A stretch of DNA of 64,000 nt from the NCBI RefSeq assembly GCF_000184745.1, contig NC_014931.1, positions 3,782,001 to 3,846,000 of the forward strand, written 5' to 3'. How positions within the stretch are numbered: position 1 is the first letter of the stretch; the number at the start of each line of letters is the position of its first letter. Origin of the DNA: Variovorax paradoxus EPS. GTDB lineage: Bacteria > Pseudomonadota > Gammaproteobacteria > Burkholderiales > Burkholderiaceae_C. Below are positions 1 through 64,000 of this stretch, piece by piece. Made by a program: the position numbers and the translations under genes. Below the pieces are notes generated by a model. The model did no database searches, had not been told where the DNA came from, and saw only the letters and a list, made by a program, of their open reading frames with translations.

Positions 1-1006
1 TCACCTCGGCCGGCGCGACCAGGTCCAGCGCCGTATACAGGCGCTTGAGCGAATTGCGCGCGTCGTCCAGATGCACGTCGCTGTAGTTGAGCGGCCGACG
101 GTAGTGCGCGCGCAGCACGAAGAAGCGGATGGTCTCGGCGTCGTACTTCTTCAGCACGTCGCGGATCAGGAAGAAGTTGCCCAGGCTCTTGGACATCTTC
201 TCGTTGTCGGTCACGATGAAGCCGTTGTGCATCCAGTAGTTGGACAGCGGCTTGTCGTTGGCGCCTTCGCTCTGCGCGATTTCATTTTCGTGGTGCGGGA
301 ACTGCAGGTCTTCGCCGCCGCCGTGGATGTCGAGTGTTTCGCCCAGCAGCGCGCAGGCCATGGCCGAGCACTCGATGTGCCAGCCCGGACGGCCAGCGCC
401 GAACTCGCTGGCCCACTTCACCTCTTCGGGCTCGCTCGCCTTCGCGCTCTTCCAGAGCACGGGGTCGAGTGGGTCGTCCTTGCCGTCGAGCACGGCCACG
501 CGCTCGCCCGCATGCAGCTCGTCGATCGACTTGCCGCTCAGCTTGCCGTAGCCGGGGAACTTGCGGATGGCGTAGTTAACGTCGCCGTTCTCGGCGCGAT
601 AAGCCAGGCCCTTCTTCTCGAGCGTGCCGATCATCGACAGCATCTGCGGGATGTAGTCGGTGGCGCGTGGCTCGTGCGTGGGGCGCGCGATGCCCAGCGC
701 ATCGGCGTCTTCGTGCAGCGCGTCGATCATGCGATCGGTCAACGCGCGGATGCTCTCGCCGTTTTCCACGGCGCGGCGAATGATCTTGTCGTCGATGTCG
801 GTGATGTTGCGCACGTAGGTCACGTCGAAGCCGCTGGCCTTGAGCCAGCGCTGCACCACGTCGAAGGCGATCATCGAGCGGGCATGGCCCAGGTGGCAAT
901 AGTCGTAGACCGTCATGCCGCAAACGTACATGCGCACCTTGCCAGGTTGCAATGGGGAGAATTCCTCCAATTCACGCGACAGCGTGTTGTAGATGCGCAG
1001 ACTCAT
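1..1006 (-). CDS. cysS: Cysteinyl-tRNA synthetase, 5' part (gene runs off the window start)
   Basis: Class I aminoacyl-tRNA synthetase that charges tRNA-Cys with cysteine in the cytoplasm. The first 335 codons are visible, of about 460 usual for the family. The protein starts [19 protein letters not shown] and shows the zinc-site Cys29 in YVCGMTVYD, the HIGH-type motif HLGH at 38-41, the further zinc-ligand segments WHIECSAMA and [12 protein letters not shown], and the KMSKS loop ([10 protein letters not shown]) near residue 270. The ATG at 1006 gives the exact family N-terminus. It is transcribed away from the TPR gene at 1209, with about 200 bp of shared upstream DNA between them. Identity is secure; only the C-terminal anticodon-binding region is missing because of the window edge. 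Confidence 0.97.
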
Positions 1007-1087
1007 GAGACTCGGAAAGCGTCGCTTCGCGCACGTGCGGCACGGGCGAACGACGGGGTATTTCAGGGGTGACGGGGACAGTGGCCA

Positions 1088-1119
1088 CGAGGGGTTGGAC
1101 ATGGCCCCTCGGCTACAAT
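1088..1119 (+). promoter_or_regulatory. Palindrome next to a -10 box, upstream of the TPR gene
   Basis: A perfect 7-bp inverted repeat, CGAGGGG (1088-1094) and CCCCTCG (1105-1111), ends 2 bp before a good -10 hexamer TACAAT (1114-1119). No convincing -35 box is seen at the right spacing. The palindrome sits where a repressor or activator would contact the promoter of the TPR/cyclophilin genes, or it could form a short hairpin in a cysS-directed transcript. Function is inferred from position only. Confidence 0.35.
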
Positions 1120-1208
1120 GCCACGCAGTATAAACGGCCGCCGCAGCCTGCTGCCGCGTCCCTCCCGGGTGTTCTCCAGGCCCGCATTCCCCTATCTGCC
1201 GAGGCTTC

Positions 1209-1799
1209 ATGAAGCACGCCGTGTTCTCCAAACTCTCCATCGCCTTCGCACTCCTGTTCAGCCTGTGGGGTTCCGTTGCGCATGCCAACGAGTACGACGA
1301 AGTGAACCTTCTGCTGCGTCAAGGCAAGGCCACCGAAGCGCTCGCCAAGGCCGACACCTACATCGCCGGCAAGCCGCGCGATCCGCAGATGCGCTTTCTG
1401 CGCGGCGTGATCCTCACCGAGCAGAACAAGCAGCCCGAGGCCATCATCGCCTTCACCCAGCTCACGCAGGATTTCCCCGAGCTGCCCGAGCCCTACAACA
1501 ACCTCGCGGCGCTGTATGCCTCGCAAAGCAAGTTCGACCAGGCACGCGCCGCGCTCGAATCGGCGATCAAGCTCAACCCCAACTACGCCACCGCGCACGA
1601 GAACCTCGGCGACGTTTATGCGCGCCTCGCGGCACAGGAATACGTGAAGGCGCAGCAGTTCGCCAGCACCAACGCCAGCGTCGCGCCCAAGCTCTTGCTC
1701 ATCCGCCAGATCTTCTCGTCGAAGGCCGAGGCCGAAGCCGCCGCGCTGCCGGCTGCACCTGTGGTCATCCGCAAGCCGGTCGGCAAGTCCAGCAAGTAA
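1209..1799 (+). CDS. Secreted TPR-repeat protein
   Basis: A 196-residue protein with a clear Sec signal peptide (hydrophobic core about residues 8-22, likely cleavage after AHA at 26) followed by three tetratricopeptide-like repeats at about 35-68, 70-103 and 104-137 (for example [18 protein letters not shown] and [19 protein letters not shown]). The tail is Ala/Pro-rich and basic. TPRs scaffold protein-protein contacts, so a periplasmic or envelope role is likely, but the partner cannot be read from sequence. The ATG at 1209 follows a GAGG ribosome-binding site. The downstream neighbours are two peptidyl-prolyl isomerases, an order common in Burkholderiales, which suggests but does not prove an envelope protein-folding context. 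Confidence 0.85.
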
Positions 1800-1813
1800 G
1801 CCGCTGCCGGCAC

Positions 1814-1861
1814 GGGCGGTGCGACGACGCGTTCGTTGCACCGCCCCCGCCCTCCTCTTTT
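1814..1861 (+). terminator. Probable intrinsic terminator after the TPR gene
   Basis: The inverted repeat GGGCGGTGC (1814-1822) / GCACCGCCC (1838-1846) is followed by a pyrimidine-rich tract ending in four T residues (1858-1861). It lies 15 bp after the TPR stop codon and just before the first cyclophilin gene, so it may reduce rather than stop read-through. The T tract is offset from the stem, hence only moderate confidence. Confidence 0.45.
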
Positions 1862-1878
1862 CGCAAACGGAGCATCAC

Positions 1879-2469
1879 TTGACGATCCACGCCCTTTCAA
1901 GACTCAGCCGCCGCAACGCCTTCATCCTGGCCGCGGCCATCGGCTTCGCCGCCACCGGCTACGCGCAGCAAACCGCACCGCGCGTGAAGCTCGCCACCTC
2001 GGCCGGCGACATCGTGGTCGAACTCGATGCGGCCAAGGCGCCCAAGTCGGTCGAGAACTTCCTGCAGTACGTGAAAGACAAGCACTACGACGGCACGGTG
2101 TTCCACCGCGTCATCGACGGCTTCATGATCCAGGGCGGCGGTTTCACGGCCGACATGCAGCAAAAACCCACGCGCCCGCCGATTCCGCTCGAAGCGAGCA
2201 ACGGCCTGAAGAACGACAAGTACACGATCGCCATGGCGCGCACCGGCAACCCCAACTCGGCCACCTCGCAGTTCTTCATCAACGTGAAGAACAACGATTC
2301 GCTCAACGCGCCCAATCCCGACGGCTACGGCTACACGGTGTTCGGCAAGGTCGTGGCCGGCACCGACGTGGTCGACAAGATCCGCGCCGTGCAGACCGGC
2401 AACAAGGGCGGCATGCAGAACGTGCCCCTCGAGACCATCACCATCAAGTCCGCCACGCTGGCGAAGTAA
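1879..2469 (+). CDS. ppiA: Periplasmic cyclophilin-type peptidyl-prolyl cis-trans isomerase
   Basis: Catalyses prolyl cis-trans isomerisation during protein folding. The TTG at 1879 is chosen over an upstream in-frame start because GGAG lies about 8 bp before it and because it yields a proper signal peptide (basic start, then hydrophobic [15 protein letters not shown]). The mature part is a complete cyclophilin fold with [28 protein letters not shown] and [15 protein letters not shown], which contain the conserved catalytic Arg and the QFFIN core. About 196 residues, normal for bacterial secreted cyclophilins. It stands directly before a cytoplasmic paralogue, so the pair probably arose by duplication with later acquisition or loss of a signal sequence. 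Confidence 0.93.
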
Positions 2470-2503
2470 TTCATCCCCCCAATTTCCGAAGAAGGAGTCC
2501 CTC

Positions 2504-3016
2504 ATGAGCAACCCCCAAGTCGAACTGCACATCAAGAACTACGGCGTGATCACGCTCGAACTCGACGCCGAGAAGGCGCCCAAGTCGGCCGAAAACTTCA
2601 TCGGCTACGTGAAGAAGGGCCACTACGACAACACGGTGTTCCACCGCGTGATCCCCGGCTTCATGGTGCAAGGCGGCGGCTTCGAGCCCGGCATGAAGCA
2701 AAAGCCCACCGGCGCCGAGATCGAGAACGAAGCCAACAACGGCCTGAAGAACGCCAACTACACCGTCGCCATGGCCCGCACCAGCGCGCCGCACTCGGCC
2801 ACCGCGCAGTTCTTCATCAACGTCGCCGACAACGGCTTCCTGAACCACACGGCACCCTCGGCGCAGGGCTGGGGCTACGCGGTGTTCGGCAAGGTCATCA
2901 ATGGCACCGACGTGGTCGACAAGATCAAGGCCGTGAAGACGGGCCGCAAGGGCTTCCACGACGACGTGCCGCTCGAAGACGTGGTGATCGAAAAGGCTCT
3001 CGTCATCGCTGAATGA
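2504..3016 (+). CDS. ppiB: Cytoplasmic cyclophilin-type peptidyl-prolyl cis-trans isomerase
   Basis: A 170-residue single-domain cyclophilin without signal peptide, so cytoplasmic. It carries [14 protein letters not shown] (catalytic Arg), [14 protein letters not shown] and [17 protein letters not shown], the standard bacterial PpiB signature. The ATG at 2504 follows an AAGGAG ribosome-binding site 7 bp upstream. It is 34 bp after the periplasmic paralogue and 28 bp before lpxH, so the four plus-strand genes from 1879 to 4624 look like one transcription unit. The paralogues share the same block order over their whole length. Confidence 0.95.
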
Positions 3017-3044
3017 CCCTCAGGCAAGACAGGCACGGCGCGGC

Positions 3045-3821
3045 ATGACCAACGTGGCGAACCCGGCTTTCACCGAGCTGGTGGCGCCGCCCGCGTGGCG
3101 CACCGTCGACCTGATCTCCGACCTGCACCTGCAGGCGGGCGAGCCCACCACCTTCGAAGCTTGGCGGGGCTACCTCGAAACCACGCCGGCCGATGCGCTG
3201 GTCATCCTCGGCGACCTGTTCGAGGTGTGGGTGGGCGACGATGCCGCCGCCTCCCCCGGCTTCGAGGCGCAATGCGCAGAACTGCTGCGCCACACAGCGC
3301 AGCGCCTGCCGGTGTTCTTCATGCACGGCAACCGCGATTTCCTGGTCGGCCCCGCGTTAGCGGCGCAATGCGGCCTCACGCTGCTCGACGACCCCACCGT
3401 GCTGGTGCTGCACGGCCAGCGCTGGCTGCTGAGCCACGGCGACATCCTCTGCCTGGAAGACACCGAGTACCTCAAGTTCCGCGCGATGGTTCGCACGCCT
3501 GAATGGCAGGCCGCGTTCCTGGCACGCCCGCTCGAAGAGCGCCGCGCACTTGCGCGCGCGATGCGCACGCAGAGCGAAGACCGCAAGCGCAACCCCTCGA
3601 CGATCTGGGCCGACGTGGACACCGACGCCGCGCGCCGATGGTTGCATCAGGCCAAGGCGCAAACGATGGTGCACGGCCACACGCACCGCCCGGCCGAACA
3701 CGACCTGGGAAACGGCCTGCGCCGCATCGTGCTGAGCGACTGGGATGCGGCGGCCCATCCGCCGCGTGCGCAGTTGCTGTGCCTCTCCACCGCCGGCGCA
3801 CAGCGCGTCGACCTGCGCTAG
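3045..3821 (+). CDS. lpxH: UDP-2,3-diacylglucosamine diphosphatase
   Basis: Hydrolyses UDP-2,3-diacylglucosamine to lipid X, the fourth step of lipid A synthesis, at the inner face of the cytoplasmic membrane. The 258-residue calcineurin-type phosphoesterase shows the metal-binding motifs in order: DLISDLHL near 18-25, ILGDLFEVWVGDD near 54-66, MHGNRDFLVG near 94-103 and MVHGHTHRP near 208-216. It is slightly longer at the N-terminus than the E. coli enzyme (240). The coding start follows ppiB by 28 bp; the stop is 11 bp before mtfA, so it is part of the same unit. Confidence 0.95.
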   Translation: MTNVANPAFTELVAPPAWRTVDLISDLHLQAGEPTTFEAWRGYLETTPADALVILGDLFEVWVGDDAAASPGFEAQCAELLRHTAQRLPVFFMHGNRDFLVGPALAAQCGLTLLDDPTVLVLHGQRWLLSHGDILCLEDTEYLKFRAMVRTPEWQAAFLARPLEERRALARAMRTQSEDRKRNPSTIWADVDTDAARRWLHQAKAQTMVHGHTHRPAEHDLGNGLRRIVLSDWDAAAHPPRAQLLCLSTAGAQRVDLR

Positions 3822-3832
3822 CCGCACCGCCG

Positions 3833-4624
3833 ATGTTCAAGTGGCTGCGCCGCCTGCGCGCCCTGCCCCCGATTCCCGATGCCGCCTGGCAGGCCACGCT
3901 GGCGCGCTACGCCTTCCTGGCCGACCGCCCCGCTGCCGATGTGCAGCGGCTGCGCGCGCTGACGGCCGAGTTCCTGCGCGACAAGGAATTCCACGGCACC
4001 CAGGGCTTCGTCATCACCGACGAGGTGGCGCTCGCCATCGCGGCGCAGGCCGTGCTGCCCGTGCTGCACCTGAAGGGCCATCTCGACTGGTACGACGATT
4101 TCGTCGGCATCGTGGTGCATCCGTCCGAGGTCGTGGCGCGGCGCAAGGTCGTCGACGAAGCACTGGTCGTGCACGAGTACGACGAGGTGGTGGCCGGCGA
4201 AGCCATGGACCGCGGCCCCGTCATGCTCAGCTGGCAGGACGTGCTCGCGAGCAGCGTCACCAGCGAAGGCGGCTACAACGTCGTGATCCACGAGTTCGCC
4301 CACAAGATCGACATGCGCGGCGGCGACGCCGATGGCTGTCCGCCCTTGCCGCCCGGCTTCGCGGGCAAGCGCAGCGCTCGCGAATCGCGCGCCGCGTGGC
4401 TCGCCGTGCTGCAGCCGGCCTACGACGATTTCCGCGAGAAAACCATCATGGCCGAGCGCTTCGGCGCCGAGCCACCGTGGCTCGACGACTATGGCGCGAC
4501 CTCGATCAGCGAGTTCTTCGCGGTGGCCTGTGAGGCCTACTTCGTGAACCGGCCGAACTTCGCCCGGGACTTCGCTGCGGTGACGGCTCTTTTCGATGAG
4601 TTTTTCTTGAGCAGGCAGGCCTGA
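3833..4624 (+). CDS. mtfA: M90-family zinc metallopeptidase (MtfA/DgsA anti-repressor type)
   Basis: A 263-residue protein of the MtfA family, zinc aminopeptidases that in E. coli bind the glucose repressor Mlc. The zinc motif HEFAHKID is at 153-160, and a downstream ISEFFAVACEAYF segment supplies the distal glutamate. The N-terminal MFKWLRRLR start and the length agree with the family (about 265). The ATG at 3833 comes 9 bp after the lpxH stop and was preferred because an upstream extension in the same frame would lie wholly inside lpxH. Whether an Mlc-type partner exists in this organism is unknown, so the regulatory role is not implied. Confidence 0.9.
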   Translation: MFKWLRRLRALPPIPDAAWQATLARYAFLADRPAADVQRLRALTAEFLRDKEFHGTQGFVITDEVALAIAAQAVLPVLHLKGHLDWYDDFVGIVVHPSEVVARRKVVDEALVVHEYDEVVAGEAMDRGPVMLSWQDVLASSVTSEGGYNVVIHEFAHKIDMRGGDADGCPPLPPGFAGKRSARESRAAWLAVLQPAYDDFREKTIMAERFGAEPPWLDDYGATSISEFFAVACEAYFVNRPNFARDFAAVTALFDEFFLSRQA

Positions 4625-4656
4625 GGGGCGACCGGGTCCGCAGGTCGCGCGCCAAA

Positions 4657-4686
4657 GAAAAAGACGCCCCGCGGGGCGTCTTTTTC
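4657..4686. terminator. Bidirectional intrinsic terminator between mtfA and the DUF349 gene
   Basis: A 30-bp perfect palindrome: GAAAAAGACGCCCC (4657-4670), centre GC, then its complement to 4686. On both strands a GC-rich stem is followed by five T residues. It lies between two convergent genes, mtfA (stop 4624, plus) and the DUF349 gene (stop 4702, minus), and so can end both transcripts. Confidence 0.95.
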
Positions 4687-4701
4687 ATGGCGGTCTGGCG
4701 C

Positions 4702-7578
4702 TTACTTGCGCAGCAGCGCCTTCAACGCGTTCTGCAAGCGACGTGCGCTGGCCGCATCGTGCGCCGCAGCCAGCACCTTGCCGGCATCCTGGCCCCAGGT
4801 CTGGGCCGGCGCCGGGTCGCCGCGCTTGGTCAGTAGCTTGAGTTGCAGCGCACGGCGTGCGTCGAGCTGCTCTGCGGGCGTCGGCACTTCGGCGGCCATT
4901 TCCAGGCGCAGCAGCGCTTCGGCCGCATCGCCGGCCGCAGCCGTCGGCGCGCTGCCGACAGCTTGCGACCAGGTGGTGCGTACGGCCGGCGTGACCGCGC
5001 GACCCAGCTCCTGAACGCTCGGAAGGCGAGCCGCATCGCGCTGCTCCCAGGCGCCGAGCACCTGCGTCAGTGCTTCGCCATGGGCTTGCGCAGCGAGCTT
5101 GCGCAGCGCCATGTCCGCGCGTTCGAGCGCTTCGCGCTGGGCGCGGAAAGCGGCGTCGCCGAGGCGCGGGCCGCGGTCTTCGAAGCGCGGGGGACGGTCT
5201 CCGAAACGGCCGGCCGGTGCGCCGCGATCGCCACCACGGTCACCGCGTGCGTCGGGGCGCGGACCGCCACGGTCGCCAGGACGGCCCGGACCACCAGGGC
5301 CTGGCCGGCCGCCGTCGCGACGGTCGCCGAACTTGCCGCCGGCGCGGCCTGCGGGCGCCGCGTCCGTCTTCTTGCTGCTGGGACGGTCGTCGCCACGCAT
5401 GGCCACGACGGGCTTGGGTGCCGGCTTCGGCGCTGCGGCTGGCGCAGGGCTTTCGACAGCGGCAGCTTCGCCTGCGTCGTGCGCTGCGCCATCGGCGCGT
5501 GCGGAGGCATCGGCACCGTCGGCCGGGGCCACGAGGTCGGGCGTATCGGCCTGCGCTGCCTCGGCGGTTGCGGCCGGCGAGGCTTCCGCGTCGCTCGGGC
5601 TCGGTGCTTGCTCGGCGCTTTCGGCGAATTCAGCGGCGGCCTGTCCGGGCGCCACGACTTCGGCTGCGCCGACCGACGGACCGTCGCTGCTCACCACAGC
5701 CTGTTCGGCCTTGGGTGCCGGGGGCGGCGCTTCGCCGCGCAGCGCGCCTTCGAGGCGGGCGATGGCGGCGCGGATCTTCTGCACGTCGCCGCCGGCATTG
5801 GCCGCGTCGAGCGCCTTGGACGCATCGAGCACATGGCGATCGTGCTCGCTCATGGCGGCCGATGCCTTTTCGCGCTCGGCCGTCTTGCGGTTGAAGGCTT
5901 CGTCGATGGGGGCGCGGAACGCGTCCCACAGTTTCTGTTCGTGGCGGCGATCGAGCGGCACGCTCTGCGCCTCGTGCTGCCAACGCTGCTGCAGCGCCTT
6001 GACTGCGTCGATGCGCAGCATCGGCTGGGCGCCGAGCTCAGTGGCCTCGGCGATCATGGCCTGGCGGCGTTCGACGCTGGCCTTCTGGGCCGTCTCGAAC
6101 GGTGCGCGCGCGGCGCCGAAGGCTTCGTTCCACTGCGGCTGCAGTTCGGCGAAGACCTTCTCGCCCACATGGCCGGCATCGCGCCAGCGGTCGGCGAACT
6201 GATGCAGCGCGCGGTTGTGCGCCTTCAGGTCGGTGGCGCCGGCATGCTCGGCGGCCCAGGCCTTGACCTCTTCGATCAGCGCCACGCGATGCGCGCGGTG
6301 CTCGGCCGCATCGGCGCGCACCTTCTCGAGCCAGGCCTCGACCACCTTGTGGGCTTCGTTGCAGGCTTCGTCGAAGCGTTTCCACAGCGCATGGTTCGGC
6401 ATGCCGCCCTGGTCGGCCTGCTTCCACTGGTCGCGCAGCGCGCGCAGCGTTTCCTGCATCTTGCGGCCGCCGAGGGCCTGGCCTTCGGGGCGCTTGAGCA
6501 GGCCTTCGGCCTTGGCGACGAGGTCTTCGCGGACCTTGTCGGCGCTCCAGCGCTGCCAGCCTTCGAGCTCGCCGGCCGCGACCAGCGCGGCATGCACGCG
6601 GGCTTCGAGCGGCGCCTCGACCAGCTTGCCGTGCTCCTTGAGCACCGCACGCAGCGCGGCGGCCGCACCGGCACTGGCCTTGCCGTGGCCTTCGGCGGTT
6701 TCCTGTTCGAGCTTGGCGAGCGCAACCTGAACGGCGTCCTGCGCGGCGGCACGAACGGCCGGATCGATCTTGGGTGCCGCAGGCCGTGCGGGCGCTGCAG
6801 TCTTGGGTGCGAGCACCTCGCCGCGCGCGCTGCGCAGCTCGTCGGCCCACACGGGCACCGGCGGCAGCGGCGCGGCAGCATCGGCTGCGGCGGCGATGGC
6901 CTGTGCCAGCGCGCTGTGGAACGCATCGGACACGACCAGCAACTGCGACTTCGATGCATCCAGCTGCGGCGCGAACTTGGCGTCGAGGCTGTTCCAGTTG
7001 ATGTCGGCCGTGATGTCGGCGGCCTGCTGCTGCCAGTGGGTCACGTCGTTGCGCAGCGACTCTTCGGCGGCCTGGGCGTCCTGCCAGCCCTTGGTGGAGA
7101 GCACTTCGAAGCGCTGTGCAAGCAGGACGGCGGCTTCGCGATGCACCTGGGCGCGGTGCTGCAGGTCTTCGATGCCCTTCACGCGTTCGGCCAGCTTGGC
7201 CTTCAGGCCCGCGAGCGGTTCGCGCGAGAGCGGCGCGCCGGCCTTGGCGGCGTCGCGCTGCCAGGCAAGTGCATCGGCGATGTTGAGCTTGGACTGGCCC
7301 AGCAGCAGTTCGGCCTTCTGCGCCCATTCCGCGGCAATCGCCTCCTGGCCCTTGGCGCGCTTGAGCTCGTCGAGCTTCTCGCGCAGCAGGCGCGCGGCGC
7401 CCTTGTCGCGACCGCTCAGCTCCTTGAAGACTTCCTGCATTTGCTCGGATGCCGGGTTGCCCGCGAGCCAGTCGCGGATGCGCGCGGCGCGCTCGCCGGA
7501 AGTCGGCGCGGTGAAGGCGCCGCCGGTGAGCGTATCGAGGGCTTGAAGGTCGTGTGGCTTGGAAGAAGTAGAGGTCAC
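4702..7578 (-). CDS. DUF349 repeat protein with an RG-rich disordered segment
   Basis: A 958-residue, mostly helical Ala/Glu/Lys-rich protein with repeated DUF349-type units (for example LRALRDQWKQADQ, FADRWRDAGHVGEK, VKALQQRWQHEAQ), each carrying the typical W-x-x-A/G pattern. Residues about 620-740 are Ala/Pro/Asp-rich and unstructured; about 745-808 are Gly/Arg/Asp-rich with several RGG/RGD-like steps (RGGDRGAPAGRFGDRPPRF); a helical tail follows. Start is GTG at 7578 and no strong Shine-Dalgarno sequence is visible. DUF349 proteins have no settled function; the basic RG segment hints at RNA or membrane contact, which is inference. It is probably cytoplasmic: no signal peptide or membrane segment is seen. 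Confidence 0.85.
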   Translation of the reverse strand: MTSTSSKPHDLQALDTLTGGAFTAPTSGERAARIRDWLAGNPASEQMQEVFKELSGRDKGAARLLREKLDELKRAKGQEAIAAEWAQKAELLLGQSKLNIADALAWQRDAAKAGAPLSREPLAGLKAKLAERVKGIEDLQHRAQVHREAAVLLAQRFEVLSTKGWQDAQAAEESLRNDVTHWQQQAADITADINWNSLDAKFAPQLDASKSQLLVVSDAFHSALAQAIAAAADAAAPLPPVPVWADELRSARGEVLAPKTAAPARPAAPKIDPAVRAAAQDAVQVALAKLEQETAEGHGKASAGAAAALRAVLKEHGKLVEAPLEARVHAALVAAGELEGWQRWSADKVREDLVAKAEGLLKRPEGQALGGRKMQETLRALRDQWKQADQGGMPNHALWKRFDEACNEAHKVVEAWLEKVRADAAEHRAHRVALIEEVKAWAAEHAGATDLKAHNRALHQFADRWRDAGHVGEKVFAELQPQWNEAFGAARAPFETAQKASVERRQAMIAEATELGAQPMLRIDAVKALQQRWQHEAQSVPLDRRHEQKLWDAFRAPIDEAFNRKTAEREKASAAMSEHDRHVLDASKALDAANAGGDVQKIRAAIARLEGALRGEAPPPAPKAEQAVVSSDGPSVGAAEVVAPGQAAAEFAESAEQAPSPSDAEASPAATAEAAQADTPDLVAPADGADASARADGAAHDAGEAAAVESPAPAAAPKPAPKPVVAMRGDDRPSSKKTDAAPAGRAGGKFGDRRDGGRPGPGGPGRPGDRGGPRPDARGDRGGDRGAPAGRFGDRPPRFEDRGPRLGDAAFRAQREALERADMALRKLAAQAHGEALTQVLGAWEQRDAARLPSVQELGRAVTPAVRTTWSQAVGSAPTAAAGDAAEALLRLEMAAEVPTPAEQLDARRALQLKLLTKRGDPAPAQTWGQDAGKVLAAAHDAASARRLQNALKALLRK

Positions 7579-7768
7579 TGGCGGAATCGTTGTCTTGGTA
7601 GAGAAAGCGAAGGCGCCGGCAAAGGCCGGCGCACATCGACATTTTCACCCACTTGCGATGGACTGCCGAATTCCGTGGCGGAACGGCGGCCAACGCTGGT
7701 GGCGGGCTGGGAGATTTAACGGGAACTACATATATAGCAAGCCGATGCAGAAAGCCAAGTGGCCGTTC

Positions 7769-10700
7769 TCACTTCATGGTCAGTTTGAGCTCGGCGCCCG
7801 GCTTCCACTCGGCACCGCTGGCCGTGGTGCGCACCGCGCCCAGGAACAGCCGCTCGCTCGTGAGTTTCTGCGCCAGCAGGTAGTCGCGCACCGCGGCGCC
7901 GCGCTCCACGGCCAGTTGGCGCATCGATTCCTCGTCGACCGGCACGCTCGCGAACAGCAGGTTTTCCATTTCCTTGACCGGCAGGTCCTTGGCCAGCCCG
8001 ACGAGGTTGCGCGGCTTGGTGATGTCGGCGCGCTTGTACACCGCCGTCAGCAGCTCGGGGTATTCGGCGTCGGTGACCGGCGGCACCTCGGTGCCGGTTT
8101 GGCCGCCGCGCACCGCGACACGGCGCTTCTCGGCCTGGGTGAGCTGTCGCACACGCTGGCGCTGGTAGGCATCGCGCTCTTTCTCGAGGCTGGAGGTGCC
8201 GATGACCGTCATCTCCAGCGTCGGCCGCTCGGCCAGCGCCTTGGCGACCTCGTCCAGGCTTTCCTTGGCCGCCGCGCTGAGCACCGAACTGCCCGCCTCG
8301 AAGGTGATTGCGCTCGATTCGCCGCTGCCACCGCCGCCCAGGCCGCCGGTGAGCAGGCTGAACGGCGCCGTCACGGCCTTGACGATCAGGTTGACCACCG
8401 CCTTCCAGATCAGCGGTCCGACGCTGAACTGCGGATCGTTGAGCGAGCCGCTGAGCGGCAGGTCGACGTCGATCACGCCGTTGCGGTCGGCCAGCAAGGC
8501 CACAGCCAGTTTCACCGGCAGGCTGTTGGGCGCACCGGCGACCTCCTCGCCGAACTGCAGCTGGTTGAGCACCAGCTTGTTGGTGGCGGTGAGCTGGCCG
8601 TCGGGCGCGACCTTGTAGTTCACGTCCATGCTCATCTTGCCGCGCTCGATGCCGTGGCCCGCGTAGCGCACCGAGTACGGCGACAGCGGTGCGAGGTCGA
8701 GGTCGCGCATCTTGGCGGTGATGTCGAGTTCGAGCGGCTTGGCCAGCGGATTGAGCTTGCCGGTGATTTCCAGCGCGGCCGTCTGCTGCGCCTTGCCGCG
8801 CAGTTCCAGGTCGGCCAGCGCCGGGCGGCCCGTCTCGCCCTTGGGCGGGTTCGACGAGAAGGAACTGAGCTTGCCGGTCAGCTCGCTCAGGTCGGCCGAG
8901 TAGTTGGGCTTGACGAAGAGATCGGTGAAATCGATCTTGCCGTTGACCAGGCTCATCGGACCGAAGTTGATGACCGGCGTGAGGCCGGTGTCCGCCGGTG
9001 CCTGCGCCGTAGCTACCGGCGCGGCGGCCGGCTTGGCGGGTTCGGGGCTGCCGCCGACCATGGCTTCGGCCGACACCGGCGCGCCGCCGGAGCGCTGCAC
9101 AGGCGCCGCCGCGCGGGTCGTGGTGGTGGTGCCGCCCGGTCCCTTCTGGGTCTTGGCGTCGGCAGAGGCCGCAGCCGCGGCACCTTCGGCTTCGCCCTTC
9201 TTCGTCAGATTGAGCAGGTTGAGCCGGCCGGTCGGATCGACGATCACGCGGGCGAAGAAGTCGGTCAGCGTGGTTTCGCGCACGTCCACCTTCGGCGGCG
9301 TATTGGGCGCCAGGCCGACCTGCAGCCCGCGCAGGCTCAGCGTCTTCCAACTCAGGAGCTGGTTGGTGTTGCGGTCGAAACCGGGGGACTGGGTGAGCGA
9401 CACACTGTTGGCGCGGAAGTCGTCCAGTGCGGTGTCGCCAGCCAGCTTGACGGTCATGCCGGCCGGCGTGGTCGTGTAGTGGACCGTGCCGCGGTAGCTC
9501 GCGAAGGCGCGGCGGATGTCGACGTTGAGCGCGTCCGCGTAGTAGGCCTTGAAGGCGTGCGCGGGGAACGAGATCACCTCGAGCCGGCCCTCGGCGGCCA
9601 GCGGCTTGAGCACGACGTTGCCCTTGTAGTCGAACTTGCCCGGCTCGGAGCGGCCGGAGCCGATGCGGCCCGAGACCTGCAGCGGCGACACGGTGTTGGT
9701 CTCGGGCGCGATCTTCTGTGCGTTCAGCTTGAAGGCCGTGACCTCTACCGTCACCGGCAGCGCGCCGGCCTTGTCTGAATATGAGAGGCTGCCGTTGTCG
9801 ACCGCCATCGTGGCGATGGTCAGCGCCCAGGGCTTGGTGTTGGCGTCGGCCTTGGCCGATCCGGCGCCGGCCGGCTTGGGCGCCGCCACCTTCGCTTCGG
9901 CCGCGCCGCCGTTGCCGGCCGGGGTGCGCAGCCAGCGCTCGAACATCCAGCGCTTCTCGCTGTCGCGCTCCACGCGCACCTTGGGGTTGGTGGCGGTGAA
10001 CGAGGCGATGTTCAGCGTGTGCTGCGTCATGTCGACCTCGGCGTCGACCAGCTCGAAACGGCCGACGCTCGCCAGTGCGGTCTTGGTCTGGGTCAGCGCA
10101 AGCCCGTCGGCTGCCAGCCGGCGCGCCTTGAACTTGAGGTTGGGCTGGTTCCAGGCGATATCGATCTGGCCGCTGAGCTTGCCGTCGAGCGTGGGCTCCA
10201 GGCTCTGCGCCAGATACGGTGCGGCCAGCGAGAGCGGAAGCGCGTCGACCTCGGTCTGCACGTCCGCCACCTTGTCCGTGGCGCTGCCCTTGAACTTGAG
10301 CGAGGCGCCGGCAATGGCGGTGCCGCCGTTGAACTGGGCCGGCTTCTCCATTGGCCAAGTGATGGCGGTGACGTCGAGCCCCAGGTCGGTCAGGTCGACG
10401 GCGGCCGCGGGCTTGACGGTCTCGTCGCGCCAGCCAATGCGCCCGCCGCTCAGCGCCACCTTGTCGACCTGCACGTTCAGCTTGGGCTTTTCGGCCGTCT
10501 GGCCGGCCGGTGCGCTGGCTGGGGCGACGGGTAGCGGCGCCACTTTTTCCGCGGCGTCGGTGGCCGGGTCGGTCGCCATCAGGTTGAGTTGGCCCGAGGC
10601 ATCGCGCGCCACCACGAGCTGCGGATTGGCGAGCGCCACTTCGCTCAAATGGAACACCGATTCGAGCGGGCGAACATCGGCCAGCGCAAGCTTGAGCGAA

Positions 10701-11584
10701 TCGAAGCTCAGCAGGTCGCGGCCCCTGGCGTCGCTCAGCTTGGCGCCGTGCGCTTCGACCGTGCCGTAGATCTTGAGGCCGGTGGTCGTGGCCTGCTGGA
10801 AGTCGATCTTCAGGTCGGCATCGAGGCTGCCGGCCTGCAGCTTCACCGGCAATCCGCCGGGGATGTAGCCGAGGTAAGGCACGAGATCGAGCCCCTTGAA
10901 CTGCACGTGGGCGTCGGTCTTGCGGCTGGCCGAAAAGGGTGTGGTGAAGGCGGCCGAATCGAAGTTGCTGCCGTTGAGCACGAAGGCCAGCTTGGGCTCG
11001 GTCTTGACCTCGCGCTGCGAGGCCAGGTTGCTCAGGAAAGGCACGTTGAGCACGAAGTTGCGCAGCTCGTGCTTGCGCTTGACCGTCTGGTCGTCGAAGT
11101 CGACCGCGCCGTCCTTGATCGAGATGTTGTAGATCGCAAAGCGCGCCGGCTCGGCCTTGGGGTCGGGCGGCGGACCCGAGGCCAGCTTGGCCAGGATGTC
11201 GTCGATGTCGTACTTGCCGTCGGCCTGGTGCGTGAGCAGGATGGCGGGCGATTCGATCGAGACCGCATCGATCACGGGCGCCAGGCGAAAAAGCGATTGC
11301 AGTTCGGCGTCGGCGTAGATGCGCTTGATGGCCAGTTGCGGCTGCTTGCCGTCGGCAGTGGCGATGCGCAGGTCGTGCAGCGCGAGTTCGAGGGTCCAGG
11401 GCTTGAAATCGATCTTGCCCACGGTGACCTGCCGGCCCAGTTTTTCGCTCGCGATCTTTTGAAGCTGGCTCTTGGCGACGGGCGGAACCGCCAACCATGC
11501 GATGACCCAGAGGGCCAACAGAACCAGCAAGGCGACGATCCCACGTCGCATCCATTTGTTTTGTTTGAGCGAAGCTAAATCCAT
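7769..11584 (-). CDS. DUF748 (AsmA-like) envelope protein with OmpA-like C-terminus
   Basis: A 1271-residue protein starting MDLASLKQNKWMRRG, then one transmembrane helix (about 14-33, IVALLVLLALWVIAWLAV), then a long beta-rich periplasmic body of AsmA/DUF748 type (GRQVTVGKIDFKPWTLEL near the start is a hallmark). Near residue 1130 a segment FEAGSSVLSAAAKESLDEVAKAL resembles an OmpA peptidoglycan-binding domain. AsmA-like proteins are proposed bridges for phospholipid transport between membranes; that is family knowledge, not seen here. The ATG at 11584 was chosen over an in-frame start at 11701 because it places the membrane anchor at the N-terminus; the longer start would run through a terminator-like hairpin. 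Confidence 0.87.
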   Translation of the reverse strand: MDLASLKQNKWMRRGIVALLVLLALWVIAWLAVPPVAKSQLQKIASEKLGRQVTVGKIDFKPWTLELALHDLRIATADGKQPQLAIKRIYADAELQSLFRLAPVIDAVSIESPAILLTHQADGKYDIDDILAKLASGPPPDPKAEPARFAIYNISIKDGAVDFDDQTVKRKHELRNFVLNVPFLSNLASQREVKTEPKLAFVLNGSNFDSAAFTTPFSASRKTDAHVQFKGLDLVPYLGYIPGGLPVKLQAGSLDADLKIDFQQATTTGLKIYGTVEAHGAKLSDARGRDLLSFDSLKLALADVRPLESVFHLSEVALANPQLVVARDASGQLNLMATDPATDAAEKVAPLPVAPASAPAGQTAEKPKLNVQVDKVALSGGRIGWRDETVKPAAAVDLTDLGLDVTAITWPMEKPAQFNGGTAIAGASLKFKGSATDKVADVQTEVDALPLSLAAPYLAQSLEPTLDGKLSGQIDIAWNQPNLKFKARRLAADGLALTQTKTALASVGRFELVDAEVDMTQHTLNIASFTATNPKVRVERDSEKRWMFERWLRTPAGNGGAAEAKVAAPKPAGAGSAKADANTKPWALTIATMAVDNGSLSYSDKAGALPVTVEVTAFKLNAQKIAPETNTVSPLQVSGRIGSGRSEPGKFDYKGNVVLKPLAAEGRLEVISFPAHAFKAYYADALNVDIRRAFASYRGTVHYTTTPAGMTVKLAGDTALDDFRANSVSLTQSPGFDRNTNQLLSWKTLSLRGLQVGLAPNTPPKVDVRETTLTDFFARVIVDPTGRLNLLNLTKKGEAEGAAAAASADAKTQKGPGGTTTTTRAAAPVQRSGGAPVSAEAMVGGSPEPAKPAAAPVATAQAPADTGLTPVINFGPMSLVNGKIDFTDLFVKPNYSADLSELTGKLSSFSSNPPKGETGRPALADLELRGKAQQTAALEITGKLNPLAKPLELDITAKMRDLDLAPLSPYSVRYAGHGIERGKMSMDVNYKVAPDGQLTATNKLVLNQLQFGEEVAGAPNSLPVKLAVALLADRNGVIDVDLPLSGSLNDPQFSVGPLIWKAVVNLIVKAVTAPFSLLTGGLGGGGSGESSAITFEAGSSVLSAAAKESLDEVAKALAERPTLEMTVIGTSSLEKERDAYQRQRVRQLTQAEKRRVAVRGGQTGTEVPPVTDAEYPELLTAVYKRADITKPRNLVGLAKDLPVKEMENLLFASVPVDEESMRQLAVERGAAVRDYLLAQKLTSERLFLGAVRTTASGAEWKPGAELKLTMK

Positions 11585-11930
11585 CGCGGGAGTGTGCCGC
11601 AAACACGCCTCGAAGCAGAAACAAGAAAGCCCGGCAACGCGACTGAATGCCTCGTTGCCGGGCTTGATGGCGGGCCTAACACCCAAGCCATCGATTCGCA
11701 CGGCTGGAAGTCAATGGTTCCTGTCGTGCTGGCAGCAAGAGATTGCCACCGTGGATCCTCCGTCGTTCGAGCCCTTGACTTGCACCTCGGGCTGCCTGAC
11801 TTCGGAAAAACGCCTGAAAACCCAGGCCCGTTCAGATTAGGTGCAGCACCCTCGCATTGCAAATCCAATCTTCCAAGGGATTTCCCTTAAGCAGAACGCT
11901 CTGGGAGGCTTCACTTTTTAAACATTTATT
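11585..11930 (-). ncRNA. Structured leader or small RNA upstream of the DUF748 gene (candidate)
   Basis: About 350 bp with no convincing coding sequence but much secondary structure on the minus strand: AAGTCAA/TTGACTT long-range pairing (11780-11786 with 11708-11714), a GATGGC/GCCATC hairpin (11692-11687 with 11671-11666), and a terminator (separate entry) whose base is only about 33 bp before the DUF748 start codon. An alternative pairing GGCTTG/CAAGCC would invade the first three bases of the terminator stem. This is the layout of a cis-acting attenuator; an independent small RNA ending at that terminator is equally possible. I do not recognise a known RNA family. Confidence 0.35.
11617..11663 (-). 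terminator. Intrinsic terminator just upstream of the DUF748 start
   Basis: Read on the minus strand, GCCCGGCAACG (11663-11653), a 13-nt loop, CGTTGCCGGGC (11639-11629), then TTTCTTGTTTCT (11628-11617). The 11-bp stem is perfect; the U tract is interrupted. Because the only downstream minus gene starts at 11584, this either ends a separate small RNA or works as an attenuator in the leader of that gene. Confidence 0.6.
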
Positions 11931-11983
11931 AGCATAAGAAACAAAATCCTTATGCTTGACCGAGTATTTAGCCACGCTAGAAT
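11931..11983 (+). promoter_or_regulatory. Promoter and low-GC palindrome for the lytic transglycosylase gene
   Basis: TTGACC (11956-11961), a 16-bp spacer and TAGAAT (11978-11983) make a good sigma-70 promoter directed to the transglycosylase gene, giving a leader of about 195 nt. Just upstream and touching the -35 box is a perfect 8-bp inverted repeat AGCATAAG (11931-11938) / CTTATGCT (11949-11956). The stretch 11905-11985 is markedly AT-rich compared with the rest of the window, as expected for a divergent promoter region; the palindrome could be an operator acting on both directions. Confidence 0.6.
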
Positions 11984-12185
11984 CCGCCCTGCTCCCGACT
12001 GCCAGACGCAGAGGGGCCACCCCTGAATCCGCTGCCGAGAACTCCCCCGGCTTGATCAGGTCACCGCGCTCCTTACCCACACCCCTCCATGCGCGGAGCC
12101 TGATTCGTACCAATCCAAGCGCCGCTGCCTTCATCCATCGCCTCTCCAGGCGCTGCGACCAGGTGCCGCACAGAAAGGAAGAGCG

Positions 12186-13037
12186 ATGAACAAGGCGTTT
12201 GATGCCACAGCCCGCGGGCTGAGGACCTTTGTGTCCGATGTGGCAGACGGCTTTTTTGAAATCACCCACAACGGGTTCGCGTTGGTCGGTTTGGCCATCG
12301 TGTTCGCGGCCCTCGCCCTCGTGGCACGGCCCGATCTGCGCCAGACCGGCGAGGAACAGCTCATGGGCTGGCTGCAGTCGCGCAAGCCCGCGCCTGAAGT
12401 CACCGACCTGGAGCCGACCGCGATCGAGCGCACCACGGCCGCGAGCCCCGGCGACCTGCCCAAGCAGCAGGCCGCCGTGGCGTACTGGCTGAGCAAGAAA
12501 TACAGCGTGGCGGCCGAACCGCTGAGCGTGCTCGTGGCCGAGGCCTACAACATCGGCAAGCGCACCAAGCTCGACCCGACGCTGATCCTGGCCATCATGG
12601 CCGTGGAGTCCAGCTTCAATCCCTTCGCCCAGAGCCACGTCGGCGCCCAGGGCCTGATGCAGGTCATGACGCGCGTGCACGGCGACAAGTACGAAAGCGC
12701 GGGCGGCACGCTCACCGCCTTCGACCCGGTGACCAACATGCGCGTCGGCGTGAAGGTGCTGCAGGAATGCATCTCCCGCGCCGGCTCGCTCGAAGGGGGC
12801 CTGCGCTACTACGTGGGCGCAGCCAATCTGGAAGACGATGGCGGCTACGCCAACAAGGTGATGGCCGAGCATGAGCGCCTGTTGCAGGTCGCCAACGGCC
12901 GCGCACCGTCGGTGCTGCCCCCCCGCACGACCGTGCGCGCGCAGCCGATTCCCATCGTGACGCCGGCACCGGCACCGATCAAGGCCGAGGAAGGCTCGGA
13001 ACCCGCAAAGGTCGCCCTGCTTTCCGCTGTTTCCTGA
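12186..13037 (+). CDS. Membrane-anchored lytic transglycosylase (SLT domain)
   Basis: A 283-residue protein that should cleave peptidoglycan glycan strands in the periplasm. It has an N-terminal membrane helix (about 30-48, GFALVGLAIVFAALALVA) and an SLT goose-lysozyme-like domain at about 110-235 with the catalytic Glu141 in AVESSFNPFAQSHVGAQGLMQV and the later GGLRYYVGAAN motif. The tail (240-283) is Pro/Ala-rich and probably flexible. The ATG at 12186 follows AGGAAG 5 bp upstream. It is transcribed alone from the promoter at 11956 and is followed by the riboswitch-controlled glyA gene. Confidence 0.93.
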   Translation: MNKAFDATARGLRTFVSDVADGFFEITHNGFALVGLAIVFAALALVARPDLRQTGEEQLMGWLQSRKPAPEVTDLEPTAIERTTAASPGDLPKQQAAVAYWLSKKYSVAAEPLSVLVAEAYNIGKRTKLDPTLILAIMAVESSFNPFAQSHVGAQGLMQVMTRVHGDKYESAGGTLTAFDPVTNMRVGVKVLQECISRAGSLEGGLRYYVGAANLEDDGGYANKVMAEHERLLQVANGRAPSVLPPRTTVRAQPIPIVTPAPAPIKAEEGSEPAKVALLSAVS

Positions 13038-13060
13038 AGCTGGCCTGGCCGGGTGTGAGC

Positions 13061-13066
13061 TACACT
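13061..13066 (+). promoter_or_regulatory. -10 box of the glyA riboswitch transcript
   Basis: TACACT ends 8 bp before the first base of the riboswitch P1 stem at 13074, so transcription should begin almost exactly at the aptamer. No clear -35 hexamer is visible 16-18 bp upstream. Confidence 0.5.
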
Positions 13067-13073
13067 CGGCCCC

Positions 13074-13190
13074 GTACGCGACTGGCGATAGGCGCAGCAC
13101 CTGAACAAGGTGCCACGCGCTGACGTGGAATACCACTGGGAAGCGTGCCGCCTGGCCACAACAGGCGTTCAGCCGTTCGCCTGGGCAGCC
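13074..13190 (+). ncRNA. ZTP/ZMP riboswitch (pfl motif) controlling glyA
   Basis: The leader of glyA matches the pfl consensus as I know it: a 5' block ending in GACTGGCG, a CCACTGGGAAGCG internal block (13133-13145) and the near-invariant 3' pseudoknot block GCCGTTCGCCTGGGCA (13172-13187). P1 forms between GTACGC (13074-13079) and GCGTGC (13143-13148). The family senses ZTP/ZMP, purine intermediates that build up when 10-formyl-tetrahydrofolate is short, and switches on one-carbon genes; glyA is a known target. After the aptamer, CCTTGTT (13189-13195) can pair with AACAAGG (13206-13212), a possible expression platform, but no T tract follows, so control may be at translation. Confidence 0.88.
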
Positions 13191-13234
13191 CTTGTTTGGT
13201 TGAAGAACAAGGACCTCGTCTTCAAAGGACTGCC

Positions 13235-14479
13235 ATGTACCAACGCAATATTCTGGTCGAACAGACCGACCCCGAGATCTGGGCCGCCATTCAAGCCGAA
13301 AACGCGCGCCAGGAACACCACATCGAGCTGATCGCCAGCGAGAACTACGCCTCGCCGGCCGTCATGCAGGCTCAGGGCTCGCAGCTCACTAACAAGTACG
13401 CCGAAGGCTACCCGGGCAAGCGCTACTACGGCGGCTGCGAGCACGTCGACGTGGCCGAGCAACTGGCCATCGACCGGGTCAAGCAGATCTTCGGTGCCGA
13501 CGCCGCCAACGTGCAGCCGCATTGCGGCGCCTCGGCCAACGAAGCCGTGATGCTGGCGTTCCTCAAGCCTGGCGACACCATCATGGGCATGAGCCTGGCC
13601 GAAGGCGGCCACCTGACCCACGGCATGCCACTCAACATGAGCGGCAAGTGGTTCAACGTGGTGAGCTACGGCCTGGACGCCAACGAAGCCATCGACTACG
13701 ACGCGATGGAACGCAAGGCGCACGAGCACATGCCCAAGCTGATCATCGCGGGCGCCTCGGCCTACTCGCTGCACATCGACTTCGAGCGCTTCGCCAAGGT
13801 GGCGAAGGACGTGGGCGCGATCTTCATGGTCGACATCGCCCACTACGCCGGCCTCGTGGCCGCGGGCGTGTACCCCAATCCGGTGCCGCACGCCGACATC
13901 GTGACCTCCACCACCCACAAGAGCCTGCGCGGCCCGCGCGGCGGCATCATCCTCATGAAGTCGCAGCACGAGAAGGCGATCAACAGCGCGATCTTCCCGG
14001 GCCTGCAAGGCGGTCCGCTGATGCACGTGATCGCCGCCAAGGCCGTCGCGTTCAAGGAAGCGATGACGCCCGAGTTCAAGGCTTACCAGCAACAGGTGGT
14101 CAAGAACGCCAAGATCGTGGCCGACACGCTCACCGAGCGGGGCCTGCGCATCGTGAGCGGCCGCACCGAGAGCCACGTGATGCTGGTCGACCTGCGTTCG
14201 AAGGGCATCACCGGCAAGGAAGCCGAAGCCGTGCTGGGCAGCGCCCACATGACGATCAACAAGAACGCGATTCCGAACGACCCCGAAAAGCCGATGGTCA
14301 CCAGCGGTGTGCGCATCGGCACCCCGGCCATGACCACCCGCGGTTTCAAGGACGAAGAGGCCCGCATCACCGCGAACCTGGTCGCCGACGTGCTCGAGAA
14401 CCCGCGCGACGCGGCGAACATCGATGCAGTGCGCGCCAAGGTGCACGCGCTGACGAGCCGCTTCCCCGTCTATCGCTGA
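13235..14479 (+). CDS. glyA: Serine hydroxymethyltransferase
   Basis: PLP enzyme converting serine and tetrahydrofolate to glycine and 5,10-methylene-tetrahydrofolate in the cytoplasm. 414 residues, the usual length. Motifs: [19 protein letters not shown] near 30, [14 protein letters not shown], and the PLP-lysine segment [14 protein letters not shown] near 223-236. The start [10 protein letters not shown] at 13235 follows AAAGGA. Its leader holds a ZTP riboswitch, tying expression to folate/purine status. nrdR follows 18 bp downstream, so the two are probably co-transcribed, as in many proteobacteria. Confidence 0.98.
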
Positions 14480-14497
14480 TCTGCACGGCCCGACCGC

Positions 14498-14941
14498 ATG
14501 AAATGCCCTTTTTGCGGTCATCTTGAAACGCAGGTCGTGGAGACCCGCGTTTCGGAAGACGCCGACTTTGTCCGCAGGCGCCGCCAGTGCAGCGCCTGCG
14601 ACAAGCGCTTCACCACCTACGAGCGCCCCGACGTCAACTTCCCCGTGGTCGTGAAGAAGGACGGCAGCCGCGCCGACTTCGACTCCTCCAAGGTACGTGC
14701 CTCGATGATGCTGGCGCTGCGCAAGCGTCCGGTGAGCATCGAGCAGATCGACACCGCCCTCTTGCGGATCGAGCAGAAGCTTTTGGCCAGCGGCCTGCGC
14801 GAAATCGATTCGACGAAAGTCGGCGAACTGGTGATGCGCGAACTCAAGCGCCTCGACAAGGTCGCCTACGTTCGCTTTGCCTCGGTGTACCGCAGCTTCG
14901 AGGACGTGGACGAATTCCGGCAGTTGCTGCGGGACATCTGA
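14498..14941 (+). CDS. nrdR: Transcriptional repressor NrdR
   Basis: Represses ribonucleotide reductase genes in response to ATP/dATP by binding NrdR boxes. The 147-residue protein has an N-terminal zinc ribbon (CPFCG at 3-7 and CSACDKRF at about 31-38) and an ATP-cone domain at about 49-139 ([17 protein letters not shown]). Length and order match the family exactly. It follows glyA by 18 bp, a widespread arrangement, and converges on the minor-pilin operon whose last gene ends 17 bp away. Confidence 0.98.
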
Positions 14942-14957
14942 TTCCGCGGGCCGGCCT

Positions 14958-15533
14958 TCAAGCGCCGCCGCTTTCTCCCCTGGCGCACGCCCCCGAGCCG
15001 CAATCGCCGCTCACATCCGGATTGCAGACCTTCGCCCGGCCCGACGCCGAGACGATGACCGAGGCCCTGCGCCCCGTCTCGGCCTTGAACGTCAGGCAGC
15101 CCGCGCTGAAACCGGCCCTCGCGGTCTGGCGCGAGAACCCGTTGCCGTCGTAGCGCAAGCCTTGCGCAAAGCCGCCGCCGAGCGTCGTGTCGATGCTCAC
15201 GCCCTGCGGCAATCGGTCGAAGCGCCGCAGCGTTTGGGTTTGCCTCTGCGTGGAGGACGACGCATCGGAGCCGGTTCGGACCACCCAGCCTTCGGACCAG
15301 TCGCCGCCCGCGAGTGCAGCCACCTCCACGCCCTGCGCGCGCTGAATGGCTTCCATGCGTGCAAAGCCCAGCGCCGCATTGAAACCCTGCGCAGCCGTCG
15401 CCAGACGCTGGTTGAGCAGCATGTCGCGAAAGCTCGGCACGCCGATAGCCGCCAGCACCGCGACGATGGCAACGATCGCCATCAGTTCGATCAGCGTGAA
15501 GCCGCCGAACGGTGTCGTGTTGCCGCGCTTCAT
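14958..15533 (-). CDS. fimT: FimT/GspH-type minor pseudopilin
   Basis: A 191-residue prepilin with the type III signal GGFTLIELMAIVAIVAVLAA: short basic leader, Gly before the cleavage site, Phe+1, Glu+5 and a hydrophobic helix. The soluble part has the GspH-type features ARMEAIQRAQGVEV and two cysteine pairs near the C-terminus (CLTFKAETG; CNPDVSGDCGSGAC). It probably joins the type IV pilus tip; FimT of some species binds DNA during uptake, which is family knowledge. Its ATG overlaps the stop codon of the upstream pilin gene in an ATGA arrangement, so translation should be coupled. Last gene of the operon. Confidence 0.88.
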   Translation of the reverse strand: MKRGNTTPFGGFTLIELMAIVAIVAVLAAIGVPSFRDMLLNQRLATAAQGFNAALGFARMEAIQRAQGVEVAALAGGDWSEGWVVRTGSDASSSTQRQTQTLRRFDRLPQGVSIDTTLGGGFAQGLRYDGNGFSRQTARAGFSAGCLTFKAETGRRASVIVSASGRAKVCNPDVSGDCGSGACARGESGGA

Positions 15534-15940
15534 TGCCAGCACCTGCCGGGCAGCGTCCCGTCGCATCCTTTGCCACCCGTGCTGTCCACCCAGAGATTGC
15601 CGACGTGGGGATCGGAGAACCCCGGCTTCAGCGTGGCCGTCAACCGGATGCAGCCAGTGATGCTCCCTCGCCCTTCGCAATTGGCGCTCTTGACGATGTA
15701 CTTGCCGCCCGCGCCCCCTTCCCCCGACTCGCCCTCGTAGGGCCGGTATCGCCCCACCCTGGTATAGAGGCGCTCCTGCTCCTGCATCTGCTGCATGAGC
15801 GCGGAGCGCCCCTCGCTGCGCCAGCTTTTGCGCACGAAATCCATGTAGGACGGATAGGAGATGGCCGCCAGGATTGCGGCGATGGCCAGCACGATCAGCA
15901 TCTCGATCAGCGTGAAACCGCGAAGCTTCGGGGCTCTCAC
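15530..15940 (-). CDS. pilE: PilE-like minor type IV pilin
   Basis: A 136-residue prepilin with the cleavage motif RGFTLIEMLIVLAIAAILAA (Glu+5 present) and a small globular part with paired cysteines (CEGRGSITGC near 92-101; CDGTLPGRC near the end). Start is GTG at 15940, supported by GGAGG 8 bp upstream and by the normal seven-residue leader MRAPKLR before the Gly. The GTG overlaps the TGA of pilY1 as GTGA. Minor pilins of this PilE/ComP type occur at the end of pilVWXY1 operons in betaproteobacteria and can help pilus assembly or DNA uptake; which of these applies cannot be told from sequence. Confidence 0.85.
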   Translation of the reverse strand: MRAPKLRGFTLIEMLIVLAIAAILAAISYPSYMDFVRKSWRSEGRSALMQQMQEQERLYTRVGRYRPYEGESGEGGAGGKYIVKSANCEGRGSITGCIRLTATLKPGFSDPHVGNLWVDSTGGKGCDGTLPGRCWQ

Positions 15941-18900
15941 TGCTTTGCCCTCCGGTAGTCGGAGATCTGTCGCCAGTTCAGCCGTCTGCCGGTCTGGCCC
16001 GTGTTGCTGTCGCCGACGGGCTGCGCGGTCGAGAGCCCTCCACCCCGGCCGCTGCGCGCGCCCGTGCTGACGATCGCCAGACGCGTCGTTTCCGGACGTC
16101 GTCCGAATGCATCGGTAGCTCCGAGACCGGCCGTGCCCACTTGCACCAGATGTGGCGCCCCCAGCATGCCGGCACTCGACGGCACGCAGGCGCTCCCTTG
16201 CGAAAGCCCCGTCATCGCATTCACCGCGCAACTGCGGCCGCCACCGTCTGCGCTGCATGCGCCGGAATCAGGAATCAGCGTGTTGAAGAACAACTGGCCG
16301 TCGCCCAGCACCGGCTTGAAGACCATCCGCTCGCCCCGTTCGGGCCCCGCCGGCAGGTCGAAGTACCAGCCGCGGCGGGCATTCGTCTTGCCATCGAACG
16401 CGCCATAAACAAAAGCATCGCCGGTGACTGGCGGGAATGCCTGCCCATCGACAGCGCCGGTCTTGCGCTGCTGCAACTGCACGCGCGCTTCGCCGGCGGG
16501 AATGGCCACGCCGTTGTCGTACACGCCGTACATCGTCTGCACGCCCCTGTTCGAACGCCCCAGGTCTTCGGGGCTCACGAACTTTCCGGTTCCGAAGAGC
16601 ACGATCGCGCCGCCCTCAGGACCCACGCCGACCTCGGGCGCGACGGTGATCGGCTGCCGCTTCGCATCCGCGCCGCTGCCGGCCATGGCGACCATCAGGG
16701 GTTTGCCGTTCAGCGCCAACGCCTTGGTGCCCCACGGTGCATTGCCCGAAAAATCGAACTTCCACAGATTGCCCTGCGTGTCGCCTGCGTAGAGAAAGCG
16801 CGTGGCGTCGTCCGCGCCCGCGTAGTCGCCAGGAGTGCTCAACGCATTCACGAGGGTTTTGTCCGCAGGGGCCGGCAGAACGATCTTGTAGTAGTTGGTG
16901 TCCCGCTTCCAGGATTCGCCCACGGGCTTGTCCAGCGACAGCAGGAACAGTGCGGCCTGCTTTTCGGGATTGGCGTTGTTGAAGCCCGAGGGAACGACGG
17001 CGAACCAGCCATAGGTCGCCGCCCGGGTTCTGGTGGCTGCCGCGGTTCGGAACTTCATGATGCGCGGCGCCTGGGTCACCTGGCCCATGTCGTCGTCGTA
17101 CGCGCCGCTGAATTCCCAGAGCACCTTGTCCGCCGAGAACGCCGCGGGGTCGGTCACGTCGAGCGCGAAGACGCCGGTGGCGCCGCCGCCATTGCCGGAA
17201 ACCAGCACGGTCTTCCACGCGCCATCGGCCATGCGGGCGTCGACGACGACGGGCGTTCCGTCGACGTAGCTGCGGTGCACATAGTCCGGCGAGGTGTAGG
17301 CGGCCAGGCGGGCGAACATGATGCGCGGCACGTAAGCGAAGAGTTCGTCCCCGGTGCGGGCGTCGAAGGCATGCAGCATGCCGTCGTTGGCGCCGACGTA
17401 CACGACGGGCGGACGGCCGCGATGGGCGGCCAGAAAACGTTCGTGCCCCGGTTCCTGAATCGCGAGGCTGGGTGGCCCGACATGCACCGGGTTCGAATTG
17501 GTCACGTCGCCCATGACCGAGTCGCGCACGCGAAAGAGGCCTTGCGGTGCGGACATTTCCCGCCGCCGGTCCCCGCGCAGATAGGCCAGCCGCTCGGCGC
17601 CCAGGCCGTCGGAGACATCGGGCACGACATACGGCGTCGCATTCAGCCAACCGCGCAGCCCCCTGTCGAGCGCCTCCCACTGGAACGGCGTGCCGACGTC
17701 GGCCGTCGAGAGCGTAAAGATCCGCCTGCTCGCGACATCGCGCGCGGCCACGGGCGGCACGGCGTTCGGATTGCCTGTCAGCAGCTCGCCGGCGTCCCAG
17801 TCGGGCTTGTCGGCGCGCTGAACCGTACCGGTCGCCGCATCCGGCCGAAGGGAATACGACAGCAGCGTGCCCGACCAGCGTCGCCCGTTGAACTGCGGCA
17901 CGTAGAGGCTCGCGCCGGCCTGAGCGATCGTGTTCGACGAAATGGCGCTCCCCGCCGTGACGCCGCCGGCCGGGGCCACGGCGCGCAGGAAAATCCGGCG
18001 GATGGCCTCGGTCATTTGCGCCGGTTCACCGGCCAGGAAGTAGTTGGCGGGCTTGGGCTGGTTGTCGCCGTCAAGGCCTTCGGCCCATTCGGAACCGCCA
18101 CCCGACGCAAGGAACGGATTGCCGTCGTCGTTGCTGTCGGCAAAACCACCGTACTTTGCGGCCAAGTAGAAGACGCTGCCGCGTTGCTTCTGCCCAATGG
18201 CGCTCGCGCCGCCCTGCCCCATGTCGATGGCAAAGGTCTGCACGCGCAAGCCGGTGTGGTCGCTGCGGATCTTCTGCGTGCGCGCCCAGTACGCAAGGCC
18301 TGCCATCCCGAACGATCCCTTGTCGGCGCCAGTTTCCGCGCTCGCGATGTCGGCCGAGGTCAACGGCGTGCCGCCCTTGTAGTTGAACGCCCGCGGCCCC
18401 TCGTTGCCGCCAGTGGTGAGCCCCGCCTTGGCCGAGGGGTGCGCATAGGCAAGCGCCTCGCTGTTTTCAAAGGCGCCGACCAGACCTGTCCAGTAGGCCG
18501 TGTCGGGCTCATGGGCAGCGATGCTGAAGCTGCGATCAAAATCGCCGATGGAGTTCCCCCTCGACATGCCGGGCAAGGAACGGTCGTAGTGGGTGTCGGC
18601 ATCGCCGATCATCAGGACATCGTTTCTCTGGCAGCTGACGGCGATGGGATCGCCATGGCTTCGAGGGCTGTCGCTACCGGCGACCGCCTGCGGCGTCGGC
18701 GCCTTGCCCTGCAGGTAGCGCAGCGACTCGTAGTAGAGCTCGCCTGCAGGATCGAACGTGCTGTAGGCGCCTTGCCGGACGCCGTTGCGCCCGAAACGGT
18801 TGATGGCGTTGACGACCCCAGGGCTCTCCGCTGTGTCGGCCTTGAACACGCCCGTTGTGGCATTCCACTCCGCTTGCGGGTTGTCGACCGTGTCGAAAAT

Positions 18901-19770
18901 GGTGTCGATCTTTCTGGGCCCGACGTGCTTCATTGGTGCGCGCAGCACGCCGCCATAGCGTGCGGGGTCGTCGTCCGGCAAGTAGCCGAAAACGGAGAAC
19001 TTCATCCGGCCCGCGTAGCGCTGGACGGCGCCCACAGGCTTGGAGTTGCCATTCGGGTATCTGGCGCACAGCCCGGGACGCACCACCACCTCCGCCGCCG
19101 TGCACACCTCGACGCGCGCGAGGTAAGGCGTGCCGCCCGGCGCCGAGCAAGTACCTGCAGCGGCTGCTCCGACGACGAATCGATCGAGGCAGTTGCTGAA
19201 GTGCAGCGTGTCCGTCGCAAGCACCGCACCGCGTGCGCCCGTGACGAGCGGCGTCAGCCTGTTCAGGTTGCCGATGACCGCCTTGTCGGGGAAGTGGGCG
19301 CTGCGATGAAAGTCCTCCGGCAGCACCGCGCGCTGCAACACCGTGCGGCCCGGTTCGTCGATCACGCGGTCACCACCCGTCAACGCGAGGCGCACCCCGT
19401 CGAGGGAAGACGACACCGCCCAGTTCAGCAGGTTGCCGCTCCACTGGTTGGCGCAGGCGATTTCTCCGCTGCTCAGCCTCGTTGCCGCGGACGAGCGCCT
19501 GAAGTAACCGTCGCCCGCCGCATAGCGGTAGCAACCCATCGCGTCCCAGTAACCGCCGTAGGTTTTCTTCGCGTCGAAGCTGTCGCGGTACGCAGCGCCG
19601 GCGTTCGCGCGCTTCAGCGAAAGATCGATCACCAGCCCCGGGTCGGCGCGCGATGCCAGCGAAAACATCGGCTCGCCCGGAAGCTCCGCGTCGGCTGCGT
19701 TGGCCGTCGTCGCGGCATGGGCGCACGTGGCGGCGAAGGCCGCCATCGCGCAAATTCGAAGAAAGCGCAT
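15937..19770 (-). CDS. pilY1: Type IV pilus tip adhesin / assembly factor PilY1
   Basis: A 1277-residue secreted protein with a signal peptide (MRFLRICAMAAFAATCAHA) and a C-terminal PilC/PilY1 beta-propeller from about 700 on: VYVGANDGMLHAFDARTG, WKTVLVSGNGGGATGVFALDV and FLYAGDTQGNLWKFDFSG are propeller blades. An acidic DSNDDGNPF loop near residue 530 could bind calcium. I see no von Willebrand A domain with a proper metal-binding motif in the N-terminal part, unlike P. aeruginosa PilY1, so this resembles the Neisseria PilC-like subtype. It follows pilX by 13 bp and its stop overlaps the GTG of the next pilin. Confidence 0.9.
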   Translation of the reverse strand: MRFLRICAMAAFAATCAHAATTANAADAELPGEPMFSLASRADPGLVIDLSLKRANAGAAYRDSFDAKKTYGGYWDAMGCYRYAAGDGYFRRSSAATRLSSGEIACANQWSGNLLNWAVSSSLDGVRLALTGGDRVIDEPGRTVLQRAVLPEDFHRSAHFPDKAVIGNLNRLTPLVTGARGAVLATDTLHFSNCLDRFVVGAAAAGTCSAPGGTPYLARVEVCTAAEVVVRPGLCARYPNGNSKPVGAVQRYAGRMKFSVFGYLPDDDPARYGGVLRAPMKHVGPRKIDTIFDTVDNPQAEWNATTGVFKADTAESPGVVNAINRFGRNGVRQGAYSTFDPAGELYYESLRYLQGKAPTPQAVAGSDSPRSHGDPIAVSCQRNDVLMIGDADTHYDRSLPGMSRGNSIGDFDRSFSIAAHEPDTAYWTGLVGAFENSEALAYAHPSAKAGLTTGGNEGPRAFNYKGGTPLTSADIASAETGADKGSFGMAGLAYWARTQKIRSDHTGLRVQTFAIDMGQGGASAIGQKQRGSVFYLAAKYGGFADSNDDGNPFLASGGGSEWAEGLDGDNQPKPANYFLAGEPAQMTEAIRRIFLRAVAPAGGVTAGSAISSNTIAQAGASLYVPQFNGRRWSGTLLSYSLRPDAATGTVQRADKPDWDAGELLTGNPNAVPPVAARDVASRRIFTLSTADVGTPFQWEALDRGLRGWLNATPYVVPDVSDGLGAERLAYLRGDRRREMSAPQGLFRVRDSVMGDVTNSNPVHVGPPSLAIQEPGHERFLAAHRGRPPVVYVGANDGMLHAFDARTGDELFAYVPRIMFARLAAYTSPDYVHRSYVDGTPVVVDARMADGAWKTVLVSGNGGGATGVFALDVTDPAAFSADKVLWEFSGAYDDDMGQVTQAPRIMKFRTAAATRTRAATYGWFAVVPSGFNNANPEKQAALFLLSLDKPVGESWKRDTNYYKIVLPAPADKTLVNALSTPGDYAGADDATRFLYAGDTQGNLWKFDFSGNAPWGTKALALNGKPLMVAMAGSGADAKRQPITVAPEVGVGPEGGAIVLFGTGKFVSPEDLGRSNRGVQTMYGVYDNGVAIPAGEARVQLQQRKTGAVDGQAFPPVTGDAFVYGAFDGKTNARRGWYFDLPAGPERGERMVFKPVLGDGQLFFNTLIPDSGACSADGGGRSCAVNAMTGLSQGSACVPSSAGMLGAPHLVQVGTAGLGATDAFGRRPETTRLAIVSTGARSGRGGGLSTAQPVGDSNTGQTGRRLNWRQISDYRRAKQ

Positions 19771-19783
19771 GAAGGTTCCGTCT

Positions 19784-20440
19784 TCAGGAAGGGCAGCCAA
19801 GGCTGGCCGCCGGTTTGTACAAGGTGGTCTGCAGAACGACCTGGGTCTCTTCGCGCATGCCGTAGCCGACGGCCGTGACGCGAAAGATGTAGTTGGCGTC
19901 CTGGGCACTCGCGCTCTGCAGCACATTGGCCTGCCATCCGCCGCGGCTGCGAACGGCTTCCACGATGTAGCGCGGTGCGCGGGCCGGCAGCGCACCGGCA
20001 TGGCTGCCGGTGGTGGCGTCGCCGCTGAAATAGGTCTGGCCCGTGAAGGTGCCGTAGGCGACCGACTTGCCGCTCCCGGCCGAAAGATCGACGCTCACCC
20101 ACGCCGGATCGGCGCCCGGCTCGGCGGGCGCGCACAGCCCCTGCTGCTCGCTGCCGCCACCGCACCCCGCGACGAAGGCCGTCGCATCGGAGCGATTGAA
20201 AAGGCAGAGGCGCTGCCGTGCGTTCTCGTTGGGCCCGAGCACATCGGTTTCGGCATCGACAAGGGCAGCCTCGGCGGCCTGGAATGCCACCTCGGCATCG
20301 CGGTCGTTGCGGGCGCTGCGCTCGTTGACCAGCGAGACCTGCGCCGCGCCGACGCCCAGCACGGTAGCCACGACGAGAAGCAGCAGCACGACGATCAGCG
20401 AGAAGCCCCGCTGCGGCGGCGAAAGACGGTGCGGGCTCAC
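19784..20440 (-). CDS. pilX: Minor pilin assembly protein PilX
   Basis: A 218-residue PilX-type protein with N-terminal QRGFSLIVVLLLLVVATVLG. The motif lacks the usual Glu+5 (Val at that place), which is typical of PilX homologues. After the helix comes LVNERSARNDRDAEVAFQAAEAAL, the PilX N-terminal segment with the conserved QAAEAAL. Start is GTG at 20440, because it overlaps the TGA of pilW as GTGA and gives a leader of normal length; an ATG start farther upstream would lie within pilW. Part of the pilVWXY1 priming complex of the type IV pilus. Confidence 0.87.
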   Translation of the reverse strand: MSPHRLSPPQRGFSLIVVLLLLVVATVLGVGAAQVSLVNERSARNDRDAEVAFQAAEAALVDAETDVLGPNENARQRLCLFNRSDATAFVAGCGGGSEQQGLCAPAEPGADPAWVSVDLSAGSGKSVAYGTFTGQTYFSGDATTGSHAGALPARAPRYIVEAVRSRGGWQANVLQSASAQDANYIFRVTAVGYGMREETQVVLQTTLYKPAASLGCPS

Positions 20441-21417
20441 GATGCCGGCGCCCTCAACGCATTGCGCAGCATCACCGTGAAGGTCGCCACGCGCCGCAGC
20501 CGGCCATCGGCCGCGGGCCTGAAGCTGAGTTCGGAGAAATCGGTGCCCAGCGGATAGAGCACCTCGTCCGCTTCCTGCCGTCCGCCCCGGCCGTGCGCGC
20601 TGCGCGCCACCATGCCGACGCGCAGGCCGACGACCTTTCGCCATTCTTCGGCCACCTTGTCTCCGGAGGCGGCCATGGCTTCGAGCTGCACGGCATCCAG
20701 CCACTGCTCGGGGGCGCCGTTGCCGTCGGCGTCGTGGCCGTAGACGACCTTGAACACCTCGATGCCGCGCGCCAGCGGTTGCGCACTGAACGCGCCGCCC
20801 CTTGCGCTGCGGTACTTGCAGTAGAGCTCGGGCTCCCTGTCCGCGGCTTCAGCGACATAGAAAAAACTCCAGGCGCGGTCTGCGGAGACGGGCGTGTCCG
20901 CCGCCGGACCGGGCTGGGCGAACCCCATGCAATCGACCATGGTGCCGTCGGGCTCGGTGCCGTCGCCATCGGAACGGCTGCGGCCGAAGAAGCGGACCCG
21001 CAGCGAATCGCTTGCGTTGATCCCGCGCGTGCCGTGCGCGCCGTGGCTGTCGCCGACGCCGCTGACGCGGGTGTCGCTCGCACCCACGATGTCGAGGTCG
21101 GCGGGGTCGCTCGACGATGCCGTGGTGCCGGTGCTGCCTGCCGCGCCTTCGGACCCCTGGGGTTCCCTGGCGTCGGGCGCGTGGTCCGAATAGCCCGCCT
21201 GCCGCGCGACGCTCCTGACGACGAAGCCCGCGAACCTCAGCGACTCCTCCACCGCCTGCGCGTCGGCATTGGCCGTGAACAAGCGCTGGCTGGCGACAAA
21301 GGCGGCCGTGGCCGCGAGCACGACGACCAGCGCAACAGCCGTGGCGACCAGCAGTTCGACCAGCGTCACACCGCGTTCGCGCAAGCGGCCGGCGAACTCA
21401 GGAACCCGCTTGGCCAT
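20437..21417 (-). CDS. pilW: Minor pilin PilW
   Basis: 326 residues with a prepilin motif RERGVTLVELLVATAVALVV (Gly before cleavage, Glu+5) and a long globular domain, as in PilW family members. Segments VDCMGFAQPG and ELYCKYRSARGG supply two cysteines that may form a disulfide, and the C-terminus has the PilW-like pattern of short strands ending at LRNALRAPAS. Its start lies 20 bp inside the 3' end of pilV, so the two reading frames overlap. It acts in the minor-pilin priming complex together with PilV, PilX and PilY1. Confidence 0.88.
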   Translation of the reverse strand: MAKRVPEFAGRLRERGVTLVELLVATAVALVVVLAATAAFVASQRLFTANADAQAVEESLRFAGFVVRSVARQAGYSDHAPDAREPQGSEGAAGSTGTTASSSDPADLDIVGASDTRVSGVGDSHGAHGTRGINASDSLRVRFFGRSRSDGDGTEPDGTMVDCMGFAQPGPAADTPVSADRAWSFFYVAEAADREPELYCKYRSARGGAFSAQPLARGIEVFKVVYGHDADGNGAPEQWLDAVQLEAMAASGDKVAEEWRKVVGLRVGMVARSAHGRGGRQEADEVLYPLGTDFSELSFRPAADGRLRRVATFTVMLRNALRAPAS

Positions 21418-21994
21418 CGCGTGCCTGCCCTGCGACCAGTTGCATCACCAGGCGCGGCGCCGAGGATGAATCCGCCTTCGCACCAAGGGGGCCAGCGCGA
21501 GGCGTCCAGCCGAGCTTCACGACCACGGTGCGGCCGGTCTTGCTGCATGTCCAGGTGTACTCATCGGCTGCCGCGTTCCAGGGCGCCTCGTCGAAGCACA
21601 CGCTGACGCGCGCATCGGGCAGCGCCTTGGCGATACGGCGCTGCCACTCTTTCATGTCCCATGCCGCGAGGTCTGCCGTGCTGCAGACTGCGCCGCCGCC
21701 CACGCAGGCCGCGCCGGTGGAGGCGCCTCCCGATGCGCCGCCCTCACGCCAGTCCTCGACAAGGTAGGCATTGCCCGCGTCGTTGCGCGTGGCGATGCCC
21801 TTGTTCATCCGCACCTTCTCCGACAGATCGCGCGCCAGATTGAGCGCTGCCGTGAAGGTTGCCGACTCGTTGCTCTCGCGCACCGACGCCAGCAGCATGC
21901 CGATCGTGCCGAGCAGTCCCAGGCCCAGCACGACGATGGATACCAATACCTCCACGAGCGAAAAGCCCGCGGCCCGATGCTTCGTTGAAGCCAT
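21398..21994 (-). CDS. pilV: Minor pilin PilV
   Basis: 198 residues with the prepilin motif AAGFSLVEVLVSIVVLGLGL (Phe+1, Glu+5) and the PilV-typical stretch LGTIGMLLASVRESNESATFTAALNLARDLSEKVR. Cysteines at ACVGGGAVC and in CFDEAPWN/WTCSKTG probably form disulfides. First gene of the six-gene minor-pilin operon; the ATG at 21994 follows GGGAGG about 10 bp upstream. The 188-bp gap to the divergent ribD gene must hold the operon promoter. Confidence 0.9.
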   Translation of the reverse strand: MASTKHRAAGFSLVEVLVSIVVLGLGLLGTIGMLLASVRESNESATFTAALNLARDLSEKVRMNKGIATRNDAGNAYLVEDWREGGASGGASTGAACVGGGAVCSTADLAAWDMKEWQRRIAKALPDARVSVCFDEAPWNAAADEYTWTCSKTGRTVVVKLGWTPRAGPLGAKADSSSAPRLVMQLVAGQARDGQAGS

Positions 21995-22182
21995 GTTCGA
22001 TGTCCTCCCTGATCTGCTGCAACTTGTGTTGCTTCTTTATTCCCGCCATCGATTTCGAGCGTAGGGGCCGCTTGCGACAGGGCGCGCACCGTTCATCCGC
22101 ATCGGTATGCCGCTCGTATGATCGAACGGCACCGGTGTTAAATTTTTCCCCGTCCCGCCCCCGTCCTGCCTCTTCCACTCCC
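21995..22182. promoter_or_regulatory. Divergent promoter region between pilV and ribD
   Basis: 188 bp without a gene, separating the minor-pilin operon (minus) from the riboflavin operon (plus). A TATGAT hexamer at about 22117-22122 is a plausible -10 box for ribD, but no convincing -35 partner was found. I looked for the conserved blocks of an FMN riboswitch and did not see them. Confidence 0.4.
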
Positions 22183-23310
22183 ATGCCTTCACACGAACAA
22201 GACGCGCAGCACATCGCGACAGCCCTGCGCCTGGCGTCCGACGCCTTGCTGCTGACCGATCCGAACCCGCGCGTCGGCTGCGTGCTGTGCGACGCCGAGG
22301 GGCGCGTGCTGGGCCAGGGGCATACGCAGAAGGCCGGCGGTCCGCATGCCGAGGTGATGGCGTTGCGCGATGCGGCGGCGCAAGGCCACTCGGTCGAAGG
22401 CGCGACGGCCTACGTCACGCTGGAGCCCTGTTCGCACCACGGCCGCACCGGGCCTTGCTGCGATGCGCTGATTGCGGCGGGCATCGAGCGGGTCGTGGCG
22501 TCGCTGGCCGATCCGAACCCGCTGGTCGCGGGCCAGGGTTTCGAGCGGCTGCGTGCGGCGGGTGTCGAGGTCGAGGTCGGTCCCGGTGCCGACGAATCGC
22601 GCGAGCTCAACATCGGCTTCTTCAGCCGCATGGTCCGCAAGACGCCGTGGGTGCGGCTCAAGGTGGCTGCTTCGCTGGACGGCAAGACGGGCCTTGAAAA
22701 CGGCATGAGCCAATGGATCACCTCCGAGCCCGCGCGCGCCGATGGCCACGCCTGGCGCGCCCGCGCGAGCGCTGTGCTGACCGGCGTCGGCACGGTGCTC
22801 GAAGACAACCCGCGCCTGGACGTCCGTCTGGTCCCGACGCCGCGCCAGCCGCATCTGGTCGTCGTTGACAGTCGCCTCCAGACACCGCCGGACGCTCACA
22901 TATTCATAGCAGGCCGCCCGGTGTGGATCTACGCGGCCGTACGGGACGAAGCCAAGGCTGCCGCGCTGGAAGCCCGCGGCGCCACGGTCACTTGCCTTGC
23001 CAATGCCGACGGCAAGGTCGATCTGGGCGCGATGCTGAAAGATTTAGCAGCGCGCGGCGTCAACGAGCTGCACGTCGAGTCGGGCCACAAGCTCAATGGC
23101 TCGCTGATTCGCGAGGGCTGCGTCGACGAACTGCTGGTCTACCTCGCGCCCAAGCTGATCGGCCGAGGGCTCGACATGGCCAGTCACATTCACGCAGACG
23201 GTCCGCTCACCTCGCTGGCGGGCGTTCTCCCCCTGGAATTCAAGTCCGTGGACATGTTCGCGCCGGACCTTCGCATCGTGGCGCGGGTGACGGGAAGGGA
23301 CAGGTTCTAG
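22183..23310 (+). CDS. ribD: Bifunctional riboflavin deaminase/reductase RibD
   Basis: Second and third steps of riboflavin synthesis: deamination of the pyrimidine ring, then side-chain reduction with NADPH. 375 residues. The N-terminal zinc deaminase (about 1-145) shows NPRVGCVL, HAEVMAL (zinc His plus catalytic Glu) and PCSHHGRTGPCCDALI (two zinc Cys). The reductase domain (about 150-375) shows PWVRLKVAASLDGKTG, LTGVGTVLEDNPRLDVR and NELHVESGHKLNGSLI. The ATG at 22183 gives the expected N-terminus; longer in-frame starts run into the divergent promoter. First gene of the riboflavin operon. Confidence 0.97.
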   Translation: MPSHEQDAQHIATALRLASDALLLTDPNPRVGCVLCDAEGRVLGQGHTQKAGGPHAEVMALRDAAAQGHSVEGATAYVTLEPCSHHGRTGPCCDALIAAGIERVVASLADPNPLVAGQGFERLRAAGVEVEVGPGADESRELNIGFFSRMVRKTPWVRLKVAASLDGKTGLENGMSQWITSEPARADGHAWRARASAVLTGVGTVLEDNPRLDVRLVPTPRQPHLVVVDSRLQTPPDAHIFIAGRPVWIYAAVRDEAKAAALEARGATVTCLANADGKVDLGAMLKDLAARGVNELHVESGHKLNGSLIREGCVDELLVYLAPKLIGRGLDMASHIHADGPLTSLAGVLPLEFKSVDMFAPDLRIVARVTGRDRF

Positions 23311-23352
23311 CGTTCGGCCCGAACGGGCTTCGTTCTCTGCGAAAATGTGCGA

Positions 23353-24018
23353 ATGTTCACCGGAATCATCACCGGCGTGGGGCGCATCGCCGCCATCCAC
23401 GACCTCGGCACCTCCTCCTCCTACGGCAAAAGACTCAGCATTGCGGTGCCTGACGGCTATCTCGACGATGTCGGGCTGGGCGACAGCATCGCGCTGAACG
23501 GCGCCTGCATGACCGTTACCACGCTCGTTCCCGAGCAGCAACTGTTCACCATCGACATTTCCGCCGAATCCCTCGACAAGACTGCCGGCCTGACCGACGA
23601 GGGCAGCCGCATCAACCTCGAAAAAGCCCTGCGCGCCAGCGACCGCCTCGGCGGCCACATCGTCTCGGGCCATGTGGACGGCATCGGCACAGTGAGCTTC
23701 TTCGAGCCGGTCGGCGAAAGCTGGGAGTTGCGCGTGGTCGCACCGCCCGCCCTCGCCCGCTTTCTCGCCTACAAGGGCTCGATCACCATCAACGGCGTGA
23801 GCCTCACCGTCAACAGCGTCAAGGACATCGAAGACGGCGCCGAGATCAGCATCAACCTGATCCCGCACACGGTAGACAACACCTCCCTCGGCGGCCTCAA
23901 GGCCGGCTCGAAGGTCAATCTCGAAATCGATACCGTGGCGCGCTACGTGGAGCGCATGCTCCAGGCGGGCGTCCTGGTCCCCCAGGCTTCCACGTATTCC
24001 AAGGACACCGCCGAATGA
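23353..24018 (+). CDS. ribE: Riboflavin synthase, alpha subunit
   Basis: Dismutates two molecules of 6,7-dimethyl-8-ribityllumazine to riboflavin and the pyrimidine. 221 residues in two similar lumazine-binding halves (about 1-97 and 98-200); the start MFTGIITGVGRI and the second-half GGHIVSGHVDGIGTV and SITINGVSLTVN are family signatures. ATG at 23353 gives the canonical first residues; a GTG six bases upstream is less likely. Its stop overlaps the start of the next gene as ATGA. Also called ribC in some species. Confidence 0.96.
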   Translation: MFTGIITGVGRIAAIHDLGTSSSYGKRLSIAVPDGYLDDVGLGDSIALNGACMTVTTLVPEQQLFTIDISAESLDKTAGLTDEGSRINLEKALRASDRLGGHIVSGHVDGIGTVSFFEPVGESWELRVVAPPALARFLAYKGSITINGVSLTVNSVKDIEDGAEISINLIPHTVDNTSLGGLKAGSKVNLEIDTVARYVERMLQAGVLVPQASTYSKDTAE

Positions 24019-25172
24019 ACGCCTCCGTCACGCCCATCGGCGCCGCCCCGAGCGCCGCGCGCGCGCCAGCCCCCATTTCATCGGTCGAGGAGATCGTCGC
24101 CGAGCTGGCTGCCGGCCGCATGGTGATCCTTGTGGACGAGGAAGACCGCGAAAACGAAGGTGACATCGTCATCGCGGCCGACCACATCACGCCCGAATCC
24201 ATCAACTTCATGGCCCGCCATGCGCGCGGCCTGATCTGCCTCACGCTCTCGCGCGAAATGTGCGAGCGGCTGCAGTTGCCGCCGATGGTGCAGCGCAACG
24301 GCGCGAAGCATTCGACGGCCTTCACTGTTTCCATCGAAGCCGCCGAGGGCGTCACCACCGGCATCTCGGCCGCCGACCGCGCCCGCACCGTGCAGGCCGC
24401 CGTCGCACCCGACGCCGTGGCCGCCGACCTCGTGCAGCCCGGCCACATCTTCCCGCTGCAGGCGGTGGACGGCGGCGTGCTGATGCGCGCCGGCCATACG
24501 GAAGCCGGCTGCGACCTCGCCGCCATGGCCGGCTGCTCGCCCGCCTCGGTGATCTGCGAGGTGATGAACGAAGACGGCACCATGGCCCGCCTGCCCGACC
24601 TGCAGATCTTCGCGGCCGAGCACGGCCTCAAGATCGGCACCATCGCCGCGCTCATCGAGCACCGCAGCCGCGTCGAATCGCTGGTCGAGAAGGTCGGCTG
24701 CCGCGGAATTCAAACCGCCTGGGGCAATTTCACCGCCCACGCCTTCATCGACAAGCCCAGCCGCGGCGTGCATCTCGCGCTCGTGCGCGGCAAGTGGGCG
24801 CCTGAAGACACGGTGTCGGTGCGCGTGCACGAGCCGCTTTCGGTGCTCGACGCGCTCGAAATCAACCGCTCGCTGCACTCCTGGAGCCTGGACGCCAGCC
24901 TCTCGCACATCGCAACCGAGGGCAAGGGCGTGGCCGTGCTGCTCAATTGCGGCGAAACCGCCGGCGAGCTGCTCGCGCAATTCGACGGCACCGCGCGTCC
25001 CGCGCAAGCCCCCGAGCGCGGCCGCATGGACCTGCGCAGCTACGGCATCGGCGCGCAGATCCTGCGCGAATGCGGCGTGCACAAGATGAACCTGCTGGGC
25101 ACGCCGCGTCGCATGCCGAGCATGGCAGCGGGCTACGGCCTGGAAATCGCCGGCTACCTCACGAAAGACTGA
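24015..25172 (+). CDS. ribBX: 3,4-dihydroxy-2-butanone-4-phosphate synthase with degenerate GTP cyclohydrolase II domain
   Basis: Residues about 25-225 form a complete DHBP synthase: [16 protein letters not shown] (Mg-binding acidic loop) and [14 protein letters not shown]. It makes the four-carbon unit of riboflavin from ribulose 5-phosphate. The C-terminal part (about 235-385) aligns with GTP cyclohydrolase II ([35 protein letters not shown]), but the Cys-x10-Cys-x-Cys zinc site is replaced by [20 protein letters not shown] and the GRGIGL active-site loop is absent. This is the RibBX pattern, in which the second domain is not a working cyclohydrolase; a separate ribA is then needed elsewhere. 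385 residues, ATGA overlap with ribE. Confidence 0.92.
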
Positions 25173-25178
25173 ACGACC

Positions 25179-25640
25179 ATGCAAGGTTCAAACAAGGGCG
25201 AGACGACGCTCAATGGCAAGGGCCTCCGCATCGGCATCGTGCAGGCGCGCTTCAACGCCGACATCACCGATGCGCTGGCTTCGGCCTGCCTCGCCGAACT
25301 CGAATCGCTCGGCGTGGCCGCGTCCGACATCCATCATGTGAAGGTGCCCGGCGCCCTCGAAGTGCCCGTGGCGCTGCAGGCGCTGGCCGAGCGCGGCGGC
25401 TACCACGCGCTCGTCGCGCTGGGCTGCATCATCCGCGGCGAGACCTACCACTTCGAACTGGTGGCCAACGAATCGGGCGCGAGCGTGAGCCGCATCGCAC
25501 TCGATTACCGCCTTCCCATCGCCAACGCGATCCTCACCACCGAAAACCTAGCGCAGGCCGTCGCACGGCAGACCGACAAGGGCCGCGATGCAGCCCAGGT
25601 CGCCGTCGAGATGGCGCAACTGCTGGCCACCCTTTCATGA
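25179..25640 (+). CDS. ribH: 6,7-dimethyl-8-ribityllumazine synthase
   Basis: Condenses the pyrimidine from RibD with dihydroxybutanone phosphate from RibBX. 153 residues with [20 protein letters not shown] near 19-38, [37 protein letters not shown] and the C-terminal [15 protein letters not shown]. It starts 6 bp after ribBX and ends in an ATGA overlap with nusB. Product forms icosahedral or pentameric assemblies in known relatives. Confidence 0.97.
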
Positions 25641-26173
25641 CCGAAGACACCACCAAGGCAGGCGGCGCCAAGCCCCGCCAGTCGCGCACGGGCCTTACCA
25701 GCACCGGCGCGCGCAAGGCTTCGGCCAAGTCGAACCGCAGCCGCGCGCGCGAATTCGCGCTGCAGGCGCTCTACCAGCACCTGGTGGGCCGCAACGACCC
25801 GACCGACATCGACCACTTCACGCGCGACCTCGCGGGCTTCCACAAGGCCGACGCGGCGCACTACGACGCGCTGCTGCACGGCTCGATCGACAACGCCGAG
25901 CAGCTCGATGCGCTGATCCGCCCGCTGCTCGACCGCAAGTTCGAGGAAATCTCGCCCATCGAGCACGCCGTGATGTGGATCGGCGTGTACGAGTTCCAGA
26001 ACTGCCCCGACGTGCCGTGGCGCGTGGTGCTCAACGAGTGCATCGAGCTCGCCAAGGAATTCGGCGGCACGGACGGCCACAAGTACGTGAACGCGGTACT
26101 CAACGGCCTCGCGCCGCAGTTGCGCCCCCTCGAAGTGGAAGCGGATCGCGCTTCCGGCAAGGCGAAAGCATGA
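25637..26173 (+). CDS. nusB: Transcription antitermination protein NusB
   Basis: Binds boxA RNA with NusE (S10) to build the rRNA antitermination complex. 178 residues; the first 35 are a basic, low-complexity Thr/Ser/Lys extension before the standard helical domain, which shows [46 protein letters not shown] and [10 protein letters not shown]. The N-terminal extension is longer than in E. coli (139 residues) but common in betaproteobacteria. Start overlaps the ribH stop as ATGA, and its stop overlaps the aminotransferase start the same way, so translation is coupled across three genes. Confidence 0.96.
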
Positions 26174-27366
26174 GGATTTCGACGCGCGCGGAGCGCATCG
26201 AGCCCTTCTATGTGATGGAGGTGGCGAAGGCTGCCGGGGCGCTGGCGCGCGAAGTGGCGCACACCGACCGGCCGATGATCTTCCTGAACATCGGCGAGCC
26301 CGATTTCACCGCGCCTCCGCTGGTACAGGAAGCCGCCCTGCGCGCCGTGCGCGCGGGCGCCACGCAGTACACGCAGGCGACTGGCCTCGACCATCTGCGC
26401 GAACGCATCAGCGGCTGGTACCGCGAGCGATTCAACGTCGACGTGCCCGCCCGCCGCATCGTGGTGACGGCCGGCGCTTCGGCCGCACTGCAGCTCGCCT
26501 GCCTCGCGCTGATCGAATCGGGTGACGAGATCCTGCTGCCCGACCCGAGCTATCCCTGCAACCGCCACTTCGTGAGTGCGGCGGACGGCAAGGCGGTGCT
26601 CATCCCGACGACGGCCGAAGAGCGCTTCCAGCTCACCGCCGCCAAGGTCGAGGCCGCCTGGACCGAGAAGACGCGCGGCGTGCTGCTCGCCTCGCCCTCC
26701 AATCCGACCGGCACCTCGATCGCGCCCGACGAGCTGCGCCGCATCCACAAGGTCGTGTCCGACCGCGGCGGCATCACGCTGATCGACGAGATCTACCTGG
26801 GCCTGTCCTACGACGACGCCTTCGGGCAGACCGCGCTGGCCATCGACGACAACGTCATCAGCATCAACAGCTTCAGCAAGTACTTCAACATGACCGGCTG
26901 GCGCCTGGGCTGGCTGGTGGTGCCCGAAGTGCTGGTGCCGGTGGTCGAGCGCCTCGCGCAGAACCTCTTCATCTGCGCGAGCACGGTGTCGCAATATGCG
27001 GCGCTCGCCTGCTTCGAGGATGCGAGCATCGCCGAGTACGAACGCCGCCGCGCCGAGTTCAAGGCGCGACGCGACTGGTTCATTCCGCAACTCGACGCCC
27101 TGGGCTTGAACGTGCCCGTGGTGCCCGATGGCGCCTTCTACGCCTGGGCCGACTGCACCAGCTTCGCCGAGAAGCTTGGCATCTCGGGCAGCTGGGATTT
27201 CGCCTTCGAGACCATGAAGCGCGCCCACGTCGCCGTCACGCCCGGCCGCGATTTCGGCACGGCAGAAACGGCGAAGTTCGTGCGCTTCTCCACCGCGAGT
27301 TCGATGGAACATCTGAAAGAAGCCGTCGAGCGCCTGCGCGCAATGGCCGAGAACCGGGCGCAATGA
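26170..27366 (+). CDS. Class I/II pyridoxal-phosphate aminotransferase
   Basis: A 398-residue fold-type I aminotransferase. PLP-binding Lys237 lies in [44 protein letters not shown] and the C-terminal KFVRFSTAS (substrate-carboxylate Arg) are standard. The substrate cannot be assigned: it is of the aspartate/alanine aminotransferase group. Operon position after nusB, with a 4-bp ATGA overlap, is common in Burkholderiales but gives no pathway. A glycine- or riboflavin-related role is not supported by anything visible. Confidence 0.9.
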
Positions 27367-27427
27367 GCGCAGCGCAGGGCCGCCCCAAGCAAGCTCGCGC
27401 CGCAGTGCAAAGCACGGAGGCATGCCG

Positions 27428-27886
27428 ATGAGCTACGCGTTTCCGATCCGCGTCTACTGGGAAGACACCGACGCCGGCGGCATCGTGTTCTATGCCAACT
27501 ACCTGAAGTTCATGGAGCGCGGGCGCACCGAGTGGCTGCGCTCCCTGGGCGTCGAGCAGCGCAAGCTCAAGGAAGAAACCGGCGGCCAGTTCGTGGTGAG
27601 CGAAACGCAGCTCAAATACCATCGGCCCTCCCGGCTCGACGACGAACTGCTGGTCACAGCCGATCTTCAACAATTGGGCACTGCCTCATTGATAATCGGA
27701 CAGCAAGTGCTATCAAAAACAGAGCAAGAGCGAATCGGCGCCGCGGCACCGGTCTTGCTGTGCGAAGGCACGATCCGTATCGGGTGGGTGAATGCCGCCA
27801 CTTTGCGTCCCGCACGCATCCCTTCCCGGGTTTCGGGAACCCTCGAGCGCTGCGGCGGCTCCATGACTCAACCTTTCAAGCCATGA
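27428..27886 (+). CDS. ybgC: Acyl-CoA thioesterase of the Tol-Pal cluster
   Basis: A 152-residue hot-dog-fold thioesterase. The N-terminal YWEDTDAGGIVFYANYLKFM holds the catalytic Asp and the family signature. Two in-frame ATG codons are present at 27422 and 27428; the second is preferred because GGAGG ends 7 bp before it but abuts the first. It opens the tol cluster and overlaps tolQ by 4 bp (ATGA). YbgC enzymes hydrolyse short or long acyl-CoA and associate with acyl carrier protein; the link to the Tol complex is conserved but not mechanistically explained. Confidence 0.93.
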   Translation: MSYAFPIRVYWEDTDAGGIVFYANYLKFMERGRTEWLRSLGVEQRKLKEETGGQFVVSETQLKYHRPSRLDDELLVTADLQQLGTASLIIGQQVLSKTEQERIGAAAPVLLCEGTIRIGWVNAATLRPARIPSRVSGTLERCGGSMTQPFKP

Positions 27887-28605
27887 ACCAAGATCTATCC
27901 ATCATCAACCTCCTGCTCCACGCCAGCTTCGTGGTGCAAATGGTCGTGCTGCTGCTCGTGATCGTCTCGATTGCCAGCTGGGCCGCGATCATCCGCAAGT
28001 ACTTCGCGCTGCGGCGCATGCGCGCGCTGAACGACGACTTCGAGCGCGAGTTCTGGTCGGGCACCAGCCTGAACGAGCTGTTCGCCTCGGCCGCCCAGAA
28101 CGCCAAGTTCGCGGGACCGATGGAGCGCATCTTCGCCTCGGGCATGCGCGAATACCAAAAACTGCGCGAACGCCATGTGAGCGACCCCGCCACGCTGCTG
28201 GACGGCGCCCGCCGCGCGATGCGTGCGAGCTTCCAGCGCGAGCTCGATGCGGCCGAGCAGAACCTCTCGTTCCTCGCGACCGTCGGCTCGGTGTCGCCGT
28301 ATGTGGGTCTCTTCGGCACGGTCTGGGGGATCATGCATGCCTTCACCGGCCTGGCCGCGCTCACGCAGGTGACGCTGGCCACCGTGGCGCCCGGCATTGC
28401 CGAAGCGCTGGTGGCCACCGCCATCGGCCTCTTCGCCGCGATTCCCGCGGTGGTCGGCTACAACCGCTTCGCCCGCGAGATCGACAAGATCGCCATCGCC
28501 CTCGAGACCTACATCGAGGAGTTCTCCAACATCCTGCAGCGCAACCTCTCGGCCAACCCGGGCGCGGCCGCCGCGGCAACCACGGTGGCTCCGGCCAACC
28601 GCTGA
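27883..28605 (+). CDS. tolQ: Tol-Pal system proton channel subunit TolQ
   Basis: Inner-membrane protein that with TolR forms the proton-driven motor energising TolA for outer-membrane constriction at division. 240 residues with three membrane helices: about 12-34, 125-150 and 165-185. LSFLATVGSVSPYVGLFGTV and PGIAEALVATAIGLFAAIPAVV are the ExbB/TolQ signature helices, the first with the conserved Thr and Gly residues of the proton path. It overlaps ybgC by 4 bp and tolR follows 15 bp later. Confidence 0.97.
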   Translation: MNQDLSIINLLLHASFVVQMVVLLLVIVSIASWAAIIRKYFALRRMRALNDDFEREFWSGTSLNELFASAAQNAKFAGPMERIFASGMREYQKLRERHVSDPATLLDGARRAMRASFQRELDAAEQNLSFLATVGSVSPYVGLFGTVWGIMHAFTGLAALTQVTLATVAPGIAEALVATAIGLFAAIPAVVGYNRFAREIDKIAIALETYIEEFSNILQRNLSANPGAAAAATTVAPANR

Positions 28606-28620
28606 GCGGAGTCCGAGCGC

Positions 28621-29061
<441 letters not shown>

Positions 29062-29064
29062 GGC

Positions 29065-29985
29065 ATGTCGCTCGCACTGGATCGCCCCGAGTTCGCGCCG
29101 CCCCCGCAGCGCGGCACGCCGCGCGCCGTCGTGCTCGCCCTCATCGCGCATGCGCTGCTGATCGCGGCGCTGACGTGGGGGGTGCGCTGGCGCAGCGACG
29201 CCGACGAAGGCGCTGTCGATGCGGAGCTGTGGTCCTCCACCGTGCAACAGGCCGCGCCGCGCCTGTCCGCACCGGAGGCGCCGACGCCTGCGCCCGCGCC
29301 GCCTCCGCCTGCTCCCACGCCACCGCCGCCTCCGGCAGCCAAGGCGCCCGAGCCCGCACCCGCGCCGAAGGCTCCCGACATTGCCCTGGAGCGCGAGAAG
29401 AAGCTCAAGGAGCAAAAGGAACAGAAAGAGCGCGAGCTCGAACAGCAGCAACAACAGCAAAAGAAGAAAGAGCTCGAAGCCAAGCAGCGCGCCGAAGACG
29501 AAGCCGAGCGCAAGAAAGAGCAGCAACAGAAGCTCGCCGAGCAGAAGAAGCAGCAGGAAGCCGAGGCCAAGCAAGCCGAAGCCAAGAAGGCCGAGGCCGC
29601 CGCGAAGCAGGCCGCCGCCGACCGCGCTGCCACGCTCAAGCGCATGCAGGGCCTGGCGGGTGCGAGCGGCGCCGACGATTCGAAGGGCACGGCCCTGCGG
29701 TCTTCGGGTCCGTCGAGCGGCTATGCCGGACGCATCGCCGCCGCCGTGCGCCCGAACATCACCTTCCCCGATGCCGACACGGTGAACGGCAACCCGGCCG
29801 CCGAGTTCGAGGTGAACCTCGCGCCCGACGGCACCATCGTCGGCGTGAAGCTCACGCGCTCCAGCGGATTGCCCGCCTGGGACGAAGCGGCCGAGCGCGG
29901 CCTGCACAAGACCGACAGGCTGCCGCGCGACACCGACGGGCGCATCTTCCCGTCGCTGATCGTGTCGCTCAGGCCCAAGCGCTGA
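29065..29985 (+). CDS. tolA: Tol-Pal system energy transducer TolA
   Basis: 306 residues: a cytoplasmic start, one membrane helix at about 20-38 (VVLALIAHALLIAALTW), a Pro/Ala-rich linker, a long Lys/Glu/Gln/Ala coiled-coil (about 105-195, with runs of Gln and KK/EE) and a C-terminal TolA/TonB-type domain (VNLAPDGTIVGVKLTRSSGL). It spans the periplasm to contact Pal/TolB. The repetitive coiled-coil shows low codon variety. tolB and pal do not follow; a terminator lies just after the stop codon. Confidence 0.94.
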   Translation: MSLALDRPEFAPPPQRGTPRAVVLALIAHALLIAALTWGVRWRSDADEGAVDAELWSSTVQQAAPRLSAPEAPTPAPAPPPPAPTPPPPPAAKAPEPAPAPKAPDIALEREKKLKEQKEQKERELEQQQQQQKKKELEAKQRAEDEAERKKEQQQKLAEQKKQQEAEAKQAEAKKAEAAAKQAAADRAATLKRMQGLAGASGADDSKGTALRSSGPSSGYAGRIAAAVRPNITFPDADTVNGNPAAEFEVNLAPDGTIVGVKLTRSSGLPAWDEAAERGLHKTDRLPRDTDGRIFPSLIVSLRPKR

Positions 29986-29993
29986 TTCACGCC

Positions 29994-30029
29994 AGTTCCG
30001 GGCCGCCTTTCGCAAGGCTGCCCGGAACT
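29994..30029 (+). terminator. Intrinsic terminator after tolA
   Basis: AGTTCCGGGC (29994-30003) pairs with GCCCGGAACT (30020-30029), a perfect 10-bp stem, followed by CCGTTGTTG, a weak T-rich tail. It starts 8 bp after the tolA stop codon and closes the ybgC-tolQRA unit. Confidence 0.65.
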
Positions 30030-30097
30030 CCGTTGTTGCCGCGCTGTCTACCCGCGCACAACAACAGCCGGGCTCCGTGCCCGCACAAGAGCGCAAG

Positions 30098-31828
30098 ATG
30101 AAATCCACCGGTCGCATCCGCTACGGGAGCAGTCCGCTGCTCGCCAGTCCCACCCCCGTCTGGCGCAGCAAGTTCATCGTGGCCAGCATCGCCTTCGGCT
30201 TCGTGCTGCTGGCCGGCCGGGCCGCCTACATCCAGGTCTTCAACCACGACTTCTTCCAGCACCAGGGCGAGGTGCGCTACCAGCGCACGCTGGAGCTGCC
30301 CGCGAACCGCGGGCGCATCCTCGACCGCAACGGACTGATCCTCGCCTCCGACATTCCGGCGCCCAGCATCTGGGCCATTCCCGAGGACATCGAGCGCGAC
30401 GATCCCGCCGTGCAGGCCAAGTTGAAGCAGGCCGCCAAGCTGCTCGGCATGCCGCAGAAGGAGTTCGACAAGAAGCTGGAGGACGAGGACAAGAGCTTCG
30501 TCTGGATCAAGCGCCAGGTCGACACCGCCATCGGCAAGCAGATCGCCGAACTCGGCATCAAGGGCATCTACCTGCGCCGCGACTACCGGCGCCAGTACCC
30601 CGAGGGCGAGGCGGCCGCGCACCTGGCGGGCTTCACCAACGTCGAAGACACGGGGCAGGAAGGCGTCGAACTGGCCTTCAACAGCGAACTGGCCGGCAAG
30701 GCGGGCTCGCGCCATGTCATCAAGGACCGCCTGGGCCACATCGTCGAGGACACCGAGGACCAGGTGCCGCCGACCGACGGCCACGACATCCAGTTGAGCA
30801 TCGACGACCGCGTGCAGTTCGTCGCCTACGAGAAGATCCGCGATGCCGTGGTCGCCAACAAGGCCCGGGCCGGCAGCGTGGTGGTGGTCGATGCGGAAAC
30901 GGGCGAACTGCTCGCCATGGCCAACTACCCGAGCTACGACCCGAACGACCGCCGCAACCTCACCGGCGAACAATTGCGCAACCGCGCGATGACCGACGTG
31001 TTCGAGCCGGGCTCGACGATGAAGCCGATCACCATCGCCACCGCGCTGCAGCTCGGCCGCGTCACGCCGCAGACCATCATCGACACGAACCCCGGTCGCA
31101 TCACCGTCACGGGCGCGACGATCCACGACGACGAGAACTTCGGCGTGCTCACGGTGCAGGGCGTGATCCAGAAATCGAGCAATGTGGGCGCCACCAAGAT
31201 CTCGCAGCGCATGACGGCGCAGGAGATGTGGAACTCGTTCACCTCGCTGGGCCTCGGCCAGAAGCCGCAGACGCCCTTCCCCGGCGCGGTGACCGGGCGC
31301 CTGCGGCCCTGGAAGTCGTGGCGGCCGATCGAGCAGGCCACCATGTCGTACGGCTACGGCCTCTCGGCGTCGCTGTTCCAGATCGCGCACGCGTACACGG
31401 CCTTCGCGCACAACGGCGAAGTCATCCCGGTGGGCCTTTTGAAAAGCACGAACACCGAGCCGCCCGGCGTGCAGGTGTTCTCGCCGCAGGTCGCGAGCGA
31501 GGTGCGCAAGATGATGCACATGGCCGCCGCGCCCGGCGGCACCGCGCCGCTCGCGCAGACCGATGGCTACTCGGTCGGCGGCAAGACCGGCACCGCGCAC
31601 AAGCAGGTCGGCAAGGGCTATGCGAGCAACAAGTACCGCGCCTGGTACACCGGCATGTCGCCGATCGACAAGCCGCGCATCATCGTCGCGGTGATGATCG
31701 ACGAGCCCGGCGCGGGCAAATACTTCGGTGGCCTCGTCGCAGCGCCGGTCTTCAGCCAGGTGGTCCAGCAGACGCTGCGCATCCTGAACGTGCTGCCGGA
31801 TCTGCCGGTGGCCTCGATGGCGCATTGA
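30098..31828 (+). CDS. Class B penicillin-binding protein (FtsI/PBP3-like transpeptidase)
   Basis: A 576-residue peptidoglycan transpeptidase anchored by one N-terminal helix (about 23-43). The N-terminal class B module has RGRILDRNGLILASDIPAPS; the transpeptidase domain carries the nucleophile Ser306 in EPGSTMKP, the KSSNVG triad near 362-367 and KTGTAHK near 494-500. It resembles FtsI (septal PBP) more than PBP2. It is outside any visible division cluster, so it is probably a second FtsI-type enzyme. ATG at 30098 is preferred to a GTG 21 bp upstream because it begins closer to the anchor; the Shine-Dalgarno region is weak for both. It ends inside an 11-bp tandem repeat. Confidence 0.88.
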   Translation: MKSTGRIRYGSSPLLASPTPVWRSKFIVASIAFGFVLLAGRAAYIQVFNHDFFQHQGEVRYQRTLELPANRGRILDRNGLILASDIPAPSIWAIPEDIERDDPAVQAKLKQAAKLLGMPQKEFDKKLEDEDKSFVWIKRQVDTAIGKQIAELGIKGIYLRRDYRRQYPEGEAAAHLAGFTNVEDTGQEGVELAFNSELAGKAGSRHVIKDRLGHIVEDTEDQVPPTDGHDIQLSIDDRVQFVAYEKIRDAVVANKARAGSVVVVDAETGELLAMANYPSYDPNDRRNLTGEQLRNRAMTDVFEPGSTMKPITIATALQLGRVTPQTIIDTNPGRITVTGATIHDDENFGVLTVQGVIQKSSNVGATKISQRMTAQEMWNSFTSLGLGQKPQTPFPGAVTGRLRPWKSWRPIEQATMSYGYGLSASLFQIAHAYTAFAHNGEVIPVGLLKSTNTEPPGVQVFSPQVASEVRKMMHMAAAPGGTAPLAQTDGYSVGGKTGTAHKQVGKGYASNKYRAWYTGMSPIDKPRIIVAVMIDEPGAGKYFGGLVAAPVFSQVVQQTLRILNVLPDLPVASMAH

Positions 31829-31845
31829 TGGCGCATTGATGGCGC
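31816..31845. repeat. Short tandem repeat over the stop codon of the penicillin-binding protein gene
   Basis: The 11-bp unit GATGGCGCATT occurs twice in full and once in part (31816-31845). The gene stop codon (31826-31828) spans the junction of units 1 and 2, so unit number changes could alter the C-terminus or merely lengthen the 3' end. Confidence 0.8.
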
Positions 31846-31901
31846 GCTGGTTCACCTCGCTCGTTTAGGATCGTCGGCACCTCATTGCCGGCGCTCCTGA
31901 C

Positions 31902-33122
31902 ATGGTCGATTTCCCTCCTGCCGTTCGCCTCGAAGACCTGACCCCGCTCCCCTACCAGCAGGCCCTGGCCGCCCACTTGCAGGCGAACGAGCCCGAAGTC
32001 TGGCGCTGGGCCGCCTCCGCCGAGGCGCGCGAGGAGCACGCCGCGGCGGTGCGCGCCGACCTGCTGCGCAATTCGTACCGGCTCGATGCCGATGCCCACC
32101 CCGAGCTGCATGCGCATTGCAACGCGGCGGTGCAGCGCCTGGGCATCACGGCGCGCGTCGCGCTCTACCAGGCGGGCGACGGCACGATGAATGCCACGCT
32201 CTACTTCCTGCCCGGCGAGGCGCACATCGTGCTCTCGGGTCCGCTCATGGAGCGACTGCAGGGCGCCGAGCTGCAGGCCGTGCTCGGTCATGAACTGGCG
32301 CACTACCTGCTGTGGGAGCGCGAGGGCGGCAAGTACCACGTGGTCGACCGCATCCTGCAGGCCGCGGCCGCCGATTCGCGCGCCGACGCGAGCCACCTGC
32401 ACGCGGCGCGCCGCTACGGCCTCTACACCGAGGCCTTTGCCGACCGCGGCGCCTGCATTGCCTGCGAGGCGCTCGAGCCCGCGGTGACCGCGCTGGTCAA
32501 GGTGCAGACGGGACTGAACCAGGTGAACGCCGCGAGCTACCTGCGGCAGGCCGACGAGATCTGCGCCGCGCCCGAACTCCAGACCCGCGGCACCAGCCAC
32601 CCCGAGGTGTTCGTGCGGGCGCGGGCACTGCGGCTGTGGACCGAGCGCCAGCCCGAGGCCGACGAATGGCTGGCCGGCGCGCTCGAAGGCCCGCTGGACA
32701 TCGCCACGCTCGACCTGCTCGGGCAGCAGCGCGCCGATGCGCTGACGCGGGAAACCATCGCTCAGTTGCTGCAGCGGCCCTTCCTTCAGTCCGATTCGCT
32801 GCTGGCCCATGCGCGCCGCTTCTTTCCGAACTTCGCGCCGCCCTCGGCGCCCTTGCCACCACCCGCCCCGGTGCCGGCCGGCGTGCACGACTACCTCGCG
32901 AGCGTGCTGGTCGATTTCGTCGCAGCCGACCCCGACCTCGATGACATCACGCTCGCCGCCGCACTCGGCCTCGCCGAAGCGATGGGTTGCGCCGCGCAGC
33001 TCGAAGAGCGCGTGGTGAAGGACATGCGCTTTCCCAAACGCAGCCTCACCCGCGTGAAGCGCGATGCGGTCACCTTGCTTGAAAAGGCAGCCGCACAACA
33101 TCTGCAAAGCGCATCCGCATGA
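31902..33122 (+). CDS. M48-type zinc metalloprotease with TerB-like C-terminal region
   Basis: A 406-residue protein without signal peptide or membrane helix, hence probably cytoplasmic, unlike HtpX/BepA. Residues about 45-215 form an M48 peptidase: HELAH at 130-134 (zinc ligands plus catalytic Glu) and a distal Glu in YTEAFADRGACIACEAL near 176. The preceding GTMNATLYFLPGEAHIVLSG is the usual Asn-rich strand before the metal site. The C-terminal part (about 320-395: SVLVDFVAADPDLDDITLAAALGLAEAMGC) looks like a TerB-type helical domain, an inference from pattern. Its stop overlaps the next gene by ATGA, so it is translationally coupled to the giant helicase. Substrate unknown. Confidence 0.8.
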   Translation: MVDFPPAVRLEDLTPLPYQQALAAHLQANEPEVWRWAASAEAREEHAAAVRADLLRNSYRLDADAHPELHAHCNAAVQRLGITARVALYQAGDGTMNATLYFLPGEAHIVLSGPLMERLQGAELQAVLGHELAHYLLWEREGGKYHVVDRILQAAAADSRADASHLHAARRYGLYTEAFADRGACIACEALEPAVTALVKVQTGLNQVNAASYLRQADEICAAPELQTRGTSHPEVFVRARALRLWTERQPEADEWLAGALEGPLDIATLDLLGQQRADALTRETIAQLLQRPFLQSDSLLAHARRFFPNFAPPSAPLPPPAPVPAGVHDYLASVLVDFVAADPDLDDITLAAALGLAEAMGCAAQLEERVVKDMRFPKRSLTRVKRDAVTLLEKAAAQHLQSASA

Positions 33123-36100
33123 ACGCCGCCATCGCTCCCCTGCTGCAACTGCTGGACACCGCCGACACCCACGGCGGCCTGCAGACCGACGACGTGCTGA
33201 GCCTCGTGCTGCCGCTGCTGCGCGAAGTCTCCGCATTGCACGAGCAAGGCAAGGTCGCCGCGCTCGGCAGCGCCTTCGCTTACCGCGTCAACGACACGCC
33301 CGCGCTTGTCCTCGCTCAGCCCGAAGGCGCCGAGCCGCGCCAGAACCGCGCAGCCATCGCACCGCTCGAAGCGCCCGCCGCCTCGGTGCTGCGCGTGGTC
33401 GGCGAACACCGCATGACGCTCGATGCCGACGAAGGCGTCTCGGTCGAGAACCTCGCGCTCATGGCCGACGCCGCGCCCGACGCGCTGCCGACGCGCCCCG
33501 TCTACCTGCCCGGCTACACCGCGTGGGAATTGCGATTCGCACATCACGACGCGCTGACCGACATCCTCTGCCTCGGCCAAGTGCTCGCCAGCCTTTCGTG
33601 CGGCCTCGACTTCACCGACAGCGAGGAACTCGGCCGCTTCGTCGCGAACCGCGCCAACCTCTTCGCGCTCAACCGCCGGCTGCATCCGGTGGTGGGCGCG
33701 GTGATCGGCGAGATGACCGCGCTCGATCGCCACGAACGCGCGCGCGACCTGCCCTCGGTGATTAGCCGGCTCGAGACCTACCGCGACCAGCCGCTGGACC
33801 TGGGCCTCGACCGCATCGCACCCGCGAAAGACGGTGCAGGCCAGCGCCGCCAGGCGATCCGCGTGCACCTGCGCGATCGCTTGTTCGATCTCTCGCGCCG
33901 CAACCGCCTGCTGCACTTCAAGCCGAGCCAGACGCATGTGAACCTCACGGTGGCGAGCGTGCCGCTGGTGGTCGACATCAAGAACATCCGCGTCGACCAG
34001 CTCTGCGTGTGGGACGGCCGCTTCGCGAGCGACATCGCCACCTGCGACCCCGTGCCGCTCGCGCGCTGGCTGCGCTTCGAAGACCAGCCCTACCTGCCGG
34101 GCGCGCTCGACCGCATCCTGCAGGAGGCGCGGCGCGACCGCTCCGAGTACGGCTTCTCGCAGCTCTCGCTGGTCATCGCGTTCCTGCGCTGGCACAACCT
34201 GAAGGAAGGGGAAGCCGAGCGGGCCGAGCGCATCGCCTCGCCGCTCCTCATGCTGTCGGTCGAGCTCACGCGCAAGAAGGGCGTGAAGGACCAGTACCTG
34301 CTCGAAGCTGCTTCGAGCGAAGCGCAGGTGAACCCGACGCTCAGACACCACCTGCGCCAGCTCTACGGCATCGTGCTGCCCGAGAGCATCGACCTGCGCG
34401 AGACCACCATCGAGCAGTTCCACGCCCAACTGGCCGCGCAGATCGCCGCGACCGAACCCGGCGTGCAACTGCGGCTGGTGAAGCAGCCTGAGATCGAGCT
34501 GATCCACCAGCGCGCCCGCCAACGGCTCGAGCAGTTCAAGCGGCGCACCCGCGTGCGCAACCCCGGCGCGCAGCCGGTGGCGGCGCAGGACTTCAGCTAT
34601 GCGAAGGACGACTTCCGCCCGCTCGGCCTGCAGCTCTTTCACAGCAAGGTGCGGCCGGTTCCGCTGACCCTGCGCGATGCGGTCGGCGCACGGCCCTTGC
34701 CGCGCGCGCCGCAGATGGCATCGACCGCCGCACAGACCGAGCAGCAGACGTATTCGTTGCACGAGAGCACCGGCAATCCGTACCAATGGGATGTCGACCT
34801 CACCTCAGTGACGCTCGGCAACTTCAACCACCGCAAGATGTCGCTGGTGCGCGACTACTCGGCACTGAGCGAATCGGAAATCGCGAGCGACGCCTTCGAC
34901 CGCGTGTTCTCGCTGCAGCCGCGCCAGGTCGATGCCGAAACGCCCGCCGCGCTACCGCTCGCCGACCAGTGGCCCGTGGTGCAAGCCGATGCCACGCAGA
35001 CCGCCGCCGTGGCGCTCGCGCGCACCGGCACCAGCTACATCATCCAGGGGCCGCCCGGCACGGGGAAGTCGCAGACCATCACCAACCTCATCGCCGACTA
35101 CGTGGGGCGCGGGCAACGGGTGCTGTTCGTCTGCGAGAAACGCGCCGCCATCGACGTGGTGTTCCACCGGTTGCGGCAGCAGGGACTGGACGAGCTGTGC
35201 TGCATGATCCACGACTCGCAGGGCGACAAGAAGGCCTTCGTGCAGAACCTCAAGAAGACCTACGAGCACTGGCTCGCGGCGCCCGAGGAACTGGATGCGG
35301 AGACCCGCGAGCGCACGCAGCTCGTCGACACGATGGATGCCGACCTCAAGGCGCTCGAACGCTTCGATGCCGCGATGCGCGATGTGCCCGAGCACCTGGC
35401 CGTGGCGGTGCGCACGCTGATGGCGCGGCTGATCGCGCTCAAGCCGCACGATCCCGCTTTGACACCGTTGCAGGCCGAGGCCCTGCCCGCTTTCGCTGCC
35501 TGGCGCAAACATGAGGACCTGGTTGCGCGCTTGCACCTCGCGGTCACCGAAAGCCTGGGCGTGCCGTATCTGTCGGCGCATGCGTTCGCGCAACTCGCGC
35601 CCGTGTTGCTGCGGCAGGAGCGGCCGCTTGCACGACTGGTCGACCTCAGTGATCGCGCGGCGGAGCAGACCGGCCCGCACCGCGATGCATTGACCGACGC
35701 CTGGCCGCCGCTGGGCGATGCGCCCACGCTCTGGGGCGACGCGCTGGCCGTGGTGGCCGATGCTCGCCGCGTGGCTGCGCTCGCGGCGCGCGGGCATCTC
35801 TCGCTGCTCGACACTGCGCACCCGGCGAGCCTCGCGTTCGGCGAAGCGATGGCGCAGCGCCGCGCGTTGCAGCAAGTCCTGAACGAAGCCGCGGCACGCA
35901 CCAGCCATTGGAAGGACAAGTTCTCGCCAGGCGACACCGAAGCCGGCCTCGCCCAGGCCAAGGCGCAGCAGGGTTCGCTGCTGCGCTGGCTCCAGCCCTC
36001 GTGGTGGCGGCTGTCGGGCGAACTCAAGCGCCGCTACGACTTCGCCAAGCATGCGGTGCGTCCGCAACCGAGCCAGGTGTTGGAAGAACTGCTGGCCGAG

Positions 36101-38296
36101 CACACGGCCCGCGCGGCGGTCGGCAAGCAGGCCGCGCAGATCGAGGCCACCTACGGTTGCAGCGACCCCGACGACTTCGTGCAGCAGCTCGATGCCCTGC
36201 GCCGTGGCGATGCCAACGGCAGCGGCGTGCGTGCAGCCTTCCACAAGCACTTGCGCACCGAGCCCGGCGCGAGCCGCAACGTCGAACGGCTGGCCGCCCT
36301 CGGCGAGCGCACCGACGCGCTCGATGCCCTGTGGCACGACCTGCTCGACGACCCGGCCGCGCAACCGCTGGGCTCCCTCGAAGCACTCGCCCGCACGCTG
36401 CGCGAACAGGCCGACACCCTGCCGACCGTGCTGCCGCACCTGCAGGAACTGGCCGATGCCGACCCGGCCCTGGCCAAGGCCCTGCGCACGCTGCCGCTCG
36501 CACCCGACGCCATCGAATACGCCGTCGCGCGCGAAGGCCTGGAGCGCGTCTACCGCACCGAGCGCTGGCTGCCGCGCTTCGACAGCGCCGCGCTCGCGCG
36601 CCATGCGCAGCGCCTGGCCGAGGGAGAGCGCAAGCTGCTCGACCGCAACGCCCGCACGCTCGCCGCCGCGGTGCGCCAGCGCTTTCGGGAGCACGTGCGC
36701 ACCAGCGCCCTCCCCGCGAGCCAGCTCGACGCTGGCGGCAAGCTCTTCAAGAAGAGCTACAACGCGGGCCGGCGCGAGCTCGAACACGAGTTCGGCAAGA
36801 CCATGCGCTACAAGGCGATCCGCGAACTCGCCTCGGGCGAGACCGGGCAAGTGGTGCGCGACATGAAGCCGATCTGGCTCATGAGCCCGCTCTCGGTGTC
36901 CGACACGCTGCCGCTCGCCGCCGACCTCTTCGACGTGGTGATCTTCGACGAGGCGAGCCAGATCCCGGTGGAAGAAGCCGTGCCCGCGCTCTACCGCGCG
37001 CCGCAGATCATCGTGGTGGGCGACGAGATGCAGCTGCCGCCGACGAGCTTCTTCTCCTCGGGCCGCGACCCCGAGGACGACACCGTCTCGGTCGAGGACG
37101 AAGGCGACCGCATCGCCGTGGTGCTCGACGCCGACAGCCTGCTGAACCAGGGCGCGCGCAACCTGCCGGCCACGCTGCTCGCCTGGCACTACCGCAGCCG
37201 CTACGAGTCGCTCATCGGCTTTTCGAACGCGGCCTTCTATGCGGGCAACCTCTTCACCATTCCGGACCGGAGCCTGCCTTCGGACGCGCGCGACGAGATC
37301 CTCGTGCAGTCGCGCGCGCCGACCGAAGAATCAGTCGCCGCGAATGTAGACACCCTGCTCTCTCGCGCCATCAGCTTCCACCGCGTGACCGATGCGGTGT
37401 ACGAGAACCGCATCAACGACGGCGAGGCGCGCCACATCGCACAGTTGGTGCGCGAGCTGCTGAAACGCGAGACCGGGCGCAGCCTGGGCATCGTCGCGTT
37501 CTCCGAAGCGCAGCAGACCGAGATCGAGGCCGAACTCGACGCGCTGGGCGCCATCGACACCGACTTCGCCGCGCGGCTGGAAGCCGAGTACGTGCGCGAG
37601 GAAGACGACCAGTTCTGCGGCCTCTTCATCAAGAACCTGGAGAACGTGCAGGGCGACGAGCGCGACATCATCATCCTGAGCATCTGCTACGGCCCGAACC
37701 CCGAGGGCCGCATGCTGATGAACTTCGGCCCGATCAACCAGCGCGGCGGCGAGAAGCGGCTCAACGTGATCTTCAGCCGCGCGCGGCATCACATGGCGGT
37801 GGTCTCGACGATTCGCCACGAGGCGATCACCAACGACCACAACGAAGGCGCCGCGGCGCTCAAGCAGTTTTTGCGGTATGCGGAGTGTCTGTCGCGCGGC
37901 GATTCGGCGACCGCGCGGCGCGTGCTCGAAAGCATGAACCCGCTCACGCGGACGAGCGGTGCGCAGCATGCCCGTGCGGACGAGGTGACGGCGCAGCTTG
38001 CGGCCGCGCTGCGTGCGCGCGGCCATGCGGTCGACGAACAGGTGGGACAGTCACGCTTTCGCTGCGACCTCGCGCTGCGGGCGCCGGAGGCCGGGCACTA
38101 CGCGCTGGGCATCCTCGTGGACACCGCGACGCACTACGAGAACCGCAACGTGCTCGAGCGCTATGTCTCGCGCCCGCGCGTGCTCGATGCGTTCGGATGG
38201 CAGGTGGTGCAGGTGCTCGCCAAGGACTGGCTGCATGCGCCGGAGGCCGTGCTCGAGCAGATCGAGTCAGCCTTGCGAACCGGCCGTTCGGGCTGA
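33119..38296 (+). CDS. DUF4011-type SF1 helicase with kinase-like N-terminus and nuclease-like C-terminus
   Basis: A 1725-residue multidomain protein. N-terminal about 1-220 ends in a kinase C-lobe-like pattern (YLPGYTAWE, then HHDALTDILCLGQVLASL), suggesting a pseudokinase. DUF4011 follows with DLSRRNRLLHF at 257-267. The SF1 helicase core has Walker A GPPGTGKS at 644-651, Walker B DEAS at 1277-1280 (IFDEASQIPVEEAVPALY), a motif III GDEMQLPP and motif V/VI segments VQGDERDIIILSICYG and RLNVIFSRARHHM. About 1610-1725 resembles the Vsr-like nuclease seen in such proteins, but the expected GIECDG is GILVDT (1664-1669). It probably acts on nucleic acid in stress or phage defence; that is inference. 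Coupled by 4-bp overlap to the M48 protease. Confidence 0.82.
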   Translation: MNAAIAPLLQLLDTADTHGGLQTDDVLSLVLPLLREVSALHEQGKVAALGSAFAYRVNDTPALVLAQPEGAEPRQNRAAIAPLEAPAASVLRVVGEHRMTLDADEGVSVENLALMADAAPDALPTRPVYLPGYTAWELRFAHHDALTDILCLGQVLASLSCGLDFTDSEELGRFVANRANLFALNRRLHPVVGAVIGEMTALDRHERARDLPSVISRLETYRDQPLDLGLDRIAPAKDGAGQRRQAIRVHLRDRLFDLSRRNRLLHFKPSQTHVNLTVASVPLVVDIKNIRVDQLCVWDGRFASDIATCDPVPLARWLRFEDQPYLPGALDRILQEARRDRSEYGFSQLSLVIAFLRWHNLKEGEAERAERIASPLLMLSVELTRKKGVKDQYLLEAASSEAQVNPTLRHHLRQLYGIVLPESIDLRETTIEQFHAQLAAQIAATEPGVQLRLVKQPEIELIHQRARQRLEQFKRRTRVRNPGAQPVAAQDFSYAKDDFRPLGLQLFHSKVRPVPLTLRDAVGARPLPRAPQMASTAAQTEQQTYSLHESTGNPYQWDVDLTSVTLGNFNHRKMSLVRDYSALSESEIASDAFDRVFSLQPRQVDAETPAALPLADQWPVVQADATQTAAVALARTGTSYIIQGPPGTGKSQTITNLIADYVGRGQRVLFVCEKRAAIDVVFHRLRQQGLDELCCMIHDSQGDKKAFVQNLKKTYEHWLAAPEELDAETRERTQLVDTMDADLKALERFDAAMRDVPEHLAVAVRTLMARLIALKPHDPALTPLQAEALPAFAAWRKHEDLVARLHLAVTESLGVPYLSAHAFAQLAPVLLRQERPLARLVDLSDRAAEQTGPHRDALTDAWPPLGDAPTLWGDALAVVADARRVAALAARGHLSLLDTAHPASLAFGEAMAQRRALQQVLNEAAARTSHWKDKFSPGDTEAGLAQAKAQQGSLLRWLQPSWWRLSGELKRRYDFAKHAVRPQPSQVLEELLAEHTARAAVGKQAAQIEATYGCSDPDDFVQQLDALRRGDANGSGVRAAFHKHLRTEPGASRNVERLAALGERTDALDALWHDLLDDPAAQPLGSLEALARTLREQADTLPTVLPHLQELADADPALAKALRTLPLAPDAIEYAVAREGLERVYRTERWLPRFDSAALARHAQRLAEGERKLLDRNARTLAAAVRQRFREHVRTSALPASQLDAGGKLFKKSYNAGRRELEHEFGKTMRYKAIRELASGETGQVVRDMKPIWLMSPLSVSDTLPLAADLFDVVIFDEASQIPVEEAVPALYRAPQIIVVGDEMQLPPTSFFSSGRDPEDDTVSVEDEGDRIAVVLDADSLLNQGARNLPATLLAWHYRSRYESLIGFSNAAFYAGNLFTIPDRSLPSDARDEILVQSRAPTEESVAANVDTLLSRAISFHRVTDAVYENRINDGEARHIAQLVRELLKRETGRSLGIVAFSEAQQTEIEAELDALGAIDTDFAARLEAEYVREEDDQFCGLFIKNLENVQGDERDIIILSICYGPNPEGRMLMNFGPINQRGGEKRLNVIFSRARHHMAVVSTIRHEAITNDHNEGAAALKQFLRYAECLSRGDSATARRVLESMNPLTRTSGAQHARADEVTAQLAAALRARGHAVDEQVGQSRFRCDLALRAPEAGHYALGILVDTATHYENRNVLERYVSRPRVLDAFGWQVVQVLAKDWLHAPEAVLEQIESALRTGRSG

Positions 38297-38343
38297 GCCT
38301 GTCGAAGCCCTGCGCAGCACTTCGACAAGCTCAGTGTGAACGG
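38284..38343. repeat. Extragenic palindromic repeat overlapping the helicase stop codon
   Basis: Two 24-bp arms, CCGTTCGGGCTGAGCC followed by TGTCGAAG, and their near-complement CTTCGACAAGCTCAGTG followed by TGAACGG, form an imperfect palindrome of 60 bp. Sequences of the type TTCGACAAGCTCAGCCCGAACGG are frequent dispersed repeats in Comamonadaceae as I know them. The left arm overlaps the last codons and TGA of the helicase gene (38294-38296), so the C-terminal Arg-Ser-Gly is repeat-encoded. Just after it, GGGGG and CCCCC (38342-38361) may form another hairpin. Confidence 0.75.
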
Positions 38344-38381
38344 GGGTTATCGATTCCCCCGGCCGGAGCCGCCGCCGGAGA

Positions 38382-38774
38382 TCAGCGCACCAGGCTCAGC
38401 CGCTTGACGTCCAGCTCGGCCTTGTTGCCGACGAGGTCCTTGTCGAACTCGCCCGTGATCTCGACGCGCACCTTGTCGTCGATCTTCACGCCGGCCGGGA
38501 AATGCTTGGCATCGATCTCCACCTTCATGCGGCCGCTGTCGTCGGCGAAGGTGTAGTGCTCGCCGCCATCGTGCGAGACGATGAAGCCGCGCAGCGTGGC
38601 GTGCTGGTCGTCCTTGCCGGTGTCCAGCAGTTGCTTGACCGTCATCGTCGGCACGGTGCTCGGGCCGGCGTACTGGGCGAAGGCGGTGGACATCGCCAGC
38701 GACATGCCGAGCGCGAGCGCGGCGGTCTTCAGGGTCTGGGTGCTCTTCGTGGTCTTGGTCTCAATCTGGGTCAT
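38382..38774 (-). CDS. YgiW/YdeI-family periplasmic OB-fold protein
   Basis: 130 residues: signal peptide (TLKTAALALGMSLAMSTAFA, cleavage after about 33) and a NirD/YgiW/YdeI OB-fold domain (TVKQLLDTGKDDQHATLRGF, YTFADDSGRMKVEIDAKHF, DKVRVEITGEFDKD). Relatives in enterics respond to envelope stress and cationic peptides. Start chosen as ATG at 38774, preceded by AGGAGG 9 bp upstream; longer starts are unsupported. It stands alone on the minus strand between the helicase and dnaE, both of different function. Its terminator may be the GGGGG/CCCCC hairpin at 38342-38361, weak. Confidence 0.87.
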   Translation of the reverse strand: MTQIETKTTKSTQTLKTAALALGMSLAMSTAFAQYAGPSTVPTMTVKQLLDTGKDDQHATLRGFIVSHDGGEHYTFADDSGRMKVEIDAKHFPAGVKIDDKVRVEITGEFDKDLVGNKAELDVKRLSLVR

Positions 38775-38869
38775 GGCAATCGTTCCTCCTTGAACGGCTT
38801 GGTTGTGAAGAAACAGATGGACGCCAGAGGCGCCCAAATGTTCCACGACCCTCGAAACCCAGGGGCCAT

Positions 38870-41800
38870 TCACTCGTAGACGATCAGCGCCTTGCCCGCC
38901 TCCGCCTGCGCCGTCCAGCTCGCGAGCGCGGCATCGGTCGGGAAGAACTTGGCGCGCTCGCCCAGCTGCAATTCGACCTGTGCGCCGCCGCGCGCCATCG
39001 ACAGGCGCACCGGCAGGCCCTGCACCAGGTCACCGACTTCCGTCTGCTCGGTGCGCGGCGGAAAGTCCTTCACCAGCCGCGCGATGTCCGGCGCCTTGCC
39101 GTTCACCGCCACGCGCAGGAACTTGCCGAAGCGGCAGCGCGCCGTGGCGAGGTCCCACACCTGCTGCACCTGGAAGCGCGCCTCGAAACCGCCGCGCGCG
39201 GGTTGCAGCCGGCCGCTCACGATGACGAGCTCGTCGTCCTTCAGCGTGTTGCGGTTGGCGTTGATGAGCGCCTCGTCGGCCGTCGCGTCGATGGACTCCG
39301 ACTTGTCGTCGAGCTTGAAGATCGCGAGCCGCCCGCGCTGGCCGTTGATCACGCGGAAGTCGCTCACGATGCCCGCGATGACCTGCTGGTCGCGGCTGTC
39401 GAGCAGGTCGCCAATCTCGCGCTTGCAGAAGCGCCGCACCTCGTGCGAGACCTCGTCGAACAGGTGGCCCGAGAGGTAGAAGCCAATGGCGGTTTTTTCG
39501 AGCGTCAGCCGCTCCTTCACGCCCCACGGTGTGGCATCGACCAGATCAGGTTCGGCCGTGGCCGAGCCGTGCTCCGCATCCCCGAAGATGTCGACCTGCG
39601 CGGCATTGGCGGCCGTCGCGCTGGCGAATTCGAAGGCGCGGTCCACCGAGGCGATCAACGCTGCGCGGTTCTGCTGGATCGCATCGAACGCGCCAGCCTT
39701 GATGAGCGCCTCGACCGTGCGCTTGTTGATGCGCTGGCGGTCGATGCGCACGCAGAAATCGAACAGGCTCTTGAACGGCCCGCCCTCTTCGCGCGCCCGC
39801 ACCACCGCCTCGACCGCGAGCTGGCCCGTGCCCTTGACGGCGCCGAGGCCGTAGCGGATCACCTTGTCGGTGACCGGCTCGAAGCGGTAGTTGCCGCGGT
39901 TCACGTCCGGCGGCTCGAAGGTGATGCCGAAGTTCTTCTGGGCGTCTTCGAACAGGAGCTTGAGCTTGTCCGTGTCGTCCATTTCCACGGTCATGTTGGC
40001 GCAGAAGAATTCGGCCGTGTAGTGGACCTTGAGCCAGCCCGTGTGATACGCGAGCAGCGAGTACGCGGCGGCGTGGGACTTGTTGAAGCCGTAGCCCGCG
40101 AACTTCTCCATCAAGTCGAAGATTTCGTCGGCCTTGTCCTGCGGGATGCCGTGCGTGGCGAGGGCGCCCGCGCGGAATTTCTCGCGGTGCTCGGCCATCT
40201 CCTCGAGCTTCTTCTTGCCCATCGCGCGGCGCAGCAAGTCGGCGCCGCCGAGCGAGTAGCCGCCCAGGATCTGCGCGGTCTGCATCACCTGCTCCTGGTA
40301 GACCATGATCCCGTAGGTCTCCGAGAGCATCTCGGCCACGGCCGGATGCGGGTACTCGACCTCTTCGCGGCCGTGCTTGCGCGCCACGAAGCTGGGAATC
40401 AGGTCCATCGGACCCGGACGGTACAGCGCGTTCAGCGCGATCAGGTCTTCCAGGCGCGTGGGCCGCGCGTCCTTCAGCATGCCCTGCATGCCGCGCGATT
40501 CGAACTGGAACACCGCTTCCGTCTTGCCTTCGGAGAAGAGCCGGTAGGTGGCCGCGTCCTTCAGCGGAATGTTCTCGAACGCGAAGTTCTCCTGGCCCTT
40601 GTGGCGCGCGACGATGAAGTCCTTGGCGATCTCCAGGATGGTGAGCGTGGCCAGGCCCAAGAAGTCGAACTTCACGAGGCCGATGGCTTCGACGTCGTCC
40701 TTGTCGTACTGGCTCACGGCCGAGTCGCTGCCCGGCTGCTGGTAGAGCGGGCAGAAATCGGTGAGCTTGCCCGGCGCAATGAGCACGCCGCCGGCGTGCA
40801 TGCCGATGTTGCGGGTCATGCCTTCGAGCTTCTGCGCGAGCTCCACCAGCATGCGCACTTCTTCTTCCTTCTCGATGCGCTGCGCGAGCTGCGGCTCCAT
40901 CTCGATGGCGTAGTTGTTCTTGTCGCCCTCGATCTTTTTCTCGGGCGGGTACTGCAGCGTGACAGACATGCCCGGCTTGTTCGGAATCAGCTTGCTGATG
41001 CCGTCGCAGAACATGTAGCTCATGTCCAGCACGCGGCCCACGTCGCGGATGGCGGCGCGCGCGGCCATCGTGCCGAAGGTGGCGATCTGGCTCACGGCAT
41101 TGCGGCCGTACTTGTCCTTCACGTAGTCGATCACGCGGTCGCGGTTGCCCTGGCAGAAGTCGATGTCGAAGTCGGGCATCGAGACGCGTTCGGGGTTCAG
41201 GAAACGTTCGAACAGCAGCTTGTATTCGAGCGGGTCGAGGTCGGTGATCTTCAGCGCATAGGCCACGAGCGAGCCCGCACCCGAGCCCCGGCCCGGGCCC
41301 ACGGGGCAGCCGTTTTCCTTGGCCCACTTGATGAAGTCGCCCACGATCAGGAAGTAGCCGGGGAAGCCCATGTTCAGGATCGTGTTGATCTCGAACTCCA
41401 GGCGCTCCACATAGCGCGGCCGCTCGGCATCGCGCTTGGCTGCGTCGGGGTAGAGATGCGCGAGGCGCACCTCCAGCCCTTCGAACGACTCTTGCCGGAA
41501 GAAGTCGTCGATCGGCATGCGCACGCCTTCGCTGACGAAGGGCGTGGGGAAGTCGGGCAGTTGCGGCTTGCCGAGCACCAGCGTCAGGTTGCAGCGCTTG
41601 GCGATTTCCACCGTGTTGGCCAGCGCACTCGGCACGTCGGCGAACAGCGCCTGCATCTCGGCGGTCGACTTGAAGTACTGCTCTTCGGTGAACTTGCGCA
41701 CGCGGCGCGGGTTGCCGAGGATTTCGCCTTCGGAAATGCAGACGCGCGCCTCGTGCGCTTCGTAGTCCTGCCGTTCAGCGAACTGCACCGGGTGCGTGGC

Positions 41801-42388
41801 GACCACCGGCAGCTTCAGCCGGGCCGCGAGCTTCACGGCGGCGATGACATGCGGCTCGTCTTCGGGACGGCCCGCGCGCTGCAGTTCGATGTAGAAGCGG
41901 TGCGGGAACATGCCCGCCAGCTTCAGCGCCAGCTCGGCCGCGCGCTCGCCCTGGCCCTGCAGCAGCGGCACGCCCAACGGCCCCGCCTGCGCGCCGGACA
42001 GCGCGATCAGCCCACCCGAAAGCTCTTCGAGCCATTCGAGCTTGCAGGCCGCCTGCGACTGGCCGCGGCCCACGTTCTGCGTCCAGGCGCGTGCCAGCAG
42101 TTCGGACAGGCTCAGGTAGCCCTCCATGTTCTGCACCAGCAGCACGAGGCGGGTGAGAACGCCGGGCTCCTTGCCCAGCCCCTCGATGAAGATTTCAGCG
42201 CCGATGACGGGCTTGACGCCCTTGCCCCGCCCCTGCTTGTAGAACTTGACCGCCCCGAACAGGTTGTTCAGGTCGGTGATGGCCAATGCGGGCTGCTTGT
42301 CGGCAGCGGCGGCCTTGATGACTTCGTCGATCCGGTTGGTGCCGTCGACGACGGAAAATTCGGTGTGCAGGCGCAGGTGAACAAACAT
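38870..42388 (-). CDS. dnaE: DNA polymerase III alpha subunit (replicative DnaE1)
   Basis: Catalytic subunit of the replicative polymerase, 1172 residues. N-terminal PHP domain begins FVHLRLHTEFSVVDG and continues ALAITDLNNLFGAVKFYK; the polymerase core has CPVGPGRGSGAGSLVAYAL, SMPDFDIDFCQGNRDRVIDY (catalytic aspartates) and GVLIAPGKLTDFCPLYQQ; helix-hairpin-helix, OB-fold (RLAIFKLDDKSESIDAT) and a C-terminal tau-binding region follow. ATG at 42388 gives the family start; a longer in-frame version would add an unlike Arg-rich leader. The gene is divergent from trhO with 124 bp between. Confidence 0.97.
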   Translation of the reverse strand: MFVHLRLHTEFSVVDGTNRIDEVIKAAAADKQPALAITDLNNLFGAVKFYKQGRGKGVKPVIGAEIFIEGLGKEPGVLTRLVLLVQNMEGYLSLSELLARAWTQNVGRGQSQAACKLEWLEELSGGLIALSGAQAGPLGVPLLQGQGERAAELALKLAGMFPHRFYIELQRAGRPEDEPHVIAAVKLAARLKLPVVATHPVQFAERQDYEAHEARVCISEGEILGNPRRVRKFTEEQYFKSTAEMQALFADVPSALANTVEIAKRCNLTLVLGKPQLPDFPTPFVSEGVRMPIDDFFRQESFEGLEVRLAHLYPDAAKRDAERPRYVERLEFEINTILNMGFPGYFLIVGDFIKWAKENGCPVGPGRGSGAGSLVAYALKITDLDPLEYKLLFERFLNPERVSMPDFDIDFCQGNRDRVIDYVKDKYGRNAVSQIATFGTMAARAAIRDVGRVLDMSYMFCDGISKLIPNKPGMSVTLQYPPEKKIEGDKNNYAIEMEPQLAQRIEKEEEVRMLVELAQKLEGMTRNIGMHAGGVLIAPGKLTDFCPLYQQPGSDSAVSQYDKDDVEAIGLVKFDFLGLATLTILEIAKDFIVARHKGQENFAFENIPLKDAATYRLFSEGKTEAVFQFESRGMQGMLKDARPTRLEDLIALNALYRPGPMDLIPSFVARKHGREEVEYPHPAVAEMLSETYGIMVYQEQVMQTAQILGGYSLGGADLLRRAMGKKKLEEMAEHREKFRAGALATHGIPQDKADEIFDLMEKFAGYGFNKSHAAAYSLLAYHTGWLKVHYTAEFFCANMTVEMDDTDKLKLLFEDAQKNFGITFEPPDVNRGNYRFEPVTDKVIRYGLGAVKGTGQLAVEAVVRAREEGGPFKSLFDFCVRIDRQRINKRTVEALIKAGAFDAIQQNRAALIASVDRAFEFASATAANAAQVDIFGDAEHGSATAEPDLVDATPWGVKERLTLEKTAIGFYLSGHLFDEVSHEVRRFCKREIGDLLDSRDQQVIAGIVSDFRVINGQRGRLAIFKLDDKSESIDATADEALINANRNTLKDDELVIVSGRLQPARGGFEARFQVQQVWDLATARCRFGKFLRVAVNGKAPDIARLVKDFPPRTEQTEVGDLVQGLPVRLSMARGGAQVELQLGERAKFFPTDAALASWTAQAEAGKALIVYE

Positions 42389-42498
42389 CCCGCCATTGTA
42401 GAAACCGGCACCTTCACGATGTGGGTTGGCAATCCCTAAATCGCCCCGCCGGCAAGGGAAAGACCGCGGCGGCCCGCATCCGGCCCGGCGGCGCCACC

Positions 42499-42504
42499 TA
42501 GAAT
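42499..42504 (+). promoter_or_regulatory. -10 box immediately before the trhO start codon
   Basis: TAGAAT ends 8 bp before the GTG start of trhO, so transcription should begin at or within about two bases of the start codon. No Shine-Dalgarno sequence fits between. This points to a leaderless mRNA. No clear -35 box is seen. Confidence 0.45.
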
Positions 42505-42512
42505 CGCGCCCC

Positions 42513-43304
42513 GTGCAAGAGATCCTGAACATCGCGGCCTACAAATTCGTGGCCATCCACGACAGCCCCGAGCTGCGTGAAGACCTGCGCGCCCGCACCC
42601 AGGCGCTGGGCCTCATGGGCACCATCCTGCTGGCGCCCGAAGGTATCAACCTGTTTCTGGCGGGCACTGCCGACGCCATCCACACCTTCCTTGCCGACCT
42701 GCGCGCCGATGCCCGCTTCGCCGACCTGGAGACCAAGGAAAGCTGGTCCGAAACGCAGCCATTCCGGCGCATGCTGGTGAAGCTCAAGCGCGAGATCATC
42801 CGCATGGACCATCCCGCCATCCAGCCGGCCGCCGGCCGCGCGCCCGGCGTCGACGCCCTCACCCTCAAGCGCTGGCTCGACCAGGGCCACGACGACGAAG
42901 GCCGCGAGATCGCATTGCTCGACACGCGCAACGACTTCGAAGTCGACGAAGGCACCTTCGACGGCGCAATCGACTGGCGCATCACCAAGTTCACCGAATT
43001 CCCGCCCGCGCTCAAAGCGCATCGCGCCGATTTCGAAGGCAAGACCGTGGTGAGTTTCTGCACCGGCGGCATCCGCTGCGAGAAGGCCGCGATCCTGATG
43101 CGCGAAGAAGGTGTGGAGCACGTGCTGCAGCTCGAAGGCGGCATCCTCAAATACTTCGAGGAAGTCGGCGGCGCGCACTACCACGGCGATTGCTTCGTGT
43201 TCGACGGCCGGCGCGCATTGGCGCCCGACCTGAGCGCACGCGCGGCCGATGCCAGCGCGCGTGCGTCGGAAGACATCGACCTGGGCCGCGGCCTGAAGAA
43301 ATAA
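42513..43304 (+). CDS. trhO: tRNA uridine(34) hydroxylase, rhodanese-like
   Basis: Catalyses oxygen-dependent hydroxylation of U34 in certain tRNAs to ho5U. 263 residues: N-terminal acylphosphatase-like domain (about 5-95; [16 protein letters not shown]) and rhodanese domain (about 120-225) with the active-site loop [11 protein letters not shown], Cys183 as the catalytic residue. Start is GTG at 42513, the family N-terminus ([13 protein letters not shown]) after this codon. It is divergent from dnaE and seems to be transcribed from a -10 box right at the start codon. The two-component genes follow by 33 bp but belong to a different function. Confidence 0.93.
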
Positions 43305-43337
43305 CCGGCACCAAGCGGCACTCACCGGCAATCCCTC

Positions 43338-44042
43338 ATGCGCATCCTCCTGGTGGAAGACGAACTGGACATGGCCTCGTGGCTCATCCGGGCGTTGACC
43401 CAGAGCGGCTTCGTGGCAGACCACGCACCCGATGCGCGCACCGCCGAAGCCTTCATGGCCGGCACCGAATACGATGCCATCGTGCTGGATCTGCGCCTGC
43501 CCGACAAGCACGGCCTGAGCGTGCTGGCCGACATGCGCGATGCCGACGACCGCACGCCCGTGCTCATCCTCACCGCGCAGGGCGCGCTGCAGGACCGGGT
43601 GCGCGGCCTGAACCTCGGCGCCGACGATTTCCTCACCAAGCCCTTCGAGCTGGTCGAGCTCGAGGCGCGCCTCGCGGCGCTGGTGCGGCGCAGCCGCGGC
43701 AAGCAGCATCCACGACTGCAGTGCGCCTCGCTCTCGTACGACAGCGAGAGCCACGCCTTCACGCTGCGCGGCACGCTGCTGTCGCTCACGCCGCGGGAGC
43801 AGGCCGCGCTCACCGCGCTCCTGATGCGCAGCGGCGCGCCGGTCGGCAAGTCGCAGCTCTTCGCCAAGGTGTTCACCAACGACAGCACCGCCGGCCCCGA
43901 CGCCATCGAGGTGGTGCTGCACCGCCTGCGCCGCAAGCTCGCGGACAGCGACGTGCGGATCGTCACCGTGCGCGGGCTGGGCTACATGCTCGAGGGCATT
44001 GCCGATGGACCCGCAGGCTCCGCCCCGCCCACCGCGGTCTGA
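43338..44042 (+). CDS. tctD: OmpR-family response regulator (TctD-like)
   Basis: 234 residues: receiver domain (about 1-115) with acidic pocket VEDELD, phospho-acceptor Asp51 (VLDLRLPD) and Lys101 (DDFLTKPFE), and an OmpR winged helix (about 130-225) with SLTPREQAALTALLMR and RRKLADSDVRIVTVRGLGYML. It activates or represses from direct-repeat or palindromic sites; a candidate site lies at 45556-45569 before tctB. It overlaps the histidine kinase by 38 bp, so co-translated. The name is given from synteny with tctE and tctBA and from family likeness. Confidence 0.85.
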   Translation: MRILLVEDELDMASWLIRALTQSGFVADHAPDARTAEAFMAGTEYDAIVLDLRLPDKHGLSVLADMRDADDRTPVLILTAQGALQDRVRGLNLGADDFLTKPFELVELEARLAALVRRSRGKQHPRLQCASLSYDSESHAFTLRGTLLSLTPREQAALTALLMRSGAPVGKSQLFAKVFTNDSTAGPDAIEVVLHRLRRKLADSDVRIVTVRGLGYMLEGIADGPAGSAPPTAV

Positions 44043-45537
44043 ACCGCAGCGCTTCGGCATCCGCGCGCGCCTGCTCGCGCTGCTGCTGCCAGGCATCGTC
44101 GCGCTGCTGGCGCTGGACAGCTGGAACGACTACCGCACGCTCACCGATTCGCTGGTGGTCGCCTACGACCAGAGCCTGCTCGAACCGGTGCAGGCGCTGG
44201 CCAACGGCATCGTGGTCGCGAGCGACGGCAGCGTGCGGGTGCAGGAGGCCTTCTCGGTGCAGGCGATGTTCGAGTCCACGCACCTGCGCTACAAGTACCT
44301 GCATGTCGGCGTGCAGCGCATTCCCAAGGGCGGGACGCTCGACCCCAATGCGCCCGAAGAAACGCTCATGGGCGTGCCCGGCCTGCCCCGCCCCGCACAG
44401 ACGCCGGCCGACGGCACGCCGGTGTTCTACGACGCGGTGCACGAGCAGCACCCGGTGCGCGTGGCCGCACTGCGCCAGACGGTCTACGACAACACCCGAT
44501 CGGGGGCCGCCGCGTACAGCGTGCTGATCCAGGCCGCCGAAGGCACTGGTCCGCGCCTGCAGGCCCAGAACGATTCGCTCAGGCAGGAACTGCTGCGCGA
44601 CGCGCGCATGGTGCTGGTGATGGCCGTGCTGGTGTGGCTCGGCGTGGCCTGGACGCTGCGGCCGCTGGAGCGCCTTCGCCGGTCCCTGCGCGAACGCCCG
44701 CGCGACGACCTGAAGCCGCTCGACGCGAGCGGCGTGCCCCAGGAGGTGGTGCCGCTTGTGGACGCGGTCAACCACCACATCGCGGACCACCGGCGCATGG
44801 TGGCGGAGCAGTCGCAGTTTCTGGCCGATGCCTCGCACCAGCTGCGCACGCCGCTGAGCATCCTGTCGATCCAGGCCGGCTACGCGGTGCGCGAGACCGA
44901 TCCGGCGCGCATGCGCGAATCGCTGCACGCGATCGTCGCGCAACTCGCGCGCACGCGGCGCCTGAGCGAGCAACTGCTGGCACTCGCGCATGCAACGACC
45001 GAAGAGGAGGTCGCAGGCGCCGAGCCCGCGGTGGTCGACCTCAGCGACATCGCGCGCGCCGTGGTGCTGCAGTACCTGCCGCTCGCACGCGAGCACGACC
45101 AGGACCTGGGCTGGGTCGATGCGCGCGGCGAACCGGAAGGCGAAGACGAACCGCCGCCCTTGCCCGTGAAGGCCAACGGCGCCGAGTTGCACGAGGTGCT
45201 CGCGAACCTTGTGCACAACGCCATCAAGTACACGCCGCGTGGCGGCAACATCACGGTGACCGTGCGGCGCGAGGCCTCGCATGCGCTGGCCGAGGTGTGC
45301 GACAGCGGCCCGGGCATCGCGCCCGAGCGGCGCAACAGCGTGTTCGAGCGCTTCCATCGCGACCCGTCCACCGACGCTGCCACAAAGGGCGCGGGCCTCG
45401 GTCTCACCATCGCGCGCAGCTATGCGCGGCGCAACGGCGGCGAGATCGAACTCGACAGTGCCGACATGCCTGAGAGCGCCAACGGCGGCGGCCTCCGCGC
45501 GATCCTGAAGCTGCCGCTCGCGGCCGGTTCCTCCTAG
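44005..45537 (+). CDS. tctE: Sensor histidine kinase (TctE-like)
   Basis: 510 residues: two membrane helices (about 25-43 and 209-228), a periplasmic sensor domain between (about 45-205) which would see a carboxylate, then HAMP-like and DHp regions with phospho-acceptor His278 in LADASHQLRTPLSIL and an HATPase domain (NLVHNAIKYTP, CDSGPGIAPERRNSVFERFHR, KGAGLGLTIARSYA). ATG at 44005 was preferred to TTG at 43999 because of the GAGGG before it. Partner of the response regulator upstream, with 38 bp of overlap. The ligand is likely a tri- or dicarboxylate by context, inferred only. Confidence 0.87.
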   Translation: MDPQAPPRPPRSEPQRFGIRARLLALLLPGIVALLALDSWNDYRTLTDSLVVAYDQSLLEPVQALANGIVVASDGSVRVQEAFSVQAMFESTHLRYKYLHVGVQRIPKGGTLDPNAPEETLMGVPGLPRPAQTPADGTPVFYDAVHEQHPVRVAALRQTVYDNTRSGAAAYSVLIQAAEGTGPRLQAQNDSLRQELLRDARMVLVMAVLVWLGVAWTLRPLERLRRSLRERPRDDLKPLDASGVPQEVVPLVDAVNHHIADHRRMVAEQSQFLADASHQLRTPLSILSIQAGYAVRETDPARMRESLHAIVAQLARTRRLSEQLLALAHATTEEEVAGAEPAVVDLSDIARAVVLQYLPLAREHDQDLGWVDARGEPEGEDEPPPLPVKANGAELHEVLANLVHNAIKYTPRGGNITVTVRREASHALAEVCDSGPGIAPERRNSVFERFHRDPSTDAATKGAGLGLTIARSYARRNGGEIELDSADMPESANGGGLRAILKLPLAAGSS

Positions 45538-45555
45538 GGTTTTCGCGGGTAGCGC

Positions 45556-45569
45556 TGTAAGCAATTACA
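45556..45569 (+). promoter_or_regulatory. Candidate TctD operator upstream of tctB
   Basis: TGTAA (45556-45560), GCAA, TTACA (45565-45569): a perfect 5-bp inverted repeat in the 130-bp gap between tctE and tctB. Being the only marked palindrome there and lying about 100 bp before tctB, it is a reasonable binding site for the adjacent response regulator. The promoter itself is unclear; TAGACT near 45633 may be a -10 box. Confidence 0.4.
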
Positions 45570-45667
45570 CGTATTTTGAGCTTCGCGAGCCCTCCGAAGC
45601 CCTCGTCGAAAGGCGATTGAAAGCCTCGATTCCTAGACTGCGCTCCTTCCAAATCGAAGGAGACTCA

Positions 45668-46189
45668 ATGCACCCGCACGGTGAAGATCCGGCCTCGCAC
45701 GCGCTTCGGCCCGCCCCCAAATTCAAGAAGGATTACTATGGCGGCGCGTTGCTCGTGGTCATCGGCCTCGCGGCCGTCTATGCCGGTGTCGGTTACCGCG
45801 TCGGCGAGCTGGCGCACATGGGACCGGGCTTCTTCCCGGTGGCGCTCGGCGGCCTGCTCGCGCTGACCGGCCTGCTCATTGCCCTGTCCGCGCGCGGCGA
45901 CAAGCCCTCGAGCGGCGAAGAGGCCGCTTCGCACGGCCATCCGGGCGGCATGCCCGACCTGCGCGGCGGCATCTGCATCATCGTGGGCATCCTGTCGTTC
46001 CTGCTGCTGGGCGAATACGGCGGCCTGCTGCCGGCGACCTTCGCCATCGTGTTCATCTCGGCGCTCGGCGATCGCGACAACACGCTGACCGAGGCGCTGC
46101 TGCTGGCGCTCGCGATGTGCTTCATCGCGGTGGTGGTGTTCTGGTGGGCGCTGAAGCTGCAGCTGCCGTTGTTCCAGTGGGGAGGCTGA
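45668..46189 (+). CDS. tctB: Tripartite tricarboxylate transporter small subunit TctB
   Basis: 173-residue small membrane subunit with four predicted helices (about 20-40, 50-68, 98-115, 122-165 as two helices), typical of TctB; YYGGALLVVIGLAAVYAGVGY and MGPGFFPVALGGLLALTGLL are family-like. AAGGAG 7 bp before the ATG at 45668 decides the start; a longer start is unsupported. It overlaps function with tctA, 4 bp downstream. The N-terminal cytoplasmic extension (first 30 residues, His/Pro-rich) is longer than usual. Confidence 0.88.
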   Translation: MHPHGEDPASHALRPAPKFKKDYYGGALLVVIGLAAVYAGVGYRVGELAHMGPGFFPVALGGLLALTGLLIALSARGDKPSSGEEAASHGHPGGMPDLRGGICIIVGILSFLLLGEYGGLLPATFAIVFISALGDRDNTLTEALLLALAMCFIAVVVFWWALKLQLPLFQWGG

Positions 46190-46193
46190 AATC

Positions 46194-47762
46194 ATGATCG
46201 GTCAATCGCTCCACGATCTCTGGTTCGGCTTCGGTGTCGCGTTCCAGGGCTCCAATCTCCTGTGGTCGTTCTTCGGCGTGCTGGTGGGCAACCTCATCGG
46301 CGTGCTGCCGGGCATGGGCGCGCTGCAGGCCATCTCGATCCTGCTGCCGCTCACCTACGCGATGCACCCGGTGCCCGCGATCCTGATGCTGGCGGGCATC
46401 TTCTACGGCTCGCAGTACGGCGGCGCCATCGGCGCCATTTTGATGAACATGCCCTCGCACCCGCCGCACGCGGTGACCTGTCTCGACGGGTATCCGATGA
46501 CCAAGCAGGGCAAGGGCGGCGTCGCGCTCGGGGTGACGATGATCGCCTCGTTCTTCGCGGCATCGGTCGGCATCATCGTGATGATCTTCGCCTCGCCGCT
46601 CCTGGTGCAGATCGCGTTCAAGTTCGGCCCGACCGAGATCTTCTCGATCATGCTGCTGGGCCTGCTCGCAGGCTCGACCATGTCGCGCGGCTCGCCACTC
46701 AAGGGCGTGGCGATGACGATCTTCGGTCTCCTGTGCGGCGTGGTCGGCACCGACGTGAACAGCGGCAGCTTCCGCTTTGCCTTCGGCCTGCCCGAGCTGA
46801 GCGATGGCCTCGAACTGGTGGCCATCTCGATGGGCCTCTTCGGCGTGGCCGACTTCCTGCTCAACGTGAACCGCATGAAGGCCATCGGCGACACCGGCAC
46901 GCTCAAGCTGAGCGACATGCGCCCGAGCAAGGAAGAATTGAAGCGCGCCTTCCCCGCGATGATCCGCGGCACCATCGTCGGCACCGTGTTCGGCGCCATG
47001 CCCGGCACCGGCCCGACCATCACCACCTTCATCGCCTACGCGCTGGAGCGCAAGGTGTCGAAGACGCCCGACAAGTTCGGCACCGGCATGATCGAAGGCG
47101 TGGCCGGCCCCGAGGCCTCGGCGCACTCGAAGACGCAGGTCGACTTCATCCCGACGATGAGCCTGGGCATTCCAGGCGACGCGGTGATGGCGTTGATCCT
47201 CGGCGCGCTGCTGATCCAGGGCATCCAGCCCGGCCCGCAGCTCATCACCGAGCATCCGGACATCTTCTGGGGCCTGATCGCCTCCTTCTGGATCGGCAAC
47301 GTGATCCTGGTGATCCTGAACGTGCCGATGATCGGCGTGTGGGTCAAGCTCCTGAAGGTGCCCTACAAGTACCTGTTCCCTGCCGCGATGTTCTTCATTG
47401 CGACGGGCGTGTACAGCACGCAGAACAGCCTCTTCCAGATCTGGGAAGTGCTGGTCTTCGGCATCGTCGGCGCCGTGCTGATGACGCTGGAGTTCTCGGT
47501 CGCGCCGATCTTGCTGGGCTTCGTGCTCGGGCCGATGGTGGAAGAGAACTTCCGCCGCGCGCTGCTGCTCTCGCGCGGCGACATGTCGGTGTTCGTGACG
47601 CGGCCGATCAGCGGCACCTTCATCGGGCTGTGCGTGCTGCTGCTGGCCGGTGTGGGCTTCTCGGCATGGCGCGGTCGCGCGGGGCGCAAGGCAGTGATCG
47701 AACTGCCGAAGGCGCCCGATGGCGCACCGCCTGCCGAGGCCATCTCGCTCGGCGGCAAGTAA
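46194..47762 (+). CDS. tctA: Tripartite tricarboxylate transporter large subunit TctA
   Basis: Proton- or sodium-coupled membrane transporter for citrate-like carboxylates, needing a periplasmic TctC binding protein. 522 residues with about 11-12 helices; LIGVLPGMGALQAISILLPL, the FYGSQYGGAIGAILMNMPSH core motif and FGAMPGTGPTITTFIAYALE with repeated G-x-x-P-G pattern mark the TctA family. GGAGG precedes the ATG. A strong bidirectional terminator follows. No tctC gene lies within the window next to it; such binding proteins are often encoded elsewhere in large numbers in Variovorax-like genomes. Confidence 0.95.
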   Translation: MIGQSLHDLWFGFGVAFQGSNLLWSFFGVLVGNLIGVLPGMGALQAISILLPLTYAMHPVPAILMLAGIFYGSQYGGAIGAILMNMPSHPPHAVTCLDGYPMTKQGKGGVALGVTMIASFFAASVGIIVMIFASPLLVQIAFKFGPTEIFSIMLLGLLAGSTMSRGSPLKGVAMTIFGLLCGVVGTDVNSGSFRFAFGLPELSDGLELVAISMGLFGVADFLLNVNRMKAIGDTGTLKLSDMRPSKEELKRAFPAMIRGTIVGTVFGAMPGTGPTITTFIAYALERKVSKTPDKFGTGMIEGVAGPEASAHSKTQVDFIPTMSLGIPGDAVMALILGALLIQGIQPGPQLITEHPDIFWGLIASFWIGNVILVILNVPMIGVWVKLLKVPYKYLFPAAMFFIATGVYSTQNSLFQIWEVLVFGIVGAVLMTLEFSVAPILLGFVLGPMVEENFRRALLLSRGDMSVFVTRPISGTFIGLCVLLLAGVGFSAWRGRAGRKAVIELPKAPDGAPPAEAISLGGK

Positions 47763-47786
47763 GCCGCGCGAGGCAATCACCCAAAG

Positions 47787-47817
47787 CAAAAGGGCCCGAT
47801 CAGTCGGGCCCTTTTTT
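47787..47817. terminator. Bidirectional intrinsic terminator after tctA
   Basis: AAAAGGGCCCGA, a short loop, TCGGGCCC and six T (47787-47817) form a strong plus-strand terminator; on the minus strand the same stem is followed by TTTT, so it also serves the convergent small gene ending at 47836. Confidence 0.92.
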
Positions 47818-47835
47818 CGTTCGAACTTCCAGCTT

Positions 47836-48252
47836 TTATTTGAGCTTCTGCGCGAACGGCAACATGCGTTCGCCGTCGGCTTCGGTGAACACCACAGCCG
47901 GCGTGAGGCCCACATAGCGCCCACCTTCGTGCGGCCGGGCTTCCACGAGTTGCAGGCCGACGAGCTTGCCGCTCTTCACGTAGCGGGTCTCGATGTAGAT
48001 GCCCGTCTGGCCCTTCCTGTTGATCGGCAGCGCTGCGACTGCAGCGTAGTCGTCGGTCTTGAGCAGGTGGGTGAGCCGGTCCTTCAGGTGGTAGTCGTAC
48101 CAGGCTTCCTCGAAGACCATCGACTCGCCGGTCTGCACATGCTTGAGCATGATCACCAACTGCCGCTTGAAGAGATTGAGCTCCTTCATGAGGAACTCGA
48201 AAAGATCGCCGTATTCGCCCGGTGCAACCTCGGGGGTTCGGAAAACTGCCAT
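47836..48252 (-). CDS. Conserved-looking protein of unknown function
   Basis: 138 residues, no signal peptide and no membrane segment. Composition is ordinary (not low complexity) with a helical start (YGDLFEFLMKELNLFKRQLVIMLKHV) and a beta-rich second half (TGIYIETRYVKSGKLVGLQLVEA). I do not recognise the family. Coding is supported by a Shine-Dalgarno-like GGGAG before the ATG at 48252, by GC-rich third positions, and by a terminator 19 bp after the stop. It is convergent with tctA and separated from pirin by 135 bp, so it is probably monocistronic. A cytoplasmic accessory or regulatory role cannot be excluded. Confidence 0.7.
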   Translation of the reverse strand: MAVFRTPEVAPGEYGDLFEFLMKELNLFKRQLVIMLKHVQTGESMVFEEAWYDYHLKDRLTHLLKTDDYAAVAALPINRKGQTGIYIETRYVKSGKLVGLQLVEARPHEGGRYVGLTPAVVFTEADGERMLPFAQKLK

Positions 48253-48387
48253 GTGCCTTGCTCCCTTTCTGGGATGTCGTTGGGACGGCGATCCCCTCGA
48301 TCGCCGTTTGCGGGGCGCAGCTTACTACCCGTGTGTGAAGGTGAGTTCGGGGCGGCGATCACGCCCTGGACAAAGAACGAACAGAGA

Positions 48388-49320
48388 TCAAACAGGCGTA
48401 GTGCCCGTATCCGGCTCGCGCACACCAAAGGGCTTGCCCGGCAGCGGAATGAATTCGGTCTCGCCGGGCACGTGGCCCATGCGCTGCGCAGCCCAATCAG
48501 CACCCGCTTCGAGAATGCGCTCGCGCCGGCTCGAAACGAAATTCCAGGTGATGTAGCGCGGACCGTCGAGCGGCGCGCCGCCGATCACCATCAGTCGCAC
48601 GGCAACATCGGACGTCAGCACCGCGCCCTGCCCATCGGGCAGCACCGCCATCGTGTGCGTGGGGATCGCCTCGCCGTTGACGCGCGCGTCGGCATCGACG
48701 GCGTAGATGGCCAGCTCGGGCGCCAGCGCAGGCAACTCGAAGCGGCCACCCGCAGGCAAAGCGATGTCGAGGTAGACCGTCTGCACCAATGTCTTCACCG
48801 GCGAGCGTTGGCCGAAGGCCTCGCCCACCAGCACGCGCACTTGGGCGCCCTGCTCCACCACTTCGGGGATGGCGCTGGCCGCCGTGTGCTCGAAGCTCGG
48901 CTCGACCTCTTCATGCGCTTGGGGCAACGCGGCCCAGAGCTGCAGCCCGTGGTTCACGTAGGTGTCGGCCTTCAGGCGCTCGGGCTTGCGTTCGGAGTGC
49001 ACGATGCCGCGCCCCGAGGTCATCCAGTTGATTGCGCCGGGCAGGATTTCCTGCACGCTGCCGAGGCTGTCGCGATGCATCATCGCGCCCTCGAAAAGAT
49101 AGGTGACCGTCGCGAGGCCGATGTGCGGATGCGGCCGCACGTCGTGCTCGGTGCCGGGCTTCTCGGTGGCCGGTCCGAAATGGTCGAAGAACACGAAGGG
49201 CCCGACCGAGCGGCGCTGCGCGGCGGGCAGGAGGCGCCTCACGTTGAAGCCACCGCCCAGGTCCTTGTCGTGCGGTTGAAGCAGTTGGGGCAACTGAGTC
49301 TGGGCGTTGGTATCGGTCAT
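48388..49320 (-). CDS. Pirin-family protein (larger paralogue)
   Basis: 310-residue bicupin of the pirin family. The metal-binding His triad is in RPHPHIGLATVTYLFEGAMMHRD; HSERKPERLK and SRRERILEAGADW are family-like. Some pirins are quercetinases that cleave flavonols, others act as redox sensors; the sequence alone does not say which. It is the last gene of a minus-strand set DoxX - flavodoxin - pirin, spaced 36 and 26 bp, so co-transcribed. Start ATG at 49320 is preferred to an upstream in-frame extension that overlaps the flavodoxin gene. Confidence 0.88.
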   Translation of the reverse strand: MTDTNAQTQLPQLLQPHDKDLGGGFNVRRLLPAAQRRSVGPFVFFDHFGPATEKPGTEHDVRPHPHIGLATVTYLFEGAMMHRDSLGSVQEILPGAINWMTSGRGIVHSERKPERLKADTYVNHGLQLWAALPQAHEEVEPSFEHTAASAIPEVVEQGAQVRVLVGEAFGQRSPVKTLVQTVYLDIALPAGGRFELPALAPELAIYAVDADARVNGEAIPTHTMAVLPDGQGAVLTSDVAVRLMVIGGAPLDGPRYITWNFVSSRRERILEAGADWAAQRMGHVPGETEFIPLPGKPFGVREPDTGTTPV

Positions 49321-49346
49321 CGTGAGGCTCCGTGGGTGGCTGGGTT

Positions 49347-49898
49347 TTATCCGCGCGATCTTGCCACTGCCGCAATGCGCTCGCCGAATGCGCGGGCGGT
49401 GTCGAAGTCGCCCTTGAACATCTCCGCCGGGCTCGCGTCCGATGGCGATTGCGTCAGCAGGCCGCCGTAGCCGCCCACGTAGTTCATCGACTCGCGCGTG
49501 GCGGCCTTGTTGTTGGTCGGCAGGATGCCCATGCTGACCCAGATGCCGCTGTGCTGCATCGCGAGCGTCCACAGGTACGCCATGGTCGTGACCTTGTCGC
49601 CGTTCATGGTGGCGCTGTTGGTGAAGCCGGCGAAGAGCTTGTCTTTCCAGCCCTGCGTGTACCAGACCTTCGACGACGCATCGGCGAATTTCTTGAACTG
49701 CCAGCTCACGCCGCCCATGTAGGTCGGCGAGCCGAAGACGATGGCGTCGGCGGCGGCCAACGTTTCCCAGCCGCCTTCGGGCAGGTTGCCGTCGGCGTCG
49801 ATGGCGAGCAATTGCGCGCCGGCCGATTCGGCCACGGCTTGCGCGATCCGTTGGGTGTGGCCGTAGCCGGAATGGAAGACGACAACGATGTTTGCCAT
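49347..49898 (-). CDS. Flavodoxin-fold NAD(P)H quinone reductase-like protein
   Basis: 183 residues with a flavodoxin fold: N-terminal FMN phosphate loop VFHSGYGHTQRIAQAVA, FGSPTYMGGVSWQFKKF and GFTNSATMNGDKVTTM are the WrbA-like FMN-binding segments. It probably reduces quinones by two electrons, limiting oxidative stress. AGGAG precedes the ATG. It lies between a DoxX gene and a pirin gene in one operon, which supports a role in detoxification. WrbA in the strict sense is longer, so the exact subfamily is open. Confidence 0.86.
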   Translation of the reverse strand: MANIVVVFHSGYGHTQRIAQAVAESAGAQLLAIDADGNLPEGGWETLAAADAIVFGSPTYMGGVSWQFKKFADASSKVWYTQGWKDKLFAGFTNSATMNGDKVTTMAYLWTLAMQHSGIWVSMGILPTNNKAATRESMNYVGGYGGLLTQSPSDASPAEMFKGDFDTARAFGERIAAVARSRG

Positions 49899-49934
49899 GT
49901 TCGGGTGCTCCTTGTGTTTGGGTTCAGGGGTGGA

Positions 49935-50351
49935 TCAGCGCTTGTCGATACTGAAACGACCGGGGCCAAAAGCGGCGAAAGCGAGCAGGCCGCCGGCGAT
50001 CGCGATGTTCTTGTTGAAGTTGATCTGCTGCATCATCTTCATCGCATCGGGCACTGCCCAGTACTTGTGGAAGAACAGCGCGGTGGCCACGGTGAAGATC
50101 GCCATTGCAATGGCGGTCCAGCGGGTCTTGAAGCCCAGCAGCAGCGCAATGCCGAGGCCGAGTTCGACCACGATGGCGATCACGGCGGCCACTTCCGGCA
50201 ATGGCAAGCCCACCGAGTTGATGTAGCCCACGGTGCCCGCGAAGCCCATGAGCTTGCCGATGCCAGCGGGGATGAACAGGTATGCGATCAGGATGCGGCC
50301 GATCAGCGCCAGGGTGTCCTGGGCAGCGTTGGGGGTGGTGGTGGTTGCCAT
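49935..50351 (-). CDS. DoxX-family membrane protein
   Basis: 138 residues, four membrane helices (about 14-32, 48-70, 74-92, 108-125). IGRILIAYLFIPAGIGKLMGFAGTVGYI and the KTRWTAIAMAIFTVATALFFH segment are DoxX-like. DoxX proteins are small quinone-linked or redox-associated membrane proteins without a settled biochemical role. The gene leads the operon with the flavodoxin and pirin, just after the terminator of the other pirin gene, so it has its own promoter. ATG at 50351 preferred. Confidence 0.87.
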   Translation of the reverse strand: MATTTTPNAAQDTLALIGRILIAYLFIPAGIGKLMGFAGTVGYINSVGLPLPEVAAVIAIVVELGLGIALLLGFKTRWTAIAMAIFTVATALFFHKYWAVPDAMKMMQQINFNKNIAIAGGLLAFAAFGPGRFSIDKR

Positions 50352-50400
50352 GATTGAAAAACTCCTCGGTTGTTGAAATAGAAACGGGACAGGGGAAAAC

Positions 50401-50426
50401 AAAAAGCCGGGCGACAGGCGCCCGGC
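50401..50426 (-). terminator. Intrinsic terminator after the second pirin gene
   Basis: On the minus strand GCCGGGCG (50426-50419), loop CCTGT, CGCCCGGC (50413-50406), then TTTTT (50405-50401). It starts 6 bp after the pirin stop at 50433 and separates that gene from DoxX. Confidence 0.9.
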
Positions 50427-50432
50427 GGTGGA

Positions 50433-51134
50433 TCAAGCGGTCAGGTCGAACACCAGCACTTCAGCGTCCTTGCCGGCGCCCAGCGTCAATTGCGATTCGC
50501 CTTCGAGCATCGCGGCGTCGCCGCCCACGAGCTTCTGGCCGTTCACTTCGAGTTCGCCGCGCACCAGGTGCACGTAGCTCTTGCGCGCCGGGTCGAGCGC
50601 CAGGCTGGCTTTTTCTTCACCGTCGAGCAGTCCGGCGAAGAGACGCGCATCGGCATTCACCTTCACCGAACCTTCGCTGCCATCGGGCGATGCGACCAGG
50701 CGCAGCTTGCCGCGCTTCTCGGCATCGCTGAACTGCTTCTGCTCGTAGCCCGGGGCAATCCCGCGCACGTTGGGCTCGATCCAGATCTGCAGGAAGTGCG
50801 TGGTCTCGTCCTTCTTGTGGTTGAACTCGCTGTGCATCACGCCGCGGCCGGCGCTCATGCGCTGGACGTCGCCCGGCGGAATGGATTCGATGTTCCCCAT
50901 GCTGTCCTTGTGGGCCAGTTCGCCCGAGAGCACATAGCTGATGATTTCCATGTCCTTGTGGCCGTGGGTGCCGAAGCCGGCGCCCGCCGCCACGCGGTCT
51001 TCGTTGATCACCCGCAGGTTGCCGAAGCCCATGTGGGCCGGGTCGTAGTAGCCGGCGAAGGAAAAGCTGTGGAACGAGCGCAGCCAGCCATGGTCGGCAT
51101 AACCGCGTTCCTGTGATTTACGGACTTGCAACAT
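50433..51134 (-). CDS. Pirin-family protein (YhaK-like, smaller paralogue)
   Basis: 233 residues of bicupin pirin type, similar in length to YhaK. N-terminal RSFHSFSFAGYYDPAHMGFG, metal-site FGTHGHKDMEIISYVLSG and RGVMHSEFNHKKDE (His ligands), and SYVHLVRGELEVNGQKL are visible. It is a stand-alone gene: the terminator at 50401 follows, and a LysR regulator gene is divergent upstream. Likely controlled by that regulator (T-N11-A box at 51269-51281). In E. coli YhaK responds to hypochlorite and nitrosative stress; that is family knowledge. Confidence 0.9.
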   Translation of the reverse strand: MLQVRKSQERGYADHGWLRSFHSFSFAGYYDPAHMGFGNLRVINEDRVAAGAGFGTHGHKDMEIISYVLSGELAHKDSMGNIESIPPGDVQRMSAGRGVMHSEFNHKKDETTHFLQIWIEPNVRGIAPGYEQKQFSDAEKRGKLRLVASPDGSEGSVKVNADARLFAGLLDGEEKASLALDPARKSYVHLVRGELEVNGQKLVGGDAAMLEGESQLTLGAGKDAEVLVFDLTA

Positions 51135-51268
51135 CGTCAGACTCCTTTTGGCCGTTCCCCGTGGGGATGTTCTGGCCTTCTTCGTATGCCGCGCCGGATG
51201 CGCAGCGGATGTGAAGAACTTTAGGCCCGCACCCCCGAGTGAAAAGCGCCGGGTTTTGATGGCATCAT

Positions 51269-51281
51269 TCAAATTTTTTGA
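51269..51281. promoter_or_regulatory. LysR-type box between pirin and LysR genes
   Basis: TCAAATTTTTTGA: a T-N11-A motif with TCAA/TTGA ends, 19 bp before the LysR start codon. Neighbouring TGATGGCATCA (51257-51267) is another small palindrome. The arrangement fits autoregulation and control of the divergent pirin gene by the LysR protein. Confidence 0.6.
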
Positions 51282-51299
51282 TCAATCGATGGAGCCACC

Positions 51300-52253
51300 A
51301 TGCCCAGCGCCAGAGACGTACTGACCCCCGACGCGCTTGCCATGCTGCAGACCGTGGCCAACACCGGCAGCTTTGCCGGCGCGGCGCGCGCGCTCAACCT
51401 CGTGCCGAGTGCGTTGAGCTACCGGGTTCGGCAGATCGAGGACGCGCTCGACGTGCTGCTGTTCGACCGCAGCGCGCGCCAGGCACGCATCACCGAGGCC
51501 GGCGCCGAGCTGCTGCGCGAATCGGCGCGCCTCTTGAACGAGATCGACGCGGTGGCCAATCGCGTGAAGCGCGTGGCCACGGGCTGGGAGCCGATGCTGA
51601 CCATCGCGGTCGACAGCGTCATCGCGCGCGATCCGCTGCTCGACCTGGCCACCGCCTTCTTCGCGCTCGAGCCGCCCACGCGGCTCAAGCTGCGCGACGA
51701 GACGCTGCTGGGCACCATCGAGGCGCTGACCAGCGGCGAGGCCGACCTCGCCATCGGTGCCGTGCTCGATGCCGCGAGCCTCGCCTTCACGGCCACCGGC
51801 ATCCGCAGCCGGCCCATCGGCGAACTGTGCTTCGTGTACGCGGTGGCACCGCACCACCCGCTCGCGCGCCTGCCCGAACCGCTGACCGATGAGGTGCTGC
51901 GCCAATATCGCGCGGTCGCGGCCGCCGACTCGGTGCGCAGCGGGCCGAGCATGACGGTGAATCTTGTCGGCGGGCAGGACGTGCTCACCGTGCCGAGCAT
52001 GCAGTTCAAGCTGGCCGCACAACTACATGGGCTGGGCGGCGGCTTCCTGCCCGAGCCGATGGCGCGGCCGTACATCGAGGCGGGCCACCTCATCGAGCGC
52101 AAGACCGAACGCACGCCGCCGCTGGGCACCATGCATTGCGCATGGCGCGTGCGCAGCGCGGGCGGGCCGGGGCGTGCGCTCGAATGGTGGCTCGCGCAGT
52201 TCGAGCACGAGGCCACGCGGCGCGCGCTGCTCGAGCGGCATCGGGGACGCTGA
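51300..52253 (+). CDS. LysR-family transcriptional regulator
   Basis: 317 residues with an N-terminal winged HTH (about 10-68: ALAMLQTVANTGSFAGAARALNLVPSAL followed by SYRVRQIEDALDVLLFDR) and an effector-binding domain (90-300) with LTIAVDSVIARDPLLDLA. Divergently transcribed from the pirin gene with 165 bp between and a T-N11-A box within. The ligand is unknown; oxidative or electrophile stress would fit the pirin/quinone reductase genes. It follows GGAG 6 bp before the ATG. Confidence 0.92.
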   Translation: MPSARDVLTPDALAMLQTVANTGSFAGAARALNLVPSALSYRVRQIEDALDVLLFDRSARQARITEAGAELLRESARLLNEIDAVANRVKRVATGWEPMLTIAVDSVIARDPLLDLATAFFALEPPTRLKLRDETLLGTIEALTSGEADLAIGAVLDAASLAFTATGIRSRPIGELCFVYAVAPHHPLARLPEPLTDEVLRQYRAVAAADSVRSGPSMTVNLVGGQDVLTVPSMQFKLAAQLHGLGGGFLPEPMARPYIEAGHLIERKTERTPPLGTMHCAWRVRSAGGPGRALEWWLAQFEHEATRRALLERHRGR

Positions 52254-52349
52254 GGAAACACCTAAGGGTCAGTCCTCCTGCCGCCCTCGCAGACCGAGGT
52301 AGAGTGCGGACACATTCATCGTCTCCCTGTCAAAAGAAAAGAGTCCGCC

Positions 52350-53432
52350 ATGACCACTCGTGCAACTGCAAAGCAAGCCGACCGCCACCGAACACCTTCC
52401 ACCCCCCGCCACTACGCCGTCGTCGGCGCGGGCATCGCCGGGGTAGCCGCTGCACGCACGCTGGTGCAGGCGGGCCACAAGGTCACGCTGTTCGAACGCG
52501 AAGCCGCACCCGGTGGCCGCATGGCAAGCATCGACACGACCTTCGGCCGCTTCGACAGCGGCGCGCAGTACTTCACCGTGCGCGATCCGCGCTTTGCGCT
52601 GGCGCTCGAAGCCACGCCCAGCCTCTGCCGCCCCTGGAGCGCCAACCTCGTGCGCGTGCTCGACGCCCACGGCCGCGTGGCCGAAGCGGCACTGCCGGGC
52701 CGCGAGTCGCACTGGGTCGCGCAGCCCGGCATGGACGCGCTGGTGGCCTACTGGGCTGCGCCGCTGGGCAGCAACCTCATCACGAACACGCAGGTCACGC
52801 AGATCGAGCCCGATGCGCTCGACCCCAAGCGCTGGCAACTGCGCACCGCGGGCGAAGACGATTCGCAGCATGTGTACTCGGGCTTCGACGCCGTGCTGCT
52901 CGCCGTGCCGCCCTCGCGCACCCGCGCGCTGCTGGGCGACGGCAAGCTCTCCGCGGCCATCAGCCAGAAGATCGAGCCGGTGCGCATCGCCCCCTGCTGG
53001 ACGCTGATGATCGCGTTCCCCCAGGCCAACCAGGCCAACATGTCGCACCTCGGCCCGCAGTGGAATGCGGCGCGAAGCACCCACCACCGCGTGGCATGGC
53101 TCGCGCGCGAATCGTCCAAGCCCGGCCGCGAACGCATCGAACGCTGGACGCTGCAGGCCAGCGCCACCTGGTCGCAGGAACATCTGCGCGACGACGCGCC
53201 GCGCGTCGAAGCCAAGCTCTTGCGCGCCTTTGCCGAGATCACCGGCATCCACGCCGTGCCCTCGCATGCGCAGACGCGCTGCTGGACCGAAGCGCAGACG
53301 CAGGTGCCAGTTGGCAAGACCCACCTCTGGGACGCCAAGGCCCGCATCGGCGTGGCCGGTGACTGGTGCACGGGGCACCGGGTGGAAGACGCGTTCCTCT
53401 CGGGCCTTTCGCTGGCACTTGCGGTGATCTGA
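52350..53432 (+). CDS. FAD-dependent amine-oxidase-like (renalase-type) protein
   Basis: 360 residues; dinucleotide-binding motif VVGAGIAGVAAARTLVQAGHK near residue 25 and the acidic-Gly second motif FEREAAPGGRMAS, then FDSGAQYFTVRDPRF and a C-terminal GDWCTGHRVEDAFLSGLSLA that seals the FAD. This is the pattern of renalase/NAD(P)/FAD-dependent oxidoreductases, whose bacterial members oxidise beta-NADH isomers. First 20 residues are a basic, probably non-structured extension. gluQ follows 12 bp later. Function otherwise unknown. Confidence 0.85.
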   Translation: MTTRATAKQADRHRTPSTPRHYAVVGAGIAGVAAARTLVQAGHKVTLFEREAAPGGRMASIDTTFGRFDSGAQYFTVRDPRFALALEATPSLCRPWSANLVRVLDAHGRVAEAALPGRESHWVAQPGMDALVAYWAAPLGSNLITNTQVTQIEPDALDPKRWQLRTAGEDDSQHVYSGFDAVLLAVPPSRTRALLGDGKLSAAISQKIEPVRIAPCWTLMIAFPQANQANMSHLGPQWNAARSTHHRVAWLARESSKPGRERIERWTLQASATWSQEHLRDDAPRVEAKLLRAFAEITGIHAVPSHAQTRCWTEAQTQVPVGKTHLWDAKARIGVAGDWCTGHRVEDAFLSGLSLALAVI

Positions 53433-53444
53433 TCGATTCGCGGG

Positions 53445-54356
53445 ATGCGTGAGACCGGCCGTTTCGCGCCCTCGCCCACCGGGCCGCTGCACGCCGGCTC
53501 GCTGGTGGCCGCACTCGCAAGCTGGCTCGACGTGCGTGCGCGCGGCGCAGAGGCGCGCTGGCTGATCCGCATCGAAGACGCCGATACCGAGCGCTGCCTG
53601 CCCGGCATGGGCGAGCACATGCTGCGGCAGCTCGCCGATTGCCATCTGCTGCCCGACGAAACGCCCGTGTGGCAGACGCAGCGCACGGCGCTCTACGAGG
53701 CGGCGCTGCAGCGGTTGCAGGCCCTCGGCCTTGCCTACCCCTGCGGCTGTTCGCGCAAGGACATCGACACCGCGCTCGCCCGGCTCGGCCAGCGGCACGA
53801 ACGGCATGGCGAGCGCGTGTACCCCGGCACCTGCCGCGACGGCCTGCACGGCAAGCCCGCGCGGGCCTGGCGCTTTGCCACTGAAAAGTTCGTATCGACA
53901 CAGCCGGGCGAACTGCGCTGGAGCGACCGGCGCCTGGGCACGCAGCGCCAGGACGTCAGCCGCGAGGTCGGCGACTTCGTGCTGCGCCGCGCCGATGGCC
54001 CCTGGGCCTATCAACTCGCCGTGGTTGTCGACGACGCGGAGCAAGGCGTGACCGACGTGGTGCGCGGCGAGGACCTGGCCGACAACACCGCGCGCCAGAT
54101 CCTGCTGCAGCGCGCGCTCGGCCTGCCGACCCCGAGCTATCTGCACACGCCGCTGGTGCGCGGCGCCGATGGCGACAAGCTGTCCAAGCAGAACGGCGCA
54201 ACGCCCATCGACACCGCCACACCCGAAGCGGCATTGGCCGCGCTCGGCACGGCCGCGCGCGTGCTCGGCCTCGGTCCCGCGACAGCCACATCCTGTGCGG
54301 CTGCGTTGGCCGGCTGGGTGCCCGAATGGCGCGCTCTCTACAATTCGCGGCCGTAA
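53445..54356 (+). CDS. gluQ: Glutamyl-Q tRNA(Asp) synthetase
   Basis: Attaches glutamate to queuosine at position 34 of tRNA-Asp; a paralogue of GluRS lacking the anticodon-binding domain. 303 residues with [15 protein letters not shown] (HIGH-like), [10 protein letters not shown], zinc motif region CGCSRKDI and YPGTC near 95-130, and DKLSKQNGA (KMSKS-like) near 244-252. The length is normal for GluQRS and rules out a canonical GluRS. It overlaps the next gene trmB by one base (TAATG). Confidence 0.95.
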
Positions 54357-55120
54357 TGACCTTTCCCGACACCGTGCCCCACGACCTTCCGCCCAGCGAC
54401 GACAGCACAGACGACAGTGCCGGCGACAACGACAACAGCAAGCCACACCCGCTGCACCGCCGCCTCAAGAGCTTCGTGAAGCGCGCCGGCCGCACGACCG
54501 ACGGCCAGGCCCGGGCCTTCTCCGAGCTGGGCCCGCTGTTCCTCATTCCCTACACGCCCGAGCCGCTCGACCTGACGGCAGCCTTTGGCGGCCGCGCTGC
54601 GCCCACGGTGCTGGAGATCGGCTTCGGCATGGGCGAGGCCACCGCGCACATCGCCACGGTGCGGCCCGAGACCAATTTCTTCTGCTGCGAGGTGCACGAG
54701 CCCGGCGTCGGCGCCCTGCTCAAGCGCATCGGCGAGCAGTCGATCTCGAACATCCGCATCTGCGCGCACGACGCGGTCGACGTGCTCGACCACATGCTGC
54801 AGCCCGGCACGCTGGCCGGCGTGCATGTGTTCTTTCCCGACCCATGGCACAAGAAGCGCCACAACAAGCGCCGGCTGATCCAGCCCGAATTCGTGACCAA
54901 GCTCGCGCAGCACCTGCGCCCCGGCGGCTACATCCATTGCGCCACCGACTGGCAGCCCTACGCCGAGCAGATGCTCGAAGTGCTGTCGGCCGAGCCGCTC
55001 CTGCGCAACACGGCCGAAGCCTATGCGCCGAAGCCGGAATACCGGCCGCTCACCAAGTTCGAGAACCGCGGCATCAAGCTGGGCCACGGCGTGTGGGACC
55101 TGGTGTTCGAACGCGCTTGA
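54356..55120 (+). CDS. trmB: tRNA (guanine-N7-)-methyltransferase
   Basis: SAM-dependent m7G46 methyltransferase of tRNA. 254 residues; a 60-residue acidic, low-complexity N-terminal part ([14 protein letters not shown]) precedes the Rossmann domain: [15 protein letters not shown] (SAM loop), [27 protein letters not shown] (the signature), [13 protein letters not shown] and [17 protein letters not shown]. Start overlaps the gluQ stop as TAATG, so translation is coupled. Both genes modify tRNA, so the operon is functionally coherent. Confidence 0.96.
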
Positions 55121-55129
55121 AGCCCTCAG

Positions 55130-55591
55130 CTACTCGGCCTGGAAGCGGAACGGCAGCCGCATCCGGGTGCGCACCGGGCGGCCGTCCGCCGATCGTGCCG
55201 GATCGAAGCGCCATCCCTTGAGCGCATCGGTCACCGCCTTCGACAGCAGCGGATGCGGCGAGCGTTCGATGCGCACGTCTTCGGGCACGCCTGCTTCACC
55301 CACGTAGAAGACGGCGATCACCTGGCCCTCCACGCCCTCGTTCGCCAGCGCGGTCGGATAGTCGGGCAGGCGCCGCTGGCGGATCACCGGATCCTTCTCG
55401 ATGGCGGGCGCCTGGGGCCGCGTGGCTGCGGTCGGCGGCGCACTGATGACCACGGGCGGCGGCTCCGGCGCGGCGTCCGGCGACGGTGCCGGAACGGGCT
55501 GCGCGATTTCGACCACGTCGCGCGGCGGCACGGTGCATCCCGCGAGTGCCATGCACAACCCCACACCACCCCAGAGAAAAGCAAGTTTCAT
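55130..55591 (-). CDS. TonB-C-terminal-domain lipoprotein
   Basis: 153 residues. N-terminal lipobox LCMALAGC (Cys at 19) marks a lipoprotein; a Pro/Ala-rich linker (about 25-65, EPPPVVISAPPTAATRPQAP) leads into a TonB/TolA-type C-terminal domain: RLPDYPTALANEGVEGQVIA, VDDxR-like VPEDVRIERSPHPLLSKA and MRLPFRFQ. TonB proteins are usually anchored by a membrane helix; here the anchor is a lipid, so it need not form a TonB-ExbBD complex. Convergent with trmB, divergent from the ABC protein. Function unassigned. Confidence 0.82.
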   Translation of the reverse strand: MKLAFLWGGVGLCMALAGCTVPPRDVVEIAQPVPAPSPDAAPEPPPVVISAPPTAATRPQAPAIEKDPVIRQRRLPDYPTALANEGVEGQVIAVFYVGEAGVPEDVRIERSPHPLLSKAVTDALKGWRFDPARSADGRPVRTRMRLPFRFQAE

Positions 55592-55677
55592 AAGGGAATT
55601 CTGTAGCAGCCCCGCCTATCGCCTTGGCCTCGATATTGCTACACTTTTTTACTAACTGTAAGCAAAAGGGTGTCCAA

Positions 55678-56841
55678 ATGAACACGTCACGCAGGGAATG
55701 GCTGGGCAAGGCGTATGGCGCGCTGCTGCTGGGAGGCGGTATCGGCATGACCCACGGGGTCTCGGCGCAGACGCGCACGGCCGGCGCAGCGCGCGTCGTG
55801 CTGCTCGGGCAATCGGTGCCATTGACGGGCGGCGCCTCCGAAATCGGCAGCGCCTTCGCGGCGGGCAGCCGGCTCGCGGTGAGCGACTTCAACACGCGCA
55901 ACGCCACCACCGGGCTGCAGCTGAAGCTGGTGCAACTCGACGACGGCTACGACGCGGCGCGCGCCACCGCCAACGCACGCACCCTGCTCGGCGCCCAGAA
56001 GGCCGACCTGCTCTTCGGCTTCGTCGGCACCGCCAGCAGCGAGGCCGGCGCGAACGTCGCCACGCAACAGGGCAGCCTGCTCTTTGCGCCGTTCGCGGCC
56101 TCCGACAACCTGCGCAGCGCCGATCACCCCAATGTGTTCCACGTGCGGCCCGGCATGATCGACGAGGCTCTCAAGATCGTGCGCCAGTGCGCCACCGTGG
56201 GGCAGACGCGCGTGGCGCTCGTGGGCGACGACGACGCCATGGGCCGTGCCGGCCTGGCCGCCGTGCAACAGGCCATCGCCGAACTCAAGCTCACGCCGCT
56301 GGTCGCGAGTGCGCTGGTGCCTGCGGGCGGCGACAAGCTCGATGCCGCGCTGAAAGACGTGCAGAAGCAATCGCCCCAGGCGATCGTGCTGGTGTCGCTC
56401 TCGGGCACCACCGCCAGCGCCATCCGCAAGCTGCGCAAGAGCGGCTACACGGGCAACTTCATGGCCTTCTCGATCGTGGGCATCGACCCGCTCTACGCGG
56501 AGCTGGGCAAGGACATCGGCGGCATCGTGATCTCGCAGGTGGTTCCCTCGCCCCGGCCCTCGGCCATTCCGATCGTCAAGGAGTACCTCGCGGCGGTCGA
56601 CAACTCCGACCAGACCGCGTCGTACGAAGGGCTCGAAGGCTTCATCGCCGCCAAGGCCGTGGGCGAGGCGGTGCGCCGCGCGGGCCGCGGCTTCAACACC
56701 GCGACCCTGCAGCGCACGATGACCGCGATGACCGACTACGACGTCGGCGGCTTTCGCATCAACCTGCGCCCGGGCCTGCGCGACAACGTGCGCAGCATCG
56801 ACCTGATCAGCATCTCGGCCGACGGGCGCGTGCTGCGCTGA
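55678..56841 (+). CDS. Periplasmic branched-chain-amino-acid-type ABC substrate-binding protein
   Basis: 387 residues; the N-terminus carries a twin-arginine-like signal (SRREWLGK with hydrophobic AYGALLLGGGIG and VSAQ cleavage site). The mature part is a type I periplasmic binding protein (LivJ-like): VVLLGQSVPLTGGASEIGSAF and VALVGDDDAMGRAGLAAVQQ, and a late YEGLEGFIAAKAVGEA. No permease or ATPase gene is adjacent, so it is an orphan binding protein, as is common in Variovorax-like genomes. It is convergent with the Crp/Fnr gene, separated by only 6 bp. Ligand unknown. Confidence 0.87.
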   Translation: MNTSRREWLGKAYGALLLGGGIGMTHGVSAQTRTAGAARVVLLGQSVPLTGGASEIGSAFAAGSRLAVSDFNTRNATTGLQLKLVQLDDGYDAARATANARTLLGAQKADLLFGFVGTASSEAGANVATQQGSLLFAPFAASDNLRSADHPNVFHVRPGMIDEALKIVRQCATVGQTRVALVGDDDAMGRAGLAAVQQAIAELKLTPLVASALVPAGGDKLDAALKDVQKQSPQAIVLVSLSGTTASAIRKLRKSGYTGNFMAFSIVGIDPLYAELGKDIGGIVISQVVPSPRPSAIPIVKEYLAAVDNSDQTASYEGLEGFIAAKAVGEAVRRAGRGFNTATLQRTMTAMTDYDVGGFRINLRPGLRDNVRSIDLISISADGRVLR

Positions 56842-56847
56842 ACGGCC

Positions 56848-57570
56848 TCAGCCCGTACTGACAAGCCGCTGCAGCGCATCGAGCGACAGCAGCTCGATGC
56901 GTCCGTAGCCCAGCGCAATCACGCCCTCGCCCGCCAGCGCATTGAGTTCCTTCGAGAGCGTCTGGCGCGTCACGCCGAGCATCATCGCGAGCGCCTCTTG
57001 CGGCAGTTGCAGGCTGTGCCGCAGGTGCACCGATTGCGTCGCATCGCCGCGCGCGAGCACCAGCAGCCGGTGCGCCACCCGCGCGCGCAGGCTGCGCAAG
57101 GTGGCGTCTTCCGCGAGGCCGTAGAGCATGCGCACCCGCGCCGCGAGCATCGCGCCGATGGCGTTGGAGAACACCACGTCGCGCATCTGCCGCGCGAAGG
57201 CCTCGGGCGGCACCACCAGGAGGTCGAGCGCTTCGAGCGCGGTGGCGTCGTGCGTGCGCGGCGAGCCGTCGATGAGCGTGATCTCGCCGAACCAGTTGCC
57301 CGGCTCCAGCACCGCGAGGATGGCCTCGCGCCCGTCCTGGCGCAGCGACGAGATCTTGATCGTGCCCGCCACGAGTCCGTAGAAGCCACCGCCCGCCGCA
57401 TGGATCGGATCGCCCTGGCGGAACACCATGGTCCCGCGCCGCACATGGATGAGCTCGGCCGCGCCCACCAGCGCGTCGCGCTGCGCGCGCGGCATGCTGG
57501 TGAACCACGGGTTGGCCTCCAGCGCGGCACGGTGCGGGGCGGAGAGGCGCGGCTTGGAGGAAGGAGGCAT
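56848..57570 (-). CDS. Crp/Fnr-family transcriptional regulator
   Basis: 240 residues: cyclic-nucleotide-binding-type beta-roll (about 40-140; FRQGDPIHAAGGGFYGLVAGTIKIS, and GNWFGEITLIDGSPRTHDATA) and a winged HTH (170-232) with LPQEALAMMLGVTRQTLSKELNAL (recognition helix TRQTLSKEL). There are no Cys residues for an FNR-type iron-sulfur cluster, so it is more Crp-like, with unknown effector. It is divergent from the HD-domain gene across a 130-bp gap that holds a perfect TGTCAA-N4-TTGACA palindrome, the likely binding site. Confidence 0.93.
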   Translation of the reverse strand: MPPSSKPRLSAPHRAALEANPWFTSMPRAQRDALVGAAELIHVRRGTMVFRQGDPIHAAGGGFYGLVAGTIKISSLRQDGREAILAVLEPGNWFGEITLIDGSPRTHDATALEALDLLVVPPEAFARQMRDVVFSNAIGAMLAARVRMLYGLAEDATLRSLRARVAHRLLVLARGDATQSVHLRHSLQLPQEALAMMLGVTRQTLSKELNALAGEGVIALGYGRIELLSLDALQRLVSTG

Positions 57571-57620
57571 CGGAAAGGCTTAGTTGGCTGTGAGCACAGG
57601 GGTTTACCAGCAGCTTGCAT

Positions 57621-57636
57621 TGTCAAATTCTTGACA
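57621..57636. promoter_or_regulatory. Crp/Fnr-type palindromic operator
   Basis: TGTCAAATTCTTGACA, a perfect 6-4-6 palindrome of Crp/Fnr-like form, in the divergent gap between the Crp/Fnr regulator gene and the HD-domain gene. Its right arm TTGACA (57631-57636) can also serve as a -35 box for the HD gene, and TTGAGCGTCAA follows at 57638-57648. A bound regulator would then block or position RNA polymerase. Confidence 0.65.
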
Positions 57637-57700
57637 GTTGAGCGTCAAGTGCAGGTCTACAGTGGCCGCCACCCCACGGACGAACAACGGAGACGACACG

Positions 57701-58291
57701 ATGAATGCAAGGGCACGTTTCACGAGCATGCAAGAGAGCACGCGCGAAGACTGGCAACTGATCGGCGGCGAGTTCATGCAGTTCTCTCGCGGATTGCCGG
57801 AGCGCGTGATCAAGCACCTGCAGATCCTCGAAGGCGACTACGGCGGTTTTCCCGTCGACCGCTACACCCACTCGCTGCAGACCGCCACCCGCGCGCTGCG
57901 CGACGGACGCGACGAGGAGTACGTGGTGTGCGCGCTGTTGCACGACGTCGGCGACACGCTCGGCAGCTTCAACCACCCCGACATCGCGGCCGCCGTCCTC
58001 AAGCCCTTCGTGAGCGAGGCCAACCACTGGATGGTGCAGCACCACGGGATCTTCCAGGGCCACTACTTCTTTCACCACATCGGCCTCGACCGCGACATGC
58101 GCGAGAACTTCAGGGACCACCCGCACTACGAGCGCACGGCCGAGTTCTGCGCGCTCTACGACAACCCCGCCTTCGATCCCAAGGCCGAGACCTTGCCGAT
58201 CAGCGAATTCGAGCCCATGCTGCGCCGGTTGATGGCGCAGCCCAAGCAGAGCATCTACAAGACCGTGCTCAAAGAGCCGGCCACGGCTTGA
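57701..58291 (+). CDS. HD-domain protein, PhnZ/MIOX-like diiron oxygenase candidate
   Basis: 196 residues, no signal. HD-fold metal ligands: His57 (RYTHSLQTATRAL), His81-Asp82 (LLHDVGD), His109 and His114/115 (NHWMVQHHGIFQGHYFFHH), then Asp in ALYDNPAFDPK. Spacing from His57 to His81 (24) equals that of PhnZ between its first two metal ligands, and GGFPVDRYTHSLQTA resembles the loop before the first ligand in PhnZ/TmpB-like enzymes, whose acidic residue is Phe here. Members oxidise small hydroxylated or phosphonate substrates; the substrate here is unknown. GGAG precedes the ATG. Followed 24 bp later by a class II aldolase gene, suggesting a catabolic pair. Confidence 0.78.
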   Translation: MNARARFTSMQESTREDWQLIGGEFMQFSRGLPERVIKHLQILEGDYGGFPVDRYTHSLQTATRALRDGRDEEYVVCALLHDVGDTLGSFNHPDIAAAVLKPFVSEANHWMVQHHGIFQGHYFFHHIGLDRDMRENFRDHPHYERTAEFCALYDNPAFDPKAETLPISEFEPMLRRLMAQPKQSIYKTVLKEPATA

Positions 58292-58315
58292 ACCGAACCC
58301 AAAGGACACATCCCC

Positions 58316-59083
58316 ATGAACGCAAATTCCCAATCCGAAATCCAGAAGCTCGTCTCCGCCGAAGAGTGGCAACTGCGAGTCGACCTCGCCGCCTGCTACC
58401 GGCTCGTGGCGCTCTACGGCTGGAGCGACCTCGTGTTCACGCACATCAGCGCGCGCGTGCCCGGCCCGGAGCATCACTTCCTCATCAATCCCTACGGCCT
58501 GATGTTCGACGAGATCACCGCATCGAGCCTGGTGAAGGTCGACCAGCAATGCAACAAGATCATCGAGTCGCCCTACCCGGTGAACCCGGCCGGCTTCGTG
58601 ATCCACAGCGCGGTGCATGCCGCGCGCGAAGACATCCAGTGCGTGCTGCACACCCACACGAAGGCCGGCATCGCGGTGAGCGCGCAGAAGAACGGCGTGC
58701 TGCCCATCAGCCAGCAATCGACCTTCGTGCTGGCCTCGCTCGCGTATCACGACTACGAAGGCGTGGCCTTCCGCGACGACGAGAAGCCGCGCCTGCAGGC
58801 CGACATGGGCCACGCCAACTTCCTCATGCTGCGCAACCATGGCCTCTTGACCTGCGACAAGACCATTGCCGATGCGTTTCTTTCGATGTACACCTTCGAG
58901 AACACCTGCCAGATCCAGATCGCCGCGCAATCGGGCGGCAGCGAACTCACGCACGTCGACCCGAGGATCATCGATGGCGTGGGCCAGGCGATGAAGGTGC
59001 AGAGCGGCGGTCTCGGCGGCATGTTCGTCTGGCCTTCGCTGATCCGCAAACTCGACCGCATCGACGACAGCTACAAACAATAA
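58316..59083 (+). CDS. Class II aldolase/adducin-family protein
   Basis: 255 residues of the AraD/FucA aldolase family: LVALYGWSDLVFTHISARVPG near the N-terminus, VLHTHTKAG (zinc His pair) near 102-110, LRNHGLLTCD near 172-181 and a C-terminal helix. Zinc-dependent enzymes of this group cleave or decarboxylate sugar or keto-acid phosphates, or hydrolyse related compounds; the substrate is not deducible. It is co-transcribed with the HD-domain gene (24 bp apart, AAAGGA ribosome-binding site) and closed by a terminator, so the two form a unit under the Crp/Fnr-type operator. Confidence 0.88.
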   Translation: MNANSQSEIQKLVSAEEWQLRVDLAACYRLVALYGWSDLVFTHISARVPGPEHHFLINPYGLMFDEITASSLVKVDQQCNKIIESPYPVNPAGFVIHSAVHAAREDIQCVLHTHTKAGIAVSAQKNGVLPISQQSTFVLASLAYHDYEGVAFRDDEKPRLQADMGHANFLMLRNHGLLTCDKTIADAFLSMYTFENTCQIQIAAQSGGSELTHVDPRIIDGVGQAMKVQSGGLGGMFVWPSLIRKLDRIDDSYKQ

Positions 59084-59106
59084 GACGCGTCGATCCCGGT
59101 TTCCAC

Positions 59107-59149
59107 GGCTGCCAGCGCCCGCGCGACGGGTGCGGGCAGCCATTTTTTT
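59107..59149 (+). terminator. Intrinsic terminator after the class II aldolase gene
   Basis: GGCTGCC (59107-59113) with GGCAGCC (59135-59141), inner CCCG/CGGG pairing, then a run of seven T (59143-59149). It separates the HD-aldolase unit from the symporter gene. Confidence 0.9.
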
Positions 59150-59180
59150 AGACAGAAGAAAGACAGAGGAGACACAACCC

Positions 59181-60059
59181 ATGGACGCCACGCTCATCGT
59201 GACCCGGTTCCTGTTCGGCGCGCTCGCGCTCGTGATGTTCGGGCTGGGGCTGTCGCTCTCGCTCGCCGACTTCAGGCGCCTGTTCAAGCACCCGAAGGCG
59301 GTGACCATCGCGCTGGTGCTGCAGGTCATCGGCCTGCCGCTCGCCTGCTACGCGATCATCGTGGGCTTCGGGCTCTCGCCGGTGTTCGCCATCGGGCTCA
59401 TGCTGCTGGCGGCCTCGCCAGGCGGCATTTCGGCGAACCTGTTCTCGCACCTCTTCGGCGGCAACGTGGCGATGAACATCTCGCTCACTGCCGTGAACAC
59501 GCTGCTGTCGATCGTCACGCTGCCGCTCATCGCCAACTGGGCCATCAACCACTTCGCGCAGAGCGGCCAGGTGGTGCCGCTGCAGACGCGCAAGCTGGTG
59601 GAGGTGATCGCGATCGTGATGGTGCCGGTGGCCATCGGCATGTTCGTGGCCTCGCGCAAGCCCGGCTTCGCCGCGCGCATGGAAAAGCCGACCAAGATTT
59701 TCAGCGCCGTGGTGCTCGCGGTGGTCACGGTGCTGGCCATCGCGAACGAGTGGAAGACCATCACCGCCACCTTCGCCGAGATCGGCCTTCCAGTGCTGCT
59801 GTTCAACCTCGTGAGCCTGCTCGCGGGCTACTACCTCAGCCGCGCCGCGGGCCTCGACAAACCGCTGGCCACGGCTATCAGCTACGAGATCGGCATCCAC
59901 AACTCGACCCTCGCTATCTTCATCGCGGTGAGCGTGCTCGGGAGTTTTCCGCTCGCGCTGCCGGCCGCGATCTACTCGGTGGTGATGTACATCACGGCCC
60001 CTCTGTTCGGATGGCTGTTGCTGCGGCGCGGCCAACCGGCCGTCGCGCCTGCGCGATGA
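59181..60059 (+). CDS. Bile acid:sodium symporter (BASS) family transporter
   Basis: 292 residues with about 9-10 membrane helices and no signal. Characteristic LMLLAASPGGISANLFSHLFGGNVAMNISL (GG-x-S-N core with the sodium-site Asn) and SYEIGIHNSTLAIFIAVSV (second EIG-x-HN crossover) support BASS. Substrates of bacterial members include small organic acids and sterol-like acids. ATG at 59181 is preceded by GAGGAG. Although close to the aldolase, a terminator intervenes, so coordinate expression is not shown. Acquisition substrate may be the one processed by HD and aldolase enzymes, an inference from neighbourhood. Confidence 0.9.
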   Translation: MDATLIVTRFLFGALALVMFGLGLSLSLADFRRLFKHPKAVTIALVLQVIGLPLACYAIIVGFGLSPVFAIGLMLLAASPGGISANLFSHLFGGNVAMNISLTAVNTLLSIVTLPLIANWAINHFAQSGQVVPLQTRKLVEVIAIVMVPVAIGMFVASRKPGFAARMEKPTKIFSAVVLAVVTVLAIANEWKTITATFAEIGLPVLLFNLVSLLAGYYLSRAAGLDKPLATAISYEIGIHNSTLAIFIAVSVLGSFPLALPAAIYSVVMYITAPLFGWLLLRRGQPAVAPAR

Positions 60060-60150
60060 GGCGCGCGGGGCTGCGTCAGACATAGCCCTACGGCCTCGAC
60101 GGAAACCCGCTTGCCGGGGGCCAAGGGCGTTGTCTGCAGAATAGGAGGCC

Positions 60151-62433
60151 ATGCACGTTCGAAAAGCGGCGCTCGCCGCCCTCCTCCTCTCCCTCTCGTC
60201 CGGCTTCCTTTCCCCCGCTTCAGCCGCCTCGGTTCCCGATGACCCCGCAGCTTCCGCCGCGGCGGACGCGCGCATCGAATCGCTGATCGCGCGCATGACC
60301 GTCGAGGAAAAGGCCGGCCAGCTGAGCCTCTACGGTCCTGCGGACATCGACACCCCCAACAACCCGCAGGCGGGCTGGCGCAACGGCCAGCAGGAGACGG
60401 CCGATGTGCGCGCCGGCCGCCTCACCGGCCTCTTCAACAACGCGGGCCTCGAAGGCAAGCGGCGGCTGCAGCAGATCGCGGTGCGCGAATCGCGCCTCGG
60501 CATTCCACTGATCTTCGGTGCCGACGTGATCCACGGCTTTCGCACGATCTTTCCGATGCCGCTGGCCGAGGCCTCCAGCTGGGAGCCCGCGCTGGCCGAG
60601 CGCACCACGCGCGCGGCTGCGGTCGAGGCCACGGCCGACGGCTTTCGCTGGACCTTCGCGCCGATGGTCGACATCGCGCGCGACGCACGCTGGGGCCGCG
60701 GCCTCGAAGGCGTGGGCGAGGACCCGTACCTCGCGCGACAGTTCGCTGCCGCGCGCGTGCGAGGCTTCCAGGGCAGCAATCTCTCGAACGCCGATTCGAT
60801 GCTCGCCACACCCAAGCACTTCGCGGCCTACGGCGCGGCCGAGGGCGGCCTGGACTACAGCGCGAGCGACATCTCCGAGCGCACGCTGCGCGAGGTCTAC
60901 CTGCCGCCGTTCCGCGCAGCCATCGATGCGGGCGCGCTCTCGGTCATGAGCGGCTTCAACGAGATCGCAGGCATCCCCTCGACCGCGAACCCCGCGCTGC
61001 TCACCGGCGTGCTGCGCGACGAATGGAAGTTCAAGGGCTTCGTGGTGTCCGACTACACCGCCGACGAGGAGCTCATCGAGCACGGCTACGCCGCCAACGG
61101 CCGCGAGGCCGCCAAGATGGCCTTCATGGCCGGCACCGACGTGAGCATGCAGAGCGGGCTCTACATGCGCCACCTGCCCGACCTCGTGGCCTCCGGCGAA
61201 GTGCCGATGGCGCGGCTCGACGAGGCGGTGCGCCGCGTGCTGCACGTCAAGCAGAAGCTGGGCCTCTTCGACGACCCGTTCCGCAACCTCGACGGACCGC
61301 CAGCCGCCCAGCGCGCCGAGAACCCCGAGTTCATCGCGCTCGCCCGCGAGGACGCGCGCCGCTCCATCGTCATGCTGAAGAACGAAGCCAAGCTGCTGCC
61401 GCTGCCCAAGGCCGGCACGAAGATCGCGCTGATCGGTCCGTTCTCCGAGGGCACGAAGGACCTGATGGGCTCCTGGAGCCTGTTCCCGGGCCAGTCGGCG
61501 CCGGTGGGCATCGACGAAGGCCTGCGCGCCGCATTGGGTCCCGACTCCTACGTGACGATCGCGCGCGGCTCGAACGTTGAATCGCCGCTGCCCGGCGGCA
61601 TCGAGGCCGCCGTGGCTGCCGCACGCGATGCCGACGTGGTGGTGCTGGCCATCGGCGAAAGCCAGAAGATGTCGGGCGAGTCGCGCTCGCGCAGCGACAT
61701 CGGCCTGCCGCAGCCGCAGCAGGATCTGGCCGAAGCCGTGGCCGCCACCGGCAAGCCGGTGGTCGTGCTCCTGAGCAACGGGCGCGCGATGGCGCTCAAG
61801 GGCGCGGTGCGCAATGCGCGCGCCATCCTCGTGACCTGGTTCCTCGGCGTGCAGACGGGCCACGCCATCGCCGACGTGGTGTTCGGCGACTTCAATCCTT
61901 CGGGCCGCCTGCCGGTGAGCTTTCCGCAGACTGCCGGCCAGGTGCCCTACTACTACGCCCACAAGCGCACCGGCCGGCCCTCGCCCGAAGGCGCGCCGGG
62001 CACGTCGTTCAAGACGCGCTATGTCGACGCGACGAACGAGGCGCTCTACCCCTTCGGCTTCGGCATCGGCTATGCGCCCGTGCGCTACGACAGCGTGGAG
62101 CTGAGCGAGGACCGCATGGGGATGGGCGACACGTTGCACGTGCGCGCCACCGTCACCAACACCGGCATGCGCGAGGCCGAGGAAGTGGTGCAGCTCTACC
62201 TCTCGGAACGCGCCGCGAGCGTGACGCGGCCGGTGCGCGAGCTCAAGGGCTTCCAGAAGGTGCGCATCGAGCCGGGCGCATCGAAGGTGGTCGAGTTCAC
62301 GCTCGCCGCGGCGGACATGGCCTTCATTGGCCGCGACATGAAGCCCGTGGTCGAACCGGGTGAGTTCGACCTGTGGGTCGCGCCTTCGGCTGCGAGCGGC
62401 ATCCGAAAGCGCTTCGTGCTCACCCGCGAGTGA
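60151..62433 (+). CDS. bglX: Periplasmic GH3 beta-glucosidase
   Basis: 760 residues: signal peptide (cleavage near ASA at 25), GH3 TIM barrel, GH3 C-terminal domain and fibronectin-III-like tail, the BglX layout. The nucleophile is Asp301 in FKGFVVSDYTADEEL; SRLGIPLIFGADVIHGF and MLATPKHFAAYGAAEGG are barrel motifs; IGESQKMSGESRSRSDIG holds the acid/base Glu. It hydrolyses terminal beta-glucosyl residues of oligosaccharides. ATG at 60151 follows TAGGAGG. Closest to the symporter gene by 91 bp, but no functional link is seen. Confidence 0.95.
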   Translation: MHVRKAALAALLLSLSSGFLSPASAASVPDDPAASAAADARIESLIARMTVEEKAGQLSLYGPADIDTPNNPQAGWRNGQQETADVRAGRLTGLFNNAGLEGKRRLQQIAVRESRLGIPLIFGADVIHGFRTIFPMPLAEASSWEPALAERTTRAAAVEATADGFRWTFAPMVDIARDARWGRGLEGVGEDPYLARQFAAARVRGFQGSNLSNADSMLATPKHFAAYGAAEGGLDYSASDISERTLREVYLPPFRAAIDAGALSVMSGFNEIAGIPSTANPALLTGVLRDEWKFKGFVVSDYTADEELIEHGYAANGREAAKMAFMAGTDVSMQSGLYMRHLPDLVASGEVPMARLDEAVRRVLHVKQKLGLFDDPFRNLDGPPAAQRAENPEFIALAREDARRSIVMLKNEAKLLPLPKAGTKIALIGPFSEGTKDLMGSWSLFPGQSAPVGIDEGLRAALGPDSYVTIARGSNVESPLPGGIEAAVAAARDADVVVLAIGESQKMSGESRSRSDIGLPQPQQDLAEAVAATGKPVVVLLSNGRAMALKGAVRNARAILVTWFLGVQTGHAIADVVFGDFNPSGRLPVSFPQTAGQVPYYYAHKRTGRPSPEGAPGTSFKTRYVDATNEALYPFGFGIGYAPVRYDSVELSEDRMGMGDTLHVRATVTNTGMREAEEVVQLYLSERAASVTRPVRELKGFQKVRIEPGASKVVEFTLAAADMAFIGRDMKPVVEPGEFDLWVAPSAASGIRKRFVLTRE

Positions 62434-62457
62434 GGCGCGAGCGAGCCGGGCGGCTTA

Positions 62458-62808
62458 CTACTCGCCGCTCGCCGTCGCGGAAGGCAGGTTCGCCGACGCC
62501 ACCGGCGGCTGCACCTGCGATTCGAGGATCTCGGTCGGATGCATCGCGTTGTTGGCGCGCACCGCCTCGGCCTGGACCTGCGCGCGGTCGGCGCCCGCGA
62601 CCGGTGCCTGCACCTGCGACTCGAGAACCTCGGTCGCATGAATGCCGGTGTTGGCCTGCATCGCGTCCGTGGCCACCGCATCGCGCGACAGGGTCGAATG
62701 GGACATCTGCGGATAGTCCGGATCGGCGAATCCGCTCGCATGCGCGAACGAGGCCAGCAGCATGGCCGGAGCGGCGGCGATGCAGAGGGTTGCGATACGC
62801 AATTTCAT
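62458..62808 (-). CDS. Small secreted DUF4148-like protein with internal repeat
   Basis: 116 residues: Sec signal peptide (MKLRIATLCIAAAPAMLLASFAHA) and a low-complexity mature part with an internal duplication, EVLESQVQAPVAGADRAQVQ and EILESQVQPPVASAN. At DNA level the copies 62510-62556 and 62609-62655 are 99 bp apart and nearly identical. Betaproteobacteria carry many DUF4148-type proteins with repeated RAQVQAEA or RAEV segments, often mislabelled. Function unknown. ATG at 62808 gives the signal peptide; upstream GGAGACACC fits a ribosome-binding site. Confidence 0.75.
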   Translation of the reverse strand: MKLRIATLCIAAAPAMLLASFAHASGFADPDYPQMSHSTLSRDAVATDAMQANTGIHATEVLESQVQAPVAGADRAQVQAEAVRANNAMHPTEILESQVQPPVASANLPSATASGE

Positions 62809-63080
62809 GGGTGTCTCCTGGAGTGATGGTCTTTTCACTCTAGGCCGGCCCACTTACGGGCCGGTGATGACTTGCTTAGACCTGTGTGAGAAGGCGCGCC
62901 GGGACGCACGCGCCTTCTCATCACGCGTTGCGTACTCAGCCGAACACGCCGGTGGCGGTGCGGCGGCCTTGGTGCCGGGGGATCGGGTCGTGCCGGGACT
63001 GCTGCTGTTGCGCTTCACTGGACGCGAGCCCAAATGCCCGTGGTGGCGGTCCGACGCACAGCGGCGCCGCACACACAAAC
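62809..63080. other. Gap between the two DUF4148-like genes with stable hairpins
   Basis: No gene found. It holds CCGGCCC/GGGCCGG (62845-62864) and a perfect 11-bp inverted repeat GAGAAGGCGCG (62888-62898) / CGCGCCTTCTC (62909-62919), neither followed by a T tract on either strand. They could be transcription-factor sites or RNA structures in the leader of the 62808 gene. Confidence 0.5.
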
Positions 63081-63105
63081 GAAAAAACGGACCCGAGGGT
63101 CCGTT
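63081..63105 (-). terminator. Intrinsic terminator of the second DUF4148-like gene
   Basis: On the minus strand AACGGACCC (63105-63097), loop CTC, GGGTCCGTT (63094-63086) continuing into a run of T residues to 63081. Lies 29 bp after the stop codon of the gene at 63134. Confidence 0.92.
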
Positions 63106-63133
63106 CTTCATGGTGCCGATCGGAGCGATCGGA

Positions 63134-63484
63134 TCAGAGGCCGGCTTGGCGGGTGAACGACACGCTGGGCTTCTTGTAGGCCTGCGGCACTTCGTCGCGG
63201 TAGAAGGCGCGGCGGTCGAGGCTGGCGAGCGGGTCGTGGGCCTTGGCAACGGCTTCGGCCTGGATGGTCGCGCGGTTCGCGGTCGAGGTGAAGGGTTGCG
63301 CACCGGCTGTGGCACCTTCGCCGTATTCGTTGCCGGCGCGTGCGGCGGCAACGGCTTGCGGAGCGACTTCAGCACGCGACACCGACGAGTTCACGGTGTG
63401 CACGCCGTCATAGGTTTCTGCTTGCGCACCGGCGGCAGCCAGGAGCGAGAGGGCAGCAGCAGCGAGGATCTTCGAGGCATTCAT
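63134..63484 (-). CDS. Small secreted DUF4148-like protein
   Basis: 116 residues: signal peptide (KILAAAALSLLAAAGAQA) then TYDGVHTVNSSVSRAEVAPQAV and TANRATIQAEAVAKAHDPLA, the segments common in DUF4148-type proteins of Variovorax and relatives, which are often mislabelled as SNF2 helicases. It has no enzymatic motif. The strong terminator and probable own promoter make it monocistronic. Expression is usually condition-dependent in the family. ATG at 63484 gives a normal signal peptide; the preceding GAAGGAGAT is a good ribosome-binding site. Confidence 0.82.
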   Translation of the reverse strand: MNASKILAAAALSLLAAAGAQAETYDGVHTVNSSVSRAEVAPQAVAAARAGNEYGEGATAGAQPFTSTANRATIQAEAVAKAHDPLASLDRRAFYRDEVPQAYKKPSVSFTRQAGL

Positions 63485-63635
63485 TTCAATCTCCTTCAAA
63501 CGGTTGGTTGGTGAGGAGAAGTTTGATCCTGAAGGCCTTCAAAAAACCGCCGCAAAATGAATCGCGGCGTTCACGAGATTGAAACAATCGGGGTTTGCAC
63601 CGAACCGCAATGCACCCCGATTTGCTACCGCGGCA

Positions 63636-63980
63636 CTAGTGCGAAATCATCCACGGCCGCTTCGACGGTGCGGCCTTGGCGCCATTCGGCGCGGTCACCG
63701 TCGCGCTGCGGCGGGACGATCCCGAGCAACAGCCGCAGCCCGCCGGGTGCTTGAAGCGCGCGTAGTCGCGGGAGCTTCCGGGCTCGTGCCGCGCGCGCTC
63801 GTTGGTCTCCATCGCACTGCGTGTGCCCGAGGCCATCAACGCGAGCCGCGGTGCGGCCGAAAGTACACGCGGCGAAGCGCATCCGCAGTCGGGGCACGCG
63901 GCCGGCTCGTCGCGCTGGCCCGAAGGCCGCAGCGCATCGAAGCCGCCGCACTGCCCGCAGGCGTAGTCGTAGGTCGGCAT
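63636..63980 (-). CDS. FmdB-family zinc-ribbon protein
   Basis: 114 residues. The start MPTYDYACGQCGGFDALRPS and CPDCGCASPRVLSAAPRLAL form the FmdB zinc ribbon (Cys8, Cys11 and Cys32, Cys35 approximately). The second half is longer than in most family members and has an extra HPAGCGCCSGS cluster near 78-88, which could bind another metal ion. FmdB-type genes often follow formamidase (fmdA); the upstream gene would lie beyond the window. Function: putative regulatory or metal-binding protein. A weak purine-rich stretch precedes the ATG at 63980. Confidence 0.86.
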   Translation of the reverse strand: MPTYDYACGQCGGFDALRPSGQRDEPAACPDCGCASPRVLSAAPRLALMASGTRSAMETNERARHEPGSSRDYARFKHPAGCGCCSGSSRRSATVTAPNGAKAAPSKRPWMISH

Positions 63981-64000
63981 GTTTTTTTCTTCAGCGCAGG

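Follow-up and report, generated by a model that had tools for sequence, protein, structure and literature searches.

An M48 metalloprotease linked to a giant DUF4011 helicase: a candidate helicase-gated protease system in Variovorax paradoxus EPS

In the 64,000-nucleotide stretch of Variovorax paradoxus EPS analysed here (the window; contig NC_014931.1, positions 3,782,001 to 3,846,000), the gene for a 406-residue M48-family zinc metalloprotease (31902..33122, + strand) runs into that of a giant, 1725-residue DUF4011/UPF1-like SF1 helicase (33119..38296, + strand) through an ATGA stop/start overlap (33119..33122, + strand). Comparison of this pair with its relatives strongly supports that protease and helicase constitute one functional system, and suggests that the nuclease-like domain at the end of the helicase is probably inactive and that the protease is the probable output of the helicase. 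The system is bounded upstream by a penicillin-binding protein gene that follows tolQRA (30077..31828, + strand) and downstream by a BOF-family gene (38382..38873, − strand) with dnaE beyond it (38870..42532, − strand), all three lying outside it. Values of dN/dS were low, about 0.07–0.12 in the five closest comparisons and 0.24–0.33 in three more distant M48 comparisons, so both genes are real. A chance overlap of reading frames is excluded by these values together with the co-location of the two genes described below.

The scan of genome contigs yielded at least 40 strong M48 loci, and among the matches listed a helicase homologue was located downstream on the same strand in 39 of the 39 that could be tested, the contig ending at the remaining one. 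These counts are minimum figures. Several of the loci are MAGs, and the six Variovorax loci overlap with the genus survey. Among the same matches, the helicase starts at most ~65 bases from the M48 gene in 38 of 39 loci, the exception (L138) having another ORF within an interval of 0.87 kb; the two genes share a 4-nt ATGA or GTGA overlap in 25 of 39, and the paired loci span seven phyla as the records are labelled. At 11 or more further loci (nine from the genome contig scan and two from another survey) protease and helicase are fused into a single ORF, and an AU test on a shared origin of the paired and fused groups, with L166 and L113 left out, gave p 0.117. The divergence of the two proteins is correlated (r 0.94, 23 loci), strong matches to both were found in the same 18 of 150 relatives, and the N-terminal region of the helicase had a strong match in three of 321 genomes, the same three that carry a paired M48 gene. 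No helicase match was found beside seven M48 relatives from the class survey (L089–L095, E 9e-16 to 9e-10) or beside loci L165 and L167–L180, which we read as other M48 proteins. The invariable downstream helicase, the fusions, the recurring stop/start overlap and the correlated divergence are the basis for regarding the pair as one system, as the initial annotation had proposed from the window alone; the co-occurrence in other genomes on which that proposal depended was indeed found.

The protease passes the Pfam cut-off for Peptidase_M48 (PF01435, 38.3 bits against 20.3) and carries the zinc/catalytic motif HELAH at residues 130–134 (32289..32303, + strand). Residues H130, E131, H134, E177 and D181 are invariant in all 32 aligned M48 sequences, that of the window included, and no transmembrane-like stretch was detected in the window protein, whose maximum 19-residue mean hydropathy is 1.48. 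A TerB-like C-terminus had also been proposed, and it holds in part. The window protein has no Pfam match to TerB (PF05099, gathering score 24.4), and three fused relatives reach 21.5, 16.7 and 12.6 bits (E 3e-4, 0.009 and 0.17), all below that cut-off; profile comparison with hhalign gave 28% against at most 0.6% for three controls. The similarity (residues ~329–375; 32886..33026, + strand) is thus weak in the window protein and appears clearer among the fused relatives.

The assignment of the large protein as a DUF4011 and UPF1-like SF1 helicase was confirmed by Pfam, with 56.6 bits for DUF4011 (PF13195, cut-off 22.2) and AAA_11 and AAA_12 also above their cut-offs. The DUF4011 region (33884..34354, + strand) includes LFDLSRRNRLLHF at residues 256–268, the best Pfam stretch being 326–412, and the helicase core (residues ~600–1600; 34916..37918, + strand) is split by a long insert. 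Motif I, the Walker A sequence GPPGTGKS (residues 644–651; 35048..35071, + strand), and motif II, DEAS (residues 1277–1280; 36947..36958, + strand), lie where they had been annotated, as do the genes, their overlap and the HELAH motif. Both helicase motifs are intact in 27 of 27 paired and nine of nine fused M48-linked helicases, and motif VI, searched with a single simple pattern, was detected in all nine fused helicases, in 25 of the 27 paired ones and in 11 of the 20 used for comparison. A WGR domain is present in 16 of the 27 paired helicases and absent from that of the window.

The resemblance of the helicase N-terminus to a kinase C-lobe (residues ~16–235; 33164..33823, + strand), also noted initially, was upheld by hhalign (76.8% against at most 0.4% for controls), and when the corresponding profile was run on 321 genomes, the sole match outside the family at E ≤1e-6 was one ORF (E 1.1e-7) that visual inspection identifies as a Ser/Thr kinase carrying both HRD and DFG. 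The window helicase itself has no Pfam kinase match, lacks an N-lobe and DFG, and has no HRD at the catalytic-loop position; among the 27 paired N-termini DFG was found in none and HRD in four, away from that position. Membership of the protein kinases was consequently rejected, the similarity being restricted to the C-lobe, and we regard the region as a probable C-lobe relic whose resemblance is real but remote. As the profile matches none of the nine fused helicases (nor any of the 20 comparison helicases), this domain is not essential to the link with M48.

The fold of the C-terminal domain (MTES_1575, PD-(D/E)XK-like; residues 1626–1719; 37994..38275, + strand) is well recognised, with 64.3 bits for the REase fold PF18741 against a cut-off of 38.2. 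To evaluate its catalytic residues we used 27 near-full-length paired helicases (the window, L086 and 25 genome-contig loci), nine of the 11 fused proteins (L159 and L162 were left out) and 20 comparison helicases, related ProA/Hhe-like proteins without M48 nearby that were chosen by the analyst from 18 of 31 matching non-carrier genomes, with a second match taken from each of two carriers. In the pieces surrounding these 20 loci we detected no M48 match. The two in carrier genomes coexist with an M48-helicase pair elsewhere in the same genome. The glutamate of the IExD motif is present in 20 of 20 comparison helicases and in none of the 27 paired and nine fused M48-linked helicases, the window helicase having a leucine at position 1666 in its place. 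A working Vsr-like nuclease was accordingly rejected as the default reading: with this glutamate lost in 36 of 36 proteins, the fold noted initially stands, but the domain is probably not an active nuclease in M48-linked helicases. Loss of a single glutamate is in itself no proof that nuclease activity has disappeared.

With the nuclease glutamate lost and the protease and helicase motifs intact, a helicase sensor probably acts through the protease rather than through the nuclease. We therefore lean, at slightly less than even confidence, towards a translationally coupled complex of two proteins, a helicase sensor and a protease output with an inactive nuclease, acting in phage defence or in a genome-integrity response. 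The giant protein, with its SF1 motor, DUF4011, kinase C-lobe relic and, in many relatives, WGR, would bind abnormal nucleic acid, for example ends, gaps or replication intermediates of foreign origin, and translocate on it, while the domain that was once a nuclease may have acquired a binding or docking role. The M48 protease would be kept inactive or directed by the helicase and, once the latter fires, would cut host or invader proteins. We infer the formation of the complex, its gating, its substrate and its role alike. The initial annotation had suggested the reverse, a protease gating nucleic-acid surveillance; control of the protease by the helicase appears likelier.

Such a logic would be that of Hachiman, with a protease replacing the nuclease. 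The Hachiman helicase HamB is reported to hold the nuclease HamA in check until DNA damage is encountered (PMC12278908), and the parallel with the effector and helicase sensor of HamAB is one of proposed mechanism only, the effector being a nuclease there and, in our proposal, a protease. An M48-family metallopeptidase has also been described within the RRDM anti-phage island, where it accompanies type I R-M and DarTG (PMC12255303).

The nearest named full-length families of the window helicase are the anti-phage proteins ProA and Hhe. With ProA it shares DUF4011, a split SF1 helicase and the MTES_1575 domain, but it reaches 684.2 bits on NF058533 (best stretch 555–1720), below the cut-off of 1500, and 696 bits on the PADLOC model PDC-S37, which matches ProA as well. 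Two ProA members above that cut-off (L097, 2171 bits; L103, 2339 bits) keep the IExD glutamate, unlike the window helicase, and the 15–16 kb pieces around them gave no M48 match. Similarly, superfamily and domain types are shared with Hhe (NF042953, DUF4011 domain-containing anti-phage protein), on which it scores 474 bits, far under the cut-off of 2000; an Hhe-like protein (L108, 1458 bits, itself under the cut-off) keeps the glutamate and has no M48 in its piece. The scores and the lost glutamate rule out membership of either family. Among the matches listed in open-licence PMC papers we found neither an M48–DUF4011 helicase pair nor a source paper for ProA.

Evidence from genomic context on a role in anti-phage defence is mixed. 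The pair occurs in 18 of ~91 same-genus genomes, with five changes on the tree, four of them forced by well-supported branches, and comparison of the flanks available indicates a fixed site in Variovorax, with cell-wall genes on one side and replication genes on the other. No M48 relative was found in 50,697 phage records or 72,556 plasmid records, and none was confirmed in viral_contigs, whereas the helicase matches 418 plasmid records, one of the ten listed being annotated as Hhe. In 115 neighbouring proteins from 23 loci (130 collected, 15 left out) scanned with PADLOC at 1e-15, the 25 of 35 families listed gave, as uncontrolled counts, mad3 in four and mad8 in two, plus single members matching type I S subunit models, HEC-09, TnsB and mad5; mad8 may be generic, as its model also matches the window helicase. 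The scarcity of defence-model matches among the neighbours scanned and the failure to find a plasmid copy weaken the idea of a mobile defence island of the usual kind.

This fixed chromosomal site is one of the points in favour of the main rival to a gated protease, a housekeeping repair function in which the helicase travels to a DNA-trapped protein, be it crosslinked, a covalently bound relaxase or the terminal protein of a phage, which an M48/SprT-like protease then digests, as SPRTN and Wss1 do in eukaryotes. Such DNA-protein crosslink or nucleoprotein clearance would suit a helicase, a protease and a dead nuclease as well as defence does, and the WGR domain of many paired helicases is suited to DNA-end binding. 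Moreover, the window protease shares the HExxH zincin core of SprT/SPRTN/Wss1-type proteases and just passes the SprT-like model (PF10263, 27.5 bits against 25.6). The M48 model nevertheless gives it the better score, and the relatives scanned do not reproduce the SprT match, with 12.1 bits in L123 and no match at E up to 1 in L146 and three fused proteins; as the patchy distribution is also unusual for core repair, we consider this explanation rather unlikely.

Still less probable is a subordinate role for the protease, in processing or regulating the large protein (by activation, release or turnover), with the latter as the effector. Gene order and overlap would favour co-translational assembly, and some residual metal binding is conceivable, as all 27 paired helicases keep D1668 and 26 of them D1650, but the fused versions retain both domains within one reading frame and the IExD glutamate is gone from every M48-linked helicase. 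The best PDB sequence matches of the helicase, SMUBP-2, SEN1 and UPF1/NAM7, act on RNA or on both nucleic acids and would be compatible with an RNA-directed stress system, the helicase engaging mRNA or stalled ribosomes and the protease targeting proteins that are nascent or associated with them; WGR and the PD-(D/E)XK-like fold are DNA-associated, however, and the nearest named relatives are anti-phage, leaving this the most improbable of the three.

To our knowledge, the final step of helicase-based bacterial defence proteins is generally cleavage by a nuclease or some other damage to nucleic acids, Hachiman being an example. An apparently dead nuclease in every M48-linked helicase tested, across several phyla as the records are labelled, beside a strictly conserved protease points instead to proteolysis as the output. 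We tentatively propose, as a reading somewhat less likely than the coupled complex itself, that the pair and its fusion represent an undescribed helicase-gated protease system of immunity or genome integrity, in which M48 replaced an inactivated nuclease, perhaps twice independently, and which may target proteins on foreign or broken DNA. If true, DNA surveillance would be tied to proteolysis in bacteria, in a compact two-gene system that would be testable with active-site mutants definable beforehand.

The M48 metalloprotease gene (positions 31902–33122, encoding the 406-residue P0001) and the helicase gene (33119–38296, encoding the 1725-residue P0002) are ORFs overlapping by ATGA, in a 64-kb window that lies within a 6.55-Mb single-contig genome. 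P0001 scored 38.3 bits against Peptidase_M48 (cut-off 20.3) and 27.5 bits against a SprT-like model, narrowly over its cut-off of 25.6, and P0002 matched DUF4011, AAA_11, AAA_12 and the MTES_1575 restriction-endonuclease fold. Neither protein showed a transmembrane-like stretch, the 19-residue mean hydropathy peaking at 1.48 and 1.58, respectively. The closest named orthologous loci among the matches listed in the genome_contigs scan were from Variovorax (V. boronicumulans, 97%), and in Variovorax orthologues synonymous changes greatly outnumbered non-synonymous ones (dN 0.017–0.033 and dS 0.23–0.37 in the five closest comparisons; dN 0.11–0.18 and dS 0.45–0.58 in three more distant M48 comparisons). 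Adjoining the helicase stop codon is a REP-like palindrome (38294–38341), whose arms were recognized by eye with one mismatch and which a repeat search with 9-base seeds did not list. Its 15-mer CTTCGACAAGCTCAG has 172 copies in the genome versus none for a backward-read control; seven minus-strand copies at 115-base spacing form a tandem array of REP-like units outside the window (G000:C1:595792–596534, contig C1 of genome G000).

Within a sample of 150 genomes (the strain's own, counted here, and its relatives), 18 gave a strong M48 match, with identities of 73–98% excluding self and one partial match at a contig end, and exactly these 18 gave a strong helicase match. Seven further genomes with weak M48 matches only (E 7e-6 to 7e-4; two from the same genus) were left out of the count. 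The pair sits between tolA (or the PBP gene) and dnaE in 17 of the 18 carriers, with a BOF gene there where detected; in the eighteenth (G079) the locus is split across two contigs, in agreement on the dnaE side. Three carriers (L048, L049, L051) showed no PBP gene in the tolA–M48 interval, and it was likewise undetected in several non-carriers. An additional ~4.4 kb separates the PBP gene from M48 in two Variovorax genomes (L047, L050), and ~60 extra bases replace the ATGA overlap in two Variovorax relatives (L005 and L007, the genomes of loci L117 and L118). The pair was absent between tolA and dnaE, at most about 2.4 kb apart, in 19 of 20 fetched same-genus non-carriers; in the piece from the remaining one (L068), tolA was not found. 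When 16 carriers are placed on a tree with 19 non-carriers (L046 and L068 lacked the markers and were dropped), presence and absence require five changes, four of them forced by well-supported branches.

Scanning genome_contigs with six M48 query sequences yielded at least 64 M48 loci. The strongest 40 (L117–L156, E up to 9e-52, several being MAGs) were assigned by their record titles to Variovorax (6), Pseudomonas (6), Stenotrophomonas, Lysobacter, Massilia, Cupriavidus, Erythrobacter, Qipengyuania, Rhodomicrobium and a Rhodobacteraceae MAG, and to Verrucomicrobia, Planctomycetes, Lentisphaerales, Oceanobacillus, Flavobacteriales and Actinobacteria. Among these listed matches, a same-strand helicase homologue lies downstream of M48 in 39 of 40, the contig of the other (L140) stopping at the M48 gene. 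The gap from M48 stop to helicase start is at most about 65 bases in 38 of these 39 loci, and a 4-nt overlap (ATGA or GTGA) occurs in 25 of the 39; in L138 the helicase starts ~0.87 kb away with another ORF intervening. That ORF, in a Pirellulaceae MAG (10219–11045), resembles a small nucleotidyltransferase by eye. In three loci (L087, L139, L144) the helicase reads as two ORFs, which are either broken genes or assembly errors. Both proteins are encoded in a single ORF in nine of the ten next-ranked loci (L157–L164, L166) and in two loci of the 321-genome class survey (L088, 1953 aa; L096, 1896 aa). Weak M48 matches with no helicase match made up L165 and L167–L180, as well as seven of the 11 non-self class-survey hits. 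With an E threshold of 1e-6, the helicase N-terminal profile had matches in four of the 321 class genomes, namely all three with a paired M48 and one with a kinase. Distances between M48 proteins and between helicases correlated over 23 loci (r 0.94, Spearman 0.72), some of which is expected from shared descent alone. Taken as a whole, protease and helicase almost certainly constitute one system.

The main clue to mechanism is which active sites are intact and which are broken. Protease residues H130, E131, H134, E177 and D181 are invariant in all 32 aligned sequences, including that of the window. All 27 paired helicases (the window's among them) and all nine fused ones contain Walker A and DEAS, and a simple pattern for motif VI matched 25/27 and 9/9. 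The Glu of the C-terminal IExD motif, which we take to be catalytic in its family, splits the helicases strictly: it is present in all 20 comparison helicases, none of which has M48 in its fetched piece, and absent from all 27 paired (replaced by L in 23, Q in 2, F in 1, M in 1) and all nine fused proteins (L in 8, M in 1). The Asp that precedes this Glu (1650) is retained by 26/27 paired versus 4/9 fused helicases. The comparison loci were our own selection from non-orthologous helicase matches; of four scored against NCBIfam, two reached 2171 and 2339 bits for ProA, over its cut-off of 1500, one was nearest Hhe yet below its cut-off and one was more distant. From these patterns, constraint acts on the motor and the protease and not on the nuclease site, and the nuclease domain is very probably not catalytically normal. 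In a tree of helicase cores, one clade each was formed by the paired, the fused and the nearer comparison group (support 99/96, 99/97 and 96/100, two long branches left out). A single paired-plus-fused clade was neither supported nor rejected (AU p 0.117), and therefore M48 association and Glu loss would have arisen once or twice.

The kinase-like N-terminus (residues ~16–235), a resemblance already proposed in the initial annotation, carries the signatures LHExGxVA, PGYxxWE, LGHHDxxTDIFxLG and RxxDL. At E up to 10, its profile picked up 29 PDB sequences, of which 28 are protein kinases, representing few distinct ones (AMPK, PLK1, PpkA, MAPK13, STK16); as the best E was 0.02, no single match is significant alone. 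In hhalign, comparison with 12 bacterial kinases gave 76.8% in the expected register, and four controls gave 0.1–0.4%. The kinase retrieved from the class genomes with this profile, mentioned above (E 1.1e-7), was recognized by eye from its HRD and DFG. As all 27 paired proteins lack DFG, and HRD at the catalytic-loop position, kinase activity seems unlikely. None of the nine fused or 20 comparison helicases matched the profile. The M48 C-terminal tail resembles TerB weakly. By single-sequence phmmer (E 1e-3), a C-terminal WGR domain was found in 16/27 paired, 0/9 fused and 0/20 comparison helicases, that of L123 matching PF05406 at 5e-19; P0002 has none.

Of 115 proteins encoded nearby at 23 loci, few matched defence models, and the best 25 of 83 neighbour Pfam families were mainly metabolic, transport and signalling. 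The Pseudomonas copy L123 adjoins TniB-like and Mu-transposase-C proteins (4798–8308), possibly a Tn7-like carrier. The fetched flanks of the six Pseudomonas copies do not match one another, but those within close pairs of Erythrobacter/Qipengyuania, Flavobacteriales and Kribbella do, so that the unit does move occasionally. M48 tblastn found no match in 72,556 plasmid or 50,697 phage records, the helicase N-terminus matched no plasmid record, and of 58 pattern matches in viral_contigs none could be confirmed. Whole P0002 matched 418 plasmid records, every one below 60% identity and none with 80% coverage; one of the ten listed is annotated Hhe. According to PMC10250203, core defence hotspot 1 of P. 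aeruginosa is bounded on its right side by a large gene with DUF4011 and a conserved small one.

In the simplest reading of these sequences, the protease would now be the output of a nucleic-acid-sensing helicase, having taken the nuclease's place. That the helicase gates the protease is a proposal towards which we lean slightly; the Hachiman helicase, which according to PMC12278908 restrains its partner until damaged DNA is encountered, offers a precedent for such logic. As to role, the pair may serve immunity or genome integrity, or may instead repair protein-bound DNA, and we hold the chances of the two to be roughly even.
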